Shown here in pieces: positions 1-64,000 of a stretch of DNA of 64,000 nucleotides. The stretch's first letter is position 1. Every line of letters starts with the position of its first letter. The notes below the pieces were generated by a model that worked only from the letters and a program-made list of their open reading frames with translations, had not been told where the DNA came from and searched no databases. The position numbers and the translations under genes are program-made. Source of the DNA: Verrucomicrobiota bacterium (GTDB taxonomy: Bacteria; Verrucomicrobiota; Verrucomicrobiia; Verrucomicrobiales; DEV007); contig JAHDID010000007.1 of the NCBI GenBank assembly GCA_020630975.1, positions 121,272 to 185,271 of the forward strand. The letters run 5' to 3'.

Positions 1-6
1 TGAGTT

Positions 7-402
7 TCATGGGTGGATCAAAGGCACTGAGCTGAAATACGTTTGGTACCTCGAGACATCTCTTGTGATGATTGCACACAGGCTGGACTCGGCATGGCCG
101 CCTATGAAAAAATCGGGGAGGACGAAGTTTTTGCCGCCGCCTCTTTTCTTGTATGCACCAAACGCTTTAGCCGCTCGAAACAATCCATCGCGCGGTGTCT
201 CTACATATTTTAGTCCAAAGAGACGAACGATTTTATCCGTCTCGTCAGCGGAGCGGTAGCCGTGACTTAGTTCTGCATAGATAGCAGGGTTGATCGAGAG
301 GTCATCCGCTTGATGATCTTCCAAAGCCTGGATAGACCACTCGCTCCATACAGGGTCGTTGGTAATCACATCAATGATGATATTGGAGTCGACTAAGAGC
401 AT
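7..402 (-). CDS. VapC-like PIN-domain ribonuclease toxin
   Basis: Probable toxin of a type II toxin-antitoxin pair. PIN-domain toxins are Mg2+-dependent ribonucleases that cut structured RNA. The 131-residue protein has the family length and the expected acidic residues: D5 in the N-terminal LLVDSNIIID strand, E44 in YAEL, D97 in LPDFFIGGHA and D115 in ITRDVSRY. Its start overlaps the end of the upstream AbrB-like gene by 10 nt, the usual translational coupling of antitoxin then toxin. Regulation is probably by the antitoxin binding its own promoter. Family assignment is firm; the RNA target is unknown. Confidence 0.88.
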   Translation of the reverse strand: MLLVDSNIIIDVITNDPVWSEWSIQALEDHQADDLSINPAIYAELSHGYRSADETDKIVRLFGLKYVETPRDGLFRAAKAFGAYKKRGGGKNFVLPDFFIGGHAESSLCAIITRDVSRYQTYFSSVPLIHP

Positions 403-638
403 TTTGAATCACGAGTTTCTGCCATCCATTTCTCCGTTGTGAGATCGCCTTTGTAACTGCCCTGCATCTTGCGGAAGCGGCTTTCCTTTTGCGCCGTGCC
501 AGTCTGCTCCTGATCGACCGCCTCCAAGATGACTGAATCGTTCTCAATGCGAAATTCGACCTCCGAGTGAGTTCCGATTTTCAAAAAGCGGCGGATATGC
601 TGAGGAATGGTAACCTGGCCTTTTGAAGTGACTTTCAT
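393..638 (-). CDS. AbrB/MazE-type antitoxin (VapB-like)
   Basis: Probable antitoxin and autorepressor of the PIN-domain toxin that follows it. The N-terminus MKVTSKGQVTIPQHIRRFL is the classic swapped-hairpin AbrB DNA-binding fold; the rest (to residue 81) is charged and probably binds the toxin. I chose the ATG at 638 because the SpoVT/AbrB fold begins there; a longer reading from 716 adds 26 residues without family resemblance that run through the promoter region and its direct repeats. It overlaps the toxin gene by 10 nt. Confidence 0.85.
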   Translation of the reverse strand: MKVTSKGQVTIPQHIRRFLKIGTHSEVEFRIENDSVILEAVDQEQTGTAQKESRFRKMQGSYKGDLTTEKWMAETRDSKCS

Positions 639-640
639 TA

Positions 641-663
641 GTATTACTATCAGTGGTATTACT
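641..663. promoter_or_regulatory. direct repeats upstream of the toxin-antitoxin operon
   Basis: The octamer GTATTACT occurs at 641-648 and again at 656-663, 15 bp apart, immediately upstream of the antitoxin start at 638. Paired short repeats at this position are typical of antitoxin autoregulatory operators. The role is inferred; only the repeats are seen. Confidence 0.35.
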
Positions 664-690
664 TGGTGTTCAAGTTGATTTGAAGGGGGC

Positions 691-3600
691 TCAATACAGC
701 AAAATCGAAGCATCACTCGCTAGTAGGGTATTCACTACCTGAGTCCAGGCGGCGAGCTCCGCTGTTGCATTTGCCTGTTGGGTGAGCGAGGCGGCATCGG
801 CTTGGTTTTCGCTATATCGGGCGCTGGCTTGCTCTAGTAGAGTCAGGCACGCTTGGCTTTCGACTTCGTTCGGTGGTTGGCAGGTCAGGGCGATGAATAG
901 TCTGTCCAGCCTGGCCACGTCGGTTTTCTCCGCTCGGACCAGTCTCTGTGCCAAGCCGCGTGCCATCTCCAGTCGCTGGGGTTCGTTTAGCAGGCCTAGG
1001 CTTTGGAGTGGGGTATTGCCACGAGAGCGGCGGACGCAGCTGACCTCTCGGCTGGGGGCGTCGAATAGAGTCATCATCGGGTGGGGGCTGGTGCGTTTCC
1101 AATACACGTAGAGACTGCGGCGCTGCACGCGCTGGTCGGTATCGGGCTCGTAGAGTTTGGTATTGCTGGCGGGGTGGGATAGAGCAGCCCACATGCCTTC
1201 GGGTTGCCAGGGTTTCACGCCCTCGCCACCCATATCATCTAGGAGTAGTCCGCTGGCCCAGAGCCCGGTATCGCGGATGACCTCGGCGTCGAGTCGGTAG
1301 GAGGGGCCGCGGGCTAGTAGTAGATTGTCGGGATCGGGTGGTAGATCACTACGCCGGGCGGAGTTTTGCTGAAAGGTCTGGCTTAGCACCATTTGCTTTA
1401 CCAGATCTTTGTAGTTCCAGCCGCCCTCGCGCCAGCTCACCGCTAGCCAGTCGAGTAGCTCGGGGTGGGTGGGGTGCCGGCCCTGCAGGCCAAAGTCCTC
1501 TGGGCTGCGCACGATGCCTTCGCCAAAGATGGTCTGCCAGATGCGATTGACTAGGACTCGGCCGACTAGGGGCTGATCGTCGGCCAGTAGCCACTGCGCG
1601 AGGCCCAGACGATTGCGCGGCGCATCCTCGGGGTAGCTATTCAGCACCGAGAAGGTGCCGGGCTGCAGTGGGTCGCCTTTGGGCGTACTGTATTCGCCAC
1701 GGTCGAGGATCTTGGTCTCGCGTGGTGCTGGTAGGTCTTTGGCGATGAGTGTGGTGGTGAACTCGGCGCGCGCATTGATCAATTGATCGGTCAGAGCCTG
1801 GGCCTGCTTTTGGATCTCGGCAGGAAAGACGCTGCTGAGTGGATCGCCTGCCATGGTGATGCGGTCGATCTCGCTGGCTTTGGACCAGTCCTTTGTCCGC
1901 GCGTAGGTCTCCCACGGATTCAGTATCTCGACTCGGGCTCGCATGCGACCATCGACACCCTGTAGCTTGGCAGTGATGGTGTGGGTACCACTCTCGCGAG
2001 CTAGGGTGGTGTAGCCTTTGGTCAGGTGCAGCTCGGGGTAGGGCTGGTTATCGTCGGGTTGCTCGATGGTCTGCGGCTTTGGAGCCTCGAGAGGAGCTTC
2101 GCCCTTGGCGACACGAGCCACATCGGTGGCGGATAGGGTGCTGGTGTAGACACGTATATCATCCACCTCGCCAGCCCAGTAGTCGCTATCGGTGCGGCTG
2201 CCGAGTTTGAATGTCACGTCGGTAGCGATAGAGCCAGTGAGCTTATCGACGTAGGCATAGGTCTCCATGGAGCTGCCATTGATGTAGATGCGCACCCCAT
2301 TGGCGCTGTGGCTGCCATCGTAGGTGAGCACCACGTGATTCCAGGCGTCAGGTTTCAGACCGCCTTTCGACATGACTTTCATCGCATTCGACGGCCAGGT
2401 ATCGATCATGTGGGTACCGATACTGGTGCCCTCGCTCCAGATATCGATTCCTCGGAAGCTTTTGGGTGTGTTTAGCCTCGAAAGGACCGCACCACGTGCA
2501 TTGGCAGGTGCCTTTACCCATAGGGAAAAGCTAAAGGGTTCGTCGGCCTTGAGCCGTGGCATGTGCTCATCGCTACCGCTGTACTGTGTCTTGCCATCTA
2601 GCTTCAGACCGCGCTCGGTGGGCGTGTTTTGTCCCTTTGTCAGCAACAGGGCCTGGCCAGTGATTGCGTTTTTCAACTGGCCAGAAGCCACATCCGCCAG
2701 CGGGAAGTGATGCACGAGCTTTGGTGTCTGGCGGGCTGGTCTAGGCTTTGGCCTGGTGGCGCGTAGGGTGCTGCGTTCGCCGGTGTTGTTTTTGTATACC
2801 AGAGTCTGTGGGCGCTTCAGACGCAGGTCGAATGTCACCCACTTAGCCATTTGGTGATTGCCAAATCTCTCTTTGCCGATGTCGCCAGCGCCAGCGATCT
2901 CTTTCCAATCCTTAGCATCGGGAGATTCCTTATCGATCGGTAGGTCTTTGGTGACCCGCCAGTTGCTCATACCCCAGTCGAGAGTCTGCTGGGCGTAGTC
3001 GAGAGCTTTGGTCTGGAGCGATGGATCGCTGGCGAATAGCTGATCGATCTGCCCGAGCAGTTGGTCTTGGCGGCTTTTTAGGTCAGGCCATTCCCGCCAG
3101 CCTTTCTGGGTGCTCGGGACCTCGAGGGTCGGTGGGTAGAGGTAGGCATTGCCATCTAGCGGACTCTCTGCGGTGCTATTGAAAAACGCGAATAGCTCGA
3201 AGTACTCTTGGTGAGTGATCGGGTCGTATTTATGGGTGTGACAGCGCGCGCAGTTAAGCGTCATGCCTAGGAAGACGGTGCCGAGATTCTCGGTGCGGTC
3301 GAAGTTGTTCTTTGCCTGAAACTCCGCAGGGATCACACCGCCCTCAGCGGTGGTGGGATTCATCCGCACGTAGCCGGTGGCGGTGAGCTGCTCCAGAGTG
3401 GGATCGGGCAATAGATCGCCAGCCAGCTGCCAGGTGATGAAGTCGTCGAAAGGTAGGTTGTCGTTGAACGCCTTGACCACCCAGTCCCGGTAGGGGTAGA
3501 TGCCGCGCCGATTATCGAGGTGCAGGCCATGGGTATCGCCGTAGCGCACCGCATCTAGCCAGTAGCGGGCGTGGTGCTCGCCAAAGCGGGAGCTGGCCAG

Positions 3601-4182
3601 TAGCTCATCGACCAGAGTCTCGTAGGCCTGCGGGCCGGGATCGGCCAGGTAGCGATCGAGCTGCTCACGCTCAGGAGGCAGGCCGGTCAGGACCAGCGCG
3701 GCACGGCGGGCGAGGGTGGCGGCATCGGTCGGCGCAGCTAGGGTATGGCCCTCATTCTCCAAGCTTTTCTCGACAAAATGGTCGATGTGATCGCCCGACT
3801 GCGGCTTCTCCGGCGCGACAAAGGACCAGTGCTTCGCATACTCGGCACCCGATTCGATCCAGCGCTTGATGATGTCGCGCTCCTCAGCCGTCATTTGGCT
3901 CTCAGCATCGGCAGGCGGCATCGGATCGTCCTCGTCGTAGATGCGATAGATCAGCTCGCTGTCCTCGGGCACCTCCACATCGATCGCCTTGTAGCCACCG
4001 AGATCAGCCGTAGCCGCCTCGAAAGAATCGAGCCGCAGCTCATCCTCGTCGGCATCTGGCCCGTGGCACACGTAGCAGCGCTCCGATAGGATCGGCAGAA
4101 CCTCGCGCGCGAAGTCAGGCTTGGAGTCGCTGGCGTGCGCGATCGTCGTAAGAGAGGCTAACAACAGAAAAAATCTCACCAT
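691..4182 (-). CDS. PSD1-type cytochrome protein, DUF1549/DUF1553 with LamG domain
   Basis: Large secreted protein of the PSD1 (planctomycete cytochrome) family; biochemical function is not established. I chose the ATG at 4182, which gives a clean Sec signal peptide (MVRFFLLLASLTTIAHA). Counted from there, a CYVCH haem-binding motif lies at residues 36-40, in a PSCyt1 domain. DUF1549 follows (contains WLDAVRYGDTHGLH and a second CARCH motif), then a LamG/concanavalin-like domain at about residues 500-700, then DUF1553 (LVNRIWQTIFGEGIVRSPED). Family members usually sit beside a DUF1501 gene; none is adjacent here. The LamG insertion, absent from the second PSD1 protein in the window, suggests carbohydrate binding. 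Confidence 0.88.
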   Translation of the reverse strand: MVRFFLLLASLTTIAHASDSKPDFAREVLPILSERCYVCHGPDADEDELRLDSFEAATADLGGYKAIDVEVPEDSELIYRIYDEDDPMPPADAESQMTAEERDIIKRWIESGAEYAKHWSFVAPEKPQSGDHIDHFVEKSLENEGHTLAAPTDAATLARRAALVLTGLPPEREQLDRYLADPGPQAYETLVDELLASSRFGEHHARYWLDAVRYGDTHGLHLDNRRGIYPYRDWVVKAFNDNLPFDDFITWQLAGDLLPDPTLEQLTATGYVRMNPTTAEGGVIPAEFQAKNNFDRTENLGTVFLGMTLNCARCHTHKYDPITHQEYFELFAFFNSTAESPLDGNAYLYPPTLEVPSTQKGWREWPDLKSRQDQLLGQIDQLFASDPSLQTKALDYAQQTLDWGMSNWRVTKDLPIDKESPDAKDWKEIAGAGDIGKERFGNHQMAKWVTFDLRLKRPQTLVYKNNTGERSTLRATRPKPRPARQTPKLVHHFPLADVASGQLKNAITGQALLLTKGQNTPTERGLKLDGKTQYSGSDEHMPRLKADEPFSFSLWVKAPANARGAVLSRLNTPKSFRGIDIWSEGTSIGTHMIDTWPSNAMKVMSKGGLKPDAWNHVVLTYDGSHSANGVRIYINGSSMETYAYVDKLTGSIATDVTFKLGSRTDSDYWAGEVDDIRVYTSTLSATDVARVAKGEAPLEAPKPQTIEQPDDNQPYPELHLTKGYTTLARESGTHTITAKLQGVDGRMRARVEILNPWETYARTKDWSKASEIDRITMAGDPLSSVFPAEIQKQAQALTDQLINARAEFTTTLIAKDLPAPRETKILDRGEYSTPKGDPLQPGTFSVLNSYPEDAPRNRLGLAQWLLADDQPLVGRVLVNRIWQTIFGEGIVRSPEDFGLQGRHPTHPELLDWLAVSWREGGWNYKDLVKQMVLSQTFQQNSARRSDLPPDPDNLLLARGPSYRLDAEVIRDTGLWASGLLLDDMGGEGVKPWQPEGMWAALSHPASNTKLYEPDTDQRVQRRSLYVYWKRTSPHPMMTLFDAPSREVSCVRRSRGNTPLQSLGLLNEPQRLEMARGLAQRLVRAEKTDVARLDRLFIALTCQPPNEVESQACLTLLEQASARYSENQADAASLTQQANATAELAAWTQVVNTLLASDASILLY

Positions 4183-4257
4183 AGCGGCGAAGATACTGGG
4201 GTTTCCGTTAAAGAAAATCACTAGCTAAGGCGCTTTTGAGGGAATATTCTGAGTAAG

Positions 4258-4809
4258 ATGACCAACGTGCTCGGATCACTGCCAAGGATTGAAGATCAGC
4301 ATGCTTTTAACCAGCGACGCTGGTCAAAAGTATTGGACGATCCTCAGCTGGCACTGCTAGAGCACAAGATCGAAACCAATCGTTTTGGTAATGTGATTAT
4401 GATGCCGCCTCCGGGACTGGGACACTCATCGCTACAAGGGCGAATCATGGAGCTTTTAAGAGAAGGCATGAAGGAGAGTAGTGGGCGAGTTCTGCCTGAA
4501 TGCCCGTTGTCCACGAATGAGGGGGTGAAGGGCATCGATGTGGTGTGGATCTCACTGCAAAGACTTAGTGAAAACCAAGATGAAAACATCCTACTAAAAT
4601 CGCCTGAGATCTGTATAGAGGTGATCTCGCCGGGAAATACTCGAGATGAGCTACAGAACAAGAAACGCCTCTATTTCGATGGTGGTGCTGAGGAGGTTTG
4701 GTTATGCGACAGCGGTGGTAGGATGAGTTTTTATCTGGCTGGAGATCCCGAAGAAGCAAGAGGTGCTTCTGAGCTTTGCGAGAGCTTTCCGGAGTTAGTG
4801 CTAGATTAA
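4258..4809 (+). CDS. Uma2-family (DUF820) PD-(D/E)XK nuclease-like protein
   Basis: Putative endonuclease of the Uma2/DUF820 family, abundant in cyanobacteria and PVC bacteria and of unclear physiological role. The 183 residues carry the family pattern: D94 in VKGIDVVWIS, E121 in PEICIEVISPGNTRDEL, a downstream lysine pair at 135-136, and LYFDGGAEEVWLCD near the C-terminus. Length is normal. It is transcribed away from the PSD1 gene. A short decayed copy of its middle lies about 390 bp downstream, so the gene was once duplicated here. Confidence 0.85.
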   Translation: MTNVLGSLPRIEDQHAFNQRRWSKVLDDPQLALLEHKIETNRFGNVIMMPPPGLGHSSLQGRIMELLREGMKESSGRVLPECPLSTNEGVKGIDVVWISLQRLSENQDENILLKSPEICIEVISPGNTRDELQNKKRLYFDGGAEEVWLCDSGGRMSFYLAGDPEEARGASELCESFPELVLD

Positions 4810-4875
4810 ATGACTACACCGAAAAACAGCCTATGTTTTTTTCGGTGGATAGAGAAATTAGGTGAATGGGGACAG

Positions 4876-4925
4876 GCGACTTGTGGCGTGAATGCCCGTT
4901 GTCGATAATTGAAGGGGGGAGGGCT
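4876..4925 (+). pseudogene. decayed fragment of a second Uma2-family gene
   Basis: A short stretch resembles the middle of the upstream Uma2 gene (4485-4530). The 14-mer GAATGCCCGTTGTC is shared exactly (4498-4511 and 4890-4903), and both flanks align with scattered substitutions: GGCGA before it, and a GA-rich stretch ending in GGGC after it. In the intact gene this segment encodes the residues around ECPLSTNEGVKGID. The copy has no open frame. It looks like a relic of a tandem duplication. Confidence 0.5.
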
Positions 4926-4983
4926 TGTCTTTGATCAATAATTCAACTGAAATTTTATTCACTATCGGCTAGGCTCTGGTCTC

Positions 4984-5799
4984 GTGGCTGTTAGATGGCA
5001 TAGATTACTAAACGTTGGTTTACGCCAACTCTTCAGCGGCACTTGCTATGATGTCCAAGAAGAAGTCGACGTGTCAGGCCAAGAGCAGCGCTTAGACTTT
5101 GCCGTAATACGGCGTGCTGACGACTCGCTACCCGAGCCGAATGCAGACGACTTGCCTGATGGCTTGCAAGACCTCCGAGATCACAACGTGATCGGCTACA
5201 AATCAATGCATGAAGCCTTCGACCGCTTCGCGCTTATGGAGCTGACAAGCCATGTCGTGACCTATTCCAAACTCAAAGGTAAAGCCGATTGGCGCAACTT
5301 CAGCAAGGCTTTAGGCGTTTTCGCTGTCTCCACTCGCAAACACTCCAAGGGAGTCGTAGCAGAGCTACTCCAAGAGACCGACACCGAAGCTGTCTACTTG
5401 ATCGAAAGCCAAGGTGTTAAGATCACCTGCGTGGTCATCAACCAGGCAGTCAAGTCCAACCAAAACTGGCTATGGCAGCTACTGCAGGATGATAAATCGC
5501 GCTGGAAAACTAGCTCCTTTACCGCTATCGTGAATCAAGTGACCAACCAATTAAAGCAGATGGGAAAACTAGATCCAGAAGACGAAGCCTTTGAAAATCA
5601 GTTGCTCATGTCTTGGGCTGAGGAGCTCAATCCTGATCAACTAGAAAGCCTATCCGCTGTCCAAACTCTAGTGGAAAAAGGAAGCGAAAACAAAGCACTG
5701 GTTATCGCAAAGCGAATGATAGCAGTCGGCAAACCCACCAAGGAAATCGCTGAGCTAACCGAGCTGCCATTCAATACGATCGAGGAGTTGCGCAAGTAA
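4984..5799 (+). CDS. Rpn-like/PD-(D/E)XK family hypothetical protein
   Basis: A 271-residue soluble protein that I place only loosely. The N-terminal part (CYDVQEEVDVSGQEQRLDFAVIRR) and the following NVIGYKSMHEAFDRFAL resemble the nuclease fold of Rpn-type recombination-promoting nucleases. The C-terminus (ALVIAKRMIAVGKPTKEIAELTELPFNTIEELR) is the helix-turn-helix-like tail common in those proteins. The start is a GTG with no strong Shine-Dalgarno sequence and little protein before the fold, so an N-terminal truncation is possible. It follows the Uma2 gene and its relic, in a patch rich in mobile nuclease genes. Confidence 0.5.
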   Translation: MAVRWHRLLNVGLRQLFSGTCYDVQEEVDVSGQEQRLDFAVIRRADDSLPEPNADDLPDGLQDLRDHNVIGYKSMHEAFDRFALMELTSHVVTYSKLKGKADWRNFSKALGVFAVSTRKHSKGVVAELLQETDTEAVYLIESQGVKITCVVINQAVKSNQNWLWQLLQDDKSRWKTSSFTAIVNQVTNQLKQMGKLDPEDEAFENQLLMSWAEELNPDQLESLSAVQTLVEKGSENKALVIAKRMIAVGKPTKEIAELTELPFNTIEELRK

Positions 5800-5984
5800 T
5801 TAATTAAATTAATGATCTCGGAATCGATAAACTTACAAAATATCAATCGCGGTATTTACTGCGCGGGCGCTCAAGAGGCCCCTTGTGTTGTTGATGACTT
5901 TTCTGAGCGGAAAGTTCTATATTTTCAGGAATCAACGAGGTATTCATTTTTTGGGTGTTCAGAGGGGGGGATCTGCTTTAAAGT

Positions 5985-6377
5985 ATGGCCTGTTTCATTG
6001 CGTTAAACATTGTTGAAGCAGCTAGCGGTGGAAGATTGATTTCGTTAGTAGTGATTTTGATTTCACTTGTGCTTCTTTTGTTTTTGAGTGTTGCCTGCCG
6101 ATTAAAGGGAAGTAAGAAGCCGTTTTTTATTATTTTCCCGTTTTTTGTGGCGGTTTCTATATTTATATATGGTGATATTATTCATTTTGGAGGCACCGCG
6201 GCATATCATAGTTCCATTGCCGCAAGTGGTCATAAAGATGTAATCATGACAAACAGTCAGCATGCTGACTTTTATACTTGTCTGGTCGCGTTTCGTCTCC
6301 TTACTCTTTTTGCGATATTGATAGCACTTCTTGGCGCTTGTATTCATCTCCCAGTTGCTCGTGGGGTTGTTAAGTGA
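5985..6377 (+). CDS. small integral membrane protein, unknown function
   Basis: Unrecognised 130-residue protein. Three hydrophobic segments are visible: about residues 18-38 (LISLVVILISLVLLLFLSVA), 46-63 (PFFIIFPFFVAVSIFIYG) and 103-122 (RLLTLFAILIALLGACIHLP). The loop between the second and third is polar. The segment pattern and ATG start support a real gene. A run of seven G (5964-5970) lies 14 nt before the start and may act as a crude ribosome binding site. It faces the next gene tail to tail. It could alternatively be a subunit of a small membrane complex; nothing nearby says which. Confidence 0.5.
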   Translation: MACFIALNIVEAASGGRLISLVVILISLVLLLFLSVACRLKGSKKPFFIIFPFFVAVSIFIYGDIIHFGGTAAYHSSIAASGHKDVIMTNSQHADFYTCLVAFRLLTLFAILIALLGACIHLPVARGVVK

Positions 6378-6474
6378 TGAAGTGGATGGAGAGGGGGCTG
6401 GGTTGTTGAGTCCTTTTTACGCATAATGTAGGCGGGTGAGATGGGTTGGGAGTAAAGCGAAGGGTGCTGAGCGT

Positions 6475-7116
6475 TTAATGAGGAATGGTTGTCTTTTCAA
6501 GGATCAGTTGAGCAATCAGCCTCTCTGATTCTCTGATGATTTCTGAGTATCGGTGTTCCTTTATTCTAGCCCCTTCCTCCTCAAGAGACCAGTAAATTAG
6601 GTTTTCGCCTACTCTCTCGATAGATCTACAGAAGGCTGAGTGGGGCTCGTGGGTTTTACGTAGCCTATCGCTATTTCCTTCTCGGTATCTGAATATGATG
6701 GTTTGCCCTCCCATTGTCTGAGATATTGAATTTTTGTGAGCCTCTGTCTCGGTTAGGGTTGAAAATAGATGGTTCAATAATTCGTAATCTTCTGGATCGG
6801 CTAGTTGAACTTCGATTGCCTGACTTTGGTTATCATCGGCGATACCAAGAATAAGCTTATCTCCTTTTGTATTTCTCAGTAGGAAGCAGGTTCCCATGTC
6901 TGTGTCTAAAAACACTTCGAATGTGAAAGTCTTTTCAGCGCCGATGAGTTTTGATAGTTTCTTGTAAGTATCTGAAAAGTCACGGTTCACATCGACTGAT
7001 AATAGCTTCCCTCGATGCGGAGGGTTGGCAAATGTTGTCGGTGTTTGTGCGAATGTTATGAGTGTAAGGCACAGTGCTAGTTGTAGTGTCTTTCGGCCTA
7101 GACTTGTATTTCTCAT
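6475..7116 (-). CDS. secreted hypothetical protein
   Basis: Unrecognised 213-residue protein with a clear Sec signal peptide (MRNTSLGRKTLQLALCLTLITFAQTPTTFA). The mature part is a mixed alpha/beta sequence with few cysteines and no motif I can name. It is probably periplasmic. Its start lies 35 nt beyond the end of the agmatine deiminase gene on the same strand, so the two may be cotranscribed. Its base composition is lower in GC than the deiminase, suggesting a lineage-specific gene. Confidence 0.6.
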   Translation of the reverse strand: MRNTSLGRKTLQLALCLTLITFAQTPTTFANPPHRGKLLSVDVNRDFSDTYKKLSKLIGAEKTFTFEVFLDTDMGTCFLLRNTKGDKLILGIADDNQSQAIEVQLADPEDYELLNHLFSTLTETEAHKNSISQTMGGQTIIFRYREGNSDRLRKTHEPHSAFCRSIERVGENLIYWSLEEEGARIKEHRYSEIIRESERLIAQLILEKTTIPH

Positions 7117-7151
7117 AGGATATGGATTTTTGGGGCAATGCTGCTCTCAAT

Positions 7152-8222
7152 TTATCTCGGTATCTGCATCGTATAGCAGTGAATCCCTCCACCTGCCTTA
7201 GCCATCGCATTCGCCTCGATCGTTACCACCTTGGGATGCAGTTTGCGGATGATCTTTAGGGCGGGTTCGTCTTGCTCGGGATCGCCGCATAACGGCACGT
7301 AGGCGACTTGGCCGCCGGAGCCGATGTAGTAGTTCATGTGCACCATGTCATCCATGAGGGGGAGTTCGATGACTTTTAGGTCTTCGGCTTTTAGCACGGC
7401 TTTGGCGTCCTGACAGATCTGGTAGTTGATGTCTGTCCGATCGTCGGTGGTGTGTAGCAGGACGGTGCCGGGGGCGACCCATTTGAGTAGGCCGTCGACG
7501 TGGCCATCGGTGATGGGGTCGGGCATGAGGCCGCTTTTGATCCAGATGATGCGGTCGAGTCCTAGCATGGCTTTCATCTCGGCTTCGACTTCGGCTTTTG
7601 TCCACGTGGTGCGATTGCGATGGAGCACGCAGCTCTCGGTGACGATGCCGATGCGATTGGAGATCTCGATGGAGCCACCCTCTAGGACATAGTCGGAGAG
7701 GAAAATGGGCCAGCCCATGGCTTTGGCTATGTCATCTCGGGTGTGCACATCGGCCCGCCAGCCGCGGTATTTTTTGCCCCAGCCATTGGTGCGAAAGCCG
7801 GCGGCGGCTAGCTGGCCTTTGGCATCGCGTATCACCATCGGTGCGTGGTCTCGCGCCCAGTCGATACGGTAGTCGCCACTGTGGATGGTGATGTTTTTCA
7901 TCCGATCCGCGAAAAGCTTTTTGCAGGCGGCGGTATCGGCGCTGTAGCAAAAGACGTGCACCGGCTCGTGGGCGGCGATGGCGGTGGCGATATCGCGAAA
8001 CTCGCGGCGTAGTGCCTGTAGCTCGCGACCGTAGCTATGCCGGGCGGGCAGGATCATCATGGTGCCAGCGTGCTCCTCCCACTCGTCGGGAAAGGTGTAG
8101 CCGAGGCTGCTAGGGGTGGGCTCGGATTGGGCGGTGGCTAGCATGGATGAAAGGACGATAACAATAGGGTAAAAAGTTAAGGCGGCGCGCATGTCGCTGC
8201 AGGTTCTGCCAGTTTTCTTCAT
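7152..8222 (-). CDS. aguA: agmatine deiminase / peptidylarginine deiminase family, exported
   Basis: Member of the guanidine-modifying superfamily; agmatine deiminase converts agmatine to N-carbamoylputrescine and ammonia. Family motifs are complete: WARDHAPMVI, LEGGSIE, TDGHVDGLLKW, and the C-terminal GGGIHCYTMQIP with the nucleophilic cysteine at residue 349. Unusually, an N-terminal hydrophobic segment (RAALTFYPIVIVLSSMLATAQ) looks like a signal peptide, so the enzyme may act in the periplasm or outside the cell. The ATG at 8192 is an alternative start that shortens the signal n-region. The gene is divergent from the sulfatase. A peptidylarginine deiminase role is possible, as the two families share this fold. 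Confidence 0.85.
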   Translation of the reverse strand: MKKTGRTCSDMRAALTFYPIVIVLSSMLATAQSEPTPSSLGYTFPDEWEEHAGTMMILPARHSYGRELQALRREFRDIATAIAAHEPVHVFCYSADTAACKKLFADRMKNITIHSGDYRIDWARDHAPMVIRDAKGQLAAAGFRTNGWGKKYRGWRADVHTRDDIAKAMGWPIFLSDYVLEGGSIEISNRIGIVTESCVLHRNRTTWTKAEVEAEMKAMLGLDRIIWIKSGLMPDPITDGHVDGLLKWVAPGTVLLHTTDDRTDINYQICQDAKAVLKAEDLKVIELPLMDDMVHMNYYIGSGGQVAYVPLCGDPEQDEPALKIIRKLHPKVVTIEANAMAKAGGGIHCYTMQIPR

Positions 8223-8273
8223 GGCGCAATGCCTTGGCTTGGCTGGACGGCGGATGGAGAGAAAAGTGCGAGC

Positions 8274-9758
8274 ATGCGATTGTTTCTCTTTCTCGCCTGT
8301 CTAGTAGCCAGCTGTAGCCTGTCTCAAGCAGCTCCAGACCAGCGGCCGAATATCTTGTTTCTGTTCACCGACGACCACGCGACGCAGGCGATCAGTGCTT
8401 ATGGGATAAATCATCTCACCGAGCTGGCTCCGACTCCGCAGATCGATCGGATCGCCGAGGAGGGGATGTTGTTTCGCAAGTGCTACGTGACCAACTCGAT
8501 CTGCGGCCCGTCTCGTGCCGTGATCCTGACTGGCAAATACTCCCACCTGAATGGCTTTCGGAAAAATCAGGACAGCTTCGATGGCTCTCAGCAGACGGTG
8601 CCAAAGCTGCTGCGAAATGGCGGCTACCAGACGGCTATCGTCGGTAAGTGGCATCTCAAATCGGAGCCGACGGGATTTGATCACTACGAGGTGCTAAAAG
8701 GTCAGGGTCAGTACTACAATCCCGGGCTGTTCACCAACGGCGAGATGGTCAAGCACGAGGGCTACACCACCGATATCATCGTCGATCGGACGATCGAGTG
8801 GCTGGAGTCGCGCGATCCGGACAAACCCTTCTTTCTGATGAGCCAGCAAAAGGCACCGCACGGTCGCTGGGAGCCGGCGCTACGTCACCTGGAGTGGCTC
8901 GACGATGTGGAGGTGCCCGAGCCGGCGACACTTTTCGATGACTACTCCGGCCGCATCGCCGCAGCCGATCACAAGATGGGGCTGGCCGAGCACATGGGGG
9001 ATAAGCGTCTGATGCTGGAGTACTCGAGCCAACACACGCCAGAGCAGCTATCGGTGTTCGATGCCTACTTTCGCCCGCGCAACGAGGCTTTTCTGAAGGC
9101 GAATCTCGAAGGCCGCGACTGCACTCGCTGGCACTACCAGCGCTACATCAAAAACTACCTACGCTGCGTGCGTGGCGTCGATGAAAATGTCGGTCGCCTA
9201 CTCGATTACCTCGACGAAAAGGGGCTAGCTGAGAATACTGTGGTGTTTTACAGCTCGGATCAGGGTTTTTACCTAGGCGAGCATGGCTGGTTCGACAAAC
9301 GCTGGATGTACGAGGAGAGCTATCGCACGCCTCTAGTCGTGCGCTGGCCGGGGCAGATCGAGGCGGGGAGTGTGGATGAGAGTCATCTCGTGTCGAATAT
9401 CGACTTCACCGAGACCTTTCTAGACATCGCTGGCGAGCCTGTCCCTGAGGATATGCAGGGGCGATCGCTGGTGCCGATTTTCAAAGGCGAGTCGCCGCAA
9501 GATTGGCGCAAGTATCACTACTACCAGTATTACGAGAGTGGTGGCCATGGTGTGCCGCTGCATCACGGTGTGTCCGATGGTCGCTACAAGCTGATCCGCT
9601 TTACCGAGCCACAGCATGATGGCTGGGAGATGTATGATCTGGTCGAGGATCCCAGCGAAATGGAGAGCCGCTATGGCGATCCGGCGATGGCGGAGCATCA
9701 GGTGCGGTTGGAGAAAGAACTGGTTCGGCTGAGGCGAGAGTTGAAAGTCGAGGAGTAG
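8274..9758 (+). CDS. secreted sulfatase (formylglycine-dependent, DUF4976 C-terminus)
   Basis: Hydrolyses sulfate esters, probably on a sulfated polysaccharide. I chose the ATG at 8274, which starts a signal peptide (MRLFLFLACLVASCSLSQA); the reading from 8229 adds 15 residues before it. Metal-binding DD lies in ILFLFTDDHA. The cysteine converted to formylglycine is in CGPSRAVILTGKYSH. Also present are GKWHLK, QKAPHGRW and SSDQGFYLGEHGWFDKRWM, and a C-terminal DUF4976-like domain ending in GRYKLIRF and WEMYDLVEDPSE. The length of 494 residues is normal. No maturase is in view. A secreted glycoside hydrolase follows on the same strand. Confidence 0.93.
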   Translation: MRLFLFLACLVASCSLSQAAPDQRPNILFLFTDDHATQAISAYGINHLTELAPTPQIDRIAEEGMLFRKCYVTNSICGPSRAVILTGKYSHLNGFRKNQDSFDGSQQTVPKLLRNGGYQTAIVGKWHLKSEPTGFDHYEVLKGQGQYYNPGLFTNGEMVKHEGYTTDIIVDRTIEWLESRDPDKPFFLMSQQKAPHGRWEPALRHLEWLDDVEVPEPATLFDDYSGRIAAADHKMGLAEHMGDKRLMLEYSSQHTPEQLSVFDAYFRPRNEAFLKANLEGRDCTRWHYQRYIKNYLRCVRGVDENVGRLLDYLDEKGLAENTVVFYSSDQGFYLGEHGWFDKRWMYEESYRTPLVVRWPGQIEAGSVDESHLVSNIDFTETFLDIAGEPVPEDMQGRSLVPIFKGESPQDWRKYHYYQYYESGGHGVPLHHGVSDGRYKLIRFTEPQHDGWEMYDLVEDPSEMESRYGDPAMAEHQVRLEKELVRLRRELKVEE

Positions 9759-9860
9759 GGGGTATCTGGTAGCCACCTGATGGGAAGACTGTGAATGCTG
9801 GGAAGAATGAAATTTCCCTGCATAGGCATAATTCCCATTCTTCTCATCCGTCCCATTGCT

Positions 9861-11609
9861 ATGAAGTCTCTAATCCACTCTTTCCTCTTTCTGCTATTCG
9901 CTGCTGTTAGCTCCGCGGAAGAGGACCGCTACCTGAATCTGCTCGATGCGCCTCGCGAGGCGGCTAGCTACAACTGGACGCCCGATCACATGCATGTCGG
10001 TGTGCGCTGGCAGCCGAGCGGTCGCCCGCAGCACACGGCCTACGATGCCACTCGCCCAGTCATAGCTACGGACAGTAGCTACGCACAGATCTGGGTGAGC
10101 TGGTCTGCGATGGAGCCTCTGGAGAAAAATTGTGATTACGAGAAGCATCCGTCAGGCCAGCTAAAGGCGATCGAGCAGGCGGTCGATCTCTGCAACGAGC
10201 GCGGTATGAAGGTCGAGTTCGTCTTTTTCCATGCACCGGGCTGGGCCACGGTAAATGGGGAAAAGGGTGGGCATAAGCCAAAGGATGGTTTGTATCCCCA
10301 GTTCATCGAGCGCATCGCGCGCTACTTCAAAGGGCGAGTGCACGCCTATCAGCTCTCTCATGAGGCCAATCTCCAAGGGCTGATGCAGGATGCGGATATG
10401 GATTTCATGATCAATGAGATCCTATTGGGCGGTGCTCTGGCGGTGCAAAAAGTCTACCAGGAAGAGCCTGCGACTCCAGTGATCATATCGACCACTGGCT
10501 GCTCACCATGCGAGACCTGTCAGACGCGCGAGGGTTTGGATGGTCTGGGTGCCTATGCCGTCGATCAGTTTTACGATCAGCTCATCGCCAAAAAGGAACT
10601 CATGCAGGTAGTCGATGCGCTGAATATGAATGTCTCCGATTTCGGTAATGGCTTCGGTAATATGGATGGCAGCTATATACCTAATGTCTGGTCGAACTAC
10701 GATATGGCTCGTCGCAAGCTCGATGCGGCTGGCTATATCGGCAAAAAGATCCTGTCAGCCGAGTCGTGGATCACTTGGGATGATGGAGCACCTGCTCAGG
10801 ATGTGACTGGCGATGGTAATAAGACTGAGCAAGACGCCTATGTGAAAGCTGTCACCATCATGGGGCAATGTATAGGTCGCGGTCTCAATACTGCCAATCT
10901 CCCGTGGAGCGATAATTCTAGCTCTTGGGCGATGGGATTGACCAAAGTCCGCGACTACAATGGCAGAGTAAAAGAGCTCCACCCAGACTACGTGACACCC
11001 GCCAATGATGGCGGTGCCGATATCGTCACCCGCAAGCTCAAGATCATGGGTGGTGATAGCAATTTCAAAATCGAAGATGGCTCGGGCGATGTCTTCACTA
11101 TTGAGGACTATGTGAACCCTGGTGACCCTAATCACCTGCACTACTACATCTGGCGCTGGTATGCGCAGATCGCAGGTGGTAGCGACGAAGTGATCCGCCA
11201 CGCACTGGCAGGTGAGATCGGCAATGACATCAAAGTAACCGGCATCGGCTACACGGGAGCCGAGCAGTATCGACTCTCCTCCTACAATCGTACCAAAAAG
11301 CGTTTCACCGTGCTGATCTATAGCAATGGGGCCAACCGAAAGTGGGCCAAGCTAGTCATACCAGCTACGATACAGACGGGTAAGTATTACAACAATGATC
11401 ACTCGCGCACCGACTTCCGTGGCGAGGGCTTTGCTGATGGTGATACCTACTATGCTCGCATCGTGACACACGGTATTAGCATGGATGATGGCTCCGCCGT
11501 GAAACCCGCCATCATGACGACACCTGATGCGGTGGTGGAAAATGGCGAACTCAAGATCACTATCCCGCAGCTGGATCGCTTCACTATGGTGGAATTCATC
11601 AAACGGTGA
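9861..11609 (+). CDS. secreted TIM-barrel glycoside hydrolase-like protein
   Basis: Probable polysaccharide-degrading enzyme. From the ATG at 9861 the protein has a signal peptide (MKSLIHSFLFLLFAAVSSA). The next 350 residues look like a clan GH-A barrel: VKFVFF-type strands, QLSHEANLQGL with a candidate acid/base glutamate, and KKILSAESWITWDDG with a candidate nucleophile glutamate. The C-terminal 130 residues read as a beta-sandwich. I cannot assign a GH family by eye. It lies just downstream of the sulfatase and may share its regulation; together they suggest use of sulfated glycans. A 21-bp-spaced repeat pair begins at its stop codon. Confidence 0.7.
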   Translation: MKSLIHSFLFLLFAAVSSAEEDRYLNLLDAPREAASYNWTPDHMHVGVRWQPSGRPQHTAYDATRPVIATDSSYAQIWVSWSAMEPLEKNCDYEKHPSGQLKAIEQAVDLCNERGMKVEFVFFHAPGWATVNGEKGGHKPKDGLYPQFIERIARYFKGRVHAYQLSHEANLQGLMQDADMDFMINEILLGGALAVQKVYQEEPATPVIISTTGCSPCETCQTREGLDGLGAYAVDQFYDQLIAKKELMQVVDALNMNVSDFGNGFGNMDGSYIPNVWSNYDMARRKLDAAGYIGKKILSAESWITWDDGAPAQDVTGDGNKTEQDAYVKAVTIMGQCIGRGLNTANLPWSDNSSSWAMGLTKVRDYNGRVKELHPDYVTPANDGGADIVTRKLKIMGGDSNFKIEDGSGDVFTIEDYVNPGDPNHLHYYIWRWYAQIAGGSDEVIRHALAGEIGNDIKVTGIGYTGAEQYRLSSYNRTKKRFTVLIYSNGANRKWAKLVIPATIQTGKYYNNDHSRTDFRGEGFADGDTYYARIVTHGISMDDGSAVKPAIMTTPDAVVENGELKITIPQLDRFTMVEFIKR

Positions 11610-11645
11610 ATTGTACCCTATTGAGTGAAAATTGTACCCTATTGA
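11610..11645 (+). repeat. paired 15-bp repeat, copy 1 (21-bp period)
   Basis: ATTGTACCCTATTGA occurs at 11610-11624 and again at 11631-11645, exactly 21 bp apart. The same paired arrangement with the same period occurs at 36936-36971 and, inverted, at 55447-55482. This copy fills the gap between the glycoside hydrolase stop and the recQ start and overlaps the apparent TTG start of recQ. Confidence 0.8.
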
Positions 11646-13572
11646 ATTTGCTGTCTTGGACCCAGCCGCACTATTAAAAAAGCACTTCGGGCATGATCAA
11701 TTCCGCCCGGGGCAGCAGCAGGTCATCGAGACGCTGCTGGAGGGGAGATCGGCGCTGGCGATATTCCCTACCGGTGGGGGAAAGAGCCTCTGTTATCAGT
11801 TGCCTGCTTTGGCGCTCGATGGCATCACGCTAGTGGTCTCGCCGCTGATCGCGCTGATGAAAGATCAGGTCGAGACGCTGCAGTCGCTGGATATCGCTGC
11901 GGTGCGGCTAGACTCCACCCTCGAGTACTCTGAGGTGAAAGAGATCTACTCTCAGATGGAGCAGGGCACGCTAAAGCTCGTGTATGTGGCTCCAGAACGC
12001 TTGGGTAATGAGGGCTTTCTGCGTAGGCTGCGCCGCTGCCGTATCTCGATGCTAGCGGTCGACGAGGCGCACTGTATATCAGAGTGGGGGCACAACTTTC
12101 GCCCCGACTACCTCAAGCTAGCAGAGCTGGCCGAGGAGCTGCAGGTGGAGCGGGTGCTGGCGCTCACGGCTACGGCCACGCCAGCAGTCGCGGAGAATAT
12201 TCGCGATCGTTTTCAGATCGATCCGAGTGATCATGTGCAGACGCCCTTTCACCGGTCGAATCTGACTTTTTCTGTGGTGCCATGCGAGGCCGAGGTGAAG
12301 AAAGATAAACTCGCCGAGCAGATCCAGAATCTCCCGCCGGGGGCCACTGTCGTCTATGTGACGCTGCAGCGGACGGCTGAGGAGGTGGCGGGTCACCTGA
12401 AGCGCTGTGGTCTCGATGCGCGGGCTTACCATGCTGGGATGCGCGATGATCATCGCTCTGAGCTGCAGGATGAGTTCATGGCAGGGCAGGTGCAGATCGT
12501 GGTGGCTACGATTGCCTTCGGCATGGGCATAGACAAATCCGATATCCGCTACGTCTACCACTACAATCTGCCGAAATCGCTGGAGAACTATGTGCAGGAG
12601 TCGGGCCGTGCCGGGCGCGATGGCGAGCCTGCGGCTTGTCAGATATTAGCATCGCGCAGCGATCTGGTGGTGTTGGAGAATTTCGTCTATGGCGATACGC
12701 CCTCGCGCTCGGCGATTAAGTCGCTGGTCGAGCACCTGGTCATGCAGGGCGAGCATTTTTCCATCTCGAAATATGACCTGTCCTACAGCAAGGATATCCG
12801 CCCTCTGGTGGTGTCGACTGCTCTGACCTATCTGGAGATCGATGGCGTCATCATCCCAGAGGGGCCTTTTTATGCTGGGTACAAATACCAGTTCATCGAG
12901 CCGATGGATCGGGTGCTGGCTGGGCACACGCCAGAGCGACAGGAGTTTCTCAAAAGGATCTTTGCGGCCTCAAAGAAAGCTAGAGTCTGGTACACGGCCG
13001 ATATCGGCGAGGTGGCAGCTCAGATAGGCGAGCCGGAGGATCGGGTGCGCAAGGCGCTCGATTACCTCAGCGAGATGGGCGATATCAAGACTCAGCCCAG
13101 TGGCCTGCGGCATCGCTACCGGCTGGACCCCGATGCCGATACCCGTGTCAGCTTTCTCACCGATGGACTGATGCAGCGCTTTGAGACTCGAGAGCAGGGT
13201 GAGATCGAGCGCATACGCACCGTCGTCGAGCACTGCGAGTCGAGTGAATGTCTGGCCAGTCGTATTCTGCAGTATTTCGGCGATGCCGCGATCGAGTGTG
13301 GTGAGTGCAGTGTCTGTACTGGTGCCAATGTCGGAGGGGCGCTGCCCTCGGTGCCGCCTAGCGATATCTCGCAGGAGGACGCCGATGTCGTCAGGGCTTT
13401 GCGGGCTGAGGATCACCAGGCTTTGCGCCAGCCTCGGCAGTTGGCTCGGTACCTGTGTGGCATCTCGAGCCCTGCCACGACACGAGCGAGATTGCACAGA
13501 AAAGACCACTTTGGATTGCTCGAGGAAGTGCCATTTCGCGAGGTTTTGAGTTATGTGGAGAGTTTGATTTAG
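11632..13572 (+). CDS. recQ: ATP-dependent DNA helicase RecQ
   Basis: 3'-5' superfamily 2 DNA helicase for recombination and fork repair. Motifs are complete: Walker A FPTGGGKSLCYQLPAL, VDEAHCISEWGHNFRPDY, ALTATATPAV, and the motif V/VI block GMGIDKSDIRYVYHYNLPKSLE with QESGRAGRDG. A RecQ zinc-binding subdomain follows, with cysteines in HCESSECLASRILQYFG and ECGECSVCTG. After it comes a short winged-helix-like tail; no convincing HRDC domain is visible. The start is uncertain: TTG at 11632 lies inside a repeat, and a TTG at 11656 (LDPAALLKKHFGHDQFRPGQ) would keep the whole helicase and avoid the repeat. Confidence 0.94.
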   Translation: MYPIEFAVLDPAALLKKHFGHDQFRPGQQQVIETLLEGRSALAIFPTGGGKSLCYQLPALALDGITLVVSPLIALMKDQVETLQSLDIAAVRLDSTLEYSEVKEIYSQMEQGTLKLVYVAPERLGNEGFLRRLRRCRISMLAVDEAHCISEWGHNFRPDYLKLAELAEELQVERVLALTATATPAVAENIRDRFQIDPSDHVQTPFHRSNLTFSVVPCEAEVKKDKLAEQIQNLPPGATVVYVTLQRTAEEVAGHLKRCGLDARAYHAGMRDDHRSELQDEFMAGQVQIVVATIAFGMGIDKSDIRYVYHYNLPKSLENYVQESGRAGRDGEPAACQILASRSDLVVLENFVYGDTPSRSAIKSLVEHLVMQGEHFSISKYDLSYSKDIRPLVVSTALTYLEIDGVIIPEGPFYAGYKYQFIEPMDRVLAGHTPERQEFLKRIFAASKKARVWYTADIGEVAAQIGEPEDRVRKALDYLSEMGDIKTQPSGLRHRYRLDPDADTRVSFLTDGLMQRFETREQGEIERIRTVVEHCESSECLASRILQYFGDAAIECGECSVCTGANVGGALPSVPPSDISQEDADVVRALRAEDHQALRQPRQLARYLCGISSPATTRARLHRKDHFGLLEEVPFREVLSYVESLI

Positions 13573-13784
13573 AGAAAAAATAGCAATTAGAAGGTTAACC
13601 TTTCTTAACTTCCTAGAAAATATTTCTCATTATAATAAATCAGTTTTGACACTTTCTTACAGATTGACCAAGGCCAGATAACCGTCTAGGGTCCGTGCCC
13701 GTGCGATATGGGCACCTGTGTTCATTTGGTGCGGGAATCTTGGTTCACTCTTTGAGCGTAATCATCGAGTGAGTAGAAACTCTA
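13573..13784 (+). promoter_or_regulatory. upstream region of the glutamate synthase operon
   Basis: This 212-bp gap before the glutamate synthase gene is AT-rich in its first 100 bp, with a palindrome AAGGTTAACCTT at 13591-13602 and a TTGACA hexamer near 13648. It then carries a hairpin in which GTGCCC (13695-13700) pairs with GGGCAC (13710-13715). I see no match to a glutamine or other known riboswitch core. The promoter of the operon must lie here, but no good -10 box is at the right distance. Confidence 0.3.
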
Positions 13785-16700
13785 ATGGCAGACCTCGGAG
13801 GTCGCCACTATCGCACTATGACTAAGAATCTAACTGGCCTATACAATCACGAAGACGAGCGTAGCTCTTGTGGAGTCGGATTTCTTACACGGAAGGACAG
13901 CAAACAAACTCACGATTTGTTGGTAAAGGGGCATCAGGCCCTTTGCGCTGTGCCGCACCGTGGTGGTATGTCCTCAGAGGGAATCGGCGATGGCGCAGGC
14001 ATCTCAGTAGATCTGTCAGTTAAGTTTTTCCGCAAGGTATCAGGCGTAGAGCTAGAGGCTGGTGCCTTTGGTGTGGGTAATTTCTTTCTACCAGCCGATG
14101 AGGCGCATCGCGATCGTGCTCAGCAGATCGTCGAGGAAAAAATCGAGGCAGGTGGCTTCACCATCGTCAAAAAGCGCAAGGTGGAGGTGAACAATTCTGC
14201 CATCGGCGAGCGCTCGGTGAAGGGCCAGTTGCCGATTATTCAGTGGATTTTCACCGCTCCAGATGGGCTGCGTGGAGCTGAGCTAGACTCAAAGACGCAC
14301 GAGGTGCTGCTCGATATCGAGTCCGTAGCCTACACCGACGAGGATCTAGCCGGTCTGTATCCACTGTCACTCTCAGCACGCCTGCAAGTGCTGAAGGGCC
14401 GTCTCAACTCCTGGGAGATCATCCCATACTACCAGGATCTGAGCGATGAGGACCACGAGGTACACACCATGTACTTCCACACCCGCTTTTCGACCAATAC
14501 GGATCCGCATCCGTCGATGGCCCAGCCATTCCGTCTGATGGCTCACAATGGTGAGCTGAATACTGACAAGAAGAACAGGCTCAGTGAGGCAGCAGTGGCT
14601 CTAGCGCGGAATAAAAATATCATCCGCCCGAAAGGCCAGTCCGATAGCTGTCGCCTGGACCAGACGCTGAATTCACGCGTCTTCGAGGACTCTGTCGATC
14701 TGGTCACCGCTGTGGTGGCGATGATGCCGCCAGCTTGGGAAAATGACCCTCGCGTCACTCCCGAGGTGCGCGCTATGCTGGAGTATTTCTCCCTGTTTGA
14801 GGAGAAAAACGACGGTCCTGCGGCATTGATTTTCGGTAATGGCACCGTGGTCGGGGCTCGTCTCGATCGCCTCGGTCTGCGTCCACTCCGCTCGGTAGAG
14901 ACCGAGGAGTATGTGGCTGTCATGTCCGAGCAGGGGCAGATCAGCTTTCCGCCCGAGACGGTGATCCGCCGGGGTCGTGTCGAGGCCGGTGGTATGATCT
15001 ACTACGATCACGCTGAGCAAAAGCTGTACGATACCGATGAGGCGCTCACCAAGCTAGCTGGCGAGGACGACTACGCAGCATTGGTAGCGGCCAATCAGGT
15101 GGTCATCGACGATCTGCCAGAGCCAGAGGAGTCTCCAAAAGACTTTGGCGGGCGTTATAAGGGTGATCTGGGCACTTCTGCTCGCTACGTGGCCTACACT
15201 CACAACCAAGAGAGCTTCAAGTTCCTCATGGATCCGATGCTGCAGAATGGCATCGAGAAGGTCTCGGCTATGGGCTATGGCAATGCCATCAACTCGCTGT
15301 CCGACCACGAGGGTGGGGTAGCCAAATACTTTAGCCAGCGTTTCGCACAGGTGACCAATCCGCCTCTAGATTCTATACGAGAGGCCGATGGCATGACCCT
15401 GCGCGTCGCACTGGGAGAGAAGCCGCATTTCGGCAAATCCCGCGCCAAGCAGATCATCGTGCACTCGCCGATCCTACGCATGGCTGACATGCTCAAGATC
15501 CGCGCCCAGGAGGAGACTCCGTGGCAGAGCTTTCCACTATTCTACAAGCCTGAGTTTGGCGACAAAGGTGCCGAAGCTAATGAAAAGGCTATAGTCGAGG
15601 CCATCGACAAGGTCGCAAATGAGGTGGTCGATTTCGCCCGAGATCGCGGTGGCATCGCCATCCTGTCCGATCGCCATGTGAGCACAGAAGACGCCGCGCT
15701 GCCGGCGACGATCGCTGTGTCGGCGATCAATCAGCGTCTGATCGAGGAAGGGCTGCGCTTCAAGGTGTCGCTAGTGCTCGAGAGCGGTCAGATCGCCTCC
15801 TCTCACCACATCGCATGTGCCCTCGGTTTCGGTGCTGCGGCTGTCTACCCGCTAGCGGTGCGCCTGCGTGCCGAGGAGCTGTTTGGCGACGATGCCTACG
15901 CCGCCTTTGGCAAGTTTAAGAAAGCGGCCGAAAAAGCCATCATGAAGACCATGGGTAAAGTCGGTCTTTGTACGGTGGAAAGTTACAGTGGCGGCGAGTT
16001 TTTCGAGCCGAATTTCCTCGATACCAACGATCCTGTCATCGCCCGCTATCTGCCCAATATGAAGTGCCCTGTGGGTGGTGTGCAGTTCGACTCGATCGCT
16101 CGCTCAGTAGCCGATTGGCATGAGCGTGCACTCACTGTCAAGGGGGATAAAGATGTGCCGATCCTAGGTCTCTTCAAAGAGCGCTCCGAGGGGGCAGGTC
16201 ACTCCTACGGCACCACTGCTGTGCGTGGCTTCGTCGATATGACCGAGGAGGAGATTGCCTTCGAGGGTGCTGACCGGGACGACCCCGCTCTCGGCGATCT
16301 GACTCTCCGTCAGTTGAATGATGCTTTTGGCCTGAATGAAGACGGCTACGTGAATACTAGCTACGATATGATCAGCCCTGATCGCATCGATAGCTTTAGT
16401 ATCACCAAAGGCTACCGCGCCTTCATCAAGATGATGAGCGCTGAGCGCGATCAGCGTCCTGCAGCCCTGCGTGATGTGCTCGGCTTCCCGGCTGATGTGG
16501 CCGATGCCAAAAAGTCTGAGGACTTCGACGCGGTGATTTCGCGATTCGATAAGTTTGGTAACAACAATTTCCTCATCCGTGGTCTCGAGTGCGAGAGCAA
16601 GGGGGATGGCCAGTATGAGCTAAAGCTCGTCGGCTCCAAAGATGCGGCTCGCCTCAAGGCGCTCGGTCAGTCTCTGGAGAGTGCCTTTGGCAAAGATCTA

Positions 16701-19283
16701 TCTAGCCAATCGGTGGCCAAGGGTGTGCTCAAAGTCACCGTGACTGGCGATAGCGATGCCGACAGATATCTCGCCCGTGTCGAGACCGCTCCAGCTGCGA
16801 TCGACCTAAAGGAGGTGCAGCCAGCTCACGAGATCACTCCGACTCTGGCCTCTGGTGCCATGTCGCACGGTGCGCTAGTGGCGACCGCTCACGAGGCTGT
16901 CGCACACGGTACTAATATGGTCGGCGCTATGTCCAACTCTGGCGAGGGTGGCGAGCACAGCAGCCGCTACGGCACCATCCGTGCCAGCCGGATCAAGCAG
17001 TTTGCCTCGGGCCGCTTCGGCGTGTGGGCTGGCTACCTGGCCGACCCCAATCTGGAGGAGATCGAGATCAAGATCGCCCAGGGCGCTAAGCCTGGAGAGG
17101 GTGGTCAGTTGCCAGGGTTCAAGGTGCCAGTGGAGATCGCTGCTGCACGTGGAGGTACGCCAGGTGTGGAGCTGATTAGTCCGCCACCTCACCACGATAC
17201 CTATTCCATCGAGGATCTCGGCCAGCTTATCCACGATGCCAAAGCCGCTCGTGTCCGCGTGATCGTGAAGCTCGTTAGCTCCGAGGGTATCGGCACGATC
17301 GCTGTCGGCGTGGCCAAAGCTGGCGCTGACCTGATCAATGTCGCCGGTAGTAGCGGCGGCACAGGGGCTGCCGCTGTGACTTCGCTCAAATATACTGGCC
17401 GCGCTGCCGAGATCGGTATCTCCGAGGTGCACCAGGCGCTGTGTGCCAATGGTATTCGTCAAAAAGTGCTGCTGCGCTGCTCGGGTGCCATGCAGACTGG
17501 CTCAGATGTGGTCAAGGCGGCCCTACTCGGTGCAGATAGCTTCGAGTTTGGCACCACAGCACTGATGATGCTGAAGTGCGTGATGGCGAAGAACTGTAAC
17601 GTGAAGTGCCCAGCAGGTCTCACCACCAATGCCGAGACTTTCGAGGGCGACCCACGTGCGCTCGCTCAGTATCTGCTGAATCTCGCTCACGAGGTGCGCG
17701 AGATACTCGCTGAGCTAGGCTTCAAGAGCCTCAAGGATATCCGCGGTCGCACCGATCTGCTGCACCTGATCGATCACGAGAAAGCTGTCGGCCAGATGGA
17801 TCTGCGCGCCATGCTGACTTTCGTCCCAGAGATCAAGGTCGATGACCCGATCTATCTGGAGAAAGATTTCCGCATCGATAATAATCTACTCAAGGAGGTC
17901 GAGCCATGGCTGAGGAAAGGCGGCTCCGAGACTCTTGAGCTGCAGGCTAGCGATGTGCTGAACAACCGCAACAAGTCGGTTGGTGGTCAGCTGTCGATCG
18001 ACATCGAGCGTCTGCTCAACCACCAGATCGAAGATCTGCCAAAGGCAGCGATGATCCGCGACGATGGTCGCCGCATCCTCAAGCCGCGCACGGTCAAGAT
18101 TTCTACCGAAGGCTCAGCTGGGCAGAGCTACGGTGCCTTTAATAACGAAGGCATGGTCATGCACCACACCGGTACCTGTAATGATGGCGTCGGTAAAGGG
18201 GCCTGCGGTGGTGAGATCATCGTCAAATCGCCAGCAGGCGGCTGCTCCAAGAGTGGGCAGAATGTACTGATCGGAAACTTCGCTCTGTTCGGTGCTACCG
18301 GTGGCCGCCTCTTCGTAGACGGCCAGGCAGGTGACCGCTTTGCTGTGCGAAACTCCGGTGCCTCGGCTGTGGTCGAGGGTGTCGGTGATTTCTGCTGCGA
18401 GTACATGACCAATGGCTCCGTGCTCAACCTCGGCGGTTTCTCCAAGGGCTTGGGTAATGGTATGTCCGGTGGCTTCGCCTACCAGTATGACCCTGCAGGT
18501 CAGCTCTCCGATTTGATCAGCCACGACTCCGTTTTCTTCGGTAGCTTTGCTGATGGCAGCGAGCAGGCCGAGATCCACGAGCCTTGCATCAAAAAGCTAC
18601 TCACTTGGCACATCGCAGCGACTGGCTCAGTCCGTGCTAGCGTGCTGCTCGACGAGTGGGAGAAGACTCGCTCCGACATGTATTGGATCATGCCAAAGGC
18701 GCTCCTGGTCTACCAAGATGCCGATGCGATCTTGGCGGAACGCAGTCGCAAAGATCTGATGGAAGAGCTGGCCAATGCCCTCTGTCAGTCGCAGATCAAA
18801 GCGCTGAAGGAGGCCTGGCGCGATGGCAAAGAGATCATGGACGGCTACTCACCCGCCTACGGTGAGATGGATACCGACGACATGTTCCGCCTGCTCAATA
18901 GCTACACCGTGCTAGAGATGGCCCAGTCCATGGCAGCCAAGCGCGCTGCCGATAGCGACGCCGCAGGCCGCGAGAAGATGGCGAAAAACCTGATTCTCAC
19001 TCAAGACTTCTTCCTGATGAGCAATCTGGCCAAACACGCCAAAGAAGCCATCGCTGACTACGACGACGACCAGCTCGCCGCCCTAGTCGCCAACAAGCGG
19101 ATCAACGACTTCAAGACCACTCTGGCGATGCGTGTTTCATCCCGCATGGACAAGCTAGGCACCTACGCCTGGATCGACTACCAGACCAACAAGATCGAGG
19201 GCATTCTCGGTGAGGTCCCAAGTTTCGACGAACTGTTCGCCAAGAGCGCGATACCTGCTGTGCTAGAGCGTAGCTCCAAGTAA
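13785..19283 (+). CDS. gltB: glutamate synthase large subunit, enlarged form
   Basis: Transfers the glutamine amide nitrogen to 2-oxoglutarate, giving two glutamates. Domains: class II amidotransferase with nucleophile C29 (SSCGVGFLTR); a central domain about 200 residues longer than in typical GltB; the FMN-binding synthase domain from about residue 1010 (ASGAMSHGALVATAHEAVAHG, INVAGSSGGTGAAAVTSLKY); a GXGXG beta-helix at about 1430-1565; the usual GltB tail to about 1645; and a further helical extension of about 190 residues. The total of 1832 compares with about 1500 normally. The 3Fe-4S cysteines are C-x5-C-x3-C (CVMAKNCNVKC), one residue shorter than the common x4 spacing. ATG 13818 is an alternative start; either leaves a short propeptide. 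No gltD follows; a diflavin reductase does. Confidence 0.9.
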   Translation: MADLGGRHYRTMTKNLTGLYNHEDERSSCGVGFLTRKDSKQTHDLLVKGHQALCAVPHRGGMSSEGIGDGAGISVDLSVKFFRKVSGVELEAGAFGVGNFFLPADEAHRDRAQQIVEEKIEAGGFTIVKKRKVEVNNSAIGERSVKGQLPIIQWIFTAPDGLRGAELDSKTHEVLLDIESVAYTDEDLAGLYPLSLSARLQVLKGRLNSWEIIPYYQDLSDEDHEVHTMYFHTRFSTNTDPHPSMAQPFRLMAHNGELNTDKKNRLSEAAVALARNKNIIRPKGQSDSCRLDQTLNSRVFEDSVDLVTAVVAMMPPAWENDPRVTPEVRAMLEYFSLFEEKNDGPAALIFGNGTVVGARLDRLGLRPLRSVETEEYVAVMSEQGQISFPPETVIRRGRVEAGGMIYYDHAEQKLYDTDEALTKLAGEDDYAALVAANQVVIDDLPEPEESPKDFGGRYKGDLGTSARYVAYTHNQESFKFLMDPMLQNGIEKVSAMGYGNAINSLSDHEGGVAKYFSQRFAQVTNPPLDSIREADGMTLRVALGEKPHFGKSRAKQIIVHSPILRMADMLKIRAQEETPWQSFPLFYKPEFGDKGAEANEKAIVEAIDKVANEVVDFARDRGGIAILSDRHVSTEDAALPATIAVSAINQRLIEEGLRFKVSLVLESGQIASSHHIACALGFGAAAVYPLAVRLRAEELFGDDAYAAFGKFKKAAEKAIMKTMGKVGLCTVESYSGGEFFEPNFLDTNDPVIARYLPNMKCPVGGVQFDSIARSVADWHERALTVKGDKDVPILGLFKERSEGAGHSYGTTAVRGFVDMTEEEIAFEGADRDDPALGDLTLRQLNDAFGLNEDGYVNTSYDMISPDRIDSFSITKGYRAFIKMMSAERDQRPAALRDVLGFPADVADAKKSEDFDAVISRFDKFGNNNFLIRGLECESKGDGQYELKLVGSKDAARLKALGQSLESAFGKDLSSQSVAKGVLKVTVTGDSDADRYLARVETAPAAIDLKEVQPAHEITPTLASGAMSHGALVATAHEAVAHGTNMVGAMSNSGEGGEHSSRYGTIRASRIKQFASGRFGVWAGYLADPNLEEIEIKIAQGAKPGEGGQLPGFKVPVEIAAARGGTPGVELISPPPHHDTYSIEDLGQLIHDAKAARVRVIVKLVSSEGIGTIAVGVAKAGADLINVAGSSGGTGAAAVTSLKYTGRAAEIGISEVHQALCANGIRQKVLLRCSGAMQTGSDVVKAALLGADSFEFGTTALMMLKCVMAKNCNVKCPAGLTTNAETFEGDPRALAQYLLNLAHEVREILAELGFKSLKDIRGRTDLLHLIDHEKAVGQMDLRAMLTFVPEIKVDDPIYLEKDFRIDNNLLKEVEPWLRKGGSETLELQASDVLNNRNKSVGGQLSIDIERLLNHQIEDLPKAAMIRDDGRRILKPRTVKISTEGSAGQSYGAFNNEGMVMHHTGTCNDGVGKGACGGEIIVKSPAGGCSKSGQNVLIGNFALFGATGGRLFVDGQAGDRFAVRNSGASAVVEGVGDFCCEYMTNGSVLNLGGFSKGLGNGMSGGFAYQYDPAGQLSDLISHDSVFFGSFADGSEQAEIHEPCIKKLLTWHIAATGSVRASVLLDEWEKTRSDMYWIMPKALLVYQDADAILAERSRKDLMEELANALCQSQIKALKEAWRDGKEIMDGYSPAYGEMDTDDMFRLLNSYTVLEMAQSMAAKRAADSDAAGREKMAKNLILTQDFFLMSNLAKHAKEAIADYDDDQLAALVANKRINDFKTTLAMRVSSRMDKLGTYAWIDYQTNKIEGILGEVPSFDELFAKSAIPAVLERSSK

Positions 19284-19310
19284 GAATAGACACTGATTTT
19301 CAATACATAG

Positions 19311-21041
19311 ATGGAAGTCCCAAACATTCCTAAAGACGCACCGTTCTCCAGTGATCAGCGCCAGTGGCTGAGCGGCTTCATGGCTGGTTTGCACTCACGG
19401 GTGGCTGCAGTCGGCAATGTCGCCGGAGCAGGTCAGGCCGTGGCTGCCAAGCCGATCGACATTCTTTTCGGCACCCAGACGGGTAATTCTGAGGAAGTGG
19501 CCAACGAGGCTGCTGCTATCGCCAAGCAAAAGGGCTATCAGCCCCGTGTCGCCGAGCTCGATGCTATCGAGATGGACCAGCTGGCCAAGATGGAGACCCT
19601 GATCGTAGTGATCTCCACCTACGGCGAAGGCGAGATGCCGGACAATGCTCACATCTTCTGGGAGGCCCTCTCTGCCAGCACGGCACCACGACTGGAGTCT
19701 CTCGAGTTTGGCGTGTTGGCCCTGGGTGATACCAGCTACGAGTTTTTCTGCCAAGCCGGTAAGATGATGGACACTCGCCTCGAACAGCTCGGCGCCAAGC
19801 GTCTGGCTGCTAGACTGGACTGCGATCTCGACTACGAGGAGCCAGCCGAGGAGTGGCTACAGGCCAGCATCCCGCAGGCGGGCGATGCCGTGGCTGGCGA
19901 CGCAGTCGATGCGCCGAAGAAGAGCCAGTGGAATAAGAAGAATCCATACCCATCGCCAGTTGTCGACAATCACAATCTGTCTGGCGAGGGCTCTGCCAAG
20001 GAGATCCGCCACATGGCTTTTGACCTGAGCGAAAGCGATCTGGTCTACGAGGCAGGCGATGCACTCGGTGTGATGCCGGTGAATGCGCCCGATCTCGTCG
20101 AGCTATGGCTCGAGCGTCTCGGCGCGACTGCCGATACCGCTATCTCTGGAAAGGATGAGACTCTCGGCGAGCTGCTCACCTACAAGCTAGAGATCAGCAC
20201 TCCGTCTCAGGATCTGCTAGCGGGCCTTGAGCCGTTGGTCGGTCACGAAGAATTCAGCCGTATCATGGAGGGTGGCGACCGCGAGAGTCTCGATGACTTC
20301 CTCTGGGGGCTCGACGCTCTAGACATCATGAATCTCGCTCCAGACGTGAAGCTGGATGCTGAGCAAGTCGTAGGTTGGCTGCGTCCGCTGACACACCGTG
20401 CCTACTCCATCTCATCTAGCCCAAATGTGCACCCTGGCGAAGTCCACCTGACAGTCGCTGCTGTGCGCTGGGAGCGCGAGGGACGCGAGCACCGAGGAGT
20501 CTGTTCTACCTTCATGGCGGATCGTCTGCCAGAGGGTGAAAAGGGCGGTGTCTTCATGCTGCCAAACAAGTCTTTCCGTGTGCCTGCTGATGACAATGTG
20601 CCTATGGTCATGGTCGGCCCAGGTACTGGTATAGCACCATTTCGCGCTTTCCTAGAGGAGCGCCAGCATCGCGGTGCCGAGGGCACCAACTGGCTCTACT
20701 TTGGCGACCAGCACGAGTCCTGCGACTTCATCTACAAAGAGGAGCTACAGGGTATGCTAGAGAGCGGTGTTCTTGATCGCTTAGAGCTAGCTTTCTCGCG
20801 CGATCAGAAAGAGAAGATCTACGTGCAGAACCGCATGCAAGAGACCGGCGAAGAGCTCTTCGCCCTACTCGAGCAGGGCGGCCACTTCTACGTCTGCGGA
20901 GATGCCACTCGCATGGCCAAAGATGTAGACGCAGCCCTACACGACGTGATCGCTACCCACGGCAAAATGGATGCCGATGCAGCAGCTCAATACGTGTCCC
21001 AGCTGAAAAAGGACAAGCGCTACGTGCGCGACGTCTACTAA
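19311..21041 (+). CDS. CysJ-like NADPH diflavin reductase
   Basis: NADPH-to-FMN electron carrier resembling the sulfite reductase flavoprotein. Flavodoxin domain at about residues 48-190 (FGTQTGNSEEVA, STYGEGEMPDNA, LGDTSYEFFCQAG); connecting and FAD-binding domain with RAYSISSS and GVCSTFMADRL; NADPH domain with MVGPGTGIAPFRAFLEERQ, YFGDQHESCDF and YVCGDATRMAKDVDAAL, ending in the typical aromatic VRDVY. Length 576 is normal for CysJ. It starts 27 nt after the glutamate synthase gene on the same strand with similar codon usage, and no CysI sulfite reductase is in the window. I therefore infer that it may feed electrons to the glutamate synthase, but a role in sulfite reduction with an unlinked CysI is possible. 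Confidence 0.88.
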   Translation: MEVPNIPKDAPFSSDQRQWLSGFMAGLHSRVAAVGNVAGAGQAVAAKPIDILFGTQTGNSEEVANEAAAIAKQKGYQPRVAELDAIEMDQLAKMETLIVVISTYGEGEMPDNAHIFWEALSASTAPRLESLEFGVLALGDTSYEFFCQAGKMMDTRLEQLGAKRLAARLDCDLDYEEPAEEWLQASIPQAGDAVAGDAVDAPKKSQWNKKNPYPSPVVDNHNLSGEGSAKEIRHMAFDLSESDLVYEAGDALGVMPVNAPDLVELWLERLGATADTAISGKDETLGELLTYKLEISTPSQDLLAGLEPLVGHEEFSRIMEGGDRESLDDFLWGLDALDIMNLAPDVKLDAEQVVGWLRPLTHRAYSISSSPNVHPGEVHLTVAAVRWEREGREHRGVCSTFMADRLPEGEKGGVFMLPNKSFRVPADDNVPMVMVGPGTGIAPFRAFLEERQHRGAEGTNWLYFGDQHESCDFIYKEELQGMLESGVLDRLELAFSRDQKEKIYVQNRMQETGEELFALLEQGGHFYVCGDATRMAKDVDAALHDVIATHGKMDADAAAQYVSQLKKDKRYVRDVY

Positions 21042-21064
21042 ACTGACATTATTCGATGTTATCG

Positions 21065-21096
21065 CTATAGGCCGTATAGGACCTATCCGACCTATG
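21065..21096. repeat. cluster of TATAGG/CCTAT words
   Basis: Within 31 bp the words CTATAGG (21065-21071), TATAGG (21075-21080), CCTAT (21082-21086) and CCTAT (21091-21095) alternate at about 9-bp spacing, forming overlapping palindromes. A similar cluster lies at 40021-40048. Role unknown. Confidence 0.45.
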
Positions 21097-21132
21097 GCAT
21101 CCTTTGAGACCGCGCCCTTCGAGACTGGGAGC

Positions 21133-21149
21133 GGCGGTTTGAAACCGCC
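21133..21149. repeat. inverted repeat GGCGGTTT-G-AAACCGCC
   Basis: A perfect 8-bp inverted repeat around a single G, 92 bp after the diflavin reductase stop. There is no T-run after it, so it is not a standard terminator; it looks like a REP-type intergenic palindrome. Confidence 0.5.
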
Positions 21150-21290
21150 AGGCTACCCGGTGCCATAGTGCAGCGATTAAATGTTTGTTTAAACGCTTGT
21201 TTGAGTGTTTTGAACAATATTCCAAGCGGTATGGGCACATCTAGGGATTACAGACTTGGATGCTGCCCGTTGAGAGTGTAAAAACGGAGC

Positions 21291-23264
21291 ATGAGGTCTC
21301 TAGGTCGCTGTGGGTTGTTATTTTTTGTCTGTCAAATCTCGGTGAGTTTTGCTCAGGAAGTGAAACTAGCGCTGGATGTGGAATTGCCGGTCAGACAGGA
21401 GTTGGCCCATGATATCTTGATGGCGTTTCCATTGGTGGATGAGTTTTTCGATATCACTGGGACGCGAAAGGAGACAAAATTCGGTGACCAGGACGGACAG
21501 TCTCAGGAGGAAGCATTTTCGGTGTTTCTGCCACGAAACTTTGATATTCGTCTAGACGGGGCATATGAGTCAGGTGGGCGCTGGACGGCTGTTACCTATT
21601 TTTCGCATTGTAGCACACGGTCCTACGTGCTGAATCCTAAGCAACCGGATAACTGGCACGGAAGTATTGAAACAAATGCTCGTTCGCGACTTGAGATTCC
21701 TTTCCGTTGTTTTGGGCACAGGTTACCGATTCGTGCGTCGCTTCCGCAGTGGACTATCGATTGGTATGGCGAGGAGGTTCATTTGTTAGATCTGGTCTTT
21801 CATCCCAATTGTTTGGTGGAGAAGCGAGATGGCCACAGCTGGCGGCTAAGTCACCGGATCTATGATCCGAATAGGGTTTTCGATATCCAGTTCGGTGATC
21901 GAATGGTGACGATTTTGGAGAAGAATCAATCCTCGGTGGCAATCCGGTATAGGGAGATGGTGTGGAAAGCCCAAAAGGGTAAACAAGCTTATCCACACCG
22001 GTATAGGGCTTGGAAGACTGATACTAAAGGTCAGTTAGTGAGTGAGTCTCTGGTGTGTATCGATCATTGTATGTCGGTGCCGGTTACAGAGGTTGAGAAT
22101 CGATTCGATTTTGCGGCATACGAAGAGAAAGTGGGCGGTTTTTCGGATGCGCGGACTCATCTTGTTAATAATGCGACCGAGGTTTGGCGTTGCAGTCACG
22201 ATTACATTCGCTTGGACCGAGATAAGTTGCTGGGAGTGTTTCGAATTCGGCATTCTGAGAGTGAGTCGCGGGTGAAGATTGATGTGCAGGAGGTAACGCG
22301 GAGTCAGGGTGCTCCAGATGGAGCTGTTTTGATCAAGCAGTTGGCTGAGCCGAGTCAGGTTTCGGATCAATTTAGGGGGCTGGAAGAAAGCCAATTGGTA
22401 GTGTTTTCTGTAGCGGAGAATCCGGCGGTCGCACAGCCTGAGTTTTCCTACTCGATTGAGTATGAGGTGAAGATCTCTGATACAGAAAATGGTGGCGAGG
22501 AAACTCACAAATTAGTGGTGACTAGGCCGGGGAGTTGGTCGATGCGCTCGGAGGTGGGTGTTGGCCAGTTGGGCGACGCGTTTTTAGCGGCGTTTGGCAA
22601 GGGGGCGATCTCGAGTAACGAATATCCTCATGTTCCGGTAGGGGAGACGGAGGTGTATATCCCAGGGGCGACGAAGTACACGATTGAAGAAATTTCAAAA
22701 ATTCACACGAAGGTATACCCAATGGCTATGTCGAGGCGCCCGTGGGATGAAGTGGGCGAAGAGTTCGATGGACTAGGAGTCTTCTTGAGTCAAAAAGGCA
22801 ATACCACTTGGTTTAAGAATGCTGAAGGCGAGGTTCTATATCGATTAGACGCACCCTACTTCATCGCAACCGATGCGATTCGCTCGGATAATCGTCGTTT
22901 TCTGATGTTTGAAGTGTCGAGAATGTCAGAGCGAGCAACACCGCAGGCTTATGGCTATGGATATTCGTCGTTGCTGCGCTTCGAGCTTCTATTTGATCTC
23001 GAGGGAGATTCTGAATTTTCCCATGAGGTGTCGGAATTGATGAAGGTTGCGGAACTGCCCGAGATCAAAGATGAAGTGCCTTTTGGGTTCTCGTTTAATT
23101 CGTTGTTGAACGATGGACGCACAGTTAGGGGCCGCAGACGATTGGTTAAACAAATCAACGAAGGCTCCTGGCAGTATTATCAAAACTGGCAGATCTGGGA
23201 TGTCGAGGAGCAGGAAATGTTGGCGGACTTTGGAGCTGTCGATAAAGATGGTCTTGATAAGTGA
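21291..23264 (+). CDS. large secreted hypothetical protein
   Basis: Unrecognised 657-residue protein. The N-terminus MRSLGRCGLLFFVCQISVSFAQ is a signal peptide. The rest is rich in beta-strand patterns and aromatic residues, with scattered cysteines (for example HCSTRS and DHCMSV) and no repeats or enzymatic motif that I can name. Codon use is more AT-rich than in the preceding glutamate synthase operon, consistent with lower expression or separate origin. It stands alone, with about 250 bp of repeat-bearing sequence before it and a 96-bp dispersed repeat after it. A periplasmic or outer-surface location is likely. Confidence 0.6.
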   Translation: MRSLGRCGLLFFVCQISVSFAQEVKLALDVELPVRQELAHDILMAFPLVDEFFDITGTRKETKFGDQDGQSQEEAFSVFLPRNFDIRLDGAYESGGRWTAVTYFSHCSTRSYVLNPKQPDNWHGSIETNARSRLEIPFRCFGHRLPIRASLPQWTIDWYGEEVHLLDLVFHPNCLVEKRDGHSWRLSHRIYDPNRVFDIQFGDRMVTILEKNQSSVAIRYREMVWKAQKGKQAYPHRYRAWKTDTKGQLVSESLVCIDHCMSVPVTEVENRFDFAAYEEKVGGFSDARTHLVNNATEVWRCSHDYIRLDRDKLLGVFRIRHSESESRVKIDVQEVTRSQGAPDGAVLIKQLAEPSQVSDQFRGLEESQLVVFSVAENPAVAQPEFSYSIEYEVKISDTENGGEETHKLVVTRPGSWSMRSEVGVGQLGDAFLAAFGKGAISSNEYPHVPVGETEVYIPGATKYTIEEISKIHTKVYPMAMSRRPWDEVGEEFDGLGVFLSQKGNTTWFKNAEGEVLYRLDAPYFIATDAIRSDNRRFLMFEVSRMSERATPQAYGYGYSSLLRFELLFDLEGDSEFSHEVSELMKVAELPEIKDEVPFGFSFNSLLNDGRTVRGRRRLVKQINEGSWQYYQNWQIWDVEEQEMLADFGAVDKDGLDK

Positions 23265-23377
23265 TCAGGGAGACGAGCAAGGATCTGGCTTGTGCTTAGG
23301 TGTTTACAAGTTGGATACACGACGTGGAAACACGCTTCATTGGGAGGGGCTGGCTTTCGGGAGTGTAAGATTACTTC

Positions 23378-23473
23378 TTTTAGTCCTGCGTATCGCAAGT
23401 GTTAAATTTATTAGAGTCGATTTTGTAGTGCCAAAGTAGTAGTGCTGTGCGGTATATTCGAGTCTATTGAAAG
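23378..23473 (+). repeat. 96-bp dispersed repeat, copy A
   Basis: This segment aligns without gaps to 33831-33926. Shared blocks include TCGCAAGTG near the start, TTTTGTAGT in the middle, CTGTGCGGTAT, and TATTGAAAG at the end. Copy A ends 6 bp before the truncated dapL remnant starts. Nature unknown. Confidence 0.75.
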
Positions 23474-23479
23474 GGGGAG

Positions 23480-23884
23480 GTGAGCCTGCATCAGCTCTGG
23501 TTTCGCCGCCATAGCACTAAGTTTAACGGCGCTAGCTACCCTGTGCAGCGCGGGGCTGCCGCAGTCTTCTCTCCAGAGGGCAAGGCAGAGGTCGCGGCTC
23601 TCGTCGAGCACTACATGGGCAATGCCAAGCTCCTGCGCGAGGCATGTGAGAAGATCGGCCTGACCGTCTTTGGCGGAGTGAATGCACCTTACGTGTGGGT
23701 AGGCTGCCCAGAGGGTGTCGATTCTTGGGGTATGTTTGATCGTATGCTCGAGCAGGCACAGGTGGTCATCACACCAGGCGCAGGCTTTGGTGCCGCAGGC
23801 GAAGGCTATTTCCGCATCTCGGCTTTCAACAGCCGTGAGAATGTCGAGGAAGTCTGCCGCAGGATCGCTGAGAATCTCGGCTAG
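23480..23884 (+). pseudogene. dapL: truncated dapL (LL-diaminopimelate aminotransferase), C-terminal third only
   Basis: The 134 residues match the last third of DapL, the PLP aminotransferase that makes LL-diaminopimelate from tetrahydrodipicolinate in Chlamydia, Verrucomicrobia and plants. Recognisable segments are [47 protein letters not shown] and [16 protein letters not shown]. About 275 N-terminal residues, including the PLP-binding lysine, are missing, and a stop codon lies four codons upstream. The remaining frame is undamaged and keeps the codon use of well-expressed genes, so the break is probably recent. The boundary coincides with the end of the 96-bp repeat. A complete dapL presumably exists elsewhere. 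Confidence 0.85.
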
Positions 23885-23915
23885 CAGCTAATCGCGATAA
23901 ATCTTTAATCATGAG

Positions 23916-23943
23916 AAGGCACCGGTGATCCGGTGCCTTTTTT
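23916..23943 (+). terminator. Rho-independent terminator after dapL remnant
   Basis: Stem AAGGCACCGG (23916-23925), loop TGAT, complementary CCGGTGCCTT, then a T-run to 23943. This is a textbook intrinsic terminator, 32 nt after the dapL stop codon, and presumably the original dapL terminator. Confidence 0.92.
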
Positions 23944-24057
23944 GTAGCCACCTTAGCAAAATAAATGTTTAAAATTTAATAACAATTAAATTTACCATAA
24001 TTTGAATCTGTGGGATGTTTCCATGCTGCTTCACTTGCAGCCCCCTATTCCCCCCAA

Positions 24058-27000
24058 ATGAAATCCCCCCTGTTGATTGGTCTTGCACTGTCTTGCCTCG
24101 GTATCTGCACTTCGCGGTCTTTAGCGAGTGATGGCGGGTTTGGTTTGGTCCATTTTCCGGCTGAGCAGGGTAGCCAGGCCTTGGATTGGACTGGTAGCGC
24201 TCGTTTCAAACCTGTGCCATTGGCTGTGTCTGTGAAGCCTCTTGGGGTAAGTAGCGTGAGTGGCAGCGTGGTCGCGACTACCGGGCAGCCGCTCACGGTT
24301 GGTGCCTATTCTCCAGCGGGACGGTATTATCTGGAAGTGGTGACTGGCTCAGCCGCAGGAAAGCGTGTTGATGTGACTGGAAATACTGAGAACACGATCA
24401 CCGTGGATCTGTCTAAGGGTGACCTAGCTGGTCTGGGCAGCAGTGATACCATCCACATCATCGAGAAATGGTCGCTCGACCGACTATTTCCAGGAGGACA
24501 GCGGCTAAACAGCTCGAGTCCGACAGTGGTGGGCACTGAAATCGTGTTTCCGAAGTCTACCGACACAGGTATCGATTTTTCGGCAGCTCCGGTTTATCAG
24601 TACCGTAGCGATCTGTCGCGCTGGATCTCTGCTGCAGACCCTGCGACTGACGTCGGTGCTGCCTTTATCGAGCCAGGGGCCCTCATGGTGGTGCGTGATA
24701 CGGCGGTAGTCGCTATTGATCACGTGTTTTCTGGTCGGGTAGTGACTGGGACAATTCCATTCTACGTAACGGCGGAACGAGAGGCTGTAGCCGAGATCGA
24801 AATCAAATACCCGGCTGATACCGACCTAGTTGATGGCGAGAGTTGGCTTGATTTTGGGGCGGTCAGTGTCGGTGGAAAAAAGGATATACAGATCTTTCTA
24901 CACAATACCGGTAGCGGTGTGTTGGGGCCATTGTCGGCTGAGATAGTAGGTGATTCGGCTGCGAGTTTTTCGGTAGGAGCATTTGGTGCGAATTCATTAG
25001 CCCCAGGGGAGGTTACGACGTTAAACCTTTCAGTCACCCCCAATGCCTTCGGTAGCGTGCAATCGGCGCTGCAGATCACTAGTAATGACGCGGATGAGGC
25101 AGTCTTTGATATCAGTCTGACAGCGACTGGTCTGGCTGCCGATATCAGCGTGCAGGATTGGGTAGGTGGTGCACTCATCAGCGGTGAGGGCGCGATGAAT
25201 TTTGATTCATTGCTAGTGGGTGGCAGCGTGATTAGACAGATGACTCTGAGAAATCAGGGGAATGCGGTGCTAGCCATTTCTGATATCGCGATCTCTGGTG
25301 ATGATCAGTCCGATTTTGTCATACATTCGATTGGATCGACGGCGCTCGCCCCGGGCGGAGACACGACATTGGCTATCCAGTTTTCTCCCAGCGCTGCGGG
25401 AGACAGGGTGGCGAGTATTCGGTTCACGTCCAATGATCCAGACGAAGCTAGTTTTGATATCGGACTGACCGGAAAAGGAACCATGCCGATGATCTCGCTT
25501 GAGCACCCGCATGGCGTCGCACTAGACCACGATACGGCAAAGGTAGTATTCGACATGGTGCCCGTGTCTGAAAGGCATGAGCAGGTGGTCACGGTAAAAA
25601 ATTCAGGAGATGGTCTACTAAGTAATCTATCTGTGGCGGTAGAGAATGCCAATGGTGTAGGGACGTTTGAGGTCAAAGATCTAGCAGCGGAAGAAGTCGC
25701 TCCTGGAGATTCGACTTCTTTTAAGGTACTTTTTACACCTCAAAACTCTGGCGATGGAACTGCCACGGTCAGAGTTTTGAGTACCGATTCCGACCGATCT
25801 CCGTTCCTCGTGCGACTGGAGGGTACAGGCACAGATCCGGAGATCGCCATCAAAAATGCATCTGGTGCGGACTTAGTGGATGGAGTTTCGGTGATTGATC
25901 TGGGATCGATCAATCTGGGAGGTGCACTCGTGGGAAATCTGACAATTCAGAACTCGGGTAACGCTCCTTTGACGAATTTAGCACTGAGTATCACAGGAGA
26001 GAATGCGGAAGATTTTAGTGCAGAATCGCTGCCGGTAGCTAGTCTCCAGCCCGGGACTTCGGTGGGGTTGGTCATCAATTGTGAGCCTTCGGCTGTGGGG
26101 GATCGGGGTGCGGTCTTGAGAGTGACGAGTAACGATAGAGATGAGTCACCATTTGAGATACAGTTGACAGCCAAGGGGACGGTGCCGGAGATCGATGTCG
26201 AACAGCCAGTTGGTAGTCCACTAGAGAGCCAAGGAGAGGGAGTCGATTTTGGGAGCATCTCTGTGTCTCAGACCGCTAAAAAGGTTTTTCAAATCATGAA
26301 CTCTGGAGATGGAGATCTAGAAGAAATATCGATCACTTTAGAGGGTGTGGGGAAAAGCGATTTTTCTGTAGATACCCCAGTGGCTAGTGTGTTGAGTGCA
26401 GGACTGTCAGCTAGCTTCGAAGTCAGCTTCACCCCTACAGCATCAGGCGATCGCAATGCACGGATGTTGATCGCGAGTAATGATAGTGATGAAAATCCAT
26501 TCGTCGTATCGATGACGGGATTAGGTTTACAGGCGGAGATCAGCGTCACACAAGCTCCGAACCGGCAACTGATCGACGGTGAATCTGCAATAGAGTTTGG
26601 GGAATCAAACCTTGGCGTAGAAGCGAATCAGACGGTCGTGATTCGGAATGATGGTAACGATGATCTGAAGGGGATTCAATTGGCTTTGGCTGGGGCCGCT
26701 GTTGGAGATTTTCGTATCGATAGCAATGTCCCAGATAAGCTCGATCCTGGCGAGATGGTTTCTGTCAAATTGACGTGTAAGCCCAGCGAGCCAGGTATTC
26801 GAGAGGCTATGCTCAGTATTCTCAGTAGTGATTCAGATGAAGGAACCTTTGAGCTAGCGTTACTTGCTAATGGTACGCAGCCTAATATTAGGGTTGAGCA
26901 CCCTCTAGGTACTCCATTGGTAAATGGAGAATCTGGCCTCAGTTTCGGTGATTTGGATGTCCTCGAATCTTCCGAACTAACGGTATCGATTCGGAATACG

Positions 27001-29370
27001 GGAGACGGTGTGCTTGGGGATTTGGGAATCAAATTTACGGGCCCTAATCGTGGCGACTTTTCATTCACCGATCTGAGTGGGGTGGGAGCCAATCCTGGCG
27101 AAGACCTGTCATTTAAGATCGTTTTTACGCCGCAAGGTGCCGGGGAGCGATCGGCTGTCATCGAAATCGAAAGTAATGATGCGGATGATAGCCCGTTTTT
27201 AATCTATCTGACGGGGACCGGATTGGACCCAGAGATACAGGTGAAAGATCCGGAAGGGGTAGAACTGGTTTCTGGTCAGTCGGCAGTTAGTTTAGGTAGT
27301 GGTAATCTTGGCGCTACTGTACAAAAACAGCTCCTGATTCAAAATATAGGAAATGCTCCACTTTGGGGTATTCAGTTTTCGCTGTCAGGGGACGATGCGA
27401 GTGATTTCTCGGTTTCGCCGTTGAGCGAGGCGTCTTTGGCTCCTGGGGAGTCGGTGAGTGTGCCTATTTCCCTCACGATTACCGAGCTGGGGTTAAGGTC
27501 CGCGACCTTGGAGATCGAGAGCAATGACCGAGATGAGACTCCATTTTTGGTCCCGCTCACAGGTCGAGGAACGGCTCCTGATATCACTATTCAACAGGCC
27601 GCAGAGGTAGATTTGATCAGTGGCGGAGGCGGTATCGAGTTTCCAGATACGGATGTTCTCACTTCTGCTTCATTACCTTTCGTTGTCAGGAACGAGGGAG
27701 ATGGATTGTTGGAGAGCATCGGTTTTAGCCTCGAGGGCGAGCATTCCGATGACTTTACGGTGCGTGACTTGACTGCTACAGAAATTGCTCCCGGTCAGAG
27801 CGGAGGGTTCGTAGTAGATTTCACCCCTACCGGAAGAGGGGCTAGGACAGCGCTATTGAGTATACAGAGTAATGATCCGGATGAGAACCCATTTCAGGTA
27901 GCCTTAGCAGGCTTAGGGCTGGATCCTGAAATCAGTGTTAGCCATGAGGAGCTAGGGGTTCTGGTTGACGGTTCGGCGAGCCTTGATTTTGGCCAGTCGA
28001 ATGTGGGAAAAGCTAAGGATTTGGCGATAACGATTTCCAATATCGGTAATGCTCCGTTGTCTGATCTAGGCATGGGTGTGTTGGGGGCCGCCAGTGGAGA
28101 CTTCCAAGTCGCAGATATTGGTGTGGAAGTCTTGGAGCCAGGTGCTGGTCTAGAGGTTTCGGTCTCGATGGTCGCTACTGAAGTGGGTAGGCGAAATGCG
28201 ATTCTTACGATTTTTAGTGACGATCGAGATGAGGGCGAGTTTCAAGTGAACTTGACCGGCTTTGCTACCGAGGCTCAGTTGGCCGTTTTTTATCCTGAAG
28301 ATAATCGACTGGAGAATCATGGTGATCCCATTGATTGGAGTGGTGTTTTGGTTGGTCAGAGTGTACGCAAAACTTTTGTCTTAGAGAACGTTGGTGATGG
28401 GCCTCTAGAAGAGCTAAGATTTGAGGTTGCCGGATCTGAATCGGATGATTTTTCTATTGTAGGAGGCCCATGGGGGGCGGTGTTGCCTAGTGAAACCGTT
28501 TCTGTGACTGTTGAGTTGTCACCATTAGCTGCTGGTAGTCGGGCAGCTGTTTTGGAGATTCATAGCAATGATCGAAACAATACTCCTTTTCTGGTTCCTT
28601 TTATTGCCCATGGTTTACAGCCAAAGATCGGTATCGAAGAGAAGGATCAAGCGTCTCTCTTAGCAAGTAATGTGGTTCAATTAGATGATAGAACGGCTTC
28701 GGAAAAAGTACTAACTCTCAAGAATCTTGGAAACGTCGACTTGTCAGATATTTCAGGTTCGATCGTTGGGCCTGATGCATCGGGCTTTTCGATCGCCGAA
28801 TTGGAAGTGGACTCTCTGCTTGTTGGCGAGAGTTCAGACTTCAAGATACTTTTCACTGCGACTGCAGCAGGCGCTAAGTCGGCTAAGCTCAGAGTTAGAT
28901 CGGCGGAAACAGAAGATAATCCTGTGGAACTAGATTTGATGGGTGTGGTTGCGACTACGATCAACTCCTGGGCCGAAGCTCATGGCTTGATGGGGGACGA
29001 TGCGTTGCCCACAGCCGATTCGGACGGCGATGGGGTGAGTTTGTTGGAGGAATACGCTTATAACTTAGATCCCAACCTAGCCGATAATCGGAGATTGGAA
29101 TCTGGCATCGGCACCTCGGGTCTGCCTCAGATGGGGCTGGTGGGCGATCGACTGCAGATCGAATATCTGCGCCGCGTGGGTGATACTAGTATTCACTATA
29201 TACCTGAGTTTTCGTCTGAGGTGGAAGAATTCTTTCCTGCAGCGTCTTCCGAGACGGTATCTGGCATCGATCAGTACTGGGAACGAGTCACCATCCGCGA
29301 CAGCGAATCTACCGCCACATCCGACCGACGATTTGCTCGGATGCGAGTCGAGTTATCAGATTCCCTTTAA
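24058..29370 (+). CDS. secreted TIGR02597/choice-of-anchor-D repeat protein
   Basis: Very large secreted or surface protein (1770 residues from the ATG at 24058, which gives signal peptide MKSPLLIGLALSCLGICTSRSLA). The first 230 residues resemble the TIGR02597 family of Verrucomicrobia. Twelve tandem repeats of about 107 residues follow, of the choice-of-anchor-D (ASPM/SPD-2/Hydin-like) immunoglobulin fold; each has a (D/Q)PEI-type start, a GE-x-x-x-x-FG turn, an N-x-G-(D/N) turn and a closing SND-x-DE-x-PF strand. Units alternate between GDG-L and GNAPL types. The C-terminus has a calcium-loop-like DSDGDGVSLLEEYAYNLDP and a module shared with the next gene. Probably adhesive or structural. 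The M36 protease gene starts 24 nt later. Confidence 0.85.
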   Translation: MKSPLLIGLALSCLGICTSRSLASDGGFGLVHFPAEQGSQALDWTGSARFKPVPLAVSVKPLGVSSVSGSVVATTGQPLTVGAYSPAGRYYLEVVTGSAAGKRVDVTGNTENTITVDLSKGDLAGLGSSDTIHIIEKWSLDRLFPGGQRLNSSSPTVVGTEIVFPKSTDTGIDFSAAPVYQYRSDLSRWISAADPATDVGAAFIEPGALMVVRDTAVVAIDHVFSGRVVTGTIPFYVTAEREAVAEIEIKYPADTDLVDGESWLDFGAVSVGGKKDIQIFLHNTGSGVLGPLSAEIVGDSAASFSVGAFGANSLAPGEVTTLNLSVTPNAFGSVQSALQITSNDADEAVFDISLTATGLAADISVQDWVGGALISGEGAMNFDSLLVGGSVIRQMTLRNQGNAVLAISDIAISGDDQSDFVIHSIGSTALAPGGDTTLAIQFSPSAAGDRVASIRFTSNDPDEASFDIGLTGKGTMPMISLEHPHGVALDHDTAKVVFDMVPVSERHEQVVTVKNSGDGLLSNLSVAVENANGVGTFEVKDLAAEEVAPGDSTSFKVLFTPQNSGDGTATVRVLSTDSDRSPFLVRLEGTGTDPEIAIKNASGADLVDGVSVIDLGSINLGGALVGNLTIQNSGNAPLTNLALSITGENAEDFSAESLPVASLQPGTSVGLVINCEPSAVGDRGAVLRVTSNDRDESPFEIQLTAKGTVPEIDVEQPVGSPLESQGEGVDFGSISVSQTAKKVFQIMNSGDGDLEEISITLEGVGKSDFSVDTPVASVLSAGLSASFEVSFTPTASGDRNARMLIASNDSDENPFVVSMTGLGLQAEISVTQAPNRQLIDGESAIEFGESNLGVEANQTVVIRNDGNDDLKGIQLALAGAAVGDFRIDSNVPDKLDPGEMVSVKLTCKPSEPGIREAMLSILSSDSDEGTFELALLANGTQPNIRVEHPLGTPLVNGESGLSFGDLDVLESSELTVSIRNTGDGVLGDLGIKFTGPNRGDFSFTDLSGVGANPGEDLSFKIVFTPQGAGERSAVIEIESNDADDSPFLIYLTGTGLDPEIQVKDPEGVELVSGQSAVSLGSGNLGATVQKQLLIQNIGNAPLWGIQFSLSGDDASDFSVSPLSEASLAPGESVSVPISLTITELGLRSATLEIESNDRDETPFLVPLTGRGTAPDITIQQAAEVDLISGGGGIEFPDTDVLTSASLPFVVRNEGDGLLESIGFSLEGEHSDDFTVRDLTATEIAPGQSGGFVVDFTPTGRGARTALLSIQSNDPDENPFQVALAGLGLDPEISVSHEELGVLVDGSASLDFGQSNVGKAKDLAITISNIGNAPLSDLGMGVLGAASGDFQVADIGVEVLEPGAGLEVSVSMVATEVGRRNAILTIFSDDRDEGEFQVNLTGFATEAQLAVFYPEDNRLENHGDPIDWSGVLVGQSVRKTFVLENVGDGPLEELRFEVAGSESDDFSIVGGPWGAVLPSETVSVTVELSPLAAGSRAAVLEIHSNDRNNTPFLVPFIAHGLQPKIGIEEKDQASLLASNVVQLDDRTASEKVLTLKNLGNVDLSDISGSIVGPDASGFSIAELEVDSLLVGESSDFKILFTATAAGAKSAKLRVRSAETEDNPVELDLMGVVATTINSWAEAHGLMGDDALPTADSDGDGVSLLEEYAYNLDPNLADNRRLESGIGTSGLPQMGLVGDRLQIEYLRRVGDTSIHYIPEFSSEVEEFFPAASSETVSGIDQYWERVTIRDSESTATSDRRFARMRVELSDSL

Positions 29371-29394
29371 CCCTTACGGCTTTCTTTCCTACTG

Positions 29395-32300
29395 ATGAGA
29401 CCTCCTGTGCTTCTTTGTTCGTTAGCAGTTTTGATCTGTTTGATCATTTTTTTGTGTTTTAATTCCCGCAGAGAGATCGAGGCAGAAGTCGCCGATCCGG
29501 TTATTGACCCTGTGGTTGTAGCCTTGAAAGATTCAGATTTTGAGGAGGTGTCTACCAGGAGCTTCGATTCCCTATTGAGGGACAAAAATCAAAAGTTGGC
29601 AGCCACCGAGGTCTACATTAGGCCACGGGCGTCAGGCAGTGTAAAGTGGTCGGTCAGTCAGGAGTGGGGCAGACCGAGTCCAAAGTCTTCTCTATATGAG
29701 GTTGCCGTCGAGGGACTTCGTAGGAGTGTAGAGAGCGATGGATATGAGGTGGCTGATTTTGCGGATGTGGTGCTTCGGTCACAGGCTACCACTCAGCATA
29801 ATGGAGTGAGCCACGTGTATCTGAGGCAGCAGGTGGGCGGTATACAAGTCTACAATGGCGATGCTAATGCAAACTTCGATAAACAAGGCCAACTGATCAG
29901 CTTGCATAATAGTTTCGTGAAAGATATCCAAAGCGAGATTAATACCCATTTACCTTCGATTGACGCGGCTGCGGCGGTGATCGCTGCTGCGGAAGACTTG
30001 GGTATGGGTGCTGTGTCGGCGTTGGAAATGGACCTAGTGTCTCCCAGTCGTGGCGCGTCGCAGAAAGCTCTTCTGGAAAATGAAGAGATCTCCCGCGATC
30101 CGATTCCTGCGAGACTGATGTATTTACCACAGCCAGAGGGCGAAACCCGTCTGGTGTGGAATGTGGTGATTCACACGCCTGAGGAGTCGCAATGGATGGA
30201 CATGAACGTAGACGCGGTAACCGGCGAGGTTCTCAGTCGGGTGAACTGGTACGCCAGTGCGGACTATAAGGTGTATCCGCTCCCTTATGAAAGTCCTATG
30301 GATGGAAGTCAGCAGGTGGTGACGGACCCTCACGATGAGACTGCATCGCCCTATGGGTGGCACGATACTAATGGCAATGCGGGGGCGGACCACACCGACA
30401 CTCGTGGCAACAATGTGCTGGTCCAGGACGATACCGATGCCAACAACAGTGGGGGCACGAGACCCGATGGCGGGGATTCGTTGTCATTCGATTATACGGT
30501 GAGTTTATCGCAATCGCCATCGGCTTATCTCGATGCATCGTCTACCAATTTGTTTTATTGGAATAACATCGCTCACGACATCTTTTATCGGTATGGGTTC
30601 GATGAGAGTGCGGGCAATTTTCAGGAAAATAACTACGGTCGTGGTGGTTCGGCATCAGATGGTGTTTACGCGGATTCTCAGGATGGAGGCGACTTCAATA
30701 ATGCGAATTTTGCGACGCCTCCAGATGGCAGCAACCCGAGGATGCAGATGTTTCTTTGGGACCGTACATCGCCACTGCGCGACAGTGGTCTCGATTCCAC
30801 GGTGATCATTCACGAGTATGGGCATGGCGTGTCGAGTCGGCTTACCGGAGGGCGCTTCAATTCGAGTGCGTTAGGGGCGAGCCAGAGCCGAGCGATGGGC
30901 GAGGGGTGGAGCGATTTTCTGGCGTTAGCCTTGACGGCGGAGTCGAGTCATACCTCCACTCAAAGGCGGCCGATTGGCTATTATTCGATCGGGCGTAGTG
31001 CGACGAGTGTGGGAATTCGCCCTGCTGCTTACACCACGAACATGAGTGTGAACAACTACACCTTCCGAAATATGAGCGGTGCAGGGCTATCAGAGCCTCA
31101 TGGTGTTGGATTTTTGTGGTGTACGATTTTATGGGAGATGTATTGGGAGTTGGTGAATAAGCATGGTTTCGATGCTGATATTTATAATGGAACAGGCGGT
31201 AATAACATGGCCATTCAATTGGTGATCGATGGGATGAAGCTTCAGCCTGCGAATCCAACTTTCTTATCGGCTAGAGATGCGATACTGCAGGCGGACCAGC
31301 AGAATAACAGCGGTGAGAACCGAGATGAGATCTGGCGTGCATTTGCCAAACGGGGGATGGGCTTTTCCGCCACTGACTCGGGGGATCCCAATAACATGAG
31401 CGTTACGGAAGCTTACGATGTGCCCGATGAACGTTTCTCAGTCGACGACGTGAGGTCTGATGAGTTGGATAGCGGTAGCCGAGACTATGCTTTTACCATT
31501 TCCCTATCAGCTGCGGCAGAGGAGGCCGTGTCTGTGGATTACGCTACGGCTAACGGGACGGCTAGTGCTGGGAGTGATTTCCAGGCTAGTAGTGGCACCG
31601 TCTCTTTCGCGATAGGTGAGTCATTTAAAACGGTTAATATACCGGTGTATGGTGACACTCAGGTCGAAGAAGATGAGACCTTCGAAGTGCGATTGAGTAA
31701 TCCAGTAAATGGGGTGATCGCCGATGGCGCAGGGATAGGCACTATTATCACGGATGATTTCACCACGCCTTCAATCACGAGTGCTCTCAGTGCTGAGGCT
31801 AGTGTGGGTTCGCAGTTTTCCTACACGATCGTAGCCGTTAATTCGGCACGGTCATTTTCACTTGGGAGCAATGCTCCAGCAGGAATGAGCGTGAATGCTT
31901 CAACCGGAGTTGTGACGTGGAGTCCAAGTGAGGTAGGTACTTTTTCGGTCGATATCACCGCGACGAATCCAGCTGGGAGCGACACCCGGTCGTTGGTGAT
32001 TACGGTGAATAGCCGATCACTGGCAGGAGCGTTGGATACGGCATTGGATGTTACCACGAGTAGTCGTGCGTGGTTTTGGCAGGATGCCGTGACTTACGAT
32101 GGAGTGGATGCTGCTGCGAGTGCCGATGTGTCGAATAACCAGAGTTCATCGTTTGAGGTTGAGATTCAGGGCCCTGCGGATGTTGAATTTTGGTGGAAAG
32201 TGTCGAGTGAGTGGGATTTCGATTTTCTCGAGTATTACGAAAATGATCGCTTGGTGACGGATCTCAGTGGAGAGCGTAATTGGCGGAAAGTGTCGAGAAC

Positions 32301-33078
32301 GTTTGCCGCTGGTAATCATGTGCTCAAATGGCAATACATCAAAGACGATATCTTTTCCGAGGGACAGGATCGAGGTTGGGTCGATAGCCTCAAGGTGACC
32401 AGTCTATTGGAGGCTCAGACTATCTCCTTCGCTTCGATCGAGCAGCAGTTTATCGACACTAGTCTAGCCTTGAATGCAAGTGGAGGTGATTCAGGGAATC
32501 CTGTCACCTTTGTTGTTAGTAGTGGTCCGGCAAGTATCAATCAGGGGAACGTGGTTACATTCTCAGGTACAGGCTCGGTGACTATCACAGCCTCGCAAGC
32601 AGGTAACAGTACTTATGCTGCAGCGGAAGAGGTGTCTCGGAGTTTTCAGGTGGTGGATGGCCAGATGCTATTCGAGCAAGCAGCCGCAGATGCAGGTTTA
32701 TCAGGTGCAGATGCCCTGGCCACGGCGGTTCCATTTCATGATGGCATTTCCAATCTCGAACGGTACGCCTTTAACCTGCCTCTAGCTACAGGAGTGACGG
32801 CGCCAATGGTTCAGACCACGGGAACATCGGGTTTGCCTGGTGCTTTTGTCGATTGGGTGGGGGATCAATCTTATTGGAACTTACATTACGTGAGAAGACT
32901 GAATAGTGGCGTGGCCTATAATGCAGTTGGATCACGGAGTGTCGATGGTGAGTATGTCGTGGTCACGGCAGATACTGTAGAAATCGATCCTATCAATGAA
33001 ATGTGGGAACGGGTAAGGCTCCGTGCGCAAGCGCCAAGCCATGATCTGTATCTGAAAGTCCAGGTGAGCCTAGAGTGA
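29395..33078 (+). CDS. secreted M36 (fungalysin-like) metalloprotease with Calx-beta and Ig-like domains
   Basis: Secreted zinc endopeptidase. A signal or anchor segment (VLLCSLAVLICLIIFLCF) is followed by a propeptide region and the catalytic domain, with H473-E-Y-G-H477 (VIIHEYGHGVSSRLTGG) and the third ligand E503 in MGEGWSDFLALAL, the M36 pattern. C-terminal domains: Calx-beta (about 685-785, DETFEVRLSNPVNG), a putative Ig domain (about 790-880), a beta-sandwich with WFWQDAVTYDG, another Ig-like domain, and a final module (1096-1227) shared with the upstream repeat protein. It is 24 nt downstream of that gene and probably cotranscribed, so the protease may process it or other surface proteins. 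Confidence 0.88.
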   Translation: MRPPVLLCSLAVLICLIIFLCFNSRREIEAEVADPVIDPVVVALKDSDFEEVSTRSFDSLLRDKNQKLAATEVYIRPRASGSVKWSVSQEWGRPSPKSSLYEVAVEGLRRSVESDGYEVADFADVVLRSQATTQHNGVSHVYLRQQVGGIQVYNGDANANFDKQGQLISLHNSFVKDIQSEINTHLPSIDAAAAVIAAAEDLGMGAVSALEMDLVSPSRGASQKALLENEEISRDPIPARLMYLPQPEGETRLVWNVVIHTPEESQWMDMNVDAVTGEVLSRVNWYASADYKVYPLPYESPMDGSQQVVTDPHDETASPYGWHDTNGNAGADHTDTRGNNVLVQDDTDANNSGGTRPDGGDSLSFDYTVSLSQSPSAYLDASSTNLFYWNNIAHDIFYRYGFDESAGNFQENNYGRGGSASDGVYADSQDGGDFNNANFATPPDGSNPRMQMFLWDRTSPLRDSGLDSTVIIHEYGHGVSSRLTGGRFNSSALGASQSRAMGEGWSDFLALALTAESSHTSTQRRPIGYYSIGRSATSVGIRPAAYTTNMSVNNYTFRNMSGAGLSEPHGVGFLWCTILWEMYWELVNKHGFDADIYNGTGGNNMAIQLVIDGMKLQPANPTFLSARDAILQADQQNNSGENRDEIWRAFAKRGMGFSATDSGDPNNMSVTEAYDVPDERFSVDDVRSDELDSGSRDYAFTISLSAAAEEAVSVDYATANGTASAGSDFQASSGTVSFAIGESFKTVNIPVYGDTQVEEDETFEVRLSNPVNGVIADGAGIGTIITDDFTTPSITSALSAEASVGSQFSYTIVAVNSARSFSLGSNAPAGMSVNASTGVVTWSPSEVGTFSVDITATNPAGSDTRSLVITVNSRSLAGALDTALDVTTSSRAWFWQDAVTYDGVDAAASADVSNNQSSSFEVEIQGPADVEFWWKVSSEWDFDFLEYYENDRLVTDLSGERNWRKVSRTFAAGNHVLKWQYIKDDIFSEGQDRGWVDSLKVTSLLEAQTISFASIEQQFIDTSLALNASGGDSGNPVTFVVSSGPASINQGNVVTFSGTGSVTITASQAGNSTYAAAEEVSRSFQVVDGQMLFEQAAADAGLSGADALATAVPFHDGISNLERYAFNLPLATGVTAPMVQTTGTSGLPGAFVDWVGDQSYWNLHYVRRLNSGVAYNAVGSRSVDGEYVVVTADTVEIDPINEMWERVRLRAQAPSHDLYLKVQVSLE

Positions 33079-33088
33079 TGTCTACTCG

Positions 33089-33454
33089 CTACAAAAGAGG
33101 CAGCACGAGTGAAACCGCAATCAGCAGCGTCACGATAGCGCCGATGATGATGCCAAAGACCGCTCTGCCCATACCATGTTTAGGTCGGTCTGTTGCTTGG
33201 CTCTTTTTGATGTCACGCACACCTAGTATGCCAAAGATGAGTGCGAATGGTGCACCAATACCGATCAGTGCAAATAGCCCACAGTAGCCAGCTGCGATCG
33301 CCCACCCAGAGCGGCCTACAGGCAGCAGCAGCCGCATACCCGCATCCTGTCCCATACCGGTATCAGGCTGTGGGGCTGTGACTGATGAGGTGGTAGGAGC
33401 TTGATATACGTTCTCGGGTATCGGAGGTGGAGTGGGACTGCCGTCATCATTCAT
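33089..33454 (-). CDS. DUF4190-type membrane protein
   Basis: A 121-residue protein with a proline-rich cytoplasmic N-terminus (TPPPIPENVYQAP) and two transmembrane segments: WAIAAGYCGLFALIGIGAPF continuing into ALIFGILGVRDI, and GIIIGAIVTLLIAVSLVLPLL. The GIxAPFALIFGILG pattern and the basic loop with GMGRAVFGIIIGA are the signature of DUF4190. Function is unknown; the family is common in PVC bacteria and Actinobacteria. It converges on the M36 protease gene with only 10 bp between the stop codons. Confidence 0.75.
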   Translation of the reverse strand: MNDDGSPTPPPIPENVYQAPTTSSVTAPQPDTGMGQDAGMRLLLPVGRSGWAIAAGYCGLFALIGIGAPFALIFGILGVRDIKKSQATDRPKHGMGRAVFGIIIGAIVTLLIAVSLVLPLL

Positions 33455-33541
33455 GATGGCAGGATGGCACTGCCGGGTTTGCTGAACAAGCAGAGATATC
33501 CATATTATCGATGATTGGCTGCCTAAGTGAACGGCGAAAGA

Positions 33542-33817
33542 TCAAGCTGCCTTTGTTCTTTGCTTAGGTGATAACACGTAAATCAGGATTACTAGCTGGT
33601 TCATAAAAAGAGCGAGTAATAGAGAGATCGTGAATACTTTGATACGGTTTCTCACTAAGGTGAACTCTTCGTAAATGATCGGATTGCCGACCGGATCCAA
33701 GCCCTTAAACAGCTGACCAACAGACTCGATGCTAGAGAAAATCTGAGGGATTTGAAAAATCGAAATACCAAAGGCGACAAGGCTGAGTGCAATACATGTA
33801 GTGGAGAAAGGCTTCAT
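33542..33817 (-). CDS. small two-pass membrane protein, unknown
   Basis: Unrecognised 91-residue protein with two hydrophobic segments (TTCIALSLVAFGISIFQIP and FTISLLLALFMNQLVILIYVL), a polar loop with acidic residues between them, and a basic tail (SPKQRTKAA). The mRNA reads ten consecutive C directly before the ATG, leaving no ribosome binding site. That makes the start odd or the gene length-variable there. It sits beside copy B of the 96-bp repeat. It may instead be a decaying gene. Confidence 0.45.
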   Translation of the reverse strand: MKPFSTTCIALSLVAFGISIFQIPQIFSSIESVGQLFKGLDPVGNPIIYEEFTLVRNRIKVFTISLLLALFMNQLVILIYVLSPKQRTKAA

Positions 33818-33827
33818 GGGGGGGGGG
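33818..33827 (-). repeat. homopolymer of ten G (C on the coding strand) abutting a start codon
   Basis: Ten consecutive G on the + strand directly precede, in transcription order, the ATG of the 91-residue membrane protein. Such tracts are prone to slipped-strand length change. Confidence 0.6.
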
Positions 33828-33830
33828 CGT

Positions 33831-33926
33831 TTTCAGTTTTGCGATTCGCAAGTGATAGAATGGGGTGGGGCAGTTTTGTAGTACCTAGGTATTAGTACTG
33901 TGCGGTATTTTCCCGTGTATTGAAAG
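33831..33926 (+). repeat. 96-bp dispersed repeat, copy B
   Basis: Aligns ungapped with 23378-23473, sharing TCGCAAGTG, TTTTGTAGT, CTGTGCGGTAT and TATTGAAAG at the same offsets. Copy B also contains the palindrome TACCTAGGTA. It lies between two small genes transcribed on the minus strand. Confidence 0.75.
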
Positions 33927-33994
33927 AAGGTTTTTGGCTCTTACTAGGCTAGATGCGGCGTTATTAAGTAGGGCTGTATTTGGTTTTAGCGTTT

Positions 33995-34522
33995 TTACGG
34001 AGTGATTTTGGGTGTGGCCGGCTTTAGTTCTTTTTCTTCCTTCTTGATTAGCACGCCTTCCTTTATGTGCAGAATGGTGACGGATGAGCGGATGTGGGTG
34101 TAACCTAGTGGTCTGCCTTTGTAAATATGGAGAGCGCCGGTATACCAGGAGGCGAGAACCTTTTCATAGCGCTCGAAAAAGTCGTAGAATGGTACCTGGG
34201 TTCCACCGGGTTCGGGTGATTCGATCGTTACGCCAGTAAGATAGATTCGATTGTTTTTGAAGAGGAGTGTGTATGCAAATCCGTCTGTGTTTGCACTATT
34301 GTGGTAGTTCCACCCTATGGTCTGAGTTTCCAGGGTTTTGTTTTTCAGCCATTTTTTGATGTCTTCTTTTTTCTTTGGAGCTAAATCAAAATAATGGACA
34401 GCATCGATCGAGCCATCCTCATATTCTAAGATATCAGGTCGTTGTGGCGATGCGTTGGAAAATTGACTAACTGCGAAGAGTAAGAGGAGTAGACCAGATA
34501 AGCTGAGGGCAGAACGGCTCAT
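33995..34522 (-). CDS. secreted hypothetical protein
   Basis: Unrecognised 175-residue protein with a signal peptide (MSRSALSLSGLLLLLFAVSQFSNA). The mature part is a mix of strands and amphipathic helices with a lysine-rich segment (FDLAPKKKEDIKKWLKNK) and a basic tail. It lies 84 nt downstream of the M50/HlyD gene on the same strand and could be the last gene of that transcription unit, in which case it would be a candidate accessory or substrate. That link rests on position alone. Confidence 0.55.
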   Translation of the reverse strand: MSRSALSLSGLLLLLFAVSQFSNASPQRPDILEYEDGSIDAVHYFDLAPKKKEDIKKWLKNKTLETQTIGWNYHNSANTDGFAYTLLFKNNRIYLTGVTIESPEPGGTQVPFYDFFERYEKVLASWYTGALHIYKGRPLGYTHIRSSVTILHIKEGVLIKKEEKELKPATPKITP

Positions 34523-34606
34523 TTATTGATGGTATAAAATAGCCTTTCGGTTGTCGAGGACCTGTTTTGACTATGTGCTTTGGCTGTTGAGAGTGACCGG
34601 CACTAC

Positions 34607-36877
34607 TCACATCTGCGTAGCGGCCTCCCACTTCGACAGAAGCCAGCGCGACATGCCATCGTATAGCCAGACGCCGAGTTTTTCTTTCTCGCCTTCGTAT
34701 AGCTTGGCGTAGCCCCACTCGCCTTCGCGTAGGATGGCTGCGCCGTCGGGCTCGGAGATGGTGGCGTAGCCAGTCAGGCGGGCTTTGGGGAATTCGAGTT
34801 GGGTGACGTCGGTCTCGTCTACGGAGAGTCCTACGAAGTGGTCCATTTCCTCGCCAGCAGGGGCGATTGTGCGGGCTAGGCCTTTGGCGCGCTCGCTCTG
34901 CATGTCTACCTTTTGGCGCACAGCCAGAGGGCCGCCATTACTGGAGGCGAGGGCGATGTGAGGCACAGCTATGGTAGCGGTTTGCTCGAGGCGGGTGATG
35001 CGTGCGGGGTAGGCACCGCCTTGGCGGCCAGAGATGCGGATGTTGAGCGACTGTTGTTTTGCCGCTTCAAAGGCGCTCACAGCCCGCTCGCTGGCGGAGA
35101 TGAGTAGCTCGGGCTCGCTGCTGGGGATGATGGATAGGATCTCGCTGCCGGGCTGGAGAAAGCGGCCGGTGAGCATCTCTGGGCGGCGGAGAAAGACGCG
35201 GCCACTGATGGGGGCGTAGACAGCGAGGTCTTTCACCCGCCGGTCGGCTAGGGCGAAGCGGGCGCGCAGGCCACCGAGATTTTGCAGCTCAGCCTGGTAG
35301 GCGGCCATTTGTTTTTTGTCGAGGTAGTCGGCAGCGCGTAGCTGGGCTGCAGTCACATCGAGCTGACTGGTGCCCAGCTCGACCTCCCTCTCGACATTGC
35401 TGAGGCGGGCGAGTAGCTGGCCTTGTTGGACGGCTTCGCCATTTTTCACCAGCACTTCCTCGACAAAGCCGGGCAGCTCATTGCGCAGCGACTCTCGGCC
35501 AGGGTAGGTGACTACGGCTACCGCTCGGGTGTAGGGCCGAAACTCGATGAAGTGGAAGGCCGAGGCTATCACTCCGACGATACAGGCTAGGCGCAGTATC
35601 ACGAGGATGGGATTGACCCGCAGTCCACCGTGGCCCTCGCGTAGGAGTTTGAAAAACTTCTTCAGCCAGCCAAATACCATGGCCCCGATCATCAGGCCGA
35701 CGAGGGCTAGGCCGATGCCTTTGGCGAAGAGAGCCAGGGCGATCATGATACCCGACCAGATGACGATGCGCCAAAACCACGCTCCCACTCCATAGGCCGC
35801 GATGGTGCGCGGAGCTTGTTTGGCCTGCGCGGGGAAGGTGAGCTTCTTCATGCCGATGATCCAGCGGTGGTAAAACCAGCTCATCACGGCCTGGCCGCGT
35901 TGGCCGAGGTTGGGGATATTCAGCAAATCACAGGCGATGTAGTAGCCATCGAAACGCATCAGCGGATTGGCATTGAATAACACGGTGATTACCGAGGCGG
36001 CAAAAATGGCATTGTAGGCCAGAGTGCCCATGAGTGAGCCGGTATTATTCGCCCAGACGAGGATGGCTGCAGCGGCGATCGCTAGCTCGACGTACATACC
36101 GGCGGCAGCGACTGCCATACGCTGCCAGCGGCCGGGGAAGCGCCAGCTCGACGAGGCATCGACAAAGGTAAGCGGGGTGACAAATAGCAGCATCTGCACG
36201 CCCCACTCGGGCACGACTCCGCCAAAGCGGCGGGTGGCCACGCCATGGCCCAGCTCGTGCAGGATCTTTAGCACGCCGAAGGTCAGGATCATCAGTAGCC
36301 AGTTTTGCGGTAGGATGATCTGCGAGGCGGCCGAGCGAAATAGCTCCCAGTTTTGGAACAGTGTGTAGCCTGCGTAGCTGACCAGTATCAGCCACAGGAT
36401 GAGAGCGAGCTTGGTGAAAAGCCACGCGAAGGCCGGCTGTAGCCAGCAGAAGAAGGCATCGGGATTGCCCAGCGGGATTTTCAGGAAAACCAGTTTTTGG
36501 AACCAAGGCTGTTTGGGCTTTTTCGAGAGCGATTCATCGGCCAGATCGTAGCGGCGCATGGCCTGGCCCGCGTTGTCGCTCTCCAGTAGATCATTGTCCA
36601 CCAGCCAGCGGACGAGTTTGAGGGCGTCTTGCTCGGAGATAGCGTTGGCACCCAGCGCGCGTGCCGAGATCGCGATCGCCTCGCCCACGGTGCGGCGACC
36701 ATTCAGTGATTGGATAAATTGGTACTCCGGCAACCCCACTTGAAAGTAGCGCCGGTGCATGAGATCCTCGACCACATAGACAGGCCCACTACGCCTCTGG
36801 TGGAAGGTGACCTCCACATCTCGGCGAATACGTGGCCGCGCGACCGACCACTCTTTTACGGCGAAGTCGGTGCTCAT
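34607..36877 (-). CDS. PqqD-like/M50 site-2 protease/HlyD adaptor fusion protein
   Basis: A 756-residue inner-membrane protein. Residues 15-100 look like a PqqD-like (RiPP-recognition-element type) winged helix (RRDVEVTFHQRRSGPVYVVED, LVRWLVDNDLLES). A multi-pass M50 metalloprotease domain follows, with H207-E-L-G-H211 and the third ligand D310 in NANPLMRFDGYY. After further membrane segments, residues from about 440 form a HlyD/biotin-lipoyl-like adaptor (GFVEEVLVKNGEAVQQGQLLARL, VKDLAVYAPISGRV). It is third in a run of HlyD-adaptor, GAF-HlyD and this gene. The set looks like an envelope-spanning maturation or export device with no ABC ATPase in view. Substrate unknown. Confidence 0.82.
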   Translation of the reverse strand: MSTDFAVKEWSVARPRIRRDVEVTFHQRRSGPVYVVEDLMHRRYFQVGLPEYQFIQSLNGRRTVGEAIAISARALGANAISEQDALKLVRWLVDNDLLESDNAGQAMRRYDLADESLSKKPKQPWFQKLVFLKIPLGNPDAFFCWLQPAFAWLFTKLALILWLILVSYAGYTLFQNWELFRSAASQIILPQNWLLMILTFGVLKILHELGHGVATRRFGGVVPEWGVQMLLFVTPLTFVDASSSWRFPGRWQRMAVAAAGMYVELAIAAAAILVWANNTGSLMGTLAYNAIFAASVITVLFNANPLMRFDGYYIACDLLNIPNLGQRGQAVMSWFYHRWIIGMKKLTFPAQAKQAPRTIAAYGVGAWFWRIVIWSGIMIALALFAKGIGLALVGLMIGAMVFGWLKKFFKLLREGHGGLRVNPILVILRLACIVGVIASAFHFIEFRPYTRAVAVVTYPGRESLRNELPGFVEEVLVKNGEAVQQGQLLARLSNVEREVELGTSQLDVTAAQLRAADYLDKKQMAAYQAELQNLGGLRARFALADRRVKDLAVYAPISGRVFLRRPEMLTGRFLQPGSEILSIIPSSEPELLISASERAVSAFEAAKQQSLNIRISGRQGGAYPARITRLEQTATIAVPHIALASSNGGPLAVRQKVDMQSERAKGLARTIAPAGEEMDHFVGLSVDETDVTQLEFPKARLTGYATISEPDGAAILREGEWGYAKLYEGEKEKLGVWLYDGMSRWLLSKWEAATQM

Positions 36878-36935
36878 TTTTTTGAGAAGGTGTTTTGAGA
36901 AGAGGAGAGAAGGAGAAGAGGAGTGGATGAGGGCG

Positions 36936-36971
36936 ATTGTACCCTATTCAGTCTGGACTGTACCCTATTGA
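36936..36971 (+). repeat. paired 15-bp repeat, copy 2 (21-bp period)
   Basis: ATTGTACCCTATTCA at 36936-36950 and ACTGTACCCTATTGA at 36957-36971, spaced 21 bp as in the other two loci. As in copy 1, the second unit is followed by ATTTGCTG. It lies between the M50/HlyD and GAF-HlyD genes. Confidence 0.8.
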
Positions 36972-36986
36972 ATTTGCTGATTTTGT

Positions 36987-37017
36987 GATCGGTCGGATTG
37001 GACCGATCTGTCCAATC
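36987..37017 (-). repeat. two overlapping, mutually exclusive hairpins
   Basis: GATCGGTC (36987-36994) can pair with GACCGATC (37001-37008), while GATTGGAC (36996-37003) can pair with GTCCAATC (37010-37017). The two stems share bases and cannot form together. They lie in the gap between two cotranscribed genes. The role is unknown; an attenuator-like switch or a REP-type relic are both possible. Confidence 0.45.
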
Positions 37018-37058
37018 TGACTGCTCGATTCCGCTGGAGTTATGGTTCGCCCGTGACA

Positions 37059-38933
37059 TCAGAAAAATCTCACCTTCACGTAGTTCCATGGTTTGTGGAA
37101 GAGGATCCACCAGAGGGGCTTCCAGCCGGCCTCGATGCGGGCTCGGCCGCGCATGCCGGGGCGCAGGTAGGCTTTGCCATCTTCGTCTACGAGGTAGGCT
37201 AGGCAGACAAAGACATTCTCGCTGTCGCTGACTTCGGAGACGGGATAGATCTGCTCGACTTTGGTCTCGAAGGCGCGGTTGCCGCGTGACTCGAGGCGGA
37301 CGACGGTGGGCAGATCGAGCTCTATCCAGTTGATATCCTCGTCGCTCACCGAGATCTCGGTGACGAATTTGTCGAAGGCAGCCACCTCGAAGAGTTTTTG
37401 GCCCATCTCGACGGGCACGCCTTTGGATCGCTCCAGATCACCGGTGAGGACTAGGCCAGTGATCGGGCTGCGGATCTCGAGATTGTCGCGGCGATACTGG
37501 AGTAGTTCGACTTCTTTGGACAGGGCTTCGTGCTCGTATTTGGCCAGCTGGTAGTTTTCGGTATCTTGCTTGGCCAGAGCTTGGTCGCGGCGCTTGGCGG
37601 CCACCTCGCGGTCGGCGATGGCTTTGGCCAGCTGGGCGGTGATCTCTTTGCCATCGAGCGTGGCGATCAGCTGATTTTCCTGCACCACCTCGCCGGGTTT
37701 GACTAGGGCATCTTCTAGGATACCGCTGATCGGTGCGGCTACCTGGCGCGAGATGTCTGGAGTCAGCCGTGCCGCAGCGCGGATGTGGTGCGGTACGGGT
37801 AGAAAGAGTGCCGCGATCAGCAGCAGTGGCATGACGATGGCGGCGACCTTTTTGCCCAGACTATTGTCTCTGGCGAAGCGGCGCATCTGGCCGCGGATAC
37901 CCTCGGGTAGGCCCTCGTGTAGCAGGGTGAGTAGGGCGACGAGGTGTGGGCCCATGGAGCTGAGTAGCTCGAATCTCTCTGGGCTCGGCTGCTGGGCGTC
38001 TCGGTACATCACCACCATGGCACCTTTGCGATCGCCCTCGGTGGGAGCCAGTGGTACGCCGATGATGCGGCCTACGGAAAAGGTCTGCAGCAGGGAGTCT
38101 TGATTGGAGGCGATCAGAGCTTTTAGCTCCATATCCTCTGGCGGGGGCCAGACTACGCTCGACTCAGCGGAGCGCACCTCGCGCATCAGGTTTTGCACTC
38201 GGGTGAAGCCCTGCGAGCGCTTCTCGCGCTTTTTACGGCCGGATATGGCATCGAGTTTGAGTCGGCCTTTTCTCTCCAAACCGAGGGCCAGGTGATCGCA
38301 GCCGACTAGCTCCTGTAGCTCGGAGGAGACGATGGCCACCGCGCTCTCATAGTCGGTAGCCAGAGAGGCTTTGGTGTAGAGATCGATCAGCAGGGTCGAT
38401 TGCAGGAATGCCTCTTGGGTTTTCTGCAGTTGGATGCGATTGGAGTAGTTCGCCATGACCGCTCCGTATAGCCCTAGCATACTGTAGGTCGGCTCGAGGA
38501 ATGGGGCGCGCTCTGGGCCGAGTAGTAGGATGAGCACGCAGGGCCCCTGAGCACCCATAAATGGCACGGCTAGACCGGCGAGTTTTTGGTCGCCTACGCT
38601 GAGTGTCACTTTCTGGCTGGATGCCGTCTCGCGCGAGTAGGTGGCGAGCTTGTCCACCTCGGGCTGAAATCCCTGGGGCAGTGTATTGCCCTGGCGCTGG
38701 AACTGGCCCTGCAGCACCATCTTGCCGATAGAGTCGGCACCGTAGATGAGGCAGGCGCGGGCGGTGGTGAGATCCACCAGATAGGCCATCGCATCGCGGC
38801 AAAACTCGCCGTAGTCAGCATGGCCGAATAGCTCATCGACCTCGCCGATGATGTCGCGACCGCTAGTATTCTGCGGTGGCTTCGCGGCAGGCGTATTAGG
38901 CGTGGCGTCGTTGTTGGCGACTTGGGAGCTCAT
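37059..38933 (-). CDS. GAF-domain HlyD-type membrane fusion protein
   Basis: A 624-residue protein that joins a cytoplasmic sensor to a periplasmic adaptor. Residues about 30-160 and 185-340 look like two GAF domains (the second with LVGCDHLALGLERKG and GRIIGVPLAPTEGD). One membrane segment follows (KVAAIVMPLLLIAALFLPVPHHI, about 367-388). The periplasmic part is a HlyD/biotin-lipoyl-like hairpin (PISGILEDALVKPGEVVQENQLIATLDGK, helical coil, IRSPITGLVL) and a beta-barrel ending in RPGMRGRARIEAG. It sits between the HlyD gene and the M50/HlyD gene on one strand. The GAF domains could sense a small molecule to gate the complex. Confidence 0.82.
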   Translation of the reverse strand: MSSQVANNDATPNTPAAKPPQNTSGRDIIGEVDELFGHADYGEFCRDAMAYLVDLTTARACLIYGADSIGKMVLQGQFQRQGNTLPQGFQPEVDKLATYSRETASSQKVTLSVGDQKLAGLAVPFMGAQGPCVLILLLGPERAPFLEPTYSMLGLYGAVMANYSNRIQLQKTQEAFLQSTLLIDLYTKASLATDYESAVAIVSSELQELVGCDHLALGLERKGRLKLDAISGRKKREKRSQGFTRVQNLMREVRSAESSVVWPPPEDMELKALIASNQDSLLQTFSVGRIIGVPLAPTEGDRKGAMVVMYRDAQQPSPERFELLSSMGPHLVALLTLLHEGLPEGIRGQMRRFARDNSLGKKVAAIVMPLLLIAALFLPVPHHIRAAARLTPDISRQVAAPISGILEDALVKPGEVVQENQLIATLDGKEITAQLAKAIADREVAAKRRDQALAKQDTENYQLAKYEHEALSKEVELLQYRRDNLEIRSPITGLVLTGDLERSKGVPVEMGQKLFEVAAFDKFVTEISVSDEDINWIELDLPTVVRLESRGNRAFETKVEQIYPVSEVSDSENVFVCLAYLVDEDGKAYLRPGMRGRARIEAGWKPLWWILFHKPWNYVKVRFF

Positions 38934-39045
38934 CTATATTGGGAAAAAAGGCAGGCCATCGAACCGTGCCTATGGTAAGAACAATCGGTTAGGAATTCTA
39001 CATTTTCCAGATACCTTTTCTGCCCTTTGTTTGGCGATTGTAGCC

Positions 39046-39900
39046 CTATGGCACGATGACTTTGGCAGGAGCGCCACTTTTGAAATTGAGATCGTAGTTT
39101 TCGATCACGATACCCACCTCCACCAGCCCGGTCGCGGCGAAGATGATGGGCGAGATAAACTCGATAGTGCCCTGTGTCGACCACCCCATATCGCTGCCAG
39201 TTACCTTTAGCTTGGAGCCGACATTGAGATTTTTGATCGATTGATAGGGTAGAAAGGTTGTGGCCTTGAGGCGCGAGACCTGCACGATACGGACTAGGTA
39301 GTCTGCGGCATCGGGGTCGTTGCCCTTCTGACCGGGGCCGACGGGCTCACCCACGTCGCGAGTGATGGATACCACATAGCCCTCGATCGGCGAGGTGATG
39401 GTGCGCTCGCTGAGCTCGGCTAGGATGCGCTGGGCATCGAGGTGGGCGATCTTTTGCTCCTCCTGAGCGGTTATCAGATTTCCCTCAGCAGCCTTCAGCA
39501 TGGCGTACTCCTTTTTGATCTCGGCGGTATTCGACGCACCGCGGCTTTTCAGCGAGGCTAGCATATTGTAGCGGTAGCTCTGCTGATCGTACTCGGCTTG
39601 GGCGGTCATGATGCGACCCTGATTCTCGGCCCGTGCTTTGGCGACTTGGTACTGCGCTTGGATCACGTCTGAGTTTAGCGTCATTAGCACTTGGTCTTTC
39701 TTCACGTATTCACCCTGTTTCACACCGAGGCTCTCGATGATGCCGGTATTCACCGAGGATAGCTCGACGCTCTCGTAGGGCTCGAGAAAGGTATCGCCCG
39801 ATGCGCCACTGGCCGCAGAGGACTGAGCGTGGGCTGCCCCAGCCGAGATGGCGATGGCGATAGAGAGAATGGCGAGGAGTGGTAGGAGAGATGGCTTCAT
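39046..39900 (-). CDS. HlyD/RND-type periplasmic adaptor protein
   Basis: Periplasmic adaptor, 284 residues from the ATG at 39900, which gives the signal peptide MKPSLLPLLAILSIAIAISAGAAHA. The reading from 39966 adds 22 residues before it. Biotin-lipoyl-like halves flank a helical hairpin: VNTGIIESLGVKQGEYVKKD then, after the coil, ITSPIEGYVVSITRDVGEPV. A beta-barrel and a C-terminal GLVEVGIVIENYDLNFKSG follow. First gene of the three-gene adaptor/M50 module; 112 bp separate it from the GAF-HlyD gene. No RND pump, ABC transporter or TolC homologue is nearby, which is unusual for this family. Confidence 0.82.
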   Translation of the reverse strand: MKPSLLPLLAILSIAIAISAGAAHAQSSAASGASGDTFLEPYESVELSSVNTGIIESLGVKQGEYVKKDQVLMTLNSDVIQAQYQVAKARAENQGRIMTAQAEYDQQSYRYNMLASLKSRGASNTAEIKKEYAMLKAAEGNLITAQEEQKIAHLDAQRILAELSERTITSPIEGYVVSITRDVGEPVGPGQKGNDPDAADYLVRIVQVSRLKATTFLPYQSIKNLNVGSKLKVTGSDMGWSTQGTIEFISPIIFAATGLVEVGIVIENYDLNFKSGAPAKVIVP

Positions 39901-40020
39901 AGTGGGTGCGAGTATGAGACTAGCCGATAATGAGCCGCCTCTACGAGTAAAAACGGATGAAACCAAGAATGCGTGAGAAAAAGGTGCTCAAGCTAAAATC
40001 AGGTCCAGAACAACTACTAT

Positions 40021-40048
40021 ACCTATAGGTCACATAAGCCATATAGGA
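40021..40048. repeat. second cluster of TATAGG/CCTAT words
   Basis: CCTATAGG (40022-40029) and ATATAGG about 12 bp later recall the cluster at 21065-21096. Located between two minus-strand genes. Role unknown. Confidence 0.35.
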
Positions 40049-40079
40049 ATTATGAGGGGTAGCCGCAAGCGGGTTGTGA

Positions 40080-41387
40080 TTATTCGGGCACCTCACCTCT
40101 CAATAACCTTCCCCCAGCTCCTGAAAGTTTGAGGTAGTGATCGCTAGGTAGGCCCTCGTAGTCGAGGAATGTCACTCCTTCGCCAGTTGGGGGATTGTTC
40201 GTACACTTGAAGATAGCGGTGGCCTCGTCGATCTCATCGAACATAGCCAGATAAGCACTGCGATTGCCTGCGGCTCGGGCTGCTACGAATTGGTCCCAGT
40301 AGAACTTACCGCCTCGGCGGGGGATCGACGCTAGGGGCTGCTCGGGGTGCATATTGTGCCAGCTAAAGCCGGGGTAGATCACGGGTAGGTAGTGAATCCC
40401 GTGCTTTCGGCACCAGGCTAGATCAGCATTTTGATGCTCGATGAGTTTGCCTTTGGCAAAGTCGACTTCGTGGTAGCGGCCGACTGCCCACGGGCTGATC
40501 ACATCGGCGAGCTGTAGGACTTTGAGTAGCTTGGGGGCGGATACTGCGTCGCGATCGAGCTCCCGCCAGTAGTAGGGCACGCCTAGCATGATGCTGCAGC
40601 CGCCCCACTCGGGGTTGTGCTTGAGCAGGCGAATGAAGCGCTCGGCATCGTCGAGATCGTACTCCCGATCGTCGCTGAAACCGACTCCCCAGATGGCCAC
40701 CAGTGGCTTGCCGTCGAATTGTAGGTAGGAGCGGTCATTGGCATCGAGGGTCAGCCCCATCCGGGTGCGTAGCTGCTTCCAGTCGCGGGCGAGGATCTCG
40801 AAGCGATCGCTTTTCCACCCGGATAGATCATACATCAGCGCGTAGGCACGGTCATTTGCATTGGCTGCGTCGCGGCAGAGTTTTAGCTTCCGGTTGTCAG
40901 CCTTTAGGCGCTCGTAGCTGTGTGGCGAGCTGGTCACGACACTGGCGAAACGTTGGATAAATGCCCCGTCGATACCGTACTGCTGCATCCAGAGAAAGTG
41001 GCGATCGACTGTCTTGGCGTGCAGCGAGCTAAACACGTGAGCCACGCTGCCGTCCGCATGGCGAAATGGGGTGGGAAACTTTTCGTCATCGTCGTACTCA
41101 GAGAGGTCGGGCCAGAGATCGATGGTGCAGTGGCCAGGCTCGAATTTTCCGCCCTTGGAGTAGTGAGAAAACTTGAGGCTAGAGCCATCGCCCTCTGCTC
41201 GGAACCAGCCCTGATAGCCAGACATGACACGGCCATCCAGGCCTTCAGGATTTTCTCGAGTGGTATCGGTCGGAGCTTGTAGAGGTGTTAGGTCGGCGAA
41301 AGCTTGGGAGAATGAGATGGTATCTTTGGCCGTGGCTGGGGCGAGCAGGGCGGTAGCCGACCAAGCAAAGGCTAGGAAGTGCTTCAT
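40080..41387 (-). CDS. secreted GH71/GH99-like glycoside hydrolase
   Basis: Secreted enzyme of the xylosidase/GH71-GH99-like family, probably cleaving a plant or algal polysaccharide; specificity cannot be told from sequence. From the ATG at 41387 there is a signal peptide (MKHFLAFAWSATALLAPATA). Family features are VMSGYQGWFRAEGDG near the N-terminus, the barrel strand YGIDGAFIQRFAS, YALMYDLSGW, LVAIWGVGFSD, YLPVIYPGFSWHN and AMFDEIDEATAIFK. It follows pgsA by 2 nt and so is probably cotranscribed with pdhC and pgsA despite no obvious functional tie. Confidence 0.75.
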   Translation of the reverse strand: MKHFLAFAWSATALLAPATAKDTISFSQAFADLTPLQAPTDTTRENPEGLDGRVMSGYQGWFRAEGDGSSLKFSHYSKGGKFEPGHCTIDLWPDLSEYDDDEKFPTPFRHADGSVAHVFSSLHAKTVDRHFLWMQQYGIDGAFIQRFASVVTSSPHSYERLKADNRKLKLCRDAANANDRAYALMYDLSGWKSDRFEILARDWKQLRTRMGLTLDANDRSYLQFDGKPLVAIWGVGFSDDREYDLDDAERFIRLLKHNPEWGGCSIMLGVPYYWRELDRDAVSAPKLLKVLQLADVISPWAVGRYHEVDFAKGKLIEHQNADLAWCRKHGIHYLPVIYPGFSWHNMHPEQPLASIPRRGGKFYWDQFVAARAAGNRSAYLAMFDEIDEATAIFKCTNNPPTGEGVTFLDYEGLPSDHYLKLSGAGGRLLRGEVPE

Positions 41388-41389
41388 GA

Positions 41390-41962
41390 TTAACAATCAG
41401 CCAGCAGCTGGCGATTTTTCCACATGATATTCCAGCCGGATAGCATGGTCAGGATGAGGCTGGCCCAGATCAGGATATGACCTACGATCGGAAAGGAAAA
41501 GATCGGTCCTAGGAAGCCAAAGAAGGAGCCCGCCTCGCTGGCAGCTAGCATGAGCAGAAAGTAGATCACAGTCACGATCTGGATGGTGGTCTTGTATTTG
41601 CCCAGATTCTCAGCAGCCAGTACCACACCCTCTGCCGATGCGACTAGGCGCAGGCCGGTGACCATCAGCTCGCGTGCGAGGATGAGCACGACGATCCATG
41701 CGGGCATGAGGCCCTCGGTGATCAGCATGATGAATCCAGCCGTCATCAGCACCTTGTCCGCCAGAGGGTCCATCAGCTTGCCGAAGCTGGTGATCAGATT
41801 GTGCTTTCTGGCCAGATAGCCGTCGAAGAAATCGGTGATCGCGGCAATGGCAAAGACGATGAGTGACACCGTCTTGCACAGCGGAAATGCCAAGCTCATC
41901 GTCGCCAAAAAGACGAAGGTCAGCACGAGGCGGCCGCAGGTGAGTTGATTCGGTAGATTCAT
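41390..41962 (-). CDS. pgsA: CDP-diacylglycerol-glycerol-3-phosphate 3-phosphatidyltransferase
   Basis: Makes phosphatidylglycerol phosphate from CDP-diacylglycerol and glycerol 3-phosphate in the inner membrane, the first committed step to phosphatidylglycerol and cardiolipin. The CDP-alcohol phosphotransferase signature D-x2-DG-x2-AR-x8-G-x3-D-x3-D is complete (D44, D47, G48, A51, R52, G61, D65, D69). Several hydrophobic segments and a length of 190 residues fit the family. It starts 6 nt after the stop of the upstream E2 gene. Confidence 0.92.
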   Translation of the reverse strand: MNLPNQLTCGRLVLTFVFLATMSLAFPLCKTVSLIVFAIAAITDFFDGYLARKHNLITSFGKLMDPLADKVLMTAGFIMLITEGLMPAWIVVLILARELMVTGLRLVASAEGVVLAAENLGKYKTTIQIVTVIYFLLMLAASEAGSFFGFLGPIFSFPIVGHILIWASLILTMLSGWNIMWKNRQLLADC

Positions 41963-41968
41963 GGCTGA

Positions 41969-43207
41969 TTACAGCTCTTCAGGCTTGTCCAAGAGCTCAC
42001 CGATACGCTGCAGCAGACGGCCCGCAGCACCGCCATCGAGGATGCGGTGGTCGAAGCTGAGGATGAAGTTGGAGCGAACTCGTGGCACGAATTCGCCTTT
42101 TTCGCGATCGTAGAATGGATGCGCCTCGCCAGCCATCAGGCCGAGCAGGAGATTCTGCTCGGGCAGTGGAATCGGTGTCGCCGAGGTGATGCCGAATGGG
42201 CCCACATTGGTCACCGTGGCGATACCTGCCTCCATCATATCCGGTGTGAGCTTGCGATCTTGGCCGAGCTTCACCAGCTTTTCGTAGGGCTTGGTCAGCT
42301 CGTCTAGGCTTTTGCCATCGAGCTCGCGCATGATCGGTACTAGCACGCCATCGGTCACTTCCACAGCGAAGCCGATATTGATCGCATCGGGGTGGACGAT
42401 GCGGTTACCGATCAAGCGGCCAGCGACAGCGGTATTTTCAGAAATGGCGATCGCTAGGGCACGCATGGCGTAGAGTGTGACACCGGGCTTGGGATCTTGC
42501 TTCTTGCGGTGCGCCAGCACTTTGTCGATGTAGATCGGCACGGTCACCGTCGCTAGTGGGCGAGTCCAGCTGCGGCGCATCGAGTCGGCCACAGCGATCC
42601 TCATAGGCGAGGCAGCCGTGGTTTTGTGCTCGTCGATCTCGCGCATGAACCGCTCGAAGTCATCCACCGTCACACGGCCGCCATTACCCGAGCCAGCGAT
42701 ACCGGCCAGGTCGGCTTCATTCAGCCCGAGCTCCTCCATGCGGTGGCGCAGGCGAGGGCTCAGATAGACAGCTGCGCGGATCGGCACGGGCAGGCCGCCC
42801 TCCACAGTCGGCTGGACCTGTGGCTGCTGAGAGGCGCTCGAGTCGATCACGTCCTCTTCTTTCACAGCGAAGTGCACGTGGTCGGTATTCTCTTCATCAT
42901 CGTCCTCAGCGGCGTCATCTTCGCTGCTGGGAGCATTGATCAGGCCTGTCTTGATGGCCTCTTCCTCAGTCGCTTCTAGGAAGGCTAGAGTCGCTCCCAC
43001 AGCGTAGCTCTCTCCGATCTCCACCACGATCTGCTCCACGGTGCCACCACAGGGCGTAGTCACCTCCATCATCGCTTTGTCGGTCTCGACTTCGAATATG
43101 TTTTGGTCGGCCTCGATCGTGTCTCCAGCTTTGATCAAAGCTTCGACGATCTTGGCCTCAGCAGCAGCTTCCCCAAGCTGGGGCATGACGATAGGAAAAA
43201 GTGGCAT
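41969..43207 (-). CDS. pdhC: dihydrolipoamide acyltransferase (E2) of a 2-oxo acid dehydrogenase complex
   Basis: E2 core of a pyruvate or related dehydrogenase complex. The N-terminal lipoyl domain has lipoylated K44 in VETDKAMMEVT. An acidic linker rich in D and E follows. The peripheral subunit-binding domain is at about 150-190 (SPRLRHRMEELGLNEADLAG). The catalytic domain ends with H387 and D391 in SFDHRILDGG. Length 412 is normal. No E1 or E3 gene is in the window; pgsA is the next gene. Acetyl rather than branched-chain or succinyl specificity is a guess from overall look. Confidence 0.85.
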   Translation of the reverse strand: MPLFPIVMPQLGEAAAEAKIVEALIKAGDTIEADQNIFEVETDKAMMEVTTPCGGTVEQIVVEIGESYAVGATLAFLEATEEEAIKTGLINAPSSEDDAAEDDDEENTDHVHFAVKEEDVIDSSASQQPQVQPTVEGGLPVPIRAAVYLSPRLRHRMEELGLNEADLAGIAGSGNGGRVTVDDFERFMREIDEHKTTAASPMRIAVADSMRRSWTRPLATVTVPIYIDKVLAHRKKQDPKPGVTLYAMRALAIAISENTAVAGRLIGNRIVHPDAINIGFAVEVTDGVLVPIMRELDGKSLDELTKPYEKLVKLGQDRKLTPDMMEAGIATVTNVGPFGITSATPIPLPEQNLLLGLMAGEAHPFYDREKGEFVPRVRSNFILSFDHRILDGGAAGRLLQRIGELLDKPEEL

Positions 43208-43341
43208 GACGTGGTGACTAAAGGGCTAGAATGCCCCTGAGGCAACCGATTCGCTGACGAGTTCTGAGAATTGTTAGGTTTTCTATTATGGAGAAGATGG
43301 CAGCTCTTTTTCGGTGGTGGAAAAGAGGAGGGGGGCAGCAA

Positions 43342-43710
43342 TCAAGGCTTGTGCGCACTGTGACATGCCTTGCAGTTGGCAGCCTCCTCGAAGCGGTCTA
43401 GCGCAGGCTGACTTTTGTCGCCATTTGCGACGATCTCAGCCGTTTTGATTAGGGCCGCTATCTTTTGATCATACTCAGCTTGGTCCCCGATTGGTGCTGT
43501 AGTGCCTTTGAGGGTGTTGATCAGCTTAGAGAGCTCGGCGATCTCTTCGTCGGTGGCTATGCCAGACAGAGTTTTAGCTAGAGGGCTGGTTTTACCTTTC
43601 AGCCCTTCCTTCATCACTTTGGCGATGATCTCGTGATTTTCATCATCGGCATAGGTGATGGAAATACTCAGACAGGCGATGGCAAGGATGTAGATGAATC
43701 GAATTTTCAT
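43342..43710 (-). CDS. class II-like periplasmic cytochrome c
   Basis: A 122-residue exported haem protein. Signal peptide MKIRFIYILAIACLSISITYA; the mature part is helical, and the single CKACH haem-attachment motif is only six residues from the C-terminus. That placement is characteristic of class II cytochromes (c'/c556 type four-helix bundles). It is the last gene of the doxX-pirin-glutamate synthase-like run, 32 nt after the preceding stop, and so a candidate electron partner for that system. Confidence 0.75.
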   Translation of the reverse strand: MKIRFIYILAIACLSISITYADDENHEIIAKVMKEGLKGKTSPLAKTLSGIATDEEIAELSKLINTLKGTTAPIGDQAEYDQKIAALIKTAEIVANGDKSQPALDRFEEAANCKACHSAHKP

Positions 43711-43742
43711 GTAGTTTATAGATATTGAAAGAAGTGGTAGTT

Positions 43743-45290
43743 TTAGCGAATGGGGTCGAAGCCCGAGTACTCGATACCCGCTAGGTCGGCGAGCGATCGA
43801 TCCCAGCTGGCGAGATCGTCTTTCGAGAATTGGCTGAGATGCTGGTGATCACAGGCGCGGGCCATGACCTGCATCAGCTCGATCGATGCCTCAAAGAAAT
43901 TGGCTAGGCGGCGTGCGGCGATATTCACATTTAGTTTTCTGCGTAGTTCAGGCTTCTGCGTGGCGATGCCAGCGGGGCACAGATTGGTATTGCAGATCCG
44001 AGCGCCGACGCAGCCGATCGCTTGCATGGCGGAGTTCGACACGGCGACTCCATCTGCGCCCAGTGCCAGCGCCTTGGCAAAGTCGGTGTGGGTGCGGAGG
44101 CCGCCTGTGATAATAAGGGTGACTCGGCCACTGGCATTGGCTTTATCGAGGTGATGCCTAGCACGAGCCAGTGCCGGTATAGTCGGCACCGATATATGGT
44201 CGCGGAATAGTAGCGGCGCAGCGCCGGTGCCGCCGCCACGTCCATCTAGGATAATATAGTCGGCTCCCGCAGCTAGGGCAAAATCGATATCGCGCTCGAT
44301 ATGCTGGGCACTGAGCTTGTAGCCGATAGGGATACCGCCGCTGACCTCGCGCACCCGATCGGAAAAATGAGCGAAATCCTCGACACTGCTAAGATCGGAA
44401 AAGGTCGGCGGCGATACCGCTGGCTGGCCCTCGGGGATGCCACGCACCTCCGAGATACGACCGACATTTTTATTGCCGGGGAGGTGACCACCGGTTCCAG
44501 TTTTGGCCCCTTGTCCACATTTGAAGTGGAAAGCCTGGACTCGCTTCAGTAGCGACTCGTCAAAACCAAACTTGGCAGAAGCCAGCTCGTAAAAGTACCG
44601 GCTGTTGGCCTGTTGCTCATCGGGCAGCATGCCACCCTCTCCAGAGCAGATGCCAGTGCCAGCTAGTTCGGCTCCCATGGCCATGGAGACTTTGGCTTCC
44701 TCGGATAAAGCACCAAAACTCATGTCGCTGACGAACAGAGGAATTTTTAGCTGAAGTGGTTTGCGGGCCTCCGGACCGATGACCAGCTCGGTGCCTACGT
44801 CTACCTCCTCGAGTAGAGGTTTGCGAGCCAGCTGAGCCACCATAAACTGGATACCATCCCAATTGGGCAGCTCCGACCGTGGCACGCCCATAGCCGCCAT
44901 CTCGCCGTGGTGCCCAAGCTTGGTGAGGCCCTCTCGAGCTAGCTGATGGATCAGCGCTACAGTCGGCTCCTCTGGGGTAGGCTCTGGCTCGGGCATCGCA
45001 TCGGCAGATGCTGTTTGGGGGAGACGGAACTCTTTACCCACTTGATCACTTGGTATCTTCGCATGCGAGCCGTCGCAGAATGGTGGGTTGGCCGTTTGTT
45101 TACATTGGCATAGATAAGCTTCGCCATCCTCGCTGGCGACAAAGGGGCTAGGGGTGAATGCCGTTCCTTTGTGCGAGCCGTCGCAAAAGGGCTGATTGGC
45201 GGATCGTCCGCAGGTACAGAAGTAGTATTCTTCGCCTGCTTTTAGATCGACGGGTATTGGTTTGTTGTCGGCTACAGTTGGTGGATTCAT
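43743..45290 (-). CDS. fusion of two CDGSH iron-sulfur domains to an FMN glutamate synthase domain
   Basis: A 515-residue flavo-iron-sulfur protein. Two CDGSH (mitoNEET-type) 2Fe-2S sites lead: C25/C27/C36/H40 and C61/C63/C72/H76, both matching C-x-C-x2-(S/T)-x3-P-x-C-D-G-S-H. Residues about 130-505 form the FMN-binding synthase domain of GltB (SDMSFGALSEEAKVSMAMG, ICSGEGGMLPDEQ, LDGRGGGTGAAPLLFRDH) with a 3Fe-4S motif C-x5-C-x4-C in CVGARICNTNLCPAGIATQ. There is no amidotransferase domain, so it is not a complete glutamate synthase; archaeal-type GltB or an unrelated oxidoreductase are options. It lies in an operon with doxX, pirin and cytochrome c genes. Confidence 0.85.
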   Translation of the reverse strand: MNPPTVADNKPIPVDLKAGEEYYFCTCGRSANQPFCDGSHKGTAFTPSPFVASEDGEAYLCQCKQTANPPFCDGSHAKIPSDQVGKEFRLPQTASADAMPEPEPTPEEPTVALIHQLAREGLTKLGHHGEMAAMGVPRSELPNWDGIQFMVAQLARKPLLEEVDVGTELVIGPEARKPLQLKIPLFVSDMSFGALSEEAKVSMAMGAELAGTGICSGEGGMLPDEQQANSRYFYELASAKFGFDESLLKRVQAFHFKCGQGAKTGTGGHLPGNKNVGRISEVRGIPEGQPAVSPPTFSDLSSVEDFAHFSDRVREVSGGIPIGYKLSAQHIERDIDFALAAGADYIILDGRGGGTGAAPLLFRDHISVPTIPALARARHHLDKANASGRVTLIITGGLRTHTDFAKALALGADGVAVSNSAMQAIGCVGARICNTNLCPAGIATQKPELRRKLNVNIAARRLANFFEASIELMQVMARACDHQHLSQFSKDDLASWDRSLADLAGIEYSGFDPIR

Positions 45291-45310
45291 AGTGAATGGA
45301 TTAGGTTATG

Positions 45311-46111
45311 TTAGGCTAGGTCGAATAGGATGAACTCTGCGGCATCGGTAGTCGCCTCGATCACGAGGCGGGTCGCGGCACTGCTGGCGATGGCGTCGCC
45401 CTGAGCCAGATCTGTGCCGTTCACGGTCAGCTGCCCTTTGGCGACTTGTAGCCAGATGTGGCGATCCTTTTCTACCGTATACTCGTGGCGCTGGCCTAGT
45501 GCTGGGCGAGCTGCGTACATGTGGGCATCTTGATTGATCGATACGCTATTCTCTGCTCCGTCGGGCGAAGCGATTAGAGTCAGTTTGTGCTCGACGGCAC
45601 CAGACTCGATCGATTTCTGGGCATATTGCGGCTTGGCACCTCGCTGCCAGGGCTCGATCCAGATCTGCAGTAGGTGGTTGGTATTGGTTCGCGATGGATT
45701 GAATTCACTGTGGCGGATACCAGTTCCGGCAGCCATATACTGGACCTCGTCTGGCCGGATGATGCCTTGGTTCCCCGTGCTATCTTTGTGCTCCAGTTCC
45801 CCTTCGAGCATATAGGTGATGATCTCCATATCCCGATGCGGGTGGGTCGGGAAGCCGCCTTTACCCGCGAAGCGATCTTCATTGATCACTCGGAGACTGC
45901 GGAACTGCATGTACTCAGGATCGTAGTGCTGACCGAAGGAGAAGCTGTGGTAGGCATTCAGCCAGCCTAAATCGGTATGCCCTCTATCTTTCGCTCGGCG
46001 AATGAGTAGATCGGTGCTCAGCGGGGTGTCGGCAGCCTGTAGTGGAGTGGATTGGTCAGTCAGGTGAATCAATCCTGCCGAGGTGACTGTGATGGCGTTG
46101 CGTCTATTCAT
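45311..46111 (-). CDS. pirin-family bicupin
   Basis: Member of the pirin/YhaK family of metal-binding bicupins, some of which have quercetin 2,3-dioxygenase activity. Metal ligands H90, H92 (FPTHPHRDME), H134 and E136 (GIRHSEF) are all present. The N-terminus MNRRNAITVTSAGLIHL followed by a polar stretch resembles a Tat signal peptide, which would place this pirin in the periplasm. It is 20 nt upstream of the CDGSH fusion gene and 23 nt after doxX, so probably in one operon. Confidence 0.87.
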   Translation of the reverse strand: MNRRNAITVTSAGLIHLTDQSTPLQAADTPLSTDLLIRRAKDRGHTDLGWLNAYHSFSFGQHYDPEYMQFRSLRVINEDRFAGKGGFPTHPHRDMEIITYMLEGELEHKDSTGNQGIIRPDEVQYMAAGTGIRHSEFNPSRTNTNHLLQIWIEPWQRGAKPQYAQKSIESGAVEHKLTLIASPDGAENSVSINQDAHMYAARPALGQRHEYTVEKDRHIWLQVAKGQLTVNGTDLAQGDAIASSAATRLVIEATTDAAEFILFDLA

Positions 46112-46134
46112 GATCTTTGCAGTGAGTTTCTATA

Positions 46135-46521
46135 TTATCGGATCAGTTGAGAGAAGCGATGCCGAGCGCTGAATAGCAGAAACCCTGACAGCAGAGTCAC
46201 TAGTATGACAGGCGGTTGTAGCAGTCCGCTGCCTTTGGTGAGAAACACATTGAAGGCTAGGATATTGATCACAATCGGGCCTAGGATAAGCAGTCCTAGG
46301 TTTCGAGTCTTTGGGATAGCCGTGAGTATTCCGCCGATTATTTCTAGAATTTTGACGAATGCCAGATAACCACTCAGATACATCGCGCCCATGAACATCG
46401 CCGGAGGAGATCCCTCGGGAGGCATCGGCATGGAGATGAATTTCAGGAAAAAATTCGCCCCAAATACGACGAAAACAACTCCTAGGAGGATCCCTGCGAC
46501 CAATTCGATTTTCTTCATCAT
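46135..46521 (-). CDS. DoxX-like membrane protein
   Basis: A 128-residue protein with four transmembrane segments (LVAGILLGVVFVVFGANFFLKF, AMYLSGYLAFVKILEIIGGIL, LGLLILGPIVINILAFNVFL, PPVILVTLLSGFLLF), the layout of the DoxX/quinone-oxidoreductase-subunit-like family. The VFGANFF and KILEIIGG patterns match that family. First gene of the operon with pirin, the CDGSH fusion and cytochrome c, divergent from the LysR gene with a perfect palindrome between. It may anchor a quinone-linked redox function. Confidence 0.72.
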   Translation of the reverse strand: MMKKIELVAGILLGVVFVVFGANFFLKFISMPMPPEGSPPAMFMGAMYLSGYLAFVKILEIIGGILTAIPKTRNLGLLILGPIVINILAFNVFLTKGSGLLQPPVILVTLLSGFLLFSARHRFSQLIR

Positions 46522-46575
46522 GCATTAGTTTGCCGCCAAAATAAACCGATCCAAATAGCTTGTTTTTTGGTTGGG

Positions 46576-46592
46576 CATAACTTTAAGTTATG
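46576..46592. promoter_or_regulatory. perfect 17-bp palindrome, probable LysR operator
   Basis: CATAACTT-T-AAGTTATG lies between the divergent doxX and lysR-type genes, 8 bp from the lysR start and 54 bp from the doxX start. It contains the T-N11-A pattern recognised by LysR-type regulators. Its position also argues that the regulator starts at 46600 and not at 46567. Confidence 0.75.
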
Positions 46593-46599
46593 GATTGGA

Positions 46600-47490
46600 A
46601 TGGAGTTGAGGCACCTCAGATATTTTATCGCCGTGGCGGAGCAAAAGAGCCTCGGGCAGGCGGCTCAGATGCTGCATATCTCGCAGCCAGCGGTTTCTCG
46701 ACAGATTCAGAATCTCGAGGAGGAGCTAGGAGTGGCTTTATTCGATCGAGCACCCTCGGGTATGCTGCTGACGACTCCAGGCGAGGCGGCGCTGGAGCAG
46801 GCGCGATCGATTGTATTGCAGGCAGATCAGATGGTCGAGTCGATGCAGAGTTTCGACACTGGCGGCCGGACTACGGTGCTGCGGATCGGCTACATCGCGA
46901 CAGCGATGACTTTGTATCTGTCCGCTGCTCTGCGACAGCTCAGCCATGTCAGTCCGCATGTATCCCCGATTATCAGAGAGCAGACGCCTAGCGAGCAAGA
47001 GGCAGATCTCAGGGCTGGTCGGCTAGATCTGGCTCTGCTCGGTCATCCTCGGCCAGAGGTGATGCAGGAGTTTCGTTATGAACTGCTAGCCAAAGTTCCT
47101 TTGGCGGCTTTGATCTCCAGCGATCATCCACTAGCCCATCGCAAGACCATCACTCTCAGCGAGCTGATTCAGTCTCCCTTCATCAGCCTTAGCGAGCGGC
47201 AATTTCCGACCCGTCCGCAGATGTTAGCCGATGTGTTTGCCCGCGCGCAGCTAAAGCCTCCCAAGATCGCCCACAAAGCAGAGGGGATATCAGAACTGCT
47301 AGGTCTAGTCGGTGCCAATGTCGGAGTGGCCATCCTACCCGAAGACGCTGTGGAGATGAATCACAACGGAGTTGAGTTTCTAAAACTACGCAAGCCCACC
47401 TATCATCTCACTACAGCGGCGGTCTGGTCGAAGCAATCTGAGCTAGAACCAGAGATCATGCAGTTGATCGGATTGATGAGAGGCGAGTGA
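46600..47490 (+). CDS. LysR-family transcriptional regulator
   Basis: DNA-binding activator or repressor, 296 residues. The N-terminal winged helix is clear (MELRHLRYFIAVAEQKSLGQAAQ, LHISQPAVSRQIQNLEEELG, LFDR). The effector-binding domain starts near residue 90 (VLRIGYIATAMTLYL) and has the usual LDLALLGHP and GVAILPEDAV strands. I chose the ATG at 46600 because MELRHLRYF is the canonical start and the upstream codons lie in the operator. It is divergent from the doxX-pirin-CDGSH-cytochrome c operon, which it probably controls in response to an aromatic, quinone or electrophile ligand (inference). Confidence 0.92.
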   Translation: MELRHLRYFIAVAEQKSLGQAAQMLHISQPAVSRQIQNLEEELGVALFDRAPSGMLLTTPGEAALEQARSIVLQADQMVESMQSFDTGGRTTVLRIGYIATAMTLYLSAALRQLSHVSPHVSPIIREQTPSEQEADLRAGRLDLALLGHPRPEVMQEFRYELLAKVPLAALISSDHPLAHRKTITLSELIQSPFISLSERQFPTRPQMLADVFARAQLKPPKIAHKAEGISELLGLVGANVGVAILPEDAVEMNHNGVEFLKLRKPTYHLTTAAVWSKQSELEPEIMQLIGLMRGE

Positions 47491-47519
47491 GCAAATGGTG
47501 GAAGCAATTCGGTATCGAG

Positions 47520-47812
47520 GCTAGAACCCTTCTAGCACTCCTCCGGGGTGCTCCGTTGGTTTCTCCACACAGTTTCGGTGGCTGCGCTACGCTTGCACAC
47601 CGGCTACCCTCCGGGACGCTAGCAACCCATCGGGTGTACCGTGGTCGATCTGACGCAGAGGACGATGGCTACGTTACGCTCGCAAACCGGCTTTTATCTG
47701 GCGTTTATTATGCCCCAGAGGGGCAATTAGATGATAGCCCGGGGTGAAACTCCGGGACCCGATTACATCGAATCCTGCTCCACCCTGGAGGGGTGGTAGA
47801 AACCTGCCTCAC
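47520..47812 (+). repeat. left hairpin array flanking the transposase
   Basis: This gene-free stretch is a series of short inverted repeats: AGCAC/GTGCT (47534-47552), CGGTG..CACCG (47575-47603), degenerate second copies of both (about 47625-47690), TGCCCC-AGA-GGGGCA (47711-47725), a CCCGG/TCCGGG stem with GTGAAAC loop (47737-47757) and CCACCC/GGGTGG (47780-47796). The same modules in the same order occur on the other side of the transposase at 48386-48573. REP-like array; the short ORF readable through it is not a gene. Confidence 0.75.
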
Positions 47813-47920
47813 AGCCCGAGAGTTAAATCAACCATAAGCCTGTCCCGATTTTTATTGTGCCAAACAAAATGAATTAATCGTAAGGTTGCCTAAAACTTCC
47901 CGTTTCTTTACAATGAATTA

Positions 47921-48368
47921 ATGCCATCCACTCACACATCCCTCCACTACCATATTGTATTCTCCACCAAACATCGTGAGCATTGGTTCATCCCATCGAT
48001 TAGCCCAAAATTGCATGCTTATCTAGGTGGCATCATCCGAGGGTTAGACGGTCACCCGCATGCCTGCGGCGGTATCGGAGATCACGTACACTTTCTTGTA
48101 GGTCGCAGTCAAAATCACAGGCTAGCAGATGTCGTCCGCGAGTTAAAAACCGATTCATCCAAATGGATAAAAAAGTGAACTGGACCTCGCTGGTTTCCAT
48201 TGGCAGGAGGGATATGGCGCTTTCACTGTCAGTGCGCCTGATTTGGAGAAGGTTCAGAATTATGTGCTAAAGCAGGAGCATCATCATCGCAATAGGACCT
48301 TTCAGGAGGAATACATCGAAATGTTGCAACAGGGATTAGTCGAGTATCGAGAGGAGCATTTGTGGTAA
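47921..48368 (+). pseudogene. REP-associated tyrosine transposase (IS200/IS605-like), frameshifted
   Basis: Y1 HUH-family single-strand transposase of the REP-associated type. The first frame (47921-48178) gives LHYHIVFSTKHRE, GGIIRGLDGHPHACGG and the HUH metal motif GDHVHFLVG, then stops after KWIKK in a run of six A (48169-48174). The next frame resumes at once with SELDLAGFHWQEGYGAFTVSA and NYVLKQEHHHR, which holds the catalytic tyrosine, and ends VEYREEHLW at 48368. Frame arithmetic requires one extra base (or loss of two), not a simple -1 slip, so the gene is probably inactive. Matching hairpin arrays flank it. Confidence 0.85.
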
Positions 48369-48385
48369 GGGTAGAAAACCTTTCT

Positions 48386-48573
48386 AGCACCCCTCCGGGG
48401 TGCTCTGGGTTTTTGCCTGTAATTCCGGTGGCTGCGCTATGCTTGCACACCGGCTATCATCTGTCAGTCCCTCCGGGACGGGCTTAAAATATGCCTCGGA
48501 GGGGCAGTCAGATGGTAGCGCGGGGTGAAACCCCGCGAACCAACGCAGAAAAAACACTCACCCCGGCGGGGTG
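48386..48573 (+). repeat. right hairpin array flanking the transposase
   Basis: Ordered hairpins matching the left array: AGCACCCC-TCC-GGGGTGCT (48386-48404), CCGGTG..CACCGG (48425-48453), TGCCTCGGAGGGGCA (48492-48506), CGCGGGG-TGAAA-CCCCGCG (48519-48537) and CACCCC-GGC-GGGGTG (48559-48573). Stems here are more perfect than on the left. Likely substrates or relics of the transposase. Confidence 0.78.
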
Positions 48574-48666
48574 ATAGAAGCGACTCTTCGCCCTTCAACT
48601 TTCCCTCCCCATTACCATCAAAAAAACTCGTAAGAATCCATCCGCAGCCGACAAGTAGCCCAGTGA

Positions 48667-49242
48667 ATGCCTGAAATGAGCCATCGATTCGATCCTGAGC
48701 CTGTGATTGCCGCCGTCTTGGCGGGCGATCGGGATCAGTTTCGTGTGCTGGTGAGGGAGTATGGGCTGCTGGTGCGGGGCTACATCGCAGCGCGGCTTTA
48801 TCACCAAGAGGATGTCGAAGATCTGGCGCAGGAGGTGTTTGTGACGGCATTCAGGAAACTCGACACCTGCGATGCGTCGAATTTTCGACAGTGGCTGCTG
48901 GGCATCGCCAAGCACCACCTGCTCAACCACTGGCGCAAGGTCAGCCGACGGGCGAGTGCGATGGAGAGATTTCGCCACGAGGTAGTCGGCCAGATCGATA
49001 ATGAACTGAACGAGCTGCACGATGACTTGGAAAGTGGCCAAATCGAGAGGTTACTAGGCTGCATCGCGCAGCTACCCGACCGAGCTCGCAGCATCGTGCG
49101 TGCCGGGCTCGATGGGGTGAGGGCTGAGTCTCTGGCTGAAGAGCTCGGCATGTCGGCCAATGCCATCTACCAAGCGCGTCACCGCGCCCACGCCGCACTC
49201 AGGAAGTGCATGCAGTCGGCAACACCTAAGAATAGCCTCTAA
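48667..49242 (+). CDS. ECF-type sigma-70 family RNA polymerase sigma factor
   Basis: A 191-residue alternative sigma factor. Region 2 is LVREYGLLVRGYIAARLYHQEDVEDLAQEVF with the typical DLAQEVF end of 2.2; region 4 is IAQLPDRARSIVRAGLDGVRAESLAEELGMSANAIYQARHRAHAALRKCM, a clear helix-turn-helix. It is followed 11 nt later by a FecR-domain gene, then a PSD1 and a DUF1501 gene. This order is recurrent in PVC bacteria. The sigma factor presumably drives the downstream genes and is held by the FecR-like protein. Confidence 0.93.
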   Translation: MPEMSHRFDPEPVIAAVLAGDRDQFRVLVREYGLLVRGYIAARLYHQEDVEDLAQEVFVTAFRKLDTCDASNFRQWLLGIAKHHLLNHWRKVSRRASAMERFRHEVVGQIDNELNELHDDLESGQIERLLGCIAQLPDRARSIVRAGLDGVRAESLAEELGMSANAIYQARHRAHAALRKCMQSATPKNSL

Positions 49243-49253
49243 CCGCGAGATAG

Positions 49254-50864
49254 ATGACACATCACGAATCTGAACCTGATTACCTCGACCTAATCGCCGC
49301 CCTGCATGAAAATCGCGAGATCTCTGAGGACCGACAGGCAGCGCTGCTAAATCGTCTCAAAAACGATGCTGAGCTACGTCAGACCGTGGCTGCCGAACTA
49401 CAGATGGCGGGTCTCACCCGCGTGGTGCAGGCAGGTGAATCTCGCTGGCTCGAGCTAGAGGAGCTGCTCTGCGATGAGACTGTGAGCGATAGCTGGGAGA
49501 ATGGGGTGATGAACCGGCTAGATGAGGCCTCTCGACCCAGCCCGCTCAAGTGGTGGCTACCTCTGAGCATCGCAGCTGCACTGGCGATCGCAGCCTTGAT
49601 CGCAATCTGGAACCGCCCTTTACCGCCGGATGAATCGGTGGCGAGGATCATCCGTATCGATGGTGGCGAGGTACAGACGGAGTCTGGCAGCAGACTGCAG
49701 GCCAGCGATCGGCTACTGCCTGGCGACACTCTAGCGATGTCTAGCGGTATGGTGGAGGTGGCATTCATCGATACCGGGGTGCACATGCTGGCCACCGCAC
49801 CGCTATCGATCACTACCCATAGTAGAAACCGCATCTATGTGGACGATGGCGAGGTGAAGCTACATGTGCCTCCGCAGGGTGTAGGGTTTATCGTCGAGAC
49901 AGAACAGCAGAAGATAACCGATCTGGGCACGAGTTTTGTATTGAAAGCCAGAGAACAAGGATCGCAGATCCTAGTGCTCGATGGTGAGATAGCCGTAGAC
50001 GATCGCCAAGGCGGGCAGGAGCAACTGATGCACGAAGGGCAGCTGGCCGAGATCGAGCCCAGTGGTGCCATGCGTCTGCGCCAGCACGGCCCCAGTGGTG
50101 TGCCCGAGCTGAGTGTGCCGTCCATGACGATGCAGGCAGGCTCTCTAGCAGGCCGCCTATTCGCATTCGATAACTATCCGGGCGAGTATCATCCGCTGAC
50201 CGATCGCATCGGGGCTCGATTTTTGCCTTTGATCCGCTCAGGTTTTACGGACGACACTGTTCTCTCAGGACTGCGGGAGTTCGCTTCTCTACGATTTACC
50301 GGTATTGCAGGCACCTACGACTCGTTTCCCCAGTCTTTAGGTATCGATAGCTATGACCCACGCGGTGGCTGGGTAGCGTGGTATAGTGGCGCGGTCAGCC
50401 CACCTAGTCCGGGTAAGTATCGGTTTTGGGGCTATGCGGACAATCACCTACTAGTCGCGATCGATGGGCAGCCTGTGTTCGAAGGCTCTCGGTACAGCTC
50501 TTCGCTGCGCGAAAAGCTATCTATACCGCGGCGTAATCACCCATCGCTACCGTGTCTCAACTCCACCGCTGGCTTTGCTTCGGGCGAGTGGTTTGAGGTG
50601 AGTCGTGACGCGGCGCAGATCGACATTCTATTTGGCGAGCAAAGCGCTAACATGACGGCAGGTTTGCTATTGATCGAAAGGCATGGGGAATCCTATGATG
50701 AGGCTTACTGGGGGCAGCCAAAGTGGCCTTTGTTTTTGTGTGAGATGCCCAGCTCAGAGTCGCTGCAAGAACTAAACAATCTACGTGAACATATGGAAGA
50801 AAAATTGATGGGATCTTTTACTATAGACAAAGAAGCTCTCTGGGAAGGAGGCGCGAAGAATTGA
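49254..50864 (+). CDS. FecR-domain membrane protein with C-terminal PA14-like region
   Basis: Putative transmembrane regulator of the neighbouring ECF sigma factor. The cytoplasmic N-terminus (residues 1-95) is acidic and helical. One membrane span follows (WWLPLSIAAALAIAALIAIW, about 99-118). The periplasmic FecR domain runs to about 260 (RIDGGEVQTESGSRLQASDRLL, VEVAFIDTGVHMLATAP, ITDLGTSFVLKA). The last 230 residues resemble a PA14/GLEYA-type beta-sandwich (GKYRFWGYADNHLLVAIDG), which may bind carbohydrate and serve as the signal input. Length 536. Confidence 0.83.
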   Translation: MTHHESEPDYLDLIAALHENREISEDRQAALLNRLKNDAELRQTVAAELQMAGLTRVVQAGESRWLELEELLCDETVSDSWENGVMNRLDEASRPSPLKWWLPLSIAAALAIAALIAIWNRPLPPDESVARIIRIDGGEVQTESGSRLQASDRLLPGDTLAMSSGMVEVAFIDTGVHMLATAPLSITTHSRNRIYVDDGEVKLHVPPQGVGFIVETEQQKITDLGTSFVLKAREQGSQILVLDGEIAVDDRQGGQEQLMHEGQLAEIEPSGAMRLRQHGPSGVPELSVPSMTMQAGSLAGRLFAFDNYPGEYHPLTDRIGARFLPLIRSGFTDDTVLSGLREFASLRFTGIAGTYDSFPQSLGIDSYDPRGGWVAWYSGAVSPPSPGKYRFWGYADNHLLVAIDGQPVFEGSRYSSSLREKLSIPRRNHPSLPCLNSTAGFASGEWFEVSRDAAQIDILFGEQSANMTAGLLLIERHGESYDEAYWGQPKWPLFLCEMPSSESLQELNNLREHMEEKLMGSFTIDKEALWEGGAKN

Positions 50865-50867
50865 TAA

Positions 50868-50968
50868 AATCCATGCAATCCATGTTCAATCCTTAAAATC
50901 CATGTAAATAGCAAATCTTCTGATTTTTAGCATGGATTTCGACGGATTGAACATGGATTACTTGGATT
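50868..50968. repeat. long near-perfect inverted repeat with about 10-bp internal phasing
   Basis: The left arm 50868-50904 and right arm 50931-50968 are near-perfect reverse complements over about 37 bp, sharing a perfect core AATCCATGTTCAATCC / GGATTGAACATGGATT. ATCC words fall at 50869, 50878, 50889 and 50898 and GGAT words at 50934, 50944, 50955 and 50964. The loop contains a further AAATC-TTCT-GATTT stem. It fills the gap between the fecR-like and PSD1 genes. Confidence 0.85.
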
Positions 50969-50995
50969 ATTTTTAGAGCCTTTGGCTCACTAGTT

Positions 50996-53900
50996 ATGAG
51001 AATTTATTATGTGTTGTTACTACTAGGCTTCGCCAGCATCGTGCATGCAGCCGAGCCGCTAAACTTCAACCGCGATATCCGCCCGATCTTGTCATCGAAA
51101 TGTTTCTCCTGCCATGGACCCGATGGGCAGGATCGCGATGCTGACTACCGTCTCGATACCAAGGAAGGTGCTTTTGCCGACCTAGGCGGCTACGCCGCTA
51201 TCGTACCAGGCAATCCGGACGAGAGCGAGTTGATCTACCGCATCACTACGGACGACGCCAGCGAGTTGATGCCACCTCCGAAGCATAAGAATCCTCTGAC
51301 TGAGGAGGAAAAGAAACTGCTCAATCGCTGGATCGAGGAAGGCGCAGCCTTCGCTGGACACTGGGCCTATGAGCCGATCGCTAGGCCTGAGCTGCCTCAG
51401 GTCGAAGCAGGCTCGGAGCATGCGATCGACCACTTCATCGGCGCGACTCTTCACAAAGAGCAATTGGCCTTTTCCCCCGAAGCATCGCCAGAGACGCTTA
51501 TTCGTCGCCTTCACTTAGATCTGACAGGACTCCCACCCACGCCCGAAGAAGTAGCAGCTTTCACAGCAGATCCAGAGGGTAGCTACGAGTCCACTATCGA
51601 TCGGCTCATGGCCAGTCCACATTTTGCCGAGCGGCTGGCGCTGGAGTGGCTAGATGTGGCGCGCTTTGCCGATACCAATGGCTACTCGATCGATGATCAC
51701 CGCGATATGTGGGCGTGGCGAGATTGGGTGATTCATGCCTTTCAGAGTGGTATGCCCTACGATGAATTCATTCGGCTACAGATAGCTGGAGATCTACTAC
51801 CAGACGCCAGCGATTATCAGCGGATGGCTACCGGCTTTCTGCGCAATAGCATGAATACCCACGAGGGCGGCACCATAGCCGAGGAGTATCGAGTCGCCTA
51901 CGTCGCCGACAAGATCGACGTGGTGTCCACCGCCTTCATGGGGCTGACGATGAAGTGCGCGCAATGCCACGATCACAAGTATGACCCGCTATCGATGCGC
52001 GACTACTACCGATTCTTCGCCTTTTTTAATACCTCTACCGAGCCAGGCAAAGGCGCGGTCAATGGTAATACTGCTCCTTTCATGCAGGTCGCGCCACTCC
52101 TACAGACTGCCGATGAGTTTCGCCAGGTCTCTCTGGACCGCATCGCTACACTGGAGCAGCGAATGGCCTATCCCGAGCCTTTGTTAGGCGATGCACAATC
52201 GCGCTGGGAGGCAGATGTATTGGCTAAGCGGGGTGCCCAAGCCGTAAAGAAAAGTGTCGCAGAGCATTTTCCGAATCCGAGTAAGCACGACATCAGAGAT
52301 CTATCGTGGATTTGGTCAGATGTCTCTGGCAAGGGGTTGCAAGCCTGGTTTCGCAAGCGTTTCGATCTAGATCGCCTACCGACTCGTGCGCAGATACTGG
52401 TGAGCTGCGATAATGAGGCAGTCATCTACCTAAATGGTAAAAAGATCGGTGAGAACCCTGATTGGCGGTCCCCGACGATCCTAGATCTGACCCCTCATCT
52501 GAAGACAGGTGGCAACCAGCTGGCAATCGTCGGTAAGGACTGGGATGAGACAGGGCAGGGGCAAGGAGTCGCCGCCTTGCTAGCCCTAATCGCGATATCT
52601 GATGGGACTTTTATCGCTAGTGACAAGACCTGGAAGGTAGCTAAAAAGGAACTCCCTGGCTGGCAAAACCTAGGCGGCGATCCCAAAGGCTTTGAAGCGG
52701 CTCAGGTCGTGAAAAAACATGGCAGTGCACCGTGGGGAAATGTCTTGTCCCGTGTCGAGTTAGGTGAGCCGGCCTACATCCAAGCGCTGAGCAAAGCCCG
52801 GTCTGATCGCTCAGTCGAAGAGCAGTACGCCGTAGCCGCAGCCTTTGCCAAGGCCAATGGCGATATGAAGAAGCTATACGATTCGCTGAAGGGTGAGATA
52901 AAAGTACAAAGACGATCGCTACGCAGTGGTAAGACCTCGGTGATGGTGATGGACGAAAGTAGCCAGCCACGCGACACACCTATCCTCGATCGCGGTGCTT
53001 ACGATCAGCCAGGCGAGATCGTGACCGCAGCTTTGCCAGAGGTATTTGATACAGGTAGTAGCGACCAGCGACTGACGCGACTGGACCTAGCCGAGTGGCT
53101 AGTCGATCCTAGCAATCCATTGACCGCACGTGTCACTGTGAACCGCTACTGGCAGATGCTCTTTGGTACCGGTATCGTAAAGACGACAGAGGACTTTGGC
53201 TCGCAGGGCGAATGGCCATCGCATCCGGAGTTGCTTGATTGGTTAGCCAGTGACTTCATCGCTAGTGGGTGGGATGTGCGCCATCTCCTCAAGCGTATGC
53301 TGCTATCGCGAACCTATAGACAGAGCTCCGATGTATCGAGCGATCTACTCGATCGCGATCCCTACAATCGCCTATTAGCCCGCGCGCCACGCTATCGTTT
53401 GCCAGCAGAGTCTGTGCGAGACAATGCGCTCGTCATAGCTGGGCTGATGGATGATACCCTAGGAGGTCCCAGTGTCTATCCGCCGCAGCCGAAAGGCTTA
53501 TGGAAAGAGGTGAGCCACTTTGGCCACCCAAGTTTCTTTACCTCTCAGCACTTCTATGCCGACCAGGGAGCTCCAGTCTACCGGCGCAGTATGTATACCT
53601 TTTGGAAGCGAACCTCGCCTCCACCGGTGATGACCGCTTTCGATGCGCCCAATCGCGAGACCTGTGCCGTGCGCCGTTCGTTGACCAATACGCCACTACA
53701 AGCTCTGGCACTGATGAATGAGCCACAGTTTGTCGAAGCGTCGAAAGCACTAGCCCAGCGTATGCTCGATCATTCCTCGGAGTTTAGTGAGCAGCTTGCC
53801 TTTGGGTTTCAGCTAGCGACAGCGCGGGATCTGTCGGCAGAGGAATATGCCGTATTCGAGAAAGCCTATCAGCGCCAGCTAGCTTATTTCAAAGAAGCGC

Positions 53901-54016
53901 CAGATCGAGTCGACGAGTTTTTAGCGGGCCATGCTCAGCCCAGTGCCGAGCTAGCAGCTATGAGTTCGCTCACCTCATTGATCCTCAATTTAGACGAAAC
54001 CATTACCCGTGAATAA
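50996..54016 (+). CDS. PSD1-type cytochrome protein, DUF1549/DUF1553
   Basis: Secreted 1006-residue protein of the PSD1 family, function unproven. Signal peptide [18 protein letters not shown], then PSCyt1 with CFSCH at 36-40, DUF1549 ([20 protein letters not shown], a second CAQCH motif, [19 protein letters not shown]), a central region with a beta-sandwich-like segment ([19 protein letters not shown]) and DUF1553 ([40 protein letters not shown]). Unlike the first PSD1 protein in the window it has no LamG domain. The DUF1501 gene starts 2 nt after its stop, as is usual for the pair, and the ECF/FecR genes precede it. Confidence 0.93.
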
Positions 54017-54018
54017 CG

Positions 54019-55440
54019 ATGACAGATTCTATCTTTTCACTTAATCGCCGTTCCTTTCTCACCACCGCCGCGAGTGGCAGTCTCGGTGGTATGGCACTCG
54101 GCTCGCTCATGGCCAAACCGAATGCTCTTGGTCAGCCCAATCTGCCGCACTTTCCAGCAAAGGCTAAGCGGGTGATCTATCTATTTATGTCAGGTGGGCC
54201 ATCGCATATCGACCTGCTCGACTACAAACCCACCATGATCGAGCGCCATGGCGAGGAACTGCCAGACAGCGTGCGCGGCACCCAGCGAGTCACGGGTATG
54301 ACGGCTAAGCAAAGCAGCTTCCCAGTGTGTGGCTCGCTCGGTAAGTTCGCCCAGCATGGCCAGAGCGGCACTTGGATGAGCGATCTACTGCCCTACACTT
54401 CAAAAATCGTCGATGATATAGCGGTGGTCAATTCCATGCACACCGAGGCGATCAATCATGACCCCGGGATTACCTATATTAATACCGGTTCGCAAATCCC
54501 TGGGCAGCCCAGTGCTGGTGCCTGGGCTAGCTATGGGTTGGGTAGCGAAAATCGCAATATGCCATCATACGTGGTTTTGCTATCGCAGGGCAATGGTAAG
54601 AACCCTGGGCAACCCATCTTTTCGCGTCTGTGGGGTAGTGGCTTCCTGCCTTCTAGTCACCAGGGCGTGCTGCTGAGGAGCGCCGACGATCCGGTGCTCT
54701 ATCTAAAGGACCCTCCCGGTATCTCTAGGCAGAACCGCCGAGCACAGCTGGATGATCTAGCCAGTCTCAACCGACTGAAGTACCAAAGCAGCGGCGATCC
54801 CGAGATCGAAACCCGCATCGCCCAATACGAAATGGCTTTCCGCATGCAGGCAGCCGCACCAGAGATAGCCGATCTATCCGACGAACCAGAGAGCACCTTT
54901 GCCCTATATGGCGAGGAGGCTCGCCAACCCGGCACCTACGCCTACAACTGTCTACTATCCCGCCGCATGGCTGAACGAGACGTGCGCTTCATCCAGCTAT
55001 TCCATCGCGGCTGGGACCAGCACGGCTCCCTCCAGCGCGATCTGAGTGCCCAGTGCAAAGATACCGACCAAGCCTCCGCCGCCCTCGTCACCGACCTCAA
55101 GCAACGGGGCCTATTAAAAGACACCCTAGTCATCTGGGGTGGAGAGTTTGGCCGTACCGCCTACAGCCAGGGCGGCCTGGGCAATGGCCGCGACCACCAC
55201 GGCCGCAGCTTCAGCATGTGGATGGCCGGCGGCGGCATAAAAGGCGGCATCACCTACGGAGCCACAGATGACTACGCCTACAACATAGCCAAAGACCCAG
55301 TGCACATCCGCGACCTAAATGCCACCATGCTCCACTGTCTAGGGATCGATCACGAAAGGTTTACCTACCGTTTTCAAGGACTAGAGCAGCGACTAACCGG
55401 TGTCGAGCACGCTCATGTGGTGAAGGGTGTGCTCAGTTGA
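54019..55440 (+). CDS. Tat-exported DUF1501 protein
   Basis: A 473-residue protein of the DUF1501 family, which has an alkaline-phosphatase/sulfatase-like fold and unknown activity. The N-terminus [25 protein letters not shown] is a Tat signal peptide. Family landmarks are [87 protein letters not shown] and the C-terminal [15 protein letters not shown]. It is translationally close to the PSD1 gene, and the two are thought to act together. Likely periplasmic, on glycan or sulfate/phosphate-bearing substrates (inference). Confidence 0.92.
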
Positions 55441-55446
55441 TGGAAT

Positions 55447-55482
55447 TGAATAGGGTACAAAAAATAGTGAATAGGGTACAAT
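55447..55482 (-). repeat. paired 15-bp repeat, copy 3 (inverted, 21-bp period)
   Basis: TGAATAGGGTACAAA (55447-55461) and TGAATAGGGTACAAT (55468-55482), the reverse complement of the motif at 11610 and 36936, again spaced exactly 21 bp. It starts 7 bp after the DUF1501 stop codon. Confidence 0.8.
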
Positions 55483-55498
55483 TCACCAGTCTCCCACC

Positions 55499-55636
55499 AA
55501 GGAGGGGCGCACGTCCCGTCGCCCGGCAGGCTGAGCCAAAGAATCCTGCTCAGCGGATGAGGGGGTGTTTATCGTATAAAACCCTGGTTTTTTCAAGGAG
55601 GGGCTGCTTTCAGCTGCCCGGCAGGCTGAGCCGAAG
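55499..55636. repeat. two copies of a 42-43-bp direct repeat
   Basis: Copies at 55499-55541 and 55595-55636 share AAGGAGGGGC at the left and GCCCGGCAGGCTGAGCC then AAG at the right, with a variable middle that in the second copy forms GCTG..CAGC. They lie in the convergent gap after the DUF1501 gene. REP-like; role unknown. Confidence 0.65.
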
Positions 55637-55675
55637 TAATAGAGGGAGACCAACAGGGGCTTTTCTGAAAAAAAA

Positions 55676-56584
55676 CTATTCGGATTGCCGCTTGTTAGTC
55701 AGCCATCCTTCGTTCAGTAAATCTCGGATAGTGAAATAATTTTCACCATTTGCTCCCCGTGATTTTTCTAGCGATAGTATGGTTGCTAGGGGATCGTCAC
55801 CTATAGCTATGAGATTATCTAATTCTCTACCTAATGGAGTGTCTTTTTCGACAAAAGCGTATGTGCTATGAGCTCGATAGCCGCCGTATGGCAGACTGAT
55901 CTCGTAGATAATGTTTTCGGATAGATCGACTGGTGGCTGGCCCTGTGATTCAGGGTAGGTGGAAATTTGTTCCGCAACCACTCTGTAATCTCCGGCAATG
56001 GGACGCTGCGCATCTAAGAAAGAGACAAAGGTCTTTTCTGCAAATTCCTGAAACACTTCCCAGTCTATTTTGAGTTCGCCATCCTGCTCTCTAATAATGA
56101 TGGGAAACCCACCAGTGTCGTCTGACTCGCTTTTTTCTATTTGGTAAACCCAGAAAGGTCCACCAAACTCCGGATCCAGCTCCATCTGGAATAATTTCAT
56201 TTTAAAATTCACATCAGAAAAGTCTAAGGCTGGGCGTGCGCTGTGGTAATGAGCTCTGATCTTCGGAGCCAGTTCGTCGGCATCGTAGATCACTGAAAGT
56301 TGAGATTGCCAGTCGCGAGCCTTTAGGAAATATTCAATCACTGCGTGGGTGTTCATGAGTGGTAAGTCCTCTTCGCCAGGTGCTGCAAAAGGTGGTCCAG
56401 TAGCTTCAGAGTTATTCGGATCAAGTTGTGATACGGTCTGGGGAGTTCCACTATCTCTTTCGGGCCCATTAAAGGTGATAATCTGTGGCTTCTGCTTTGG
56501 AGGGTCGGGAGGGCGCTCACAGCTGTTTAGTGCAAAGAGGATAATAGTGAGTCCAATGAGCTTTGTGGAGATATGCATATTCAT
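55676..56584 (-). CDS. hypothetical lipoprotein
   Basis: Unrecognised 302-residue protein. The N-terminus ends in a lipobox-like LFALNSC (cysteine near residue 23), followed by a proline-rich spacer (ERPPDPPKQKPQ), so it is probably an outer- or inner-membrane lipoprotein. The mature part contains a compact alpha/beta region beginning at VIEYFLKARDWQSQLSVI and a repeated aromatic pattern. No enzymatic motif is seen. It converges on the DUF1501 gene. A signal-peptide protein lies 48 nt upstream on the same strand, and the two may form an operon. Confidence 0.62.
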   Translation of the reverse strand: MNMHISTKLIGLTIILFALNSCERPPDPPKQKPQIITFNGPERDSGTPQTVSQLDPNNSEATGPPFAAPGEEDLPLMNTHAVIEYFLKARDWQSQLSVIYDADELAPKIRAHYHSARPALDFSDVNFKMKLFQMELDPEFGGPFWVYQIEKSESDDTGGFPIIIREQDGELKIDWEVFQEFAEKTFVSFLDAQRPIAGDYRVVAEQISTYPESQGQPPVDLSENIIYEISLPYGGYRAHSTYAFVEKDTPLGRELDNLIAIGDDPLATILSLEKSRGANGENYFTIRDLLNEGWLTNKRQSE

Positions 56585-56632
56585 AGTCAGAGGAATAGTC
56601 CGTTGATAATCAGGGAGAGGCTAGCGCTCGGC

Positions 56633-57382
56633 TTATAAGTCTGTAAAGATTCCTAGCGCAGCATTCAAGCTAATCTTTTGGTTCTTCATATAGCCACGAG
56701 CTGCTCGCTTGCGTATCTGATCGACATTTTCTCCCGTCAGCCAGCCATCGAGGGCGTTTTTTAGCAAAAATGATCCAGGATACATCAAGCTATCTGTCAT
56801 CAGAACAGGGCGGACGTTGATATGCTCGCTGAGTCCGCTGTGATAGGCGTGGCTCAGGCAGGATAGCACGATGACATCTTTTGGTTTTTCACTTTTCTTT
56901 AGCCATGCTGGATCTAGCTGAAAGTCCATCAAACTATTATGACCAATCCATGCTACGAGATTCGGTGCGGTGTCGCTATTGTCGCCGATCAGCTCGAAGT
57001 ATCGGATAGTCGCTCGTTTTATCTCGCTGCCACGCCAGGCTTCTGCAGTGAGGATAGCCCTTGTTTGGGTGTGCTGGTACGTTATCTGCTCGAGAATTGG
57101 AGGTTCGTCGGTAATCTCGGTGAGCCAGAATTGATTTTTCTTCGACTCGATTTGCTGCCACTCCCAAGCTTTGTCGAAGTACTTCCACAGTCCGTCGGAG
57201 CATCCCCAATAGAGATTGGTCGCAGGATCGTCACCATCGCCGATGCGGGCCGGCACAGGAGCAATTCCCTGCGTTTGGTTATCGCAAAGGGCTACCACCA
57301 CGTGGATCCGCTGCTGAGCCGGTGCAAGCGATAGGCTGGTTGCGGCTAGCATGATGATAAAAATGGTCTTAGGAAACATCAT
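56633..57382 (-). CDS. secreted hypothetical protein of a conserved family
   Basis: A 249-residue protein with signal peptide (MMFPKTIFIIMLAATSLSLAPAQ). The start of the mature part, IHVVVALCDNQTQGIAPVPARIGDGDDPATNLYWG, recalls a hypothetical family I have met in Verrucomicrobia and Bacteroidetes, without known function. Other distinctive segments are VAWIGHNSLMDF and VIVLSCLSHAYH, in which the conserved C and H could be catalytic in a caspase-like fold; that is speculation. It is the first gene of a possible two-gene unit with the lipoprotein gene. Confidence 0.6.
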   Translation of the reverse strand: MMFPKTIFIIMLAATSLSLAPAQQRIHVVVALCDNQTQGIAPVPARIGDGDDPATNLYWGCSDGLWKYFDKAWEWQQIESKKNQFWLTEITDEPPILEQITYQHTQTRAILTAEAWRGSEIKRATIRYFELIGDNSDTAPNLVAWIGHNSLMDFQLDPAWLKKSEKPKDVIVLSCLSHAYHSGLSEHINVRPVLMTDSLMYPGSFLLKNALDGWLTGENVDQIRKRAARGYMKNQKISLNAALGIFTDL

Positions 57383-57636
57383 TAGTATGGGACAAAATAC
57401 TACGTCGTTTGCTCATCGTTTCTTTCTATGTTTATCACGGAAAAATGCGCCACTCAGTTGAGAGACGGCTTCGCGATCAATCATTTGTTCCTCTTGGGCT
57501 TCGCGGACAGGTTAGGCAACCTATCGCAACCTATCCTACTGACAGGGTGGCACTAACCTCGTTTCCATTTAGCCCGCCGCTACGACTTCTCATTGCAGAA
57601 AAGCATCAGCTCGCCAAAGTAGGGGCAGCCCACTCT

Positions 57637-58920
57637 ATGGCAGATCTGTTTTCACAAATACCACCTCACCCAGACCAGGCTCTCCGAGTGCTCCACTCGG
57701 CGGATTGGCATTTGGGCAAGCCGCTGGGGGATTTGTCGAGGGCTCCAGAGCACGAGGCGTTTTTTACCTTTCTACTGAACGCGATCATCGAGCATCGGGT
57801 CGATGTGTTGCTGGTGGCAGGCGATGTTTTTGACTCGGCTCACCCGCCACAGTCGGCTATCAAGCAGTACTACGATTTCCTGTCGCAGCTGCGCGAGCAG
57901 ACCGACTGCGAGGTGGTGGTGATCGCGGGGAATCACGATTCTCCAGCTCTACTCGATGCGCCTCGGGAGCTGCTCAGTGCCCAGCGGGTGACTGTGGTCG
58001 GTGCCTATCCGAGCGATGCCAAGCAGGCATTTGTGACACTGGGGCCAGAGGCCGGCCCTCGCGTGCATGTGGCGGCTATCCCGTTTCTGCGCGACCGCGA
58101 TCTGCGCACGGGCAAGATGGGCGAATCGCAATCCAGCATCCAGGAGCAGCTAGTCGCAGGTATCGGTCGCTGCTACAAAAAGGTGGTCAATGCGATCAAG
58201 CGACACGATGAGACCTGGCCAATCATCGCCATGGGGCATCTGACCGTGCGCCAGTGCGAGACCTGCCCAGATAGCGAGCGCGAGATCCACGTCGGTGGTC
58301 TGGGTACAGTCGATGCCAGTATATTCCCCAAGTCGATCGACTATCTGGCTCTGGGACATCTGCATCGTCCTCAGCAGATCGGCGACAGGGCTCACATGCG
58401 CTACTCTGGCTCACCGATACCATTGAGCTTCGCCGAGGCAGGCGATGAGAAAGAGGTGCGCATCCTCGACTTTTCAGCCACAGGACTGGAGGGCAACTAT
58501 GGCCTGCGAGTGCCCAGTGCCAGACGCCTGATCCAGTGGCATCTGCGCCGCGATGAGCTGGAGCTATACCTCACTCAAAAGCGCCCACCGAAGTCAGCTC
58601 TGACACCCTGGGTAGAGGTGCTAGTCACCGACCCGATCTCGGGAGAAAACCTCTACGAAATCGTGCGCGACTACGCAGCTGATCGCCCCTACGAGGTCGT
58701 GAAAGTGATCGGGAGGTACGCTCAGAAAAATGTAGAGGGCACGATGCTCGGTCAGCTACAGGACGACAGCGCTGCCGATACGCTACTGCGCGAGCCCAAG
58801 CGAGTATTCGAAAACCGCCTGCTACAAGAAGAGTCCCTCACTGAGGACGAGCAATCAGCTCTGCGCCTAGCATTTGACGAGCTGCTGACTCTGAAGGGAG
58901 AGCGAGATCGGGAGTTTTAG
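57637..58920 (+). CDS. sbcD: exonuclease SbcD
   Basis: Mre11-type Mn2+-dependent nuclease that with SbcC opens DNA hairpins and trims protein-blocked ends. Metal-binding motifs are intact: LHSADWHLGKPL, LVAGDVFDSAHPP, VIAGNHDSPALL, MGHLTV and LALGHLHRPQ. I chose the ATG at 57637 (427 residues), as the family begins about 20 residues before the first motif; the upstream 76 codons of the open frame show no homology. Normally sbcC overlaps or abuts sbcD, but here 1.45 kb with three other genes intervenes. Confidence 0.93.
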   Translation: MADLFSQIPPHPDQALRVLHSADWHLGKPLGDLSRAPEHEAFFTFLLNAIIEHRVDVLLVAGDVFDSAHPPQSAIKQYYDFLSQLREQTDCEVVVIAGNHDSPALLDAPRELLSAQRVTVVGAYPSDAKQAFVTLGPEAGPRVHVAAIPFLRDRDLRTGKMGESQSSIQEQLVAGIGRCYKKVVNAIKRHDETWPIIAMGHLTVRQCETCPDSEREIHVGGLGTVDASIFPKSIDYLALGHLHRPQQIGDRAHMRYSGSPIPLSFAEAGDEKEVRILDFSATGLEGNYGLRVPSARRLIQWHLRRDELELYLTQKRPPKSALTPWVEVLVTDPISGENLYEIVRDYAADRPYEVVKVIGRYAQKNVEGTMLGQLQDDSAADTLLREPKRVFENRLLQEESLTEDEQSALRLAFDELLTLKGERDREF

Positions 58921-58929
58921 GACAAGGGT

Positions 58930-59484
58930 ATGTTTCGTTTTAGCTGTTATCGAGATTGTGGTGAGGCTCCAGTAGAATTTAAGGACTCACCTTCGGGTTG
59001 TGGTCTTGTGTCTGTTTGGATGCTGCTCGATCATTTTGACTACCCTATTGATCGTGACCAGATTATTCGATTTTTGGATTGGACTGAGGCCGAGGGAACG
59101 AGCGCAATTGCAATTGCATGTCTGTTCAAGCGTCTTGGTTTTGATTCAGTATTTTATACCGATGAAGATCCAGATATCCAGGATACCGAAATACCCTTCT
59201 ATCAACTTGCCTCAGTTCTCGAGTTGCCGATCAAACCGGCAATCAATCTTACTCAGGTTGGCGAACGAATAGGAGAGGGAAGCCACTTTATTGCTCTCTA
59301 CCGGGAAGACTTGAGTGATCTAGAATTTGGCCATTTTTCACCGATTACAGGAACGTGTGATAACTCTGTTCAATTGGCCTATTCGGCAGTTGGTGATCTA
59401 GATTTCGATGATTTTAGAGCCCGCTGGAAGTGTGATGGATTTCCTTGCCAACTGATCGAGGTCAGAACGCAAAGCGTTTACTGA
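58930..59484 (+). CDS. possible C39-like papain-fold protein
   Basis: A 184-residue cytoplasmic-looking protein that I recognise only weakly. The segment KDSPSGCGLVSVWMLLDHFD has the pattern of a papain-fold C39-type active site with C24. Candidate histidines are H119 in GSHFIALYRE and H135 in FGHFSPITG. No signal peptide. It starts 9 nt after sbcD, is more AT-rich than its neighbours and stands between sbcD and sbcC with a toxin-antitoxin pair, which suggests a block inserted as a unit. Confidence 0.5.
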   Translation: MFRFSCYRDCGEAPVEFKDSPSGCGLVSVWMLLDHFDYPIDRDQIIRFLDWTEAEGTSAIAIACLFKRLGFDSVFYTDEDPDIQDTEIPFYQLASVLELPIKPAINLTQVGERIGEGSHFIALYREDLSDLEFGHFSPITGTCDNSVQLAYSAVGDLDFDDFRARWKCDGFPCQLIEVRTQSVY

Positions 59485-59500
59485 GAAGGACCTCTCTAGT

Positions 59501-59554
59501 GGTGCCAACTTGACACCAATTTTGGAAATGCGATATTGGTGCCAAGTTGTCACC
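59501..59554. promoter_or_regulatory. two 17-bp operator-like palindromes of the toxin-antitoxin operon
   Basis: GGTGCCAACTTGACACC (59501-59517) and GGTGCCAAGTTGTCACC (59538-59554) are imperfect palindromes of one consensus, with centres 37 bp apart, ending 19 bp before the antitoxin start. This is the expected arrangement for a ribbon-helix-helix antitoxin that represses its own promoter. Confidence 0.75.
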
Positions 59555-59573
59555 GATATCAAATCATTAGTAC

Positions 59574-59852
59574 ATGAGCCAACTTGAGACAAAAACACGA
59601 ATAACGGCGAGAGTGCCAGAGCCGACTCAGACCCTTTTAGAGGAAGCAGCTGCCTTTTCGGGCGTTTCCTTAAATAGTTTTGTGGTTAACGCAGCTGTTG
59701 AAAAAGCTGCTGATGTTTTGGCTGCGGAGCGGGTCATCAAGCTGGCACAGGAGGATGCGGAGCAGCTCGCTCAGTTGATCGAATCGCCTCCTGAGCCGAC
59801 AGATACTCTGGTGTCAGCTTTGAAATCATCCGAGAGCTTGCTCGATGGCTAA
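59574..59852 (+). CDS. TacA-like (DUF1778) ribbon-helix-helix antitoxin
   Basis: A 92-residue antitoxin. The N-terminus KTRITARVPEPTQTLLEEAA is a ribbon-helix-helix strand and first helix, with FSGVSLNSFVVNAAVEKAADVL as the second helix, matching DUF1778. The C-terminal 30 residues are acidic and probably wrap the toxin. Its end overlaps the acetyltransferase toxin gene by 8 nt. Two palindromes lie just upstream. Confidence 0.9.
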   Translation: MSQLETKTRITARVPEPTQTLLEEAAAFSGVSLNSFVVNAAVEKAADVLAAERVIKLAQEDAEQLAQLIESPPEPTDTLVSALKSSESLLDG

Positions 59853-60360
59853 GTTAGAGCTGCTCGATGGCACGCACGATAGAGCGTCTTTTGATTGTGG
59901 TTCGGTGCCACTAAATGAGTTCATCGCACGGATTGCTAACCAGCACCTAAAGCGGGGGATTTCTCGGACTTTTGTTCTGGTGAAATCTGAGGCTGAAGTC
60001 CCTAAGCCTATCTTAGGCTACTTTTCTCTTTGTGTGTGCGAGGGCGATAGCAGTCACCTCCCGTCTTCTGTTGGGAAAAAGTTCCCAAGGAAACTACCGG
60101 CTGTTCGGCTGGGGCGGTTGGCTGTTGCAAAGAGCGAACAAGGCAAGGGGCTTGGTTCTCAGTTGTTGGCATTAGCCATGAAACAGACAGCCCACAGTGC
60201 TGACTTTATTGGTATATCCGGCATGTTTGTTGATGCGAAAGATGAAGCCGCTGCACGTTTTTATTCTCGATTTGGCTTCGTAGCTCTACAGTCGCTGCCT
60301 TTGACCTTGTTCTTACCGATTCAAACCATCAAGGCTGCGATCAAAGGTAAGATGGGTTAA
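59845..60360 (+). CDS. TacT-like GNAT acetyltransferase toxin
   Basis: Toxin of the TacAT type; relatives acetylate the amino group of aminoacyl-tRNA and block translation. The 171-residue GNAT fold has the acetyl-CoA loop in VRLGRLAVAKSEQGKGLGSQLLALAM (Q-G-K-G-L-G) and a late tyrosine in AARFYSRFGFVAL that fits the catalytic tyrosine. The N-terminus has the family's FDCGSVPLNEFI (for DCG..LN.FL). It overlaps its antitoxin by 8 nt and ends 12 nt before sbcC, so both may be read with sbcC. Confidence 0.9.
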   Translation: MAKLELLDGTHDRASFDCGSVPLNEFIARIANQHLKRGISRTFVLVKSEAEVPKPILGYFSLCVCEGDSSHLPSSVGKKFPRKLPAVRLGRLAVAKSEQGKGLGSQLLALAMKQTAHSADFIGISGMFVDAKDEAAARFYSRFGFVALQSLPLTLFLPIQTIKAAIKGKMG

Positions 60361-60372
60361 TTCTGTACCGAG

Positions 60373-63300
60373 ATGAAGATCCTGCGCCTATCACTACTCA
60401 ACCTGAATTCGCTGCGTGGCGAGCACAGTGTCGATTTCTGTCAGGAGCCACTGGCTAGTGCGGGGATATTCGCTATCACCGGGCAGACGGGTGCAGGAAA
60501 ATCGACTCTGCTCGATGCGATCACTCTGGCTCTCTATGGCCGGGCTGCGCGCTATGGGGAGAGCCCAAATCCCGAGGATATGATGAGCCGGCACACCGGT
60601 GAGTGTCGGGCTGAGGTCGAGTTCGAGGTAGCTGGGCACCAGCCCTATCGCGCGGTGTGGCAGCTGCGCCGTGCCAAAGGACGCAGCGATGGCAAGCTGC
60701 AGCCCCCGAAGCGCTACCTATACGATGCCGAGGGGCAGGTGCTGGCGGAGAAGGTGCGCGATGTCGACCAGCAGATCGAAGCGCTGTGTCGGCTGGACTA
60801 CAATCGCTTTACCCGCTCGGTGCTACTGGCTCAGGGCGAGTTTGCCAAATTTCTCAAAGCCAAACCCGATCAGCGGGCGGAGCTACTGGAGAGTCTCACT
60901 CAGACCAGTGTCTACTCTGAGCTAGGCCAGCTAGTTTACGAGGAGCTGAGCGACCGGCAGCGATCTCTCGATGAATCGGAACGCATGTTGTCACAGATTG
61001 CGCTGCTATTGCCTACTGAGCTAGAGACCCAAAAGGCTACCGTAAAACAGCTGGAGCGCGACATCGCCACAGCTAAAACGAGCCGAACTGAGCAGGCCGA
61101 TATTGTAGCCAAAGCCCGGCAGCTCTCTCAGCAGCTACAGACCCAGGCCGATCTCCAGCAGCAGGGCGAAAAACTTGAGCAGCAGCTAAAGGCCGCCGAG
61201 CCAGACCTGCGTCGTATCGCTCAGCATCAGCTAGCTGCACCACTGTTTCCCACTCTACTGCTACTGGAGCAGGCCGAGACCGAGCAGCAGCGCCGTGCCC
61301 TAGCCGATCAGCAGGCGCAGGCTCAGCTAGCTAGCACGCAGCAGCGGTGGATGCAGGCTTTGCAGCTGACTTGCCTGGCTGGCGAGCGCGAGCAGCAGGC
61401 ACTACAGACTAGTCTGGCAGACGATCAAAAACAACGTTCGACCTCGACCACAGAGGTTGCCGCTCTATCCGATTGGCTAGCCGAGCATCGCCAGGTCGCT
61501 AGTCTCGGCGAGCAGCTACCAGATCTGAGTACTTCGCTGACCATCCTAGGCCGTGTCCGCAGTCAGCTAGCCGAGCTACAGCGCCCAGATGACACGCAGT
61601 ATGCCGATTTGGCCGCCGCTCAGGCACGACTGACCGAGCTACTGGAGCAGCGATCTGCTGAGCAGCGCCAGCAGGATCTGGAGAAACAGGAAGCTCAGCT
61701 CCAGCACCTGCGCACTCTGGCTACCGAGTACCAGACCCTGCCCAAGCTAGAGTCGCCGATCGAGGAGCTGGCAGATCAGCTCGCTACCACGGAGAAACGC
61801 CACGCCGAGGCTGAGCCACCCGCAGCGGCCGCGGCCCAGCAGTGCCAGGAGGCGGAGACGCGACTCAAAGACTACCGCGAGCATCTGCGCCTGATCGAGA
61901 GAGTCGCATCGCTTGAGGACCAGCGCCTCCAGTTAGCGGCTGGAGATCCCTGCCCGCTATGTGGCAGCACCGAGCACCCCTTTGTCGAGCATGAGACCGA
62001 GTCGGAGCTACTCACCGGAGGCTCCGAGATCGAGGCCAAGATACGCACGGCAGAGCGGAGCCTAGCGACAGCCCAGGCTCATCACCAGCAGACTCGCGAT
62101 CTGCTCACTCAGACTACGAGCGAGCTAAAAGTGCTGCGAGAAAGAAAAGCCGCCGCCGAGGCGCGACTGCAGGAGGCCCAGCAGAGCCTGGCCGAGCGCG
62201 CCCAGCAGCTGCAGGTCGAGGCCGATCTGCAGACGATCTTGGCCCGAGTCGCGCAGACGGAGAAAGATATCGAGCAAGCCAAACAAGCGCTCCTGCAGAT
62301 CGCCGCAGCTCAGGAGGCGGAGAGCTATTTTTCCCGGCAGGTAGAGATCGATCGGATCTCGTTAGAGCTGCAGCCGGTACTCGATTCTCTAGAGACACCT
62401 CTGCCAGAGCCTGGCACAGAGAGCGCCACCTACGAGCGACTCGAGTCGAGATGGCAGAGCTATCAGGCGCAGTTGCAGAAAAAGACAGCGCTCACCGAAA
62501 AGCTCGAATCCATCGAGCGCCAGATCACCAAGACCGACGAGCAGCTACTGGCGCTAGGCGACGCACTCGCCCCGCTCTCCGATACGCGATCTCAGCAGAC
62601 TGATATGCCACCTAGCGCTCCGGCTCTACCGGCGGATCTTACCTTTGCCGCAGCTCGCACACAGCTGGATGAGATAGCGGCCCAGCTTCAGTCCAGCCAG
62701 GTTTTGCGAGACTCGGCAGCTAGAGAGCTGGCAGAGGCAGGCAAAGAGACCGACCAGCGAGCAGCCGAGCTGGTCACACAGATCGAGCCCTCCGACTTCG
62801 CCGATCGAGCGGCGCTGGTAGCAGCCCGCTTGGCCGATGACGAAGCGCAGCATATCGCCCAGGTCGAGCAGGATCTAAAACAACAGCAGCAGTCTCTAAA
62901 GGGCCGCTCCGAGCTGACCGAGCAAGCCATAGCCAAGCTCCGCGAAGAGAAGCTCCCCGAGCCGAGTGAAGTCGCCAAACTAGAGGCCGAGGTACAGGAT
63001 CTACAGGAAAAAATAGAACGGAGCACCGCCGAGCTGACGACCCTGAAAATCGCCCTAGAGACCGATGACAAGCAGCGCAAAATCTACGAAAAACAGACCG
63101 CCAGCCTGCGAGCCGACCGCGACCAGCTGCAGGTGTGGTCGCAGCTCAGTGCTCTGATCGGCGATGCTCGTGGCAAAAAGTTTCGTGTCTATGCTCAGGG
63201 TATTTCCCTAGATCTACTCATCCGTCGGGCCAACCACCACCTACACCGGCTCACTCCCAGGTACCGCCTCAGTCGCGTGCAGGGCGAGGAGCTGGAACTA

Positions 63301-63633
63301 CAGATCGAGGACCGCCACCAGGCCAGCGTGACCCGCCCGATGGCTAGCCTCTCTGGAGGCGAGAGCTTTCTGGCTAGCCTGGCTTTAGCTCTAGGGCTCA
63401 GCGATCTAGCAGGTCGCCATGTGCAGATCGATTCCTTATTCATCGACGAAGGCTTTGGCACACTCGACTCCGACACCCTAGAGATCGCCATTTCTGCCCT
63501 CGAGGGCCTTATGCAGTCGGATAAGACGGTGGGCGTGATCTCTCACGTCGAGATCCTCAAAGAACGGATCACCACCCAGATCGTGGTGGAGAAACAGCCA
63601 AATGGTACGAGCCAGCTGCAGATCCGGCGGTAG
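60373..63633 (+). CDS. sbcC: exonuclease subunit SbcC (Rad50-like)
   Basis: SMC-like ATPase of the SbcCD complex, 1086 residues. Walker A is GQTGAGKSTLLDAITLAL near residue 37; long glutamine- and glutamate-rich coiled coils run from about 185 to 900 either side of a zinc hook CPLC (about residue 526, DPCPLCGSTEHPF). The C-terminal half-ATPase has signature LSGGESFLASLALALGLSDL, Walker B LFIDEGFGTLD and the switch IGVISHVE-type segment (VGVISHVEILKERI). Length fits the family. The partner sbcD lies upstream, beyond the inserted block. Confidence 0.95.
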   Translation: MKILRLSLLNLNSLRGEHSVDFCQEPLASAGIFAITGQTGAGKSTLLDAITLALYGRAARYGESPNPEDMMSRHTGECRAEVEFEVAGHQPYRAVWQLRRAKGRSDGKLQPPKRYLYDAEGQVLAEKVRDVDQQIEALCRLDYNRFTRSVLLAQGEFAKFLKAKPDQRAELLESLTQTSVYSELGQLVYEELSDRQRSLDESERMLSQIALLLPTELETQKATVKQLERDIATAKTSRTEQADIVAKARQLSQQLQTQADLQQQGEKLEQQLKAAEPDLRRIAQHQLAAPLFPTLLLLEQAETEQQRRALADQQAQAQLASTQQRWMQALQLTCLAGEREQQALQTSLADDQKQRSTSTTEVAALSDWLAEHRQVASLGEQLPDLSTSLTILGRVRSQLAELQRPDDTQYADLAAAQARLTELLEQRSAEQRQQDLEKQEAQLQHLRTLATEYQTLPKLESPIEELADQLATTEKRHAEAEPPAAAAAQQCQEAETRLKDYREHLRLIERVASLEDQRLQLAAGDPCPLCGSTEHPFVEHETESELLTGGSEIEAKIRTAERSLATAQAHHQQTRDLLTQTTSELKVLRERKAAAEARLQEAQQSLAERAQQLQVEADLQTILARVAQTEKDIEQAKQALLQIAAAQEAESYFSRQVEIDRISLELQPVLDSLETPLPEPGTESATYERLESRWQSYQAQLQKKTALTEKLESIERQITKTDEQLLALGDALAPLSDTRSQQTDMPPSAPALPADLTFAAARTQLDEIAAQLQSSQVLRDSAARELAEAGKETDQRAAELVTQIEPSDFADRAALVAARLADDEAQHIAQVEQDLKQQQQSLKGRSELTEQAIAKLREEKLPEPSEVAKLEAEVQDLQEKIERSTAELTTLKIALETDDKQRKIYEKQTASLRADRDQLQVWSQLSALIGDARGKKFRVYAQGISLDLLIRRANHHLHRLTPRYRLSRVQGEELELQIEDRHQASVTRPMASLSGGESFLASLALALGLSDLAGRHVQIDSLFIDEGFGTLDSDTLEIAISALEGLMQSDKTVGVISHVEILKERITTQIVVEKQPNGTSQLQIRR

Positions 63634-63693
63634 AGGCCACCAAGAACCTCGCAGCCTTGCGCTGCGTGACAAGTGTGCGACCCTCGACGCCTG

Positions 63694-64000
63694 ATGATTC
63701 CGACCCACACGCTTGGCGTAGCGCAGACGCCTGATGGCTACCGTCTATCACTCCACGAACACAATGGGGAATACTCGCTGAAGCTGAATGGCGAACAGCT
63801 GATGAGCTCTGCCTGGACGGAGTCGGAGCTAGTCCTGGCCGATGAGGCTTGCCGATTTCCACAGCGGGTGGATAAACCTAACGTCCTCATAGGCGGTTTG
63901 GGGCTGGGTTTCACTTTAAAGCGGGTTCTAGAATTGGTCGGACCGGAAGCTGTGGTGACAGTGGCCGAGCTGATACCAGAAATCATCACTTGGAATCGCG
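63694..64000 (+). CDS. spermidine-synthase-like SAM-dependent methyltransferase-fold protein (partial)
   Basis: The window ends inside this gene; 102 codons are visible from the ATG at 63694. After a beta-rich start (GYRLSLHEHNGEYSLKLNGEQLM) comes the nucleotide-binding turn LIGGLGLGFTLKRVLE and the strand-turn VTVAELIPEIITWNR, the motif I and acidic-loop pattern of polyamine-synthase-like Rossmann proteins. It follows sbcC by 60 bp on the same strand. Whether it makes polyamines or belongs to the broader spermidine-synthase-like family cannot be judged from this part. Confidence 0.72.
   Translation, partial: MIPTHTLGVAQTPDGYRLSLHEHNGEYSLKLNGEQLMSSAWTESELVLADEACRFPQRVDKPNVLIGGLGLGFTLKRVLELVGPEAVVTVAELIPEIITWNR

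Follow-up and report, generated by a model that had tools for sequence, protein, structure and literature searches.

We found that three adjacent genes in a 64,000-nucleotide stretch of a Verrucomicrobiota genome (the window) probably make up the envelope portion of a type-I-like secretion system that is driven by SecA2 and serves giant proteins with an N-terminal LEPR-XLL signal. Gene content and gene order identify the partner ATPase as a secondary SecA, with one copy each on two other contigs (C54, C26) of this genome. By the same evidence, the substrates are the LEPR giants. This little-studied machine, of which the triad is the larger part, likely exports proteins of 2,000-20,000 amino acids that carry a short N-terminal LEPR tag. 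An earlier note on this DNA had proposed a machine that recognises, cleaves and exports a protein or peptide. We judge this to be right for a protein, which the machine would bind and probably cleave.

The triad consists of three minus-strand ORFs in the order that the earlier note had given (HlyD, GAF-HlyD, and an N-domain/M50/HlyD fusion), with intergenic gaps of 112 and 181 bases, and Pfam HlyD families matched all three products. The first gene (39046-39966) encodes a HlyD-type periplasmic adaptor of 306 aa when counted from TTG (HlyD_D23 1e-13, HlyD_3 4e-12). Its likely start is an ATG near 39900, followed by a signal-peptide-like stretch, and its orthologue at locus L019 adjoins SecA2. 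The second gene (37059-38933) encodes a GAF-HlyD protein of 624 aa, with a GAF domain in its N-terminal half, one transmembrane segment in the TM scan (residues 363-381) and a C-terminal HlyD domain (HlyD_D23 2e-14). The proposed GAF input held up, being weak in the window copy (GAF_2, E 0.0054) and clear in homologues (down to 1e-14).

The third gene (34607-36877) encodes the fusion protein of 756 aa, as delineated from the ORF, Pfam matches and the alignment of homologues. The M50 assignment of the earlier note is right, and the protease site is intact: H207, E208 and H211 of the HELGH zinc motif (residues 207-211; 36245-36259) and N304, P305 and D310 of the second motif NPLMRFD (residues 304-310; 35948-35968; pattern N-x-NP...D) are invariant in an alignment of 34 sequences. 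The Pfam M50 match of the window copy alone is below the curated cut-off, and 34 of 34 homologues match. Since the motifs are invariant in these homologues, the M50-HlyD protein is expected to be a working protease. A periplasmic adaptor domain of the HlyD type lies at the C-terminus (residues ~447-660; 34898-35539; HlyD_3 8.6e-9, HlyD_D23 3.6e-6). The hydrophobicity scan found 6-7 hydrophobic segments, all of them between the N-terminal domain and the HlyD domain. Thus, the N-terminal domain most likely faces the cytosol, where it would act before export.

This N-terminal domain (residues ~10-104; 36566-36850, minus strand) is probably PqqD/RRE-like, and we propose it as the reader of the LEPR leader. 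The PqqD-like assignment of the earlier note is supported by homologues: PF05402 was matched by 10 of 34 (best 2.6e-6), though it found no match to this domain in the source genome, the window copy included. One plasmid homologue also matched the PqqD family TIGR03859 at 1e-5. The three best PDB profile matches of the domain were PqqD (5sxy, 3g2b) and the lasso-peptide protein TfuB1 (6jx3), with E values of 0.025-0.15. Two AlphaFold models, each built from two input sequences, reached pLDDT values of 44.5 and 32.4, too low to use for a fold check; the predicted order of elements in the first was beta-beta-beta-alpha-alpha-alpha, as in PqqD.

The statement that the module has no transporter ATPase is correct for the window, from which a SecA gene is absent, and incorrect for the system. 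Besides the canonical SecA, the source genome encodes two secondary SecA proteins, of 649 aa (C54) and 650 aa (C26, where another HlyD gene follows). Both ORFs contain SecA_DEAD (1e-89), a P-loop and PP_bind, and neither matches SecA_SW, the wing/scaffold domain. SecA2 keeps the GEGKT and DEVD motifs and the preprotein cross-linking domain. A second GAF-HlyD/M50-HlyD pair adjoins a DUF3467 gene on contig C16. The genome contig scan gave one close relative of the window triad, L019, whose M50 protein is 75% identical; here SecA2, HlyD, GAF-HlyD and M50-HlyD are contiguous, and the L019 SecA2 resembles the C54 copy most. The genome therefore appears to hold two systems, each split over two contigs, with the window paired to C54 and C16 paired to C26 by inference. 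The 114-aa gene on C26 and the 240-aa gene on C16 have no relatives at the other loci compared. OEP genes are numerous in the source genome, and OEP/TolC genes adjoin HlyD in relatives. Homologous loci thus contain a transporter that accounts for the adaptors in part: SecA2 and TolC/OEP adjoin the triad, rather than an ABC or RND transporter, and no ABC-type exporter ATPase was seen beside the triad or inside the annotated homologous operons. A scan of viral contigs found no further homologues.

The substrates were recognised from co-occurrence. In the source genome, 15-17 long ORFs (2,179-9,621 aa) score above the cut-off of the LEPR-XLL motif in NCBIfam (NF012209). All lie outside the window and none is near the triad, so the link in this genome is made by co-occurrence and homology. 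We scored M50-HlyD, LEPR-XLL, SecA_DEAD copies and SecA2 relatives in the same 289 genomes of the phylum. M50-HlyD of any kind was present in 62 genomes, the SecA-linked M50-HlyD clade in 21, and LEPR-XLL ORFs of at least 1,000 aa in 20. A secondary SecA at E<=1e-75 was found in 21 genomes, exactly those with the SecA-linked clade. All 20 genomes with LEPR giants are among these 21 (hypergeometric p 6e-30). Because we delimited the SecA-linked clade with the data already in view, we also give the association against all 62 M50-HlyD genomes (2.7e-15). Matches to NF012209 in ORFs shorter than 900 aa, from seven genomes without the module, were treated as chance; counting them gives p 5e-24. The only one of the 21 with M50 and SecA2 and without a LEPR match is a fragmented genome (G086). 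Furthermore, the number of SecA_DEAD copies beyond the canonical one equals the number of M50 copies in 21/21 genomes (1:1, or 2:2 in four, one of which, G181, rests on fragments).

The p-values ignore relatedness, and the phylogenetically structured sampling means that independence is overstated. The contrasts within genera weigh more. In four mixed genera, the features change together, and each species has all of M50, SecA2 and LEPR or none: G039 against G048 and G108 (g17), G275 against G075, G122 and G155 (g21), G140 against G085 and G261 (g24), and G093 and G187 against G023 (g59). The cargo link between the module and the LEPR giants is strong.

Gene neighbourhoods point in the same direction. 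Ten of the 21 genomes have one end of a LEPR giant gene no more than 10 kb from M50 (0.5 expected at random; p 1e-12), and in an eleventh (G218) a LEPR giant adjoins SecA2. Verrucomicrobiota loci contain HlyD-GAF-M50-SecA2 operons with TolC and a LEPR giant. On alphaproteobacterial plasmids, the giant gene, GAF-HlyD, M50-HlyD, SecA2 and HlyD stand in one run, to which several add DUF3467 and TolC; in some of their annotations M50-HlyD is called "PqqD family", and SecA2 "prepilin peptidase" or "helicase". Thalassospira marina and Methylosinus are examples of strains in which one complete operon is present. The tags of the plasmid giants, where read, are LEPRLLLAAD, LEPRVLLNAD, LEPRFLLSAD, IEPRILLSAD and LEPRLLLSAD. 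At two plasmid M50 loci (L117, L136), the neighbour gene lacks a tag. One locus (L115), with no SecA2 in the stretch compared, was assigned to the SecA2-linked set by sequence and its LEPR neighbour. The leader comprises a basic stretch and then the consensus F-x-L-E-x-L-E-P-R-[VI]-L-L-S-A-[DT]-P, and the hydrophobicity scan found no Sec-type hydrophobic core in it.

None of the window ORFs carries the LEPR tag, and the two cargo candidates suggested within the window fell away. The repeat protein (1,786 aa, 24010-29370) starts with a Sec-type signal peptide, and the other loci compared contain nothing related to the gene at 33995-34522.

A sister branch of the M50 proteins was found without SecA2. 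The other 41 M50-HlyD genomes contain no close SecA2 relative. From three neighbouring giants of this set and two proteobacterial giants, we built the motif LExRxLFDGAA. At E<=0.005 it matched 29 genomes, 26 of them among the 41 (p 2.6e-23, a partly circular value as the motif came from such loci), and none of the 29 is a LEPR giant genome. In 14 sister-branch genomes, the M50 gene and a giant carrying this tag are at most 10 kb apart. The branch also occurs in Azospirillum, Variovorax, Tistrella, Kosakonia and E. coli plasmids, and the giants at these proteobacterial loci are tagged LEPRFMFDAA, LEARYMFDAA, LEPRMMFDAA, LEPRMLFDGA and LESRQLFDGA. A tree of 50 M50 proteins places all 32 SecA2-linked ones in one clade (support 0.986). 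The tag type follows this tree: LL-type tags fall inside the SecA2 clade in 16/16 cases, and FD-type tags outside it in 8/8. This is as expected if the M50 protein reads or cuts the tag. The general scheme can do without SecA2, since the sister clade adjoins similar giants in its absence.

We propose the following mechanism. The cytosolic PqqD-like domain would capture the LEPR leader. The unfolded chain would then be driven by SecA2 through either SecYEG or the membrane domain of the M50 protein, whose protease site may cut the leader close to LLSA. A TolC-type pore could be reached through a periplasmic duct built of the three HlyD domains, and the GAF domain might gate or tune the assembly.

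Other explanations were weighed against this one. The peptide version of the earlier reading would make the triad a RiPP-type maturation and export device, similar to the daptide or YydH systems, in which a small precursor is bound by its leader at the PqqD-like domain, cut by the M50 enzyme and exported as a peptide through the adaptors. Residues 22-403 of the fusion do align with NF041824 (daptide_HExxH, 160.4 bits) and with NF058609, and homologues match PqqD families, as such a device predicts. However, these scores are far under the curated cut-offs of 300 and 225, and the HlyD fusion and TolC partners are unlike known RiPP proteases. In the loci and plasmid records compared, giant genes recur, rather than a precursor or modification enzyme, and no RiPP genes were seen. 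The peptide version is therefore not supported, and we consider it very unlikely. More room, though still little, is left for the interpretation of Kamneva, Poudel and Ward, who describe a type-I-like module with an unspecified substrate; the M50 protein itself would form the inner-membrane pore that an ABC transporter otherwise provides, with SecA2 as its ATPase. The same four gene families and the 6-7 hydrophobic segments of the M50 protein agree with it. Without the substrate link, we regard it as improbable, and with that link it becomes a sub-version of the system proposed here. The invariant HExxH and D motifs also favour a working protease over a mere pore.

In a further alternative, the giants leave by the usual SecA/SecYEG machinery and cross the outer membrane by a route of its own. 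The triad would then act solely after export, as a membrane-anchored protease and tether with a GAF sensor, which retains or releases the giant at the surface as LapG/LapD do. A GAF input combined with a protease fits regulated release, and the sister clade manages without a second SecA. But SecA2 and M50 are found in exactly the same genomes, the leaders lack the core expected for Sec export, and the position of the PqqD-like domain ahead of the membrane segments points to a step before export. An ordinary Sec route for the giants thus seems extremely unlikely.

The module itself was already described in 2015, and NCBIfam lists the LEPR motif as a named domain. In the parts of the 2015 article consulted (PMC4452313), the module consists of SecA_DEAD without SecA_SW, M50-HlyD, GAF-HlyD and HlyD. 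OEP lies nearby in some loci, and Verrucomicrobia are among the hosts; the operon of Methylobacterium extorquens AM1 is named too. A SecA in the same locus is described there as usual and not universal, with split cases reported, and the broader role of the module as "completely unknown". Neither a substrate nor a signal nor a PqqD-like domain is mentioned in these parts. A literature search, to which most subscription journals were closed, found no export route for LEPR-XLL proteins. It gave the 2015 article as the sole one on the module, and two papers that name LEPR-XLL, one of which makes no connection to secretion. Within the same literature, four points appear to be new: the link between module and LEPR giants, a PqqD-like domain as reader, the agreement of tag type with M50 clade, and the sister branch.

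Taken together, the two branches lead us to think it somewhat more probable than its opposite that they represent a widespread, unrecognised diderm secretion pathway outside the numbered types. Its N-terminal LExRxL[LF] signal would be read by a PqqD-like domain, with an adaptor-fused M50 signal protease and, in one of the two branches, a dedicated SecA2 motor; cargo of up to ~20,000 residues would cross both membranes in Verrucomicrobiota and Pseudomonadota, including Escherichia coli plasmids. The question addressed is how proteins of thousands of residues are exported in the Planctomycetes-Verrucomicrobia group. Linking the motif, the truncated SecA and the M50-HlyD protein genome by genome yields a defined signal, motor and protease that can be tested by single knockouts. 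It also gives a concrete candidate role to genes annotated as 'PqqD family protein', 'prepilin peptidase' or 'efflux adaptor' in many genomes.

Compared with known systems, the genes described here belong to the same four families as the module of Kamneva et al., with the secondary SecA_DEAD proteins likewise lacking SecA_SW; a difference is that the genes are split over contigs in this genome. The 15-17 giant ORFs of this genome carry the motif of the LEPR-XLL family (NF012209, LEPR-8K). Classical type I systems (HlyB-HlyD-TolC, and LapBCE for giant adhesins) have in common with the present module the HlyD adaptors, TolC in relatives and giant repeat substrates. However, a SecA-like motor takes the place of the ABC ATPase at the module, the signal is N-terminal rather than C-terminal (the N-termini being the part of the giants that was read), and a protease and a PqqD-like domain are fused to the adaptor. 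The daptide and YydH (LiaK) intramembrane proteases share the PqqD-like plus M50 arrangement, aligned over 380 residues, whereas the fusion described here falls below their family cut-offs, carries HlyD, and goes with giant substrates. Finally, the accessory SecA2 of Gram-positive bacteria is also an extra SecA reserved for some of the exported proteins. The SecA2 of the present system differs in having no wing/scaffold domain and in its pairing with parts of the HlyD/TolC type.

Two large proteins are encoded on the plus strand of the window. One is a HYDIN/ASH-type repeat protein of 1,786 aa with a Sec-type signal peptide (24010-29370), and its 3' neighbour encodes a large protein with a HEYGH zinc-protease-like motif (29395-33078).

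We repeatedly found a gene for the small protein DUF3467 next to GAF-HlyD in SecA2-type operons, namely at L129, where it adjoins GAF-HlyD on contig C16 of the window's genome (C16:12702-12917), and in the plasmid operons L111, L115, L126 and L127. This protein is possibly a chaperone. No DUF3467 gene was found on the contig of the window. A 114-aa ORF lies directly upstream of SecA2 on contig C26 (L008, 7309-7653); it had no Pfam match, and relatives were not found at the other fetched loci.

At locus L119 (NZ_CP123586.1, near 183224), an in-frame LEPRLLLAAD tag was identified upstream of the point where the giant gene is annotated to begin, and the tag is therefore missing from the annotation. 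Misplaced starts of this kind would conceal further substrates. RefSeq plasmid records also name SecA2 proteins "prepilin peptidase" (L111, 14174-16090; L114, 15074-17098).

The M50-HlyD plasmid loci L136 and L117, where the large or repeat gene alongside carries no tag, are exceptions to the pairing of M50-HlyD with tagged giants. At L105, from a genome without SecA2, genes at 1755-5048 and 15390-16844 near M50-HlyD bear the tags LEALEQRQLLAG / LEALETRTLLAG, which may represent a third type of tag.

The branch without SecA2 is also present on enterobacterial plasmids, L118 from E. coli (NZ_CP081687) and L134 from Kosakonia. Both encode M50-HlyD, two HlyD-type genes, TolC and a giant Ig-like protein bearing the LExRxLFDGA tag. 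Matches to the M50 query among plasmid records included Escherichia (n=18) and Citrobacter (n=8).
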